Of a stretch of DNA of 27,539 nucleotides, positions 1 through 27,539 are shown piece by piece. Made by a program: the position numbers and the translations under genes. The notes beneath the pieces are model-generated. The model was not told the origin of the DNA, searched no databases, and saw only the letters and a program-made list of their open reading frames with translations. The DNA is from a virus, in the IMG/VR virus record IMGVR_UViG_3300030102_001242, positions 1 through 27,539 of that record; one strand, given 5' to 3'. Position 1 is the first letter of the stretch. Each line of letters opens with the position of its first letter.

Positions 1-8
1 TTAAAAGG

Positions 9-809
9 CTATTTAACTCGACCCTCTGCATACGCTTGCAAGATTTCGTCTGACAAAGCGTTGTAACGCTCTGGGTCGTTTTTCATAAGTTTAATAATGT
101 CAGCACGACGATAGACTTTCCTACGAGACCCTTCTGCTGTACCACGAGCGTTGCCTGTTGCTGCAGACTTTACGGAACTCTTACGGGCTGCTTTCTCAGC
201 TTGAGCCGTCTGCTGAACCACTTGATTACGTTCTTTCCAAAGCGTAAAAAGTTCGTCAGCAGAATCATAATCGTAACCTTGGTCTGCTTCTACAAACAGT
301 TTAGTCCTAACCTTTGATCCCTTGATCCACTCAGCAAACTTAGGGTCTTGCAGAATAGTATCCATTTCTGGATGATTAGCTTTGAGCTGTGCAAGAGTAG
401 CCTGTTGTTTGTATTGTTGAGTGTAAGCTTCTGCTTCTCTAATCTTAGGGTGGTTATCTATTGCCCTGTTTACAGCGTTTTGCGGATCTACAAAAAAATC
501 TACATCTTCGCCTGTTTGTTGCTCTTCTTGAGGTGCTGGTTGTGTGTTGAGTTCTGTCTGAATGTAGCCATCAACAACTTTACGTAACTCACCTACTTCC
601 GTACTCTGTTTGCCTGAAAACTTCTCAAGCTCTTGGTGCATCTGTACGAGTTCTTCGACAGACTTACCTTGGTACTTTTCTGGAACATCAGGCTCTTGTA
701 CAGGTTGTTCCTCTTCTTGAGGAGTCTCTACGGTGTCCTGTGTGTCGAGTTGGTCTGTTGTTTCTAGTTCCTCTTCTAGACGCTCATCAATAATTGTCGC
801 TCTTGACAT
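9..809 (-). CDS. Scaffold-like (capsid assembly) protein
   Basis: The protein has about 266 aa and is very acidic and Gln/Glu-rich at the N-terminus (residues 1-45), followed by an EKYQGKSVEELVQMHQELEKF helical segment. The centre is helical and charged, and the C-terminus is basic (KAARKSSVKS, GSRRKVYRRADI). This composition, together with its place downstream of the portal and just before where a capsid gene would be expected (off the left edge), is typical of podovirus scaffolding proteins. I infer the role from these two points, not from a catalytic motif. The start is ATG at 809. A GTG directly in front of it (810-812) is an alternative, with GGGG about 8 nt upstream of it. The stop lies 8 nt from the window edge, so the next gene of the late operon is missing. 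Confidence 0.7.
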   Translation of the reverse strand: MSRATIIDERLEEELETTDQLDTQDTVETPQEEEQPVQEPDVPEKYQGKSVEELVQMHQELEKFSGKQSTEVGELRKVVDGYIQTELNTQPAPQEEQQTGEDVDFFVDPQNAVNRAIDNHPKIREAEAYTQQYKQQATLAQLKANHPEMDTILQDPKFAEWIKGSKVRTKLFVEADQGYDYDSADELFTLWKERNQVVQQTAQAEKAARKSSVKSAATGNARGTAEGSRRKVYRRADIIKLMKNDPERYNALSDEILQAYAEGRVK

Positions 810-847
810 CACTAAAGTTACCCCGCCTTTCTAGGTTATGGAGATTA

Positions 848-1087
848 TTATTGGGATTGACTCTCACGAGCTTCCCTTCCTCGTCGCCCAGCTTCTTCGT
901 GTTCTCGTACCCACTTCATGTGTCTTCCGGGGAAGTCACCAGTAGATCCATCGAGGATGCACGGTGTTGCTGAAACGATTTTTGTAGCGTTAGCACCACA
1001 TCCGCACCTAGTGGTTGTGGTATCCTGATCTACAAATTCTTCAAATATGTGTCCGTTAGTGCAACGAAAATCAAATACTTTAATCAT
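848..1087 (-). CDS. Small zinc-ribbon protein, FmdB-like
   Basis: This 79-aa protein begins with a beta-rich segment carrying Cys9, His13, Cys28 and Cys30 (RCTNGHIFEEF ... RCGCGA). That resembles the FmdB-type putative regulatory zinc ribbon seen in many bacteria and phages, although the usual CxxC of the first knuckle is replaced by CxxxH. The C-terminal third is a charged Arg/Glu tail. The start ATG lies inside the end of the previous gene (8-nt overlap), which implies coupled translation. The function is unknown; zinc or metal binding is an inference from the residues. Confidence 0.7.
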   Translation of the reverse strand: MIKVFDFRCTNGHIFEEFVDQDTTTTRCGCGANATKIVSATPCILDGSTGDFPGRHMKWVREHEEAGRRGREARESQSQ

Positions 1088-1328
1088 TATCTGTGTTAAG
1101 CTCGTCGTAATTAGTATTTGTTGTAGACTCTAAATTTAAAATGTATGCTAAGACGTTGATCTGTCCTTTACGCATGTACAAATCATTTGTATCTTTAGTA
1201 GCTTCAACACTGTTAATCACTAAAGCATTCTGTTTAAGTTCTTCAGTTAGCTGTTTCCAACCATCAGTAGAAAACAGGGTGAAGTAATTGTCGTAGTACT
1301 GCTGTGTTTCTTGATCTAGCGAGGCCAT
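1080..1328 (-). CDS. Small acidic protein of unknown function
   Basis: This 82-aa protein is predicted to be mostly helical: an N-terminal DQETQQYYDNYFTLF stretch, a middle ELKQNALVINSVEAT segment and a polar Asn/Asp-rich tail. I do not recognise a domain family. Similar short proteins commonly sit between portal and scaffold genes in marine podoviruses, from general knowledge only. It is the first gene downstream of the strong internal promoter at 1357-1385, and its stop overlaps the start of the zinc-ribbon gene by 8 nt, so the two are probably translated together. Confidence 0.65.
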   Translation of the reverse strand: MASLDQETQQYYDNYFTLFSTDGWKQLTEELKQNALVINSVEATKDTNDLYMRKGQINVLAYILNLESTTNTNYDELNTDND

Positions 1329-1356
1329 AAGGTTATCTCTTGTATACTTATATGTT

Positions 1357-1385
1357 ACTATATCACACTTTTAAGTAAAAGTCAA
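1357..1385 (-). promoter_or_regulatory. Sigma70 promoter with internal dyad
   Basis: On the minus strand the -35 box is TTGACT (1380-1385) and the -10 box is TATAGT (1357-1362), separated by exactly 17 bp. The spacer region contains a perfect inverted repeat, ACTTTT-N4-AAAAGT (1367-1382). The -35 box overlaps the TGA stop (1382-1384) of the upstream gene. The predicted transcript would start about 20 nt upstream of the ATG at 1328 and drive the 82-aa gene, the zinc ribbon, the scaffold-like gene and whatever lies beyond. It matches the promoter at 6916-6944 at 24 of 30 positions. Confidence 0.8.
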
Positions 1386-1639
1386 GTCTTTTTTTTGGTA
1401 CTTTTACGCCTTTTTCCTGATGCCGTTACAGCGTACTTGACACGTTTTGGACCTGTTTTCTTAGCTTTGGCCGCGTCTTTCTCTGCTTTGGTCATCTTGG
1501 CGGCTACCGCTTTGGGTCTACAAGCTGGGTAAGGACGTTTAGACCCCTTGGCTTTTTTACGGCCACACTTCTTTCCGGTCTTTATGTCAACCCAATCTTC
1601 TTTGAACCATTTAGTCAAGCCGCCTTTGGTCTTAGGCAT
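1382..1639 (-). CDS. Lysine-rich basic protein (phage family)
   Basis: This 85-aa protein has an N-terminus reading MPKTKGGLTKWFKEDWVDIK, then CGRKKAKGSKRPYPACRP and a long Lys/Ala-rich tail ending KRRKSTKKKT. I know similar GGLxKWFxExWVDI...CGR...YPxCRP proteins from phage and bacterial genomes, where the function is unknown. The two cysteines (in CGRKK and ACRP) could bind metal. The start at 1639 was chosen because the motif begins there and the ATG lies within the stop region of the preceding gene (TATGCCTAA, 8-nt overlap). Upstream in-frame starts would run deep into that gene. The strong positive charge suggests DNA or RNA binding, which is an inference. Confidence 0.75.
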   Translation of the reverse strand: MPKTKGGLTKWFKEDWVDIKTGKKCGRKKAKGSKRPYPACRPKAVAAKMTKAEKDAAKAKKTGPKRVKYAVTASGKRRKSTKKKT

Positions 1640-1811
1640 AAGTACCACCACGCTTCTTGTACGTCTTGACCAGCCAAGCATTAGCGTACGCACTAGGGTA
1701 CACATCAAACTTTCGCTTGGCTTCTGATTTAACCCTAGAGTAAAGAGCTTTGTTCTTTACGTTAGCGGGTATAGAGCCTTTCTTCTTAGCTTTAGCCTTA
1801 GCTTTTGGCAT
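1632..1811 (-). CDS. 59-aa basic protein (KFDVYPSAYANAWLV family)
   Basis: The protein begins MPKAKAKAKKKG, has a middle SRVKSEAKRKFDVYPSAYANAW segment and ends YKKRGGTYA. The FDVYPSAYANAWLVK core is a signature I recognise from many cyanophage and other phage small proteins of unknown function. It starts at ATG 1811, directly overlapping the stop of the 22-aa gene (TAATG), and ends inside the next start. This arrangement supports a real, translationally coupled gene even though it is short. The N-terminal Ala-Lys repeat makes it very basic. No enzymatic motif is visible. Confidence 0.75.
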   Translation of the reverse strand: MPKAKAKAKKKGSIPANVKNKALYSRVKSEAKRKFDVYPSAYANAWLVKTYKKRGGTYA

Positions 1812-1879
1812 TACTTCTTAACCTTCTTTTTCTTTTTCTTCTTAGGCTTAGACTTGTACGCACCCATTCCGTAACCCAT
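1811..1879 (-). CDS. 22-aa polylysine peptide
   Basis: This tiny gene encodes MGYGMGAYKSKPKKKKKKKVKK. It is preceded by a perfect AAGGAG at 1886-1891, 6 nt from the ATG, and its TAA overlaps the next ATG as TAATG. The MGYG-plus-polylysine pattern recurs in small phage genes near the portal in my recollection. The strong ribosome binding site and the coupled stop-start argue for translation. Its role is unknown; binding nucleic acid or acting as a translational coupler are both possible. Confidence 0.6.
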   Translation of the reverse strand: MGYGMGAYKSKPKKKKKKKVKK

Positions 1880-1889
1880 AGCAAGCTCC

Positions 1890-2039
1890 TTATTTACCTT
1901 TGTGGACTTTCTGAACTTCAAAGTTTGCAGACTGAGACGCACCCTTGTGGGGCTTATACCCGCCTGCAGGATTTTTCATTAGCTTGTAACTTTTACCACT
2001 TTTCATCCAGTGGTAGCCTTTTGGTGCTGAGACTTTCAT
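1890..2039 (-). CDS. 49-aa basic protein of unknown function
   Basis: The protein starts MKVSAPKGYHWMKSGKSYKL and ends FEVQKVHKGK. It is basic and contains HW and GYKPHKG segments. A GGAGATAGTAAACA ribosome binding region precedes ATG 2039. Its stop codon overlaps the AAGGAG that serves the following 22-aa gene, which ties the two together. I do not assign a family name. It belongs to the run of five very small basic proteins between portal and scaffold. Confidence 0.65.
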   Translation of the reverse strand: MKVSAPKGYHWMKSGKSYKLMKNPAGGYKPHKGASQSANFEVQKVHKGK

Positions 2040-2053
2040 TGTTTACTATCTCC

Positions 2054-2344
2054 TTACCATTTCACCTTGTTAGCCCAGTAAGCCGCAGACATTTTACCTT
2101 TGGCTATGTTTTTTCTGTGCCTTGCTTTAAACGAAGCACGTTTCTTTTTCATACGGTCAGACTCACCTGCTTTGGGTTTACCTGCAGTACTTGCACCTTG
2201 CTCACCAAACCGAATAGTTTTTACTTTGTCGCCTTCCTTAGCCACAACTACGTGAGACTTTTTAGGATGGTTAGGTGTCCTTTTCGGTTTGTTGTATCCG
2301 CTTACTCCTGCTCGTTCCAGCCTTGGATCCTTTTTCTTGGGCAT
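2054..2344 (-). CDS. DUF6321-like small basic protein
   Basis: This 96-aa protein reads KKKDPRLERAGVSGYNKPKRTPNHPKKSHVVVAKEGDKVKTIRFGEQG in its first half, matching from memory the DUF6321-type family (D-P-R-L...NKPKRTPxHPxKSHxVVAKEGxxxKxIRFGxQG). The second half is Lys/Arg-rich (KKKRASFKARHRKNIAKGKMSAAYWANKVKW). The function of the family is unknown to me. The gene starts at ATG 2342-2344, which overlaps the portal stop as TAATG, so its translation is coupled to the portal. A third-frame gene (2271-2465) overlaps its first 74 nt. Confidence 0.8.
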   Translation of the reverse strand: MPKKKDPRLERAGVSGYNKPKRTPNHPKKSHVVVAKEGDKVKTIRFGEQGASTAGKPKAGESDRMKKKRASFKARHRKNIAKGKMSAAYWANKVKW

Positions 2345-2465
2345 TAACCTTCGCCTCCAAGCTGTCTAATTGTGTTTGCAAACTGTTGAGCTTGTCCTTC
2401 TGTTCCTTGAACGCTTGGTTGACTTGGTTGAACAGGTTGTTGATTTCGGTTTGCGTCATTAACAT
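2271..2465 (-). CDS. Overlapping coiled-coil protein (out of frame)
   Basis: This 64-aa frame straddles the junction of the portal and the DUF6321-like gene, out of frame with both. Hydrophobic residues at 8, 11, 15, 18, 26, 29, 33, 36 and 40 follow a 3-4 heptad spacing (one polar position and one stutter near 22-26), which predicts a coiled coil. AAGG lies 8 nt upstream of ATG 2463-2465. Over the shared stretch the portal frame encodes only a Gln/Asn/Pro-rich tail, which looks less constrained than this frame. I think it is a real overlapping gene, but without homologues this remains an inference. Confidence 0.5.
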   Translation of the reverse strand: MLMTQTEINNLFNQVNQAFKEQKDKLNSLQTQLDSLEAKVNAQEKGSKAGTSRSKRIQQTEKDT

Positions 2466-4365
2466 TTTCTTTGCCTTGGATTTCCCTTTGCTTTAACAAA
2501 CGATCTGCTACTTTTAATCGACGTTCAAATTCTTTGTCGTCCTCGTCACCTTCTCTTAGGTTACGTGTAATAGCGTTAATACGTTCAATTTCTAGCTCTT
2601 GAGGTGCAAGCTGAGCTTCAATAGAGTACTTGTCTGCACGGGCTTGAGATTCGGCTGACTGTCCTACAAGAGCTGCTGTTTGTGCTTGCTGGAACTCCAG
2701 TTGTGATTGCTGTGCAGCCATAGCCATCTGTTGAGCTTGTGGGTTAGGCTGGTTAGCTTGTTGCATCGCCGCAATAAGTTCTTCACGGTTAGACAAGTTC
2801 ATGTTGTCTATGATGCTCTGGATCAACACAGGGTACAGAGGACTGTCCTGTTGCATTGTTTGTAGCAGTTGTACAAGCTGAGTAACCTCGTACTCACGAG
2901 CAATGATGCCTAGAGTGCTGGTAGGAATAAACTTGTAGTCCGCTACGGGGTAGTTCTCAGGGTCAAACTGCATGTATCGGTGTGCAGCTTTGGTTACAAA
3001 CGGTAACAGGAACGACTGCTGAAAGTTAATCAGAGTCCGCTTGTGGCGTTTAATAATAGCCCCAAGAGACATAGAAATACCAGCGGCAGTAGCTTCACCG
3101 TTAACACTGCCAGCAATTCCTGCTGAATCAACTGCTCCTGTAGCCTGCTGAACCATCTGCTGAAGCGACGCTGCTTGTGCGAAAGTGATTTGACTGACTT
3201 GTCCGAAGTTAAACGGCTGGAGTACTTCACGAGGATCTCCGTTAGTTAAGATCATCTTACCGGGTCGAACTTCTGGCTTAGCCCCTCTAGGAAGCCGTGT
3301 AGCGTCCACAGCCATCATTGGATGGATTGTGAGACTCAAAGCGTCTATTCTTGCTCTAAGCTCTGTATCAAGCGCCTTCTGGCTGTTATAGCCCTTCTCA
3401 CAGACACCACGACCCCAGAATCGGCCCGGCACGACATCCCAAGGGAATGCAACGACTGGGCGGTCGTTCATCATGTAAGGGTTGGCTTCCGCCTTGAGAA
3501 GAGTACCGCCGTTAGCAATAACTACGATTGCTTCGACGTACATCGAGTCTTCTTCTACTTCTACGCCTTCTTCTTCCAAAAGCTCACGAGGCACGAGACC
3601 GTAGTACTTAGTCAACCGAACCTTGTCATCATTGTAGAGGGTTAGGTCTTGATCGGGTTCTAAGTCTGTATCTGCGGCTGCAGACTCAATAAACGCGTCT
3701 CTGTAGATGTTTTGCTCTTGTAGTAACTCAACGCTGTGCTTACTAACAAACTCATCGACAGCTACACCGTAAGCATCTTCCACTGAGGTAGCCACAGGAT
3801 CAATCAAAAAGTTTTGGGGTAGTACTGGCTTTAGTTTTACAATAACGCGGTCAGTGATGTTTACTCCAACTGCTTGAAGGTCACCGCCCATAATTGGCTC
3901 AGTTGCTGGAGCCATTTCTTTTATTTCTTCTAAAACTACTTCACCGATTCCTGTTCCGAAAACTGCAGCGTTGATGAGACATTCTGCTACTGCTTTACGA
4001 ACTTTACAGGTTTCAAAGTCTTCAGTTAGTTTTTTACGCAGGTACGTCATGTCCTGATTTTGTGGGTCGTTTACGTCGTCTTGTATATCAAAAAACTTAC
4101 CGCGACCAAATGTAGCTTCTTCTAGTTCTGCGACGTTAGACTCTACGGCTTGTTGTAAGGCAGGTGAAATAATTCGAGATCGCTCTGATCCTCGTTGAGA
4201 ATCGTTTGGATCCCACTGACCACGCCACAAACGGTAGTACTCTTCGAAACGCTCTTCGTAGTTTGACTCGTAGTAATCGCGCCAGTCTTCACACTTTGTC
4301 ATTACCCACTCTTCCAAGGACTCTTGGATCATCAGTGGGTCTGGGCTGTAAATTTCATCTGCCAT
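2344..4365 (-). CDS. Portal protein
   Basis: This 673-aa protein sits immediately downstream of TerL and one tiny gene, has the size and order of a podovirus portal, and begins with an acidic Tyr/Trp-rich helical segment (WRDYYESNYEERFEEYYRLWRGQW). The central portion includes a WDVVPGRFWGRGVCEKGYNSQKALD segment and a Gln-rich helical region (residues about 560-600) typical of the portal stem and barrel. The C-terminal 40 residues are low-complexity Gln/Pro/Asn. It forms the dodecameric ring at the capsid vertex through which DNA is packaged. The family is assigned by position, length and overall character. Its TAA overlaps the next ATG. Confidence 0.8.
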   Translation of the reverse strand: MADEIYSPDPLMIQESLEEWVMTKCEDWRDYYESNYEERFEEYYRLWRGQWDPNDSQRGSERSRIISPALQQAVESNVAELEEATFGRGKFFDIQDDVNDPQNQDMTYLRKKLTEDFETCKVRKAVAECLINAAVFGTGIGEVVLEEIKEMAPATEPIMGGDLQAVGVNITDRVIVKLKPVLPQNFLIDPVATSVEDAYGVAVDEFVSKHSVELLQEQNIYRDAFIESAAADTDLEPDQDLTLYNDDKVRLTKYYGLVPRELLEEEGVEVEEDSMYVEAIVVIANGGTLLKAEANPYMMNDRPVVAFPWDVVPGRFWGRGVCEKGYNSQKALDTELRARIDALSLTIHPMMAVDATRLPRGAKPEVRPGKMILTNGDPREVLQPFNFGQVSQITFAQAASLQQMVQQATGAVDSAGIAGSVNGEATAAGISMSLGAIIKRHKRTLINFQQSFLLPFVTKAAHRYMQFDPENYPVADYKFIPTSTLGIIAREYEVTQLVQLLQTMQQDSPLYPVLIQSIIDNMNLSNREELIAAMQQANQPNPQAQQMAMAAQQSQLEFQQAQTAALVGQSAESQARADKYSIEAQLAPQELEIERINAITRNLREGDEDDKEFERRLKVADRLLKQREIQGKENVNDANRNQQPVQPSQPSVQGTEGQAQQFANTIRQLGGEG

Positions 4366-4375
4366 GTTGAGTTCC

Positions 4376-4510
4376 TTAAATTACAGCAACACAGTACCCT
4401 AGTGTAAAAAACACAGAGGCGCTGATTGCGTATATTCCGTAGGTATTAAACGGTCTAAAAACTTTAGGTGAGTTCATATCTTTTGTAAACTCTTTCCAAA
4501 ACAAACTCAT
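4376..4510 (-). CDS. 44-aa single-pass membrane protein
   Basis: This small gene begins one base after the TerL stop and ends 11 nt before the portal start. The product has a charged N-terminus (MSLFWKEFTKDMNSPKVFRP) and one hydrophobic segment from about residue 24 to the C-terminus (GIYAISASVFFTLGYCVAVI), so it is predicted to be an inner-membrane protein with a short cytoplasmic head. AGGA inside the end of terL lies about 8 nt before the ATG. It could take part in lysis, because the endolysin is three genes upstream, but no holin family is recognisable. Confidence 0.65.
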   Translation of the reverse strand: MSLFWKEFTKDMNSPKVFRPFNTYGIYAISASVFFTLGYCVAVI

Positions 4511-4511
4511 A

Positions 4512-5762
4512 TTAGTATCCTGCTATTACGTCTAGTATTTCGTGGTCGTCAATTTCGTAGTCGTAGTCATACGCTACTTGTGCTAACTGGTCTATGTACG
4601 CGAGTGCGTCAACTAAGTCATCGTGTGTTAGCACATCTGGAAACTGAAACAGTTGATCTAAGAATCTGTTGTTCCACTCACCTTTGTTTAAGCTAACGTA
4701 GCCGTTTTCAAACCGTCCTTGTAAAGCCCACATAACCCTGTCAGTTTTCTTTCGGTTACCGTGGGTTAGTTCTTCTACCCTAAAAAATGTTCCGTACCGT
4801 TTCATTAAATCTGTTAGAGGAGACATTACAGCTTGTTTAGCAATTCCTTTTTCAATACCAACACTAACGGGTCTGTAATCTCTAACGGTCTGAAATATCT
4901 TGGTGGCAGTCTCGTTAAGGCTCCACCGCCCATGTACAATGTTATCAACGTACCAACCATCAGGATTAACTTTAACAACAGCGATTGCGGTTTCATCTAG
5001 TTTAGTGTTCTTAGTTCGTTTTTTGTTTACGTCTTCAAATCCTGCGAGGTCGACAGCAATATAGTAATCGCCTACGTCTGGTTCTTCACCAAACTGGACC
5101 CAGCCTTCTTTAAACATTTCGGAGCCTCTTGCTTCAAATGAGGCCATGAACTCTTGTCGGAAGGCGTAACTCGACATGGACTTCTTTGCTGTGTCAATTT
5201 CTTCAGGGTCGAGTATGGGGTTGTCATAACTGGTAAAGTGCCACCCCTTGTAAGTTTCATCGTCTCCTAGCTCCGCAAGTTTATACAGTTCGTAGAAGTG
5301 GTTCCTACCCATAGGAGTACCTATGAACATCGCTGATCCCTTTTGGTCAGCTAGTGCTGGACGGAGAATCTGCTCCCATACGTCAGGCTTCATGTCTGCG
5401 TACTCGTCCATCACGAGAAACTTCAAGGACACACCACGCATTGTCTCTGGCCTGTCGGCTCCTTTGAGACTAATCGTGGCCCCGTTGACCAGCCTGATCT
5501 GCAGGTTGTTGATGTGTGATCCTGCAATCACAGGGTGTCCTAGCTCTAGGAGGGTTTGCCACATGATGTCACGGGCTTGTCCCTGAGTAGGCGCAACGTA
5601 AAACACTTGCCCTTTGTCGGACTGTAGTGCATTGATAATTAACATCCACGCTGCAAGTCTAGACTTTCCTGTCCGTCTTCCAGCAGCAACTACCTTGAAC
5701 CGTGTTGAGTCAGAATAGACTTCTTGTTGCCACGGTAGTAACTGTACGTTTAAGTCAGTCAC
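4512..5762 (-). CDS. terL: Terminase large subunit
   Basis: This 416-aa packaging motor has an N-terminal ATPase with a Walker A-like AGRRTGKS at residues 27-34 and a Walker B FLVMDE ending in Asp119-Glu120, plus a coupling motif near FIGTPMG (146-152). The C-terminal RNase H-like nuclease shows the acidic residues Asp238 (YIAVDLAG), Glu304 (VGIEKG) and the THDDLVDALAY cluster (381-385). It translocates DNA into the procapsid and cuts the concatemer. The length is normal for a compact TerL. It starts 5 nt after the endolysin stop and is followed by the 44-aa membrane gene after one base. Confidence 0.95.
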   Translation of the reverse strand: MTDLNVQLLPWQQEVYSDSTRFKVVAAGRRTGKSRLAAWMLIINALQSDKGQVFYVAPTQGQARDIMWQTLLELGHPVIAGSHINNLQIRLVNGATISLKGADRPETMRGVSLKFLVMDEYADMKPDVWEQILRPALADQKGSAMFIGTPMGRNHFYELYKLAELGDDETYKGWHFTSYDNPILDPEEIDTAKKSMSSYAFRQEFMASFEARGSEMFKEGWVQFGEEPDVGDYYIAVDLAGFEDVNKKRTKNTKLDETAIAVVKVNPDGWYVDNIVHGRWSLNETATKIFQTVRDYRPVSVGIEKGIAKQAVMSPLTDLMKRYGTFFRVEELTHGNRKKTDRVMWALQGRFENGYVSLNKGEWNNRFLDQLFQFPDVLTHDDLVDALAYIDQLAQVAYDYDYEIDDHEILDVIAGY

Positions 5763-5767
5763 TGTTT

Positions 5768-6109
5768 TTAGTAAGTCCAGATTACTGGGGCAGAACCCCT
5801 TGTGTCTACGTGAATAAAGTCACTAGCGACGCCAACCCCAGCGAAACCCATCTCCAAAGCTTCTCTTATAATCGTGTACCGTTGAGCAGAATTAGTTATC
5901 TTTATGTCTGCTGCTATGCCTTGCGCGTGAGTTCCCGGTACATCTTTCTTTGCTTCTATCGGGTGCTGGGGTGACCTGTAGCCGCTAGTGATAACAAAAG
6001 GAAAACCACAGTGATCTCTGAGTTTATCTATCTTTTCCATGAACTCAGGGTCCATCTGGTTTTCACCAGTGTGTTGACAGTTGAACTCGTCTACTGTAAA
6101 GTACTTCAT
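5768..6109 (-). CDS. Endolysin, peptidase M15 family (L,D- or D,D-peptidase)
   Basis: This compact 113-aa enzyme carries the M15 zinc signature: SGYRSPQHP (42-50), GTHAQGIAADI with His61 and Asp68, and FIHVDTR with His100. These give the His-Asp-His zinc site expected for a peptidoglycan-cross-link-cleaving peptidase (M15_3-like). No signal peptide or transmembrane segment is visible, so it needs a holin or similar to reach the wall. The ATG overlaps the stop of the preceding gene (ATGA-type, 4 nt). Its placement just before terL is unusual relative to T7 but common in marine podoviruses to my knowledge. Confidence 0.9.
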   Translation of the reverse strand: MKYFTVDEFNCQHTGENQMDPEFMEKIDKLRDHCGFPFVITSGYRSPQHPIEAKKDVPGTHAQGIAADIKITNSAQRYTIIREALEMGFAGVGVASDFIHVDTRGSAPVIWTY

Positions 6110-6423
6110 TTTTTCTTAGTTGTTTTTTTCTTAGGCTTAGACTGGTTCATTGTCTTTGCAGCCCTAGTCACATCGTTGAGAAAAGCACGTTCACAGTGGT
6201 CGTCATCAAACACAAAGTTAATAGATGCGTTCATCCATGCCCAAGCTTTAGAGTTGTCCTTGAGCCTGTGGGAGCGTCCTGAGACGGACTCGTTAGCGTT
6301 GTCACCAAAGAGAACAGCAACGTTAACTAACTGAGAAGTAGCATCACCTACCCGTACAACGTAGTCCAGAGCTTCTTTGAGGGCTGCATCAACCTTATCC
6401 TGTGACATCAACTGCTTCTCCAT
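6106..6423 (-). CDS. Conserved-looking protein of unknown function
   Basis: The protein is about 105 aa when started at ATG 6423. GAGGGAG lies upstream, about 9 nt away. A second in-frame ATG at 6408 has GGAG 9 nt upstream and is also plausible. The sequence is helical, with DAALKEALDYVVRVGDATSQLVNVAVLF and a Trp-containing AWAWMNASINFVFDDDHCERAFL segment, and ends in the basic tail QSKPKKKTTKKK. I do not recognise a family. Its place between the putative small terminase and the endolysin suggests a packaging-linked or regulatory role, but nothing in the sequence proves it. Confidence 0.7.
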   Translation of the reverse strand: MEKQLMSQDKVDAALKEALDYVVRVGDATSQLVNVAVLFGDNANESVSGRSHRLKDNSKAWAWMNASINFVFDDDHCERAFLNDVTRAAKTMNQSKPKKKTTKKK

Positions 6424-6805
6424 CGATAGTTTCTCCCTCTTCAGGGCTAGTAAAAACTTCTGTAGCTCCAACGCCAGTAATGTTGATCTGTATTGCACTT
6501 CTCCCTGCATCTTTTACCACTTCCTTCTCAAATGCACCTACTGGTAGAATACGATCCATCACTAGTTTCCACGCAGCAGCTTGATTCTTGTGGTCGTGGT
6601 CTAGTGCAGCTTCAAATATGGTTTCTAAAACTTTGGCTGACTTAGGACTAGCCAGCATACGGGCCTTGTACTCGTTAATTATTGCAGCATCGCCCTTTGG
6701 ACGACCTCGGATTCCTCTAGAACCCTTCTTTTTTGCTACAATTTCTCCTTTTTTTGGACGGCCACGGCCTCTCTTTGGCGGTTCTTGGGTGTCTTCGTCT
6801 GACAT
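6395..6805 (-). CDS. Putative small terminase / AT-hook DNA-binding protein
   Basis: The 136-aa product starts with two AT-hook-like motifs (RGRGRPKK near residue 14 and RGIRGRPKG near residue 31), which bind the minor groove of AT-rich DNA. A helical core (NEYKARMLASPKSAKVLETIFEAALDHDHKNQAAAWKLVMDRILP) follows, with a short beta-rich tail (IQINITGVGATEVF). Being the first gene of the packaging operon and lying two genes before TerL, it is the best candidate for the small terminase subunit that recognises the packaging site. I infer this from position and composition. It is the first gene after the strong promoter at 6916-6944; upstream Shine-Dalgarno complementarity is weak. Confidence 0.65.
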   Translation of the reverse strand: MSDEDTQEPPKRGRGRPKKGEIVAKKKGSRGIRGRPKGDAAIINEYKARMLASPKSAKVLETIFEAALDHDHKNQAAAWKLVMDRILPVGAFEKEVVKDAGRSAIQINITGVGATEVFTSPEEGETIDGEAVDVTG

Positions 6806-6843
6806 TATCCAGTACCTGTCTGTTTTACACGGTTTCGCATGAG

Positions 6844-6873
6844 TCCCCTAACTTAGGTATACAGATGAGGGGA
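6844..6873 (-). promoter_or_regulatory. Leader hairpin of the minus-strand operon
   Basis: Within the predicted 5' leader of the terminase operon, TCCCCT and AGGGGA form a perfect 6-bp stem around an 18-nt loop. It lies between the predicted transcription start and the first ATG, so it could influence mRNA stability or translation start. There is no U-run, so it is not a classical terminator. Confidence 0.3.
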
Positions 6874-6887
6874 TCTATACGAACCCT

Positions 6888-6907
6888 ATATTAGTAATAC
6901 CTAATAT
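6888..6907 (-). promoter_or_regulatory. Operator-like inverted repeat at the transcription start
   Basis: ATATTAG-N6-CTAATAT is a perfect 7-bp-arm inverted repeat (6888-6894 and 6901-6907). It lies directly downstream of the -10 box at 6916-6921 and would cover roughly +1 to +20 of the transcript. A site in this position is typical for a repressor that blocks initiation. It could instead act as a 5'-end mRNA hairpin. Confidence 0.45.
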
Positions 6908-6915
6908 CTGAATAT

Positions 6916-6944
6916 ATTATACCATACTTTTATCCAAAAGTCAA
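6916..6944 (-). promoter_or_regulatory. Strong sigma70 promoter of the packaging operon
   Basis: On the minus strand the -35 box is TTGACT (6939-6944) and the -10 box is a perfect TATAAT (6916-6921), with a 17-bp spacer. The region between contains the same ACTTTT-N4-AAAAGT dyad (6926-6941) as the promoter at 1357-1385. The predicted start lies about 100 nt upstream of the ATG at 6805. This indicates host-type RNA polymerase transcription of the late arm, in keeping with the absence of a phage polymerase gene in the window. Confidence 0.85.
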
Positions 6945-7165
6945 GCTTTATTTATGGTAATATTTCATAAGAATACTAATTATCTCCTTAGTTTCCACCC
7001 CATTTAGTCTCCTTTAGGCCGCCCAAGGAAACACGAGTTAAAACAAAGGGTTAGCACACGAGTTAATTTAGGTATTATTACCCCTTTTTTCTAAAATTAC
7101 CCTCTTGCAAACTTGGGTGGCAACCACGCGCGACGACATGCGTCAACCCCGGCCCCCGGCCCAAG
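6945..7165. other. Divergent intergenic segment upstream of the origin
   Basis: No convincing gene is visible here. The segment is AT-rich at its left end (GGTAATATT at 6956-6964), then contains the 11-bp direct repeat ACACGAGTTAA at 7031-7041 and 7056-7066, and a T-run near 7085-7090. It may hold the plus-strand promoter for the replication arm and part of the origin's unwinding region. Confidence 0.4.
7051..7078 (+). promoter_or_regulatory. Candidate plus-strand promoter (weak)
   Basis: TTAGCA (7051-7056) and TATTAT (7073-7078) are separated by 16 bp and give partial matches to the -35 (4 of 6) and -10 (5 of 6) consensus. This is the best plus-strand candidate I find upstream of the early operon, but it is much weaker than the two minus-strand promoters. 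A second weak candidate has TTGACG at 7390-7395. Confidence 0.25.
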
Positions 7166-7270
7166 TTATCCACAGGTTTTCCACAGGCCCGAGTTATCCA
7201 CAGGTTACACACAGGGTTATCCACAGGGTTACTAAAGGTAACACAGGTAACACAGCCAAGGTAACACAGG
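7166..7270. other. DnaA-box array: candidate replication origin
   Basis: Three exact DnaA boxes TTATCCACA lie at 7166-7174, 7194-7202 and 7217-7225. Near matches TTTTCCACA (7177-7185) and TTACACACA (7205-7213) fall between them, giving start-to-start spacings of 11, 17, 11 and 12 bp. All five continue as CACAGG. They are followed by three copies of GGTAACACAG at 7237, 7246 and 7260, which share the CACAG core and look like iterons. TTATCCACA is the established high-affinity site of bacterial DnaA. The array sits where transcription diverges, with AT-rich stretches on both sides (about 6885-6970 and 7350-7380). I infer a host-DnaA-dependent origin; titration of DnaA is an alternative. Confidence 0.75.
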
Positions 7271-7669
7271 TGTGTGAGCCAGAGAAGTACCCTCAGGCAG
7301 ACACCAGCACACGCCAGTCATTCCCGCTTACCACACAAGTCCTAGCCCGTCAATAATTATTTATTGGTAATATTCACACTTTTACCCCATTGACGGCTCC
7401 AAAACCTTCAAGCAAGATATTCAACAAGTGGCAGGGAAAGCGCCAGAGGTAGTGAGCCTACCAACGGACCCCGCAAGTACTGTAAGCCCGACCTCTTCCT
7501 CGAGGGTTCTAACTTGGAGCGGTTGTCACAGGACGCCAACGGATCACATGGGCCACCATGCTCCCGAGGTCATCCACCGACGCGAAGACCGGCAGACGCC
7601 ACCACGCGAAAGCAAGGGCCAGCCAACGGGCAGACAATCCACGGCAACAACGGCTCACGCGAGTAACAA
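7271..7669. other. Long leader/intergenic stretch without a clear gene
   Basis: About 400 nt hold no frame with a good start, ribosome binding site and protein-like composition. One frame is open without ATG or GTG from about 7393 to 7663 and encodes a Pro/Gly/Arg-rich product, which I judge to be chance or a decayed gene. There is an AT-rich patch at 7350-7380 with GGTAATATT (7366-7374). The remainder is clearly richer in G+C than the flanks. It could be an untranslated leader, the remainder of the origin, or a packaging site. Confidence 0.4.
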
Positions 7670-7716
7670 GGTGGCAACATTAGAGGACATGGGTTGTGTC
7701 TTCCAATGTTGTTACC
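7670..7716 (+). promoter_or_regulatory. Long hairpin in front of the early operon
   Basis: Two 19-nt arms (7670-7688 and 7698-7716) pair with one mismatch and three G-U-type pairs around a 9-nt loop. The right arm ends only a few nucleotides before AGGAG and 16 nt before the ATG of the first plus-strand gene. There is no following T-run, so a terminator is unlikely. Processing by RNase III, as in T7 early mRNA, or control of translation start are possible roles. Confidence 0.5.
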
Positions 7717-7732
7717 AATAGGAGTACAGGAA

Positions 7733-8170
7733 ATGCGAACACAGGAACAGATGTTCGAACAGACACAGCGATACCGCGAGAACAATGATTGCACGGTACG
7801 CGCTTTGGCTGGAGCCTTCGACACATCATACGGCAAGGCCCACCGACACTTGGCAAAGTACGGAAGGCCGCACCGCAAAGGCCCCAGCTCAGCGGCGGCA
7901 ACAGCGGCAACCAAAGCATTTGCCGAAAAGCTAGGCCACACCGCAAAGGTTCGGGACGATCTCAAAGGGTTAACCCTGAACCAGTTTTACAAGGATTACG
8001 CGAGCAGGGGCGGCATTTGGGTGGTATTTATCAGAGGCCACGCAATCGGTTTCAGAGACGGCAAGACACTGGACTGGACTGGAGACGAGGTTACAGGTAA
8101 GATCGTTAGACGAAAAACAGCCAAGGTTGGCTACAGAGCAGACAGCGCAGTTATTCAAATAAAGGGTTGA
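7733..8170 (+). CDS. Putative papain-like fold protein (Cys-His-Asp)
   Basis: This 145-aa protein starts at ATG 7733, chosen because AGGAG lies 8 nt upstream; an upstream in-frame ATG would fall inside the hairpin. It contains NNDCTVRALAGAF with Cys20 at the start of a helix, then GGIWVVFIRGHAIGFRDGKTLDW with His103 and Asp114. The order Cys-His-Asp, with the His in a beta-strand after a VxFxRGHA motif, resembles papain-like or C39-like cysteine peptidases and related inactive folds found in small phage proteins. A protease or deamidase acting on host factors is possible. The family is inferred from the residue pattern alone. It is the first gene of the plus-strand arm. Confidence 0.65.
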   Translation: MRTQEQMFEQTQRYRENNDCTVRALAGAFDTSYGKAHRHLAKYGRPHRKGPSSAAATAATKAFAEKLGHTAKVRDDLKGLTLNQFYKDYASRGGIWVVFIRGHAIGFRDGKTLDWTGDEVTGKIVRRKTAKVGYRADSAVIQIKG

Positions 8171-8174
8171 ATTT

Positions 8175-8378
8175 ATGCTGAATAGAGACCGAAAACACGT
8201 ATGGCAATGTCAAATCTTGATTGATGATGTGTGGGTTGATAGACTAAAAAAACCGTACCCACGCAAGTCGGCATTTGCTGAGAAAGAATGGTGCTTCCAC
8301 AATCTTGGGACGCCGTTAGACGCCCTGAGAGTTATAGACATCGAAACTGAAACAAACCAAACGAGGGTAAACAAATGA
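8175..8378 (+). CDS. Small protein of unknown function
   Basis: This 67-aa protein has a beta-rich N-terminus (HVWQCQILIDDVWVDRL), a basic centre and a C-terminal ALRVIDIETETNQTRVNK. AAAGGG lies about 8 nt upstream of ATG 8175. Its TGA overlaps the next ATG (ATGA). I recognise no family; the small beta-alpha arrangement is typical of accessory early phage proteins. Confidence 0.65.
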   Translation: MLNRDRKHVWQCQILIDDVWVDRLKKPYPRKSAFAEKEWCFHNLGTPLDALRVIDIETETNQTRVNK

Positions 8379-8731
8379 ACGCATACGCAGAAGCAAGACA
8401 AGACGCACAAAGCCGGGCAGAAGAATTACGTTCGGAGATAGTCGAAGCATACTCCACCAGCACGCGCTGGCGAGGATTAGAAGAGGAGATGCTGGAGCGA
8501 GGATGGGAGATAGCAGACATAGACAGTATCTGGACACAGGACAACTGGAATTTAGTAACAGCAACACGGTCACAGGATTTCGACAGGTATCAGGACGCGT
8601 GCGACACAGCAGGCTCGTGCTTTGATTCTCTCGACGACCACATGACAGCGATCTCGTTTTTCATCCGTGAAAGTTTGTTGATGGAAACACTCAACGAAAT
8701 GTTCCACCAAAAAATTGTGCAAGGAGATTGA
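8375..8731 (+). CDS. Helical protein of unknown function
   Basis: This 118-aa acidic protein is predicted to be almost wholly helical: ARQDAQSRAEELRSEIVEAYSTSTRWRGLEEEMLERGWEIADIDSIW, then a second segment RYQDACDTAGSCFDSLDDHMTAISFFIRESLLMETLNEMF. It begins by ATGA overlap with the previous gene and is followed after 3 nt by a small membrane protein gene. I cannot name a function. Confidence 0.65.
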   Translation: MNAYAEARQDAQSRAEELRSEIVEAYSTSTRWRGLEEEMLERGWEIADIDSIWTQDNWNLVTATRSQDFDRYQDACDTAGSCFDSLDDHMTAISFFIRESLLMETLNEMFHQKIVQGD

Positions 8732-8734
8732 ACA

Positions 8735-8818
8735 ATGGAATCAGACATTATTTGGCTTTGGGGTTTCGGTTGCCTTGTGTTAGTCGCTTGGCTCATATTC
8801 AGCGAGGAGGGTATATAG
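8735..8818 (+). CDS. 27-aa single-pass membrane peptide
   Basis: This gene encodes MESDIIWLWGFGCLVLVAWL followed by IFSEEGI: one hydrophobic helix with acidic residues at both ends. A perfect AAGGAG lies 8 nt before the ATG (8721-8726), and its end contains the GGAGG used by the next gene. The strong ribosome binding site and tight spacing support translation. It probably inserts in the host membrane; the function is unknown. Confidence 0.6.
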   Translation: MESDIIWLWGFGCLVLVAWLIFSEEGI

Positions 8819-8820
8819 TT

Positions 8821-9024
8821 ATGGAATCTTATCCGTGCATGTTGACGGGAGAGTACTTCGAAGGCGACCAGATCGCAGAGGGTGCGAAGTGGGTAGCGTC
8901 TCACCCAACGGAGCCTTCGTGGTCCTTTTACAAGTTGACAAACGCAGATAGCTGGGGTACAAATAGCCTCGCTTGCTTCGTAAACGCAGACATTGAACAC
9001 GCAAAGGAGAACTTAACACTATGA
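8821..9024 (+). CDS. Small protein of unknown function
   Basis: This 67-aa protein starts at ATG 8821, with GGAGG about 10 nt upstream inside the preceding gene. A longer in-frame start at 8728 would overlap the membrane peptide gene and is less likely. It includes LTGEYFEGDQIAEGAKWVASHPTEP and WSFYKLTNADSWGTNSLACFVN. The three Trp and several aromatic residues suggest a compact fold, but I recognise no family. It is coupled by ATGA to the following zinc ribbon. Confidence 0.65.
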   Translation: MESYPCMLTGEYFEGDQIAEGAKWVASHPTEPSWSFYKLTNADSWGTNSLACFVNADIEHAKENLTL

Positions 9025-9248
9025 ACGACATGCCGTGCAGTATTACAGACGACCCCCTGAACGACTACAGCCACTGGTACGAACGCACAGGGCCATACGC
9101 CAAACTTCCGCACCTGAAGAACACCATCATGTGCGAGGGGTGCTACCAGTTGGTGGACAGGGTACACGAGGACACCGGCTACTGTAAGGAGTGCCAGCAC
9201 GACTACGAGGTAGAGCAGTACTACAAACACGCAGGAGAGGAGCTGTGA
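9021..9248 (+). CDS. Small zinc-ribbon protein
   Basis: This 75-aa protein contains two CxxC knuckles: Cys38/Cys41 (MCEGCYQL) and Cys55/Cys58 (GYCKECQ), separated by 13 residues, which is a classical treble-clef or zinc-ribbon layout. The ends are acidic and aromatic. Such proteins usually bind nucleic acid or a protein partner. The immediate neighbour downstream is a sigma region 4-like HTH, so a joint role in modifying host transcription is a reasonable guess. ATGA overlap with the previous gene; GTGA overlap with the next. Confidence 0.7.
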   Translation: MNDMPCSITDDPLNDYSHWYERTGPYAKLPHLKNTIMCEGCYQLVDRVHEDTGYCKECQHDYEVEQYYKHAGEEL

Positions 9249-9451
9249 AAGAGACAGAGAAAGGAAACGTCAAACCGATGACGTACAAGCAGATCGCGGA
9301 GGTCTTGGGCATATCGCCCGAGTCCGTCCGTGCCATCGAGTTCAAGGCACTGCGGAAGCTACGCAACCAAGGGAAACTTGACAAGTTCCGCGACATGTGT
9401 GACGGTACGTGGCGAGACGAGGGCAAAGGTTTAGGGAGGAATACCCAATGA
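9245..9451 (+). CDS. Stand-alone sigma-70 region 4-like HTH protein
   Basis: The 68-aa product starts at GTG 9245, overlapping the previous TGA as GTGA; an upstream ATG at 9191 would overlap the zinc ribbon widely. Residues about 13-39 read TYKQIAEVLGISPESVRAIEFKALRKLR, a near-perfect sigma-70 region 4 helix-turn-helix, the part that reads the -35 box and contacts the RNA polymerase beta flap. Regions 1-3 are absent. A free region 4 could compete with, recruit or bridge host RNA polymerase, as some phage regulators do. It is the only visible transcription regulator candidate in the window. Confidence 0.85.
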   Translation: MKETEKGNVKPMTYKQIAEVLGISPESVRAIEFKALRKLRNQGKLDKFRDMCDGTWRDEGKGLGRNTQ

Positions 9452-9654
9452 CAACGACACGAGGTGAGGTAGATCCACAGTACGAGATAATGCTGTCAGA
9501 CATGGCTGAGTGGTCCCACTGGTCCGCCAGCGTGTACGAGGGCGACGGGAGCAAACTAGAGGACCACTACGCTTACTACCGCAAGTGGTCTTACAGCAAG
9601 CTGGAGAGCGAGTGGGAGGGTTTCTTCGGGAGGGACTACAGCGATGCACTGTAA
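9448..9654 (+). CDS. Acidic aromatic-rich protein of unknown function
   Basis: This 68-aa protein starts at ATG 9448 with GGGAGG 8 nt upstream and ATGA overlap with the HTH gene. It has many Tyr and Trp residues (MAEWSHWSASVYEGDG, DHYAYYRKWSYSKLESEWEGFFG) and is acidic. I recognise no family. Small acidic, aromatic early phage proteins can mimic DNA or block host enzymes, but nothing here proves it. Confidence 0.65.
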   Translation: MTTTRGEVDPQYEIMLSDMAEWSHWSASVYEGDGSKLEDHYAYYRKWSYSKLESEWEGFFGRDYSDAL

Positions 9655-9871
9655 AGCCTGTGACTGCTTACTGGAGGAAGAAATAGACAACAACCTACAA
9701 CTCTGCTTTGGTTGTAACTTCGTGGCTATAGCGGCTCAGATGGGCCTCGACGAGCTGATCGAAGCTGACCAAAATAATTCAGGTAATATTACACAGCACG
9801 GTGTGAATCTGGAAGAAGTCCAGCAAATCGCTGATACAATATTAACGAAGGTTAGCAAACAAGATGGTTAA
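9644..9871 (+). CDS. Small zinc-ribbon protein
   Basis: This 75-aa protein has Cys3/Cys6 (HCKACDC) and Cys21/Cys24 (LCFGCNF), giving a four-cysteine zinc ribbon at the N-terminus, followed by helices (VAIAAQMGLDELIEADQ and LEEVQQIADTILTKV). It starts 11 nt inside the end of the previous gene, with GGAGG upstream. It is the last gene of the early cluster before a 33-nt gap and the SSB gene. Function unknown. Confidence 0.65.
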   Translation: MHCKACDCLLEEEIDNNLQLCFGCNFVAIAAQMGLDELIEADQNNSGNITQHGVNLEEVQQIADTILTKVSKQDG

Positions 9872-9904
9872 CCTTTTTGTTAAACAACCAAGGGACTAGA
9901 ACTT

Positions 9905-10288
9905 ATGAATACTATAGAAGGCTTAGTTGCATTCAGTAACGTAACCCAACACGACGTGTACAACGGTCAGAGTACTGGTAAATACGCTCTCACCATCACC
10001 ATGGAAGATGACGTAGCTGATGAGCTGGCGTCCAAAGGTGTAAAGATCAAGGAGTACCAGCCAGAGGACAAGGTATTCAAGCAACGCAAGTTCACCAGTA
10101 AGTTTGACTTACGTGTCATCGACGCAGACGACAACCCTTACACTGGTGAAATCCCCCGCAACTCCCGTGTCCGTTTGCTGTACAACCTCGGCCCAGCCGT
10201 AGGTGAACACGGGGCATCGACGTACCTCAACGCCATCCGTGTACTCGAAGAAGCACCTCAAGAAGTCGCAGAAGGTGTTGATTTCTGA
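9905..10288 (+). CDS. Single-stranded DNA-binding protein (OB-fold type)
   Basis: This 127-aa protein is beta-rich (VAFSNVTQHDVYNGQSTGKYALTITM, KFDLRVIDADDNPY, NSRVRLLYNLGP) and ends in an acidic tail with a terminal Phe (EAPQEVAEGVDF). That is the hallmark of phage SSBs such as T7 gp2.5, whose tail contacts polymerase and helicase. It stands directly before the primase-helicase, the usual place. It coats single-stranded DNA at the fork. AGGGA lies about 9 nt upstream of the ATG, and its TGA overlaps the next ATG (TGATG). The family is inferred from position, size and tail. Confidence 0.8.
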   Translation: MNTIEGLVAFSNVTQHDVYNGQSTGKYALTITMEDDVADELASKGVKIKEYQPEDKVFKQRKFTSKFDLRVIDADDNPYTGEIPRNSRVRLLYNLGPAVGEHGASTYLNAIRVLEEAPQEVAEGVDF

Positions 10289-11898
10289 TGGAGTCTAAAT
10301 TCCTACACCACGAGGAATGTCCCAAGTGCGGAAGTAGGAACAACGTGGCGGTCTACTCTAACGGTGGCCGCCATTGTTTTACTCCGGGCTGTGACTACCA
10401 CGTTAACGGCGAGACAGGAGAAGAACTTCAGGTGACTACGCCCAGTAACTTACAGCTAGGTGGTGTGGTTGCTTCTATCCACGACCGCAAGCTGTCACTA
10501 AATACTGTAAAAAAATACCAAGTATCGGTGGACTACGCACCGGATGGTAAAATTGCCAAACATTTCTACCCGTACCACGACGTCAACACTGGCGAGATAG
10601 TTGCCACCAAGTGTCGCATCGTCAACACCAAAGACTTTCTCTGTACAGGTAACATGACCAACGTAGGTCTGTTCGGTCAGCGACAGTGCAGGGGTACAGG
10701 TAAGTACATCACCATCACAGAAGGCGAGGTAGACGCCATGTCTGTGTACGAGATGTTCGGACAGAAGTGGGACGTAGTGTCCCTTCGGTCTGGTGCATCG
10801 AGTGCCGCCAAGGAGATCAAGGCACAACTAGAGTGGCTCGAAGGCTACGAGAACGTAGTCATCTGCTTTGACCAAGACAAGGCAGGAGAGTTAGCAACAG
10901 ATCAGATCAAAGACCTGTTCAGCCCCAACAAACTCAAGATATGTAAGCTACCTCTGAAGGACGCCAGCGAAATGCTCATGGCTAACAGGGTGCAGGAGTT
11001 TACACGGGCGTGGTGGGACTCCAAGGTTTACAGACCCGACGGCATCGTCGCCGGTTCAGATACGTGGGATGCCCTCGTAAACAAACGACAGATACAGAGT
11101 GTACCGTACCCTTGGGAGGGGTTGAACGATGTCACACGAGGCCACAGACCGTACGAACTTGTCACTATCACAAGCGGTAGTGGTATGGGAAAGTCCCAGT
11201 TTATCCGAGAGCTTGAGTACGATCTGCTTCAACGCACAGACGCCAACATCGGTGTACTTGCACTGGAGGAGGACGTCGCGACTACAGCTCTGGGAATTAT
11301 GTCGGTGGCAGCATCAAGGCGACTCCACTTGGAGGAAGACACGCCTGTTGTTGAGCTTAGACCTCATTGGGAAGCAACGATGGGGTCTGGACGTTATTAC
11401 CTGTTCGATCACTGGGGATCAACATCAGCCGATGAGCTTCTTTCAAGAGTACGGCACATGGCAAAGGCCTGCGACTGCAGATATATCGTACTCGACCACC
11501 TGTCAATCGTGGTTTCTTCTCAAGAGAACGGGGACGAACGGAAAGCTATAGACGAGATTATGACCAAGCTACGCACACTGGTGGCAGAGACAGGCATCAC
11601 CCTGTTCCTCGTGTCCCACTTACGGCGCGGCACAGGGACAGCTCACGAGGACGGTGGACGTATCAGTCTGCAGGACTTACGTGGGTCTCAGTCTATCGCT
11701 CAGTTATCTGATATGGTGATCGGTATGGAACGTAACCAACAGGCCGAAGACCCAGCCGAACGAAACACTACGGCTGTCAGGGTGCTGAAGAATCGGTACG
11801 CCGGAGAGACAGGACCAGCGTGTTGGCTACGGTACGACAGGTTCACAGGCCGTATCCAAGAGTGCGGTAACCCTAACCCGAGGGAGGCAGAGTTTTGA
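10288..11898 (+). CDS. T7-type bifunctional DNA primase-helicase
   Basis: The 536-aa protein has an N-terminal zinc ribbon (Cys11, Cys14, Cys30, Cys35), a TOPRIM primase core with Glu145 (ITITEGEVDA) and the DQD motif at 195-197 (VICFDQDKAG), and a DnaB/RecA-like helicase. The helicase has Walker A SGSGMGKS at 296-303, Walker B in YIVLDHLS and the LFLVSHLRR sensor motif. It unwinds the fork and makes primers for the lagging strand. The length is close to T7 gp4 (566 aa). The TGATG start overlap couples it to SSB, and TTGA couples it to the polymerase. Confidence 0.95.
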   Translation: MESKFLHHEECPKCGSRNNVAVYSNGGRHCFTPGCDYHVNGETGEELQVTTPSNLQLGGVVASIHDRKLSLNTVKKYQVSVDYAPDGKIAKHFYPYHDVNTGEIVATKCRIVNTKDFLCTGNMTNVGLFGQRQCRGTGKYITITEGEVDAMSVYEMFGQKWDVVSLRSGASSAAKEIKAQLEWLEGYENVVICFDQDKAGELATDQIKDLFSPNKLKICKLPLKDASEMLMANRVQEFTRAWWDSKVYRPDGIVAGSDTWDALVNKRQIQSVPYPWEGLNDVTRGHRPYELVTITSGSGMGKSQFIRELEYDLLQRTDANIGVLALEEDVATTALGIMSVAASRRLHLEEDTPVVELRPHWEATMGSGRYYLFDHWGSTSADELLSRVRHMAKACDCRYIVLDHLSIVVSSQENGDERKAIDEIMTKLRTLVAETGITLFLVSHLRRGTGTAHEDGGRISLQDLRGSQSIAQLSDMVIGMERNQQAEDPAERNTTAVRVLKNRYAGETGPACWLRYDRFTGRIQECGNPNPREAEF

Positions 11899-13541
11899 AC
11901 CTAGTCTTCTGTGACATAGAGACTGACGGTCTAGACGCCACAACTATCTGGTGTGCAGTCTGCCGTCACAACGGAGAGAGCGAGGTAATCTGTAATGAAG
12001 AAGACTTCAAAGCGTATGTATCGCGTAAAGCCCCGGCCATGTTCGTTTTGCACAACGGAATTGGCTTTGATGTTCCTGTGGTTGAGCATCTTTGGGACTT
12101 TACTTTTGACAGGACTATGGTCACTGATACCCTGATACTGTCACGCTTGGCTAACCCCAGCCGGTCTGGTGGACACTCCCTGCGGAACTGGGGTAACATC
12201 CTTGGCTTCCCCAAGGGCGACCACGAGGACTGGTCACAGCTCACACCAGAGATGATCGACTACTGCTTACGTGACGTAGAGCTAACAGAGGCTGTGTACA
12301 ACAGGCTTCAACAGGAACTCGACGGGTTCTCAGAAGAGAGTATCGAACTAGAACATCACGTTCAGTACCTCATGCACCAACAAGAACGGAACGGCTGGTT
12401 GCTCGACGAACGCCTGTGTCACATGCTCTGCGCTAAGTTCAAGGAGCGTATGAATGAAATTGAACATAGTCTACAAGAGATTTTCCCGCCGATTGTTGAA
12501 GAGAGATACTCAGAGAAAACTGGTAAGAGACTCAAGGATAAAGTCACTGTATTCAACGTTGGGTCGCGGCAACAAGTGGCCGACAGGCTTACACCTAAGG
12601 GTGCAGTTTGGACGAGCCTCACTCCGACAGGCAAGCCGGTTGTTGATGAGAAATCGCTTAAAGAGAATCATCATGTCCCCGAAGCGCAACAAGTCTTGGA
12701 GTACCTCTTACTGCAAAAGCGTTACGCACAAGTAAACTCGTGGCTGGAACACGTCAAGGACGACGGTAGGGTACACGGGCGGGTGATAAGTAACGGTGCT
12801 GTCACTGGACGTATGACACACCAACGGCCCAACATGGCACAAGTTCCTTCTGCTAGTTCAGAGTACGGGGAGGAGTGCCGTAAGTGTTGGATTGTACCAG
12901 AGGGTTACAAGCTAGTAGGCTTTGATGCCAGTGGACTAGAACTACGGATGCTCGCTCACTACATGGGCGACGAGGAGTTTACAGATGCTCTGCTTGACGG
13001 AGACATTCACACCAGAAATCAACTTGCTGCGGGTCTTCAGACAAGACCTCAGGCAAAGACTTTCATATATGCTTTCCTGTACGGAGCCGGAGACGCTAAA
13101 ATCGGAACCATCGTCGGAGGAACTGCAGCAGATGGTCGAGTTCTTCGGAACCGCTTTCTTCGAAATACACCTGCTCTTGAAGCTCTACGAGACAGAGTTG
13201 GGCAAGCGTCTAGGCGAGGCTACCTACGAGGACTCGACGGACGACGACTCTGGGTTCGATCCGAGCATAGTGCATTAAACACTTTACTGCAGGCCGCAGG
13301 TGCTATCGTAATGAAACGAGCGTTGCTCCTCTTGGACGACGCAGCTTCTGAACAGGGTCTGAACTATCGCTTCATAGGAAACATACACGATGAGATTCAA
13401 TCGGAGGTGGTTACAGAACAAGCAGAGATTTACGGTCAACTCGCAGTCGGCTGCCTCAAGGAGGCTGGCGTATCGTACAACCTCAGATGTCCACTGGACG
13501 GGGAGTTCAAAATTGGAACCACATGGGCAGACACACACTGA
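11895..13541 (+). CDS. DNA polymerase, family A, T7-like
   Basis: The gene starts at TTG 11895 (overlap TTGA) with GGGAGG 7 nt upstream; later starts would cut off the exonuclease motif. The 3'-5' exonuclease has Asp7/Glu9, Asn54/Asp59 and Tyr123/Asp127. The polymerase has motif A DASGLEL with Asp344, motif B Arg384-Lys388-Tyr392 (AKTFIYAFLYGAG) and motif C HDE at 498-500. The residue equivalent to E. coli Phe762 is Tyr, as in T7. At 548 aa it is about 150 shorter than T7 polymerase. The gap between Exo III and the VFNVGSRQQ block is about 70 residues shorter, which corresponds to loss of the thioredoxin-binding loop. Confidence 0.95.
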   Translation: MNLVFCDIETDGLDATTIWCAVCRHNGESEVICNEEDFKAYVSRKAPAMFVLHNGIGFDVPVVEHLWDFTFDRTMVTDTLILSRLANPSRSGGHSLRNWGNILGFPKGDHEDWSQLTPEMIDYCLRDVELTEAVYNRLQQELDGFSEESIELEHHVQYLMHQQERNGWLLDERLCHMLCAKFKERMNEIEHSLQEIFPPIVEERYSEKTGKRLKDKVTVFNVGSRQQVADRLTPKGAVWTSLTPTGKPVVDEKSLKENHHVPEAQQVLEYLLLQKRYAQVNSWLEHVKDDGRVHGRVISNGAVTGRMTHQRPNMAQVPSASSEYGEECRKCWIVPEGYKLVGFDASGLELRMLAHYMGDEEFTDALLDGDIHTRNQLAAGLQTRPQAKTFIYAFLYGAGDAKIGTIVGGTAADGRVLRNRFLRNTPALEALRDRVGQASRRGYLRGLDGRRLWVRSEHSALNTLLQAAGAIVMKRALLLLDDAASEQGLNYRFIGNIHDEIQSEVVTEQAEIYGQLAVGCLKEAGVSYNLRCPLDGEFKIGTTWADTH

Positions 13542-14022
13542 AGTAACACTCACTAACAGCGAACGTCAGGTAGCCGAGTTCATAGCACAGCGTAGGTTTG
13601 ACAGTAACAGGGAAAAGAATATCTCCAACAACAGAAAGGGGCCACAGTCAGACTACGAAACTGATCTTGAAGGCATGGCCTCTGAACTGGCAGCAGCCAA
13701 GGCTCTGAACGTGTGGCCCGACTTAACTGAAGAGATCCAAGTACATGACCTCACTTACAACGGAGTCACCATAGACGTCAAGGCTACCAAGTACCAGACA
13801 GGCAGACTAATAGCTGGTCGCCAAAAGAAAAACAAAGCCTGTGATTACTACATGTTACTCGTGGGTGAGTGTCCTACTTATGATATAAAGGGTTTCGCAA
13901 AACGTGAAGACTTGCTGAGCGAAGATACAATAACAGACTTGGGTTGGGGTAAGCTCCACGCTTTGACGCAAGACAAACTAACATCGCTGTCAGACTTTTT
14001 AGAGGAGTTCCAGAATGAATGA
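13513..14022 (+). CDS. Putative PD-(D/E)XK nuclease
   Basis: Started at TTG 13513, with GGGAG 7 nt upstream and a 29-nt overlap with the polymerase gene; no ATG gives a sensible start downstream. The 169-aa product has a helix GMASELAAAKALN with Glu58, then GVTIDVKATKY with Asp88 and Lys90, followed by a basic GRQKKNK segment and CDYYMLLVG. Glu - Asp-x-Lys in this order is the PD-(D/E)XK restriction-like core. The early part (ERQVAEFIAQRRFDSNREKNISNNRKG) is helical and basic and may contact DNA. Specific role unknown. The start is less certain than the frame. Confidence 0.7.
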   Translation: MEPHGQTHTEVTLTNSERQVAEFIAQRRFDSNREKNISNNRKGPQSDYETDLEGMASELAAAKALNVWPDLTEEIQVHDLTYNGVTIDVKATKYQTGRLIAGRQKKNKACDYYMLLVGECPTYDIKGFAKREDLLSEDTITDLGWGKLHALTQDKLTSLSDFLEEFQNE

Positions 14023-14305
14023 GAAGATAACAGATACGAATCGTTTGGGTGACATAGCGGAATTCTACGTAACAACTTGGCTGTGGGACGAGGGTTACGA
14101 AGTCTTCCGCAACGCTGGATGCACCGGAGCTATCGACTTAGTTGCTCTCAGGAACGGAGTGCCTGTGTTCATCGATGTAAAATCTAAGAACACTGATACA
14201 CGGTACGGTCATTCACGTACAGAAGAACAGAAACTTTTACGTGTACAGCTCGTAGAGTTCAACGGACAAACCCGTAAGTGTCGGTGGGTGGAGCATGAAG
14301 AATGA
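14015..14305 (+). CDS. UPF0102/YraN-like PD-(D/E)XK endonuclease
   Basis: The 96-aa protein has RLGDIAEFYVTTWL with Glu16, CTGAIDLVAL with Asp41 and FIDVKSKN with Asp54 and Lys56. This is the compact Holliday-junction-resolvase-like fold of UPF0102 (YraN). It is slightly shorter than bacterial YraN. It overlaps the preceding nuclease by 8 nt and the next one by 4 nt (ATGA), so all are translated from one message. A role in recombination or DNA processing is likely; the exact substrate cannot be read from the sequence. Confidence 0.8.
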   Translation: MNEKITDTNRLGDIAEFYVTTWLWDEGYEVFRNAGCTGAIDLVALRNGVPVFIDVKSKNTDTRYGHSRTEEQKLLRVQLVEFNGQTRKCRWVEHEE

Positions 14306-15165
14306 ACATACACACACTGGTACAAGACATATACAAGACGGTGGCCGACAAAGAGCCAGCCGAAGGTGTTGATCTGTACGACGAGATAGACCAGTTCGGG
14401 GAAAACTGTAAACGTCTGATGACCAACCTGTTCACTGAGAAAAGGGACGGACGTACCCTGCGTATGTCTAACATCGGACGTAAAGATCGCTACCTGTGGA
14501 ACGCGGTCAACAACCCAGACGTGTCAGAAGAACTATCACCTAACACTTACGTTAAGTTTATGTACGGCCACTTGATCGAAGAGATGTTGTTATTTTTAAC
14601 AAAACTATCTGGACACGAGGTTACTGATGAACAAAAGAGGTGTGAGGTTTCGGGCATTACAGGGTCTATGGACTGTAAGATTGATGGTGTTGTCACTGAT
14701 GTTAAGTCTGTGTCCACTTTTGGGTTTAAGAAATTCAAGGACGGAAGTATGGCTCTTGACGACCCGTTTGGCTACGTTGCTCAAATTAAGGCTTATGCAC
14801 ATTCAGAGGGAAGAGACAACCGTTTTGGTTGGTTAGCTATGGACAAGCAGAACGGACACCTGACGTACCTGATGTACGATACAGAGGACACGAAGGCTTT
14901 CGTTCACAACACAATCTCTTACGACATCGAAGAACGTATAGAACACATCAAAGAAGTTGTTCAACAAGAAGAACCACCCGAGCATTGTTACGAGGCTGTT
15001 GCAGACGGTAAAAGCGGCAACAAAAAACTGGCAGTAGGTTGTTCGTACTGCTCTTACAAAAAAACTTGTTGGCCTGACGTTAGAGGCTTTGCCTACGCTA
15101 ACGGCCCACGTTACTTAGTGGAGGTGGCTAATGAGCCGCAAGTCCCGGAAATCGAACTTAGGTAA
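14302..15165 (+). CDS. RecB/Cas4-like PD-(D/E)XK exonuclease with cysteine cluster
   Basis: The 287-aa protein shows GHLIEE (89-94), GSMDCKIDG with Asp124, TDVKS with Asp133 and Lys135, and QIKAY (161-165), which together form the RecB-type nuclease core. A C-terminal cysteine set (Cys229, Cys247, Cys250, Cys256; CSYCSYKKTC) could hold an iron-sulphur cluster, as in Cas4 and AddB relatives, although there the first cysteine is normally N-terminal. There are no CRISPR genes nearby. It probably takes the place of the T7 gp6 exonuclease in host DNA breakdown and recombination. That function is an inference from position. Confidence 0.85.
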   Translation: MNIHTLVQDIYKTVADKEPAEGVDLYDEIDQFGENCKRLMTNLFTEKRDGRTLRMSNIGRKDRYLWNAVNNPDVSEELSPNTYVKFMYGHLIEEMLLFLTKLSGHEVTDEQKRCEVSGITGSMDCKIDGVVTDVKSVSTFGFKKFKDGSMALDDPFGYVAQIKAYAHSEGRDNRFGWLAMDKQNGHLTYLMYDTEDTKAFVHNTISYDIEERIEHIKEVVQQEEPPEHCYEAVADGKSGNKKLAVGCSYCSYKKTCWPDVRGFAYANGPRYLVEVANEPQVPEIELR

Positions 15166-15541
15166 GTACAGGTCAGGATTCGAAAAAGATGTCGCGCAGC
15201 AGCTACAACCATTTGGTTTTACGTATGAGTCGTGCCAAGTCCCGTACAGAATTGAACGAAAGTACACCCCAGACTTTGTGTACGAAAAACAAGGTGTTAC
15301 TTATTACATCGAATGTAAAGGGTACTTTAGAGCGGGAGACACCCAGAAGTACCGCTCAATCTCTAACTGCCTCGGAAGCAATCAGGAACTTATCTTCGTA
15401 CTTATGAAGCCAAACCAAAAAGTGAGTAAAAGTACCAGAAATACGATGGCCCAGTGGTGTGACAAAAATAACATAAAATGGTACGATACTAGTACGCTCA
15501 AGGAATTAGTCGATTATGTCTCTGACACTAGAAGAAACTAA
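15131..15541 (+). CDS. T7-type endonuclease I (Holliday junction resolvase)
   Basis: The 136-aa protein closely follows T7 gp3: KYRSGFEKDVAQQL with Glu18, YTPDFVY with Asp48, YIECKGYF with Glu61 and Lys63, and the late CDKNNIKWYD block. These are the known metal-binding and catalytic residues of the resolvase, which acts as an intertwined dimer to cut branched DNA before packaging. The length is near that of T7 gp3 (149 aa). GGAGG lies upstream of ATG 15131, and the gene overlaps the RecB-like exonuclease by 35 nt, a long overlap. Confidence 0.93.
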   Translation: MSRKSRKSNLGKYRSGFEKDVAQQLQPFGFTYESCQVPYRIERKYTPDFVYEKQGVTYYIECKGYFRAGDTQKYRSISNCLGSNQELIFVLMKPNQKVSKSTRNTMAQWCDKNNIKWYDTSTLKELVDYVSDTRRN

Positions 15542-15707
15542 AGAGCGGTTGTTGCGGTTGTACGACCCCGACGATCTTCTAGAAGCCCTACAAATATCAG
15601 CAGCAGAAATACTAGACCGCTTTGAAGACAAGCTCATCAAACGCCTAGAGTTCTTTTACGAAGAATTTCAGGAGCAAGAAGAGGAATACGATGAAGATGA
15701 GTATTGA
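15516..15707 (+). CDS. Small acidic helical protein
   Basis: The 63-aa product reads LTLEETKERLLRLYDPDDLLEALQISAAEILDRFEDKLIKRLEFFYEEF and then a run of Glu, Gln, Asp and Tyr. It is strongly acidic and helical. It overlaps endonuclease I by 26 nt and the DUF3310 gene by 17 nt. I know similar short LTxEExxxRLLxxYDPDxLLExL proteins from other phages, with no known role. Confidence 0.7.
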   Translation: MSLTLEETKERLLRLYDPDDLLEALQISAAEILDRFEDKLIKRLEFFYEEFQEQEEEYDEDEY

Positions 15708-15993
15708 TGATGCAACACCCGAAGAGTGGAACGTATCCAGTAAAACAGCGTACGGTAAACTGTACCACCCTCAAGATATAAACAACCCCGTCACCCAGCC
15801 AGACCACTACAACCGTGGGGCCATTGAAGCTATCGAAGCAATCAAGGCTTCTATGCACCCACAAGAGTACAAGGGTTACCTCAAAGGCAACTGCTTGAAG
15901 TACCTCTGGCGCTACGAATACAAGAACGGTTTAGAAGACCTCAAGAAAGCCAAGGTCTACCTAGAGTGGTTGATAAAGGAAGTAGGCTCGTGA
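15691..15993 (+). CDS. DUF3310 family protein
   Basis: The 100-aa protein has the DUF3310 signature: QPDHYNRGAIEAIEAIKASM, then GYLKGNCLKYLWRYEYKNGLEDLKKAKVYLEWLI. T7 gp1.7, a member with similar features, has been described as a nucleotide kinase, but this shorter form may differ. Helical, soluble, no signal. Its place directly upstream of ribonucleotide reductase fits a nucleotide-pool role. GGA is upstream of ATG 15691 within the previous acidic gene, and its stop overlaps the next GTG start. Confidence 0.85.
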   Translation: MKMSIDDATPEEWNVSSKTAYGKLYHPQDINNPVTQPDHYNRGAIEAIEAIKASMHPQEYKGYLKGNCLKYLWRYEYKNGLEDLKKAKVYLEWLIKEVGS

Positions 15994-16250
15994 AAATAGT
16001 TGAGGGTAACTTCGGAAAGAAAGAGAAAGATATTACCACTTCTGAGTTCCTCGCGGCCTTTTCAGTCAAGGCGCTTGATTACGAACAAGAAGGAAAAGAA
16101 GTTAAGGTAGCTGTCGTGATGTACAAAGACGGTGAAGTATTTGAGATAGCTGCTAACGAACAGTACCCAGACGGTGTGTACATGCTTCTAAACATGGCCG
16201 CACATGCAATAATAAACGAGACACTAGGAATAACAGGAGTAATAGATTAG
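15990..16250 (+). CDS. Small protein of unknown function
   Basis: The 86-aa product starts at GTG 15990 (GTGA overlap, GGAAG 7 nt upstream); an in-frame ATG at 15966 would add only eight residues. It shows alternating helical and strand segments (TTSEFLAAFSVKALDYEQ, KEVKVAVVMYKDGEVFEIAAN, GVYMLLNMAAHAIIN). I recognise no family. It ends immediately before the reductase ATG, so the two are cotranscribed. Confidence 0.7.
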   Translation: MKIVEGNFGKKEKDITTSEFLAAFSVKALDYEQEGKEVKVAVVMYKDGEVFEIAANEQYPDGVYMLLNMAAHAIINETLGITGVID

Positions 16251-18116
16251 ATGGATGCGTACCAGCAGTACATACACAAGTCGAGATACGCACGGTACTT
16301 GCCAGAAGAGCAACGTCGAGAGTCGTGGGAAGAAACAGCGAGGCGTTACGTAGATTACTGGGGGGAGAAGCTGCCTGAGAAAGAACACAAGGAAGTGTTC
16401 AAGGCTATATACGATCTAGAAGTTATGCCTTCAATGCGGGCGTTGATGACCGCTGGCGAGGCTCTGGACCGGGACAACGTAGCAGGGTTCAACTGTAGTT
16501 ACTTACCTATCGACCACCCCAAGGCGTTCGACGAGATGATGTACGTCCTGATGTGTGGTACAGGTGTGGGCTTCAGCGTTGAACGGCAGTACGTACAGAA
16601 ACTACCGGAGGTGGCAGAGACATTCCATGAAACCGACACAGTTATTAATGTGGCAGATTCGAAGATCGGATGGGCGAAATCGTTTAGGGAACTGGTATCA
16701 CTGTTGTATTCGGGTCAGATTCCCCAGTGGGACACTAGCAGAGTTAGACCTGCAGGTTCCGCGCTACGAGTTTTTGGAGGTAGAGCATCGGGTCCAGATC
16801 CTCTGCTCGAACTATTCAGATTCACAGTTGAACTCTTTCAGGGAGCGGCTGGAAGAAAACTTAGCTCAGTCGAGTGCCACGATCTTTGCTGTAAGATTGC
16901 TCAAATCGTCGTCGTGGGAGGAGTCCGAAGATCAGCCCTCATCAGTCTCAGCAACCTCACTGACGACAGACTCCGACGGTGTAAGCACGGACAGTGGTGG
17001 GTTGACAACCCCCAACGAGGACTAGCAAACAACTCTGCGTGTTACACAGAGAAGCCAGACTTTGAGGCGTTTTTAAATGAGTGGACGAGCCTGTACGAAT
17101 CCCGATCTGGAGAGCGAGGTGTCTTTTCTAGAGTGGCTAGTCAAAAACAGGCTGCAAGAAACGAGCGACGAGATGCTTCCTTTGATTTTGGAACTAATCC
17201 ATGTAGCGAAATCATCCTCCGACCTTACCAGTTCTGCAATCTATCGGAGGTTGTTGTCCGGCAAACCGATACTCTCGCAGACCTCAAACGAAAAGTACGC
17301 ATTGCGACTATCCTTGGAACTCTACAGGCTACCCTCACCGACTTCCGGTACTTGAGAAGTATCTGGAGAGCTAATACAGAAGACGAGGCGTTGTTGGGCG
17401 TATCCCTAACAGGTATCATGGATCACCCAACGCTGTCAGGACGAGGAGACAAGAGTGAACTCAAGAAGTGGCTCAGAGCTATGCGAGCAGAGGCCGTCAA
17501 AACTAATGAGCAGTGGGCCAGTAGGTTGGGTATTAACGTATCTACAGCCATTACTGCTGTTAAGCCTTCAGGTACTGTTAGTCAGTTGGTCGATAGTGCT
17601 AGTGGGATTCACCCTCGCTACAGCAATCAGTACATTAGGCGAGTCCGTGCTGACTCTCGTGACCCGCTTTGTACCGTTCTAGAGGCCGCAGGAGTCCCTG
17701 TAGAGGACGATGTGATGTCCCCCAGTACCCGGGTATTCAGCTTCCCTATCGCGTCTCCTGAAGGCGCTGTGACAGCCTCAGACATGGGTGCTATGGAGCA
17801 GCTAGAACTCTGGGAAATATACCAAGACGAGTGGTGTGAGCATAAGCCGTCTATGACTTGCTACTATAGGGACGAGGAGTTCTTGGAGGTAGGACAGTGG
17901 CTGTACAACAAGTTCGACAAGGTGTCAGGTATCAGCTTCTTGCCGTACTCAGACCACACGTACCAGCAAGCGCCGTACGAGCCGGTGGACAAGAAGACGT
18001 ACAACCAGATGGTGAAGGATTTCCCGAAGGAAATATCGTGGGATATAGAAGAGGCCAGCGATATGACTGAAGGGTCACAGCAACTGGCCTGCACAGGTAA
18101 CAACTGTGAGTTATGA
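16251..18116 (+). CDS. nrdJ: Class II (adenosylcobalamin-dependent) ribonucleotide reductase
   Basis: The 621-aa catalytic subunit contains FNCSY with Cys82, NPCSE with Asn316-Cys318-Glu320 (the radical-bearing cysteine with its partner residues), FCNLSE with Cys329, the KPSGTVSQLVDSASGIHPRYS block and a C-terminal Cys-x4-Cys (ACTGNNCEL) that passes reducing power. No R2 or activase gene lies nearby, which together with the sequence style favours a B12-dependent monomeric enzyme like the Lactobacillus type, though it is about 120 residues shorter. It makes deoxynucleotides for phage DNA. It ends convergently with the minus-strand gene at 18111. Confidence 0.92.
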   Translation: MDAYQQYIHKSRYARYLPEEQRRESWEETARRYVDYWGEKLPEKEHKEVFKAIYDLEVMPSMRALMTAGEALDRDNVAGFNCSYLPIDHPKAFDEMMYVLMCGTGVGFSVERQYVQKLPEVAETFHETDTVINVADSKIGWAKSFRELVSLLYSGQIPQWDTSRVRPAGSALRVFGGRASGPDPLLELFRFTVELFQGAAGRKLSSVECHDLCCKIAQIVVVGGVRRSALISLSNLTDDRLRRCKHGQWWVDNPQRGLANNSACYTEKPDFEAFLNEWTSLYESRSGERGVFSRVASQKQAARNERRDASFDFGTNPCSEIILRPYQFCNLSEVVVRQTDTLADLKRKVRIATILGTLQATLTDFRYLRSIWRANTEDEALLGVSLTGIMDHPTLSGRGDKSELKKWLRAMRAEAVKTNEQWASRLGINVSTAITAVKPSGTVSQLVDSASGIHPRYSNQYIRRVRADSRDPLCTVLEAAGVPVEDDVMSPSTRVFSFPIASPEGAVTASDMGAMEQLELWEIYQDEWCEHKPSMTCYYRDEEFLEVGQWLYNKFDKVSGISFLPYSDHTYQQAPYEPVDKKTYNQMVKDFPKEISWDIEEASDMTEGSQQLACTGNNCEL

Positions 18117-18290
18117 CATAAACAGTATGGAGTAACCTTCCGTTTTGCCTACGTCCTCTGGCTTATCTTTTGAGTCGTGAGGCGTAGGCATTCCTTCTTT
18201 CTGCATTCGTTTGATGCGGTTCTTTGACTTCTCACACATAGAGTGATAGTCTATAGATGTGTACGATACAGTGTGGTCTTTGTCTTTCAT
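18111..18290 (-). CDS. 59-aa protein, last gene of the right minus arm
   Basis: The product starts MKDKDHTVSYTSIDYHSMCE and ends VGKTEGYSILFMS; it is polar with a basic centre (KSKNRIKRMQKEGMP). AAGGA lies 7 nt upstream of the ATG at 18290, and the gene follows the 901-aa virion protein by only 10 nt. Its stop overlaps the reductase stop on the other strand by 6 nt (TTATGA). I recognise no family. Confidence 0.65.
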   Translation of the reverse strand: MKDKDHTVSYTSIDYHSMCEKSKNRIKRMQKEGMPTPHDSKDKPEDVGKTEGYSILFMS

Positions 18291-18300
18291 TGGTTAGTCC

Positions 18301-21006
18301 TTAGTCAATGTAATCTTCAAACAAACGCTGTCCAGTAGTCATCCTACTGATCCTGTCTATATTCGCTAAACCCGGAGCATAAGTCCTAATAGCCCTTAGT
18401 GCTGGAAGGGCAGCTTCATCTTCTCCGGTAACAGCACGTTCAGCAGAGGTTATCAAACCGCTTCCTAAAGTAGACACAGCTTCGATAGGAGCAGGAACAA
18501 GACTTACAGGTTTACCGCCAAACTGTTCAGACCTTATGTTTACAAAGCCGCTTGAAATGTTAGAGGCAAGCTGGTTCATAGTCGCGTTAGTAATGCCTTC
18601 TGGAGTCAGTACGTCTTCTACGTCTTGGTTTTTAGAGAGATCTAGAGTTTTTCTCGCGTCGTCCCAGATACCGGCTACTACACCAAAAAGACCAACGTAT
18701 TTAGCTGAGTTAAACATAGCATCTTTGGCGGCTTGAGAACCTTCTGCACTGTTTAATCCAAGTCGTTGAGCCTTAAGTAAGTTTAATCCTATGTCTTCTC
18801 TGATGTTGTTCATCTGACGGTTCATGTACGTCAACATACTGTAGAACATACGGGCGTTAGGGTTGTCGTGAAACGCTTTAGGAAGCGCGCTGGCGCTTAC
18901 AGGTTGCCACTTGTTCAGCGACGACCCAGCAAAGTTAATGATCCAAGGGTTACTTAAATCTTCATCTTTCAACGCTTGAACAGTAGACCTAAATTCTGAA
19001 TCAGTCAGTCCTTTCATTCCGTCGTGCTTTCTGAGCTTTTCTAAGTCTTTAGGTTTTCCGCTTTTTGCTAAACGTATTCCTCTTTTAATTGCACTGTTAG
19101 TGAGTATCTCTTGACCCATGCGGTTTACAGTAGAAACTCCACTAACTTTGTAAAGTGCTTTACCTGTTACATCAACTGCTTGAGCAAACCTTGGCAAACG
19201 AATGAAGTTAAATTTATCCGCTGCATCTGAAACAGCACGCTTACCTGTGTTTGCCAGTTCACCCATGTAGTCTTGGTCAATACCTAATTTTTCTGTACCT
19301 AGCCATTTGTTGGTATTCATGTTTATTTTAGGAATAACTTTACCCAAAACAGGGGTCGTGCCTAGCTCGTCAAGCGCAACCTTTACAGTACGCAGTATTG
19401 CAGGAGCCGCTGTTGCTGCCCACGCGCTTATGCCGTTCTGATAAATAGGAGCGGTTACCCCTTCAATCAAGTTCAACGCGGCGTTTAACGGATTAGCTAA
19501 CAGAGCAGAAGAAGTCAGGCGTCTTGCAACAGCACCCGCAGCGTCTCCTCCTTTCTTTGAAGCAATAATTTGAGAGCGTAATCCATTACCAAGATTAGCG
19601 GATACAGCTTTCGCTTTTTCTGCTGCGTCTGCTTTTGAAAAACCTTGCGCTAGATACTGTTTTCTGGCCTCTCTTCTTGTTTTTAACTCAATCATTTTTA
19701 TGACGTAGTTTACTCTTCCTTGAGTCTTTTGGGGATCAGGCCGTTTAATCGGCGTCCCTCCTTGCTTTAAAACAAGTTTGCCTGTTTTTTCATCTATCAA
19801 CCCAAAACGTTGAGCCAAAGCCTTAGCACTCGTTACGTCTTCAGCCATTTCTTTAATCGCGTCCATAGGATTAGCGTAATCAGAGACTGTCATGTTTACA
19901 GACTCTTTACCACCTATAGCTGCTTTAGTCGGGAAGTAATCAGGCGAACCTTTAACTACGTCTAGTCCCTGAAGAGTTTTGATTTGTTCTTCAACTTGCT
20001 TAAGTGCGGCCTTTTCTTCAGGAGTCTTTGCCGCCCTATTGAAGTCATCCCAAGTTACCCTTTGCTTCTTAGAAATGCTTTTGTTCATTCTTGTACTAAG
20101 AAGTTTTAACTGCTGGTTATCTTCAAACAGTTTGTAAGCATCAGCAAAATTGTGTTCAAAAATGTTATCTAAAGCTCTGCGGTCATGGCGAATCATTGTT
20201 TCCGCATCTTCTGCTAGTTTTGCTGCCCTTTCCCCTACGTTCTTAGCAATCCACTGACGTGTTCCTAAAAGAACACTTCCAATAACACCGCTTGCTTTTT
20301 CAGGTTCAATTGTTTCTCTAGCTACGGCGTCTTCGTCAGCGTCAACTCTACGAGTTCTTCTTCGTTGGGTACTGGTGTCTACTTCAAATCCCGGCTTAGA
20401 TTTCTCTGTTGCTTGTGTAACGTCAACAAAACCTTCTTCGCCTCCTATAAAAGAAACCTCTGCGTCGTCTGCTTTGTCGTCTGCCTTAGCAACCGTTGGT
20501 TTTTTAACTGCGTCAGCGCCTTTAGTAAGAAAAGCACCCGCAGCACCGCCTATGCCAGCACCTAATCCACCACCTAGCAAAGCGCCTGTAGCTCTTTCTT
20601 CGCCTTCTCCTGATAGGAAACCGTAAGCTGCACCTTCTACTGCCCCCAGTGCCGCCGCTTTTCTAGCCCTCTCTGCTACGGTTCCAGCTTGCGCAATCTT
20701 TGCCATCCCCATTCCGGGTACAAAAAGACCTGCCGCAAATCCAGCACCTGTAATAAATTTAGAAGCTCCGGGGTTTCTACGCTCAAAGTAACGCAATTCC
20801 CGTCGGGAACCTTCTATAGCTTTTGACCAGCTTTCAGCTTCACCAGACGCAAGCCTAGCTACAGCATCAAGCTCATCTCCGATACCTATAGCAGACTCTA
20901 CAAAGTCAATAGCACCAGCGCGTAAAGAACTGTACTCTCCCTTAGGCTTTCTAGAGCGTCTTCGTCTAGAGCGTCTTCGTCGGCGTCGTTCTCTTTCTTC
21001 GCTCAT
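18301..21006 (-). CDS. Large candidate ejection (internal virion) protein
   Basis: This 901-aa protein begins with an extreme Arg-rich segment (residues 4-21), continues with small-residue hydrophobic stretches rich in Gly and Ala (about 103-165, glycine-zipper type, e.g. GALLGGGLGAGIGGAAGAFL), and then has a long helical body. Size, membrane-active-looking segment and position as the last of three large genes downstream of the tail genes match the T7 gp14-gp15-gp16 set, which forms a channel for DNA entry. I see no lytic transglycosylase motif. The assignment is inferred from order and composition. It overlaps the next upstream gene by TAATG. Confidence 0.65.
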   Translation of the reverse strand: MSEERERRRRRRSRRRRSRKPKGEYSSLRAGAIDFVESAIGIGDELDAVARLASGEAESWSKAIEGSRRELRYFERRNPGASKFITGAGFAAGLFVPGMGMAKIAQAGTVAERARKAAALGAVEGAAYGFLSGEGEERATGALLGGGLGAGIGGAAGAFLTKGADAVKKPTVAKADDKADDAEVSFIGGEEGFVDVTQATEKSKPGFEVDTSTQRRRTRRVDADEDAVARETIEPEKASGVIGSVLLGTRQWIAKNVGERAAKLAEDAETMIRHDRRALDNIFEHNFADAYKLFEDNQQLKLLSTRMNKSISKKQRVTWDDFNRAAKTPEEKAALKQVEEQIKTLQGLDVVKGSPDYFPTKAAIGGKESVNMTVSDYANPMDAIKEMAEDVTSAKALAQRFGLIDEKTGKLVLKQGGTPIKRPDPQKTQGRVNYVIKMIELKTRREARKQYLAQGFSKADAAEKAKAVSANLGNGLRSQIIASKKGGDAAGAVARRLTSSALLANPLNAALNLIEGVTAPIYQNGISAWAATAAPAILRTVKVALDELGTTPVLGKVIPKINMNTNKWLGTEKLGIDQDYMGELANTGKRAVSDAADKFNFIRLPRFAQAVDVTGKALYKVSGVSTVNRMGQEILTNSAIKRGIRLAKSGKPKDLEKLRKHDGMKGLTDSEFRSTVQALKDEDLSNPWIINFAGSSLNKWQPVSASALPKAFHDNPNARMFYSMLTYMNRQMNNIREDIGLNLLKAQRLGLNSAEGSQAAKDAMFNSAKYVGLFGVVAGIWDDARKTLDLSKNQDVEDVLTPEGITNATMNQLASNISSGFVNIRSEQFGGKPVSLVPAPIEAVSTLGSGLITSAERAVTGEDEAALPALRAIRTYAPGLANIDRISRMTTGQRLFEDYID

Positions 21007-22538
21007 TAATTTTGTCCTGATCGACGGTCTGCCATACCTTGAACATTTTGCTCATACCGTTCCTGAAGTCTGTCCATAAATCTAAAGCCCGGCTCTCTTC
21101 TATACAACACTGGCTCTTTAGGTTTGTCTTCCTTTTTCTTTTTAGGGGCGGTTATAAACTCGTCTTCTTCAAGCTCTTTCATAACTTGAGTTAGAGACAT
21201 TTGACCTTTTTGGTAGGCGTACTCCTCCATAATTTCTGCTTGGTCTTCTTCACTGTACTCTGTAAAACGTGCGTTTTCTTCTTCAGTAATTGTTATAGCA
21301 GGTGCTTGTGAAGGATCAACAGACGCAATAATAGCTAAGTTTGCTCGTCGGTTTTCTTCAATTAAATCAAACCTAGCGTCATCAATGTACTTTGCTTGCT
21401 CTTCAGGAGCTAGTTTGTCAAACTCCTCGTTTTGTTCAGCAGCAAGCGTTTCTGCTAAATCTCTTGACTGTTTTTCTGTAGGTCTATAACTGTCAATACT
21501 TATTTTAGCATCCCTAATAACTCTTTCGTCGCCTGCTTTACGGGCAGCGTTAGCGTCAAACCCTGCGTCGCTGATCCTAGTTTTTGTATCGTAAATTTGG
21601 TCACGGAGATTTTTTTCCATTGCTGCTGCTTGGCTTTTTGTACCTACGTCAGTCCACTTTTCTCCGTCCCAGTGCTTTTCAACAAACTCTTCGTAGGTCT
21701 GATTCAAACCTGTTAAAGCAGAAGTGTCGTAACCTTCTATACTACTTATCTGATCTTTAAAACTTTTAATTTCTGGGGCTTGTTTAACAGCAATACTACG
21801 ATCTTCAAGCTCTCGTCTTTCGTTGTAGTTGCTTACTTCTTGAGCGAGGTAATCTTGAGCTTGTTCTGTGATAGCAGCAGGAGCATCTTTAATAGCTGCT
21901 GCCATGTTTTCTTCTCTTCCAGTTCTAATTGCAGCAAGTATTTTTGGTCTGTTACTAGCTAACCACTCTCTTGCTTGAATTTCCTCTTGTGCTGCTTGAG
22001 CTTCGCTTAAAGCCAGCCTACGGCTTTGGTAACCTTCGTTAATTAAAGTATCGCTAGACAACAACTCATTACGTTGTTTTGTCAGCGCAGAAACTTGTGT
22101 ATTAAACTGGGCTTCAACTTGTTGTTCTGTGAAGGTTGGATTTTTAGTCCTGATTGCCGCCTTCATAGCTTCTTTGTTTTCTAGTCGTCCATCAATACCC
22201 ATAACTGTATTGATAGAGTTTCTAGTTGAAATCTGTTTGGTTTCAGGAATCAACCCCTGCAACTTATTTATTTGAGATTGAATTTGAGCAGCCGTGTTTA
22301 CGTTTTTAGCTTGCCCTAATTGATCCGTAAGTTGATTGATTGTGTTCTGCAGTTCCTGAGTGTTGCCTGCTTGTGCAAACGAAACGCCTTGGTTGCCTAA
22401 AGTAGCAGCACCTTGAATAGCCTGTAGCTCACGCTCCTCTTTACGTCTTTCAGCAATACGGTCACCTAACTCAAACAATCCCTGTTGAAACTGCGGGTTG
22501 GTTAAACCTTGTATAAGTCCTTGTCCAAATCTAGCCAT
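21006..22538 (-). CDS. Coiled-coil internal virion protein candidate
   Basis: This 510-aa protein is almost entirely helical, Gln/Glu/Ala-rich, with clear coiled-coil stretches such as ELQNTINQLTDQLGQAKNVNTAAQIQSQINKLQ and a highly acidic region towards the end (ITEEENARFTEYSEEDQAEIMEEYAYQ). The C-terminus is basic. It lies between two other large virion genes and resembles T7 gp15-like core proteins in character, though not by a specific motif. No enzyme site is visible. The stop overlaps the next ATG. Confidence 0.6.
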   Translation of the reverse strand: MARFGQGLIQGLTNPQFQQGLFELGDRIAERRKEERELQAIQGAATLGNQGVSFAQAGNTQELQNTINQLTDQLGQAKNVNTAAQIQSQINKLQGLIPETKQISTRNSINTVMGIDGRLENKEAMKAAIRTKNPTFTEQQVEAQFNTQVSALTKQRNELLSSDTLINEGYQSRRLALSEAQAAQEEIQAREWLASNRPKILAAIRTGREENMAAAIKDAPAAITEQAQDYLAQEVSNYNERRELEDRSIAVKQAPEIKSFKDQISSIEGYDTSALTGLNQTYEEFVEKHWDGEKWTDVGTKSQAAAMEKNLRDQIYDTKTRISDAGFDANAARKAGDERVIRDAKISIDSYRPTEKQSRDLAETLAAEQNEEFDKLAPEEQAKYIDDARFDLIEENRRANLAIIASVDPSQAPAITITEEENARFTEYSEEDQAEIMEEYAYQKGQMSLTQVMKELEEDEFITAPKKKKEDKPKEPVLYRREPGFRFMDRLQERYEQNVQGMADRRSGQN

Positions 22539-22552
22539 TGTCTTTCTCCAGT

Positions 22553-23809
22553 TTAACCTAATGCCCCACCCAACAAACCTGTACCTGCCGCACCAATCAG
22601 GTTAGCTTGGCCTAAGCCAGAACCCAACAGTGCCTCAAGTCCAGACATCTTAGCTTCACCGAACATACTTGCGCCAGCCAACTGACCACGTTGGGCCAGC
22701 TCAGATGCTGCCAAGCCTTGCTGGAACATGTTGAGAGCTTGCGCCTGCGGGATGTAAGAAGCGCCTAGACCAGATAGGCCCATGCCTTGTTGAACTTGTT
22801 GCAGACCCAGCTGACCAGAGAACAAACCAGAACCAAGACCCAACACTTGTTCTGCCAGCGCAGCCTGTTGCATACGCTCTTGTTGCGCCTGCTGGATTGC
22901 CATAAGAGATGCTTGGTTTTGGGCTTCTGCTTGTGCCTTAGCTAAAGCTAGTTGCTCCGGTGTGCCACCAAACATGGCTGTTTGTACGCCTAAACGTCCT
23001 TGACTAGCGAGACGCTCTTCAAGAGCTAAACGTTGACGCTCTTCTTCAGGAAGCTGTGTTGCTCGTATACGGTTGTATACTGCTGCTTCTCTGTCTCCTG
23101 TACCGCCCGGAATGTTTGCAAGAAGCTGTTGTCCTCTAGTTAAAGCATTTTTCCCGATAGTACGCATCTGAGCAGCACCGGCAGGCTCTTGAACCAGTAA
23201 ACTCTGTCGTGCATCCTCCAACAACCCCTGCTTGAGACGTTGCTCCTGTTCACTTAAATCTATCTGAAGGTTAGGACCAACACCTCCTGCCGTACCTCCA
23301 GTAAAAGCACCGCCACCAGACGTTCCTGCCCCCGTCAATCCTAAGTTTCTAAACGCAGCAAACTCTTGATTAGTTACCACACCGTCGTTGTTTATGTCCA
23401 ACCCTTGACCCATGGCTGCACGTTGATTAGCAACAGCTTGTTCACGAGACACTCCTTGAGTATCCATAATTTGCTGTATACGCTCGTTGTAGCCCATAGT
23501 AGAAAACGTACTAGGTGCAGGCATACCTGCCCCCACTGAGCTACTAGTGTACCTTGAGCCGGGAAACGCCCTGCTTCCTACGCTGACCGTAAACGGACGA
23601 AACGCTGTTTGCTGTAAGCCTGCGGCTGCAATAGGGTCAACACCTGTAAACGCCCTTTCTCCTATGTCGCCTAAGTCTTCATAGGCTTTTGTTACGAGGC
23701 CTAAACCAGCAGCACCCATAGCAGCTTGAGAGGCGTTTTTTACCAAATCGTCCCCTATGTTTGATGCAAAGGTTCCTACGCCTTTTATAAAATCGTCTAA
23801 CTTACTCAT
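22553..23809 (-). CDS. Internal virion protein candidate with EF-hand loop
   Basis: The 418-aa product is Gln/Ala/Gly-rich with hydrophobic Gly-Ala segments near the N-terminus (AAMGAAGLGLV) and at the C-terminus (GLGQANLIGAAGTGLLGGALG), typical of membrane-active ejection proteins such as T7 gp14. Residues 138-149 (DINNDGVVTNQE) form a textbook EF-hand calcium loop: Asp1, Asn3, Asp5, Gly6, Val8, Thr9, Glu12. The Gln-rich middle (QAQAEAQNQASLMAIQQAQQERMQQAALAEQ) is helical. It follows the tail nozzle gene with a 4-nt overlap. The role is inferred from position and composition. Confidence 0.6.
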   Translation of the reverse strand: MSKLDDFIKGVGTFASNIGDDLVKNASQAAMGAAGLGLVTKAYEDLGDIGERAFTGVDPIAAAGLQQTAFRPFTVSVGSRAFPGSRYTSSSVGAGMPAPSTFSTMGYNERIQQIMDTQGVSREQAVANQRAAMGQGLDINNDGVVTNQEFAAFRNLGLTGAGTSGGGAFTGGTAGGVGPNLQIDLSEQEQRLKQGLLEDARQSLLVQEPAGAAQMRTIGKNALTRGQQLLANIPGGTGDREAAVYNRIRATQLPEEERQRLALEERLASQGRLGVQTAMFGGTPEQLALAKAQAEAQNQASLMAIQQAQQERMQQAALAEQVLGLGSGLFSGQLGLQQVQQGMGLSGLGASYIPQAQALNMFQQGLAASELAQRGQLAGASMFGEAKMSGLEALLGSGLGQANLIGAAGTGLLGGALG

Positions 23810-25326
23810 ACTGTTTTACCTATAAGTGCTAATACATTCATTTCCTGTAGGGATATAACGCTACCGTTTACTTCTGTTTGTAAACCTACCGTAACAACCG
23901 ACCCGTTACCTGTACAGTTAAGAGACTTTCGACTAATCAAATCACCTAACGAAAACTCAACAGCCGTGTACTCTGACACGCCGTAAAAACCGGGTGTTGC
24001 AGAACCAACTCTAAACCGTGACGTATTGGCTTGAATTGAAAAGTCGTAAGTCCAACTCAAAATAATGTCCGCGTTGTTGCCGCCAATAATTGTAGGGCGT
24101 ATCTTTTTGAGTAGCTTCAGCTTCGACGGATCACCAAACGTCAAACCCGGACTTGTGTATCGGAAAATGTAAGATGAGTTGTTGTCGTCGAAACCGTCGT
24201 ACTTGCCTATCCCGTCTACAGTACCAATGTAAACGTCACCGTTACGGTCTCTAGCAAAACTCTTAAAGTCAACACTGGGCCACTTAGTTACACGGAACGC
24301 TCCGTTTTCTAACCGACCTCGTAAGTCAAAACAATATATAAGGTTACTGTCAGGTAGACCCAATAAATAAAAATAGTTTTCAGGACTGTACACAGTAGTT
24401 GCTGGGCTAGTCTTAGTTTTTAGCTTTGCAATCAAATCTTGTTTTACATTACGGCTTGCATCTGTTATAGGAAGGGATTTTTCTTGTATAACTCTTCCGA
24501 GGCTTCGTAAACCGTCGTCGCTCAAGAACAATAAATCAGTACCAATATTCTGTACTGTTTTCCTGTCTATGCAACCCACGCCTGATATAGTGTCACTGAT
24601 TGCCATGCTTGCAGGACTGCTTGCTCCTGAGTAAACAATAATGCTGTGTTCGCCAAAAACAACAAGAAAGTCGTTATGTGCAGCTAGTGCAACAATTTTG
24701 TCTGCACCGTTAGGCCAAGCCTTTGATACATCAATATTGCCGCTAGATCCGCTGCTAAAATCATCGCCATCTAAAAGATCAGACCAGTAAATAATCGTAT
24801 CATTAGTTGCATTGCCAGCAACAAATATTCGACCAAACGCGGCTAAAGCCTCGTGAGCATATTGAGCAGAACTTACAGCAGAATGAGCAACAGCACTTAC
24901 TTTAGTCACTGCACCTAAACTATTACTGTACACCAACGGCTCGTAGCCACGCTGAAAGAAATACGCATGATCGTTAAAGTTTACGATCTTCCAATCATTG
25001 GCAGTAATGGTGTATGATCCGGGCGTAGCATCTACCAACGTAGTAGTGCCGGTCATAATCTTGTTGTTACCAGTGCTAAAAATAACCTCGTTGCCAGCAC
25101 TGTCGTAAAACTCGTGGATGTTGTGGATATGATCCGTACCCAACGCCGTCTTGTTGGTCGTAATAACGCTGTTACCCTGACGGGAAGCTAATCGGCCTTG
25201 TCGATCAATAATTGCGTTGTCTGCAACTTCAGCAAAAGACGTGTCCTGTGCTAGAGGAGAATCTTCTGTGTTGATTCCCTGAAACGCAGGAGCAACCAAG
25301 TTAATACTCTGTAACTGTTGTGCCAT
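23806..25326 (-). CDS. Tail nozzle / tubular protein B-like
   Basis: The 506-aa protein is beta-rich with repeated short strands and turn motifs (AEVADNAIIDRQGRLASRQG, VNFNDHAYFFQRGYEPLVY, GRIFVAGNATNDTIIYWSD, DFLVVFGEHSIIVYSG, DLLFLSDDGLRSLG), the beta-propeller style of podovirus tail hub and nozzle proteins such as T7 gp12 and P22 gp10. It would form the distal tube of the short tail. It stands directly after the adaptor gene, as in T7. The family is inferred from order and fold character, not an identified signature. Confidence 0.75.
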   Translation of the reverse strand: MAQQLQSINLVAPAFQGINTEDSPLAQDTSFAEVADNAIIDRQGRLASRQGNSVITTNKTALGTDHIHNIHEFYDSAGNEVIFSTGNNKIMTGTTTLVDATPGSYTITANDWKIVNFNDHAYFFQRGYEPLVYSNSLGAVTKVSAVAHSAVSSAQYAHEALAAFGRIFVAGNATNDTIIYWSDLLDGDDFSSGSSGNIDVSKAWPNGADKIVALAAHNDFLVVFGEHSIIVYSGASSPASMAISDTISGVGCIDRKTVQNIGTDLLFLSDDGLRSLGRVIQEKSLPITDASRNVKQDLIAKLKTKTSPATTVYSPENYFYLLGLPDSNLIYCFDLRGRLENGAFRVTKWPSVDFKSFARDRNGDVYIGTVDGIGKYDGFDDNNSSYIFRYTSPGLTFGDPSKLKLLKKIRPTIIGGNNADIILSWTYDFSIQANTSRFRVGSATPGFYGVSEYTAVEFSLGDLISRKSLNCTGNGSVVTVGLQTEVNGSVISLQEMNVLALIGKTV

Positions 25327-25334
25327 AGTAATTC

Positions 25335-25982
25335 CTACGGTGTGTAAAAAATTGTTTCTTCAGGGTGTTTCTGGGCATCCAATGCAATCGCGTCAGACAA
25401 ATGCTTGTCAGCTATCGCAAAGTACTCAGCAGTAGATGTACCGCCTGTTTCACCACGCTCACGAGCTAACAGAGCAAGTGCCATGTGAATTACAGGACTG
25501 CTAGGTATAGCCAACGTGTCTGCATCAGCACTCAGAGGTACGTTACGCAAAACTATTTTTACTTTTAACGAGTAAACGCCGTCAGGTTTAGGATACACAT
25601 CAATCTGAGTATCGCCGTTAGCGTCTACGCCGTTATAAGTAAAATACTTAGGCGCGCCTGAGACTGGGTTGTTTACAAAGAACTCGTTGTCAAACCACGC
25701 TTGTGTTTGGTACTGTAGCTCACAGTTCGAAGTATCGTTTATAATCCTAAAAACTTTACCTTTGTCACCACTGCCTGTCAGTGAGTAAGTGTAGTCGTCA
25801 GCAGCCGTCGTAATCGTAAGGGTGTTACGCAACGCTGACCAATCCCACGCTGTCTCTACGAGATCCTTTGCGTCGTTTACAAAGTCACCGACCATCTTGC
25901 TGTACGTACTTTCAGATACGTTAGTTACTTCGTCTTCTCGTAAACGTCTGAGTACGTTGTTTACTAAATTTAAGTAAGTCAT
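25335..25982 (-). CDS. Tail adaptor / tubular protein A-like
   Basis: The 215-aa protein begins with a helical YLNLVNNVLRRLREDEVTNVSESTYSKMVGDFVNDAKDLVETAWDWSALR segment, then a beta-rich body with GVDANGDTQIDVYPKP, and a C-terminal helix. This layout is the one I know for podovirus head-to-tail adaptors (T7 gp11-like, P22 gp4-like). It would join the portal ring to the nozzle. It lies 8 nt upstream of the nozzle gene, the expected T7-like order, and its ATG overlaps the stop of the repeat protein (TAATG). Confidence 0.75.
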   Translation of the reverse strand: MTYLNLVNNVLRRLREDEVTNVSESTYSKMVGDFVNDAKDLVETAWDWSALRNTLTITTAADDYTYSLTGSGDKGKVFRIINDTSNCELQYQTQAWFDNEFFVNNPVSGAPKYFTYNGVDANGDTQIDVYPKPDGVYSLKVKIVLRNVPLSADADTLAIPSSPVIHMALALLARERGETGGTSTAEYFAIADKHLSDAIALDAQKHPEETIFYTP

Positions 25983-27418
25983 TATGTCAACATACCTCGA
26001 CTGTTTGCTTGAATTATTCCGGCAAGTTCTTGCATGTAATCTTTTTGTTGGAAAGACAACGGAGTAAGCTGGTACGGCTGGTACGACAGTCCAGTCATAA
26101 AGGGCTGAAACATTGACTTTCTTTTGCTACCAGCACCTGCAGCAGCAGTGGCCCCCATAAGAATGTCGGTTATGTCAGGCCCATCTCCGTCTCCAGTACC
26201 ATCCCCAGTACCATCTCCGGTACCATCCCCAGTACCATCCCCAGTACCATCTCCAGTACCATCCCCAGTACCATCTCCAGTTCCGTCTCCGGTACCATCC
26301 CCAGTACCATCCCCAGTACCATCCCCAGTACCATCTCCAGTTCCGTCTCCGGTACCATCTCCGGTACCGTCTCCAGTACCGTCTCCAGTACCGTCTCCAG
26401 TACCGTCTGTAGTGTCTGTAGTGTCTGTAGTGTCTGTGGTGTCTGTGGTGTCTGTGGTGTCTGTAGTGTCTGTAGTGTCTGTAGTGTCTGTGGTATCAGT
26501 AGTGTCTGTGGTGTCTGTGGTGTCTGTAGTGTCTGTAGTGTCTGTAGTGTCTGTAGTGTCTGTAGTGTCTGTAGTATCTGTAGTATCTGTAGTATCTGTA
26601 GTGTCTGTGGTGTCTGTAGTGTCTGTGGTATCAGTAGTATCTGTAGTATCTGTAGTGTCTGTAGTGTCTGTAGTGTCTGTGGTGTCTGTGGTGTCTGTAG
26701 GTGTCGGATCAAAAATACCGCCAAAAATCCCACCCGAATTAAAGATCCCACCCGGACCAAAGATAACGTCTAAAACTCCTCCAAGATCGTCGGAGGTTAC
26801 TACCGTAGTACCGTCAGGGTCTGGTTCGTCGTCACCTATACCTTGGCAATCAAAGTCGTCAGGGTTTTCTTTACAGTATTCTTCTAAGTACGGTTGATCT
26901 ACGTCGTCAGGAGTACCGGCGTAGTTAGGGTCTATATCAGCAGCTTCTTCAGAGCTAATGTCTCCGCTATCATCTTCGTCGTTTCTAGCTACGTATTCAT
27001 TAGCCCTATCAACCAAAACACTAGGAGCGTTAGGGTTGTTTAGGATTTCATCTATTCTTTGAAGAGCTACGTCGCCAGTTAAACATTCTCCGCCTTGAGT
27101 AGTAAAACCACCTGCTTGATTACACGCTTGCTTGTCTGCTTGGTTTGTCAGACGATCTATAGCGGCTTTTCCTGCAGCCGTTGTAGTTGGTCCTGTTGCC
27201 CCAAGAACAGAGCCAATAACCCCCATCTGGGCCAAAGAGCCTCCACCGATAGTTGATCCCGGAACGGTAGTCGGTCCTGTTAGTTGAGGATTGTCTAAAT
27301 CGTAAGTGCCTATTGCAGCAGGTAATTGATCTTGAGGAACATAGCGAGTAACACCTCCTACATAAACAGGAACAAACGCTCCAGTTCCGGTAAATAATCC
27401 TGTATTTCCAATAGCCAT
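25982..27418 (-). CDS. Asp-rich tandem-repeat virion-associated protein
   Basis: The 478-aa product has a Gly/Thr-rich N-terminus, a two-Cys segment ([15 protein letters not shown]), an EF-hand-type loop at residues 147-158 ([12 protein letters not shown]), an acidic linker, then a repeat domain: one TD plus 32 TTD units (residues 241-338) and 18 GTGD units (339-410). The end is a short Pro/Gln/Tyr-rich tail. The repeats hold an Asp every three or four residues, so calcium or other cation binding, an extended flexible spacer, or a surface-exposed region are plausible. I do not recognise the family. It follows the possible holin gene and precedes the adaptor, pointing to a structural role. Confidence 0.75.
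26189..26404 (-). repeat. 18 copies of a 12-bp coding repeat (GTGD)
   Basis: Exactly 216 bp code for 18 Gly-Thr-Gly-Asp units. Copies differ only at third codon positions, for example GGG/GGA, GAT/GAC and ACT/ACC, so the amino-acid repeat is perfect. Unit length is a multiple of three, so copy-number change by slippage keeps the frame. Confidence 0.95.
26405..26698 (-). repeat. 9-bp coding repeat, 32 copies of TTD
   Basis: 294 bp encode one Thr-Asp followed by 32 Thr-Thr-Asp units. Units vary only synonymously (ACT/ACC/ACA, GAC/GAT). The tract joins the 12-bp repeat directly. Long frames on the opposite strand in this interval are by-products of the repeat. Confidence 0.95.
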
Positions 27419-27419
27419 C

Positions 27420-27539
27420 TTACTTGGCCCTCATCTGCATCAGCTTGTCAGCACCACGTATGCCAAAGCTGGCAGTTACCGCTACGTACAAGAGATACTG
27501 GTAGTACTCAGGCAGCTTGTCTAGCTCGTCAAAAGCTAA
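27420..27539 (-). CDS. Possible holin, C-terminal fragment
   Basis: The window cuts this gene. The visible 39 residues run from the edge to the TAA at 27420-27422 and include FDELDKLPEYYQYLLYVAVT then ASFGIRGADKLMQMRAK. A hydrophobic YLLYVAVTASFGI stretch followed by a basic end resembles the last membrane segment and tail of 3-TM phage holins (GTA-holin type, from memory). Its TAA is 1 nt before the next ATG. If correct, holin and endolysin lie far apart in this genome. The missing N-terminus makes the call tentative. Confidence 0.4.
   Translation of the reverse strand, partial: LAFDELDKLPEYYQYLLYVAVTASFGIRGADKLMQMRAK

Follow-up and report, generated by a model that had tools for sequence, protein, structure and literature searches.

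The strength of a sigma70 promoter depends in part on TG motifs and on an AT-rich spacer of 17 bp, and in E. coli TG usually accompanies a -35 element that is weak or missing (PMC8695583). The two phage promoters described here, P1 and P2, share with the extended -10 sigma70 promoters of E. coli and Gram-positive bacteria TTGAC, a 17-bp spacer, TG at -15/-14, T at -17, TATAAT and an A-rich upstream stretch, but their spacer is more uniform, with A/T tracts on both sides of a central N4, and their -35 element is near-perfect. In phiEco32-like phages, which encode their own sigma factor (PMC8948821), the late genes likewise stand under a common promoter type, and the DNA analysed here also contains a sigma-like gene; the systems differ in that P1 and P2 follow a sigma70 consensus of the host type and that relatives have been found which share these promoters yet lack the sigma-like gene. 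In MerR-type promoters (PMC11049809), an inverted repeat begins at the AC of TTGAC and lies within the spacer, as it does in P1 and P2. There, however, the dyad is centred in a spacer of 19-20 bp, whereas the P1/P2 spacer has 17 bp and its dyad is not conserved. The vegetative promoters of Candidatus Saccharibacteria contain the same TTGACTTTT...AAGTGTGCTATAAT with the 17-bp spacing of P1 and P2, although they serve bacterial housekeeping genes and the full dyad is just one of their many variants.

The window, that is, the whole stretch of DNA analysed, is a linear IMG/VR fragment of 27,539 b (IMGVR_UViG_3300030102_001242) and constitutes the entire public record. P1 (6916..6944, minus strand) reads CTTGACTTTTGGATAAAAGTATGGTATAAT and is composed of a -35 element TTGACT at 6939-6944, a 17-bp spacer with TG at 6923-6924 and a -10 element TATAAT at 6916-6921, upstream of a TerS-like gene. 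P2 (1357..1385, minus strand) reads CTTGACTTTTACTTAAAAGTGTGATATAGT, with TTGACT at 1380-1385, a 17-bp spacer, TG at 1364-1365 and TATAGT at 1357-1362, upstream of a conserved gene for an 82-aa protein. The resemblance noted in the preliminary description can be read directly from the sequence: 24 of 30 bases are equal, and both sites have a perfect inverted repeat ACTTTT-N4-AAAAGT (6926..6941 in P1, where its left half overlaps the -35 element, and 1367..1382 in P2), giving the common layout TTGACTTTT-N4-AAAAGT-N4-TATA(A/G)T. That description omitted the extended -10 motif TRTGN, whose TG is present at -15/-14 in both promoters; with 11/12 and 10/12 matches to the -35/-10 consensus and a spacer of 17 bp, P1 and P2 have the composition of extended -10 sigma70 promoters. 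In the record, neither the full pattern nor the exact dyad has a copy besides those in P1 and P2, and the reversed control of the full pattern is absent. With up to two mismatches allowed, a dyad scan of the window gave 4 matches against 2.9 expected, showing no excess, and only the exact pair stands out. Beyond the window, the exact pattern was found in more than 119 IMG/VR stretches, far above chance.

The genes served by P1 and P2 all lie on the minus strand, and the replication genes on the plus strand. The first gene after P1 (6395..6805, minus strand) encodes a 136-aa TerS-like protein without a family match, assigned by its position and its RGRPKK-type N-terminus; a homologue sits after P1 in the related contigs L168 and L482. 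The late operon also includes the terminase large subunit TerL (4512..5762, minus strand; terminases at 33-45% identity) and the portal protein (2344..4365, minus strand; phrog_1216, E 1.8e-50). P2 is located 29 bases upstream of the 82-aa gene (1080..1328, minus strand), which is followed by a gene for a zinc-ribbon protein and by a scaffold-like gene (9..812, minus strand), the latter assigned by its position before a capsid-like gene, which comes next in L168. The DNA polymerase is nearest to those of the Pelagibacter phages HTVC103P/104P (47%), so a marine host is likely, and the uncultured phage family is probably marine. L482 is a contig binned in the Flavobacteriales MAG NORP269, and it has P1 and homologues of the TerS-like protein and of TerL (65% identity); it is a phage contig, and its binning is a weak hint that Flavobacteriales may be a possible host.

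A virion-region protein (25982-27418, minus strand) shows a very long TDTT...TDGTGDG repeat tract from long tandem repeats. Between the divergent modules, about 700 bases (6945-7694, plus strand) are without clear genes; DnaA-box-like TTATCCACA words are repeated there at about 7166-7225, and this gap is a possible replication origin. An alignment of ten relatives revealed no convincing conserved plus-strand early promoter between 6945 and 7694, and no P1/P2-type promoter was found in the early-strand module (7694-18116, plus strand) of the window or its relatives.

About 200 related contigs were gathered by TerL and 82-aa searches of IMG/VR. At the 17-bp spacing, a scan free of the dyad (TTGAC-N18-TATANT) in 80 TerL relatives placed 68 sites on the late strand and a single one on the early strand; other spacings gave 0-7. 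Among 14 longer relatives, exactly two TTGAC-N15-TG-N-TATANT sites, both on the late strand, were present in 8 records (reversed control 0), separated by about 5-8 kb in 7 of the 8; the related genomes G001 and G010 have the late-strand pair and one extra site each. Orthologous sites were recovered for P1 in 90 relatives' contigs and for P2 in 131. The logo of 140 distinct sites runs from an A-rich upstream stretch through C-TTGAC, A or T, an A tract, T(A/G)TG and TATA(A/C)T to a final A, with TG in 94%, T(-17) in 94% and C before TTGAC in 92%. Relatives with as little as about 50% TerL identity still have a promoter at both positions, though their spacers have diverged, so the pair is old. 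In a sister clade (L172, L176, L183, L187, L189 and relatives), P1 has the form TTGACTTTTGTGAAAACTTGTGTTATACT, in which a 12-bp direct repeat (ACTTxTGTG...ACTTGTG) replaces the inverted repeat. The phage regulon proposed in the preliminary description thus holds in that the two promoters form a coordinated late pair, whose placement and layout are conserved across a large phage family and which lies nearly always on the late strand; it does not hold as exclusive to phage, given that the same string is found in Saccharibacteria. From these comparisons, it is well supported that P1 and P2 form a two-promoter late regulon, which would be read by a host sigma70-type holoenzyme.

The inverted repeat had been proposed as a repressor or activator site. 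According to this proposal, a dimeric protein of phage or host origin would bind the dyad and repress or time both late promoters by blocking RNAP. In its favour, each of the window's two sites carries a perfect dyad that overlaps the -35 element and spacer as repressor sites do. The half-sites, however, neither co-vary nor are both conserved across orthologs, contrary to what is expected of a palindromic operator. We examined 135 distinct P1/P2 orthologous spacers from contigs that had been retrieved without using the dyad pattern, with shuffled right halves as the null, and detected no excess of half-site complementarity (4-pair count 294 versus 301.1 +/- 6.5 permuted, in a test that ignores relatedness). 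The right half AAAAG was present in 38 of 62 spacers with the left half ACAxx versus 16 of 51 with ACTTTT. Given that AAAAG is retained where the left half cannot pair, and that complementarity shows no excess, the operator reading is not supported. Among the seven closest P2 orthologs, the dyad is kept by L208 alone and broken in six (L125, L201, L203, L206, L207 and L123), through a broken outer C-G pair or lost A/T pairs, with the -35 element and TG intact.

A further sample, drawn by the leader RNA element described below and blind to the promoter, yielded 41 distinct P1 promoters upstream of that element, comprising 26 distinct 29-mers of the window's own clade. The dyad is perfect in 13 of these 26 variants and broken in the other 13. 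In 11 of them, the G at -18 is replaced by A, C or T; 10 of these have TTTT on the left, so that in 10 the outer pair is broken while the partner C in TTGAC remains fixed. The TTTT-N4-AAAA core is retained in 23 of the 26. The 12-bp dyad is therefore not maintained, whereas the A/T-tract core is maintained in this clade, so that some limited room is left for an operator or for the tracts to act structurally. Of 34 genomes sampled without regard to the dyad, only 3 carry it in perfect form at both promoters. In an extended -10 IMG/VR sample, the association of TTTT with AAAA gave p=0.054, and AAAT (18) was more frequent than TTTT (13), relatedness not being corrected. The dyad was thus not kept by selection across orthologous spacers, and its halves vary independently. 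A role at the transcript level was ruled out, the dyad lying upstream of the expected start.

Within one genome, the P1 and P2 spacers resemble each other modestly more than spacers taken from different genomes do (8.4 versus 7.5 of the 14 positions, p=0.0004 by permutation, relatedness not corrected), and in L149, L168, L278 and L441 they are identical, including the N4. This likeness could result from a host-specific promoter preference, from gene conversion or from a factor that reads the whole spacer. It would also be expected if P1 and P2 were recent duplicates or had been homogenised by recombination, and hence were alike by descent and not by function. The age of the pair, seen in its presence with diverged spacers at about 50% TerL identity, and the differing flanks nevertheless make this origin very unlikely as the explanation, though such processes may act on top of the main one. 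The within-genome likeness is compatible with an operator as well, as is the perfect compensated dyad ACATTT-N4-AAATGT at P2 in one lineage (L188, L290, L292 and L330), but L278 and L441 carry the same spacer at both sites and have no dyad. In a narrower form of the proposal, a host, phage or nucleoid protein would read the T4-N4-A4 core of both promoters in the window's clade, and late timing would depend on an operator evolving together with the spacer of each phage lineage. If true, this would explain both the within-genome likeness and the ACATTT/AAATGT lineage; we give it a slim chance.

The only regulator suggested earlier was the sigma-70 region-4-like HTH protein encoded on the early strand (9191..9451, plus strand), which has a clear match to PF04545 (Sigma70_r4, E 1.7e-11) and is retained by a few relatives (L071, L128, L129, L134 and L414). 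Such a protein might replace or assist region 4 of the host sigma factor at the -35 element and so create phage-specific promoters. On the other hand, the sigma factor does not accompany all carriers of the promoters: PF04545 was unmatched in 9 of 12 relatives' records, mostly fragments. G001, a 40,151-b relative whose ends repeat each other over 295 bp, is among the nine (no match at E<=0.01), although both of its promoters contain the perfect dyad. Moreover, these promoters are already near-consensus for the host sigma and have the TG, so that a helper would be unneeded. The protein is accordingly set aside as the cognate regulator, and sigma appropriation seems to us hardly credible. Searches for other regulators were similarly unproductive. 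MerR-type regulation was discarded in view of the 17-bp spacer and the lack of a MerR family gene, with MerR_1 matched in 0 of 12 records. HTH_3 (XRE-type) matches were weak and limited to 3 of 12 records, two of them being the sigma-like gene, which, as far as these two families go, may tell against an operator. Ten early proteins of G001 showed no match to a recognised DNA-binding family above the cut-off. PF00940 (single-subunit RNAP) was likewise found in 0 of 12 records, with the control genomes also without a match.

The exact dyad promoter is also present at 87 loci in bacterial genomes, mostly of Candidatus Saccharibacteria, where it precedes unrelated genes such as rplF, rnc, uvrC and dnaJ (gene names read from translations). 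The pattern is hence not phage-specific, contrary to what had been supposed, and its use as a housekeeping promoter in Saccharibacteria counts against a phage operator, which, with all the evidence taken together, we regard as improbable. Eleven Saccharibacteria genomes contain 16-60 extended -10 promoters each versus 0-1 in the control. Among the 138 sites listed, the spacer starts with TTTT in 39% and the full dyad is found in 5, and TTTT and AAGT are weakly associated (OR 2.65, p=0.011, relatedness not corrected). These Saccharibacteria (L443-L522) have the common vegetative promoter consensus TTGACTTTTTNNNNTAAGTGTGCTATAATG. That phage and Saccharibacteria have converged on one string is consistent with the transcription machinery favouring it. 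In cultured phages, a BLAST search with the 32-mer returned scattered promoter-like matches without a common gene context (Pseudoalteromonas Slicky01, Methylophilales MEP401, and Listeria and Lactococcus phages), and a literature search for the motif string gave nothing relevant among the top matches.

In our judgement, P1 and P2 are very probably late promoters for the host RNAP, in which the dyad is incidental to two separately constrained A/T tracts. Host RNAP with a primary (sigma70/RpoD-type) sigma factor would read them directly as near-consensus extended -10 promoters, through the A-rich upstream stretch, CTTGAC, the 17-bp spacing, TRTGN and TATAAT. P1 would launch the packaging genes, and P2 would restart transcription at the scaffold/capsid block, the late timing being suggested by the genes served. 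The first tract would be an A/T run directly after TTGAC, where TTTT or AAAN are both accepted, and the second an A run plus GT ahead of the extended -10, AAAA[G/A]TATG; both may act through spacer flexibility or curvature. In the window's clade, the two tracts would happen to be complementary, and the inverted repeat would arise because two separately constrained elements meet. Against this explanation stand the retention of TTTT-N4-AAAA in 23 of the 26 distinct P1 sequences from the window's clade, equally expected of an operator, the within-genome likeness of the spacers, the ACATTT/AAATGT lineage and the weak TTTT/AAGT association in Saccharibacteria.

Between P1 and the TerS-like gene lies a conserved structured leader RNA (6832..6886, minus strand), in which the helices GUUCGUA/UGCGAAC and CCCCU/AGGGG flank a conserved loop. 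A complete scan detected it in 110 IMG/VR stretches. In 50 of the 52 distinct elements its second helix takes one of three forms, CCCCU/AGGGG, CCCUU/AAGGG or CCCUC/GAGGG, with compensatory changes; an Rfam search of the window gave no match. This hairpin is a candidate for a new cis-acting RNA element and is probably a more novel item than the promoter dyad.

Sequence alone has thus sufficed to define the two late promoters of a large, uncultured family of phages, and these promoters carry host-type signals. They indicate that a perfect palindrome over a -35 element and spacer can come from two independent A/T-tract preferences, and therefore that promoter dyads need a co-variation test before a regulator is proposed. 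The leader RNA beside P1 could, in turn, add a new RNA element to the late region of this phage family.
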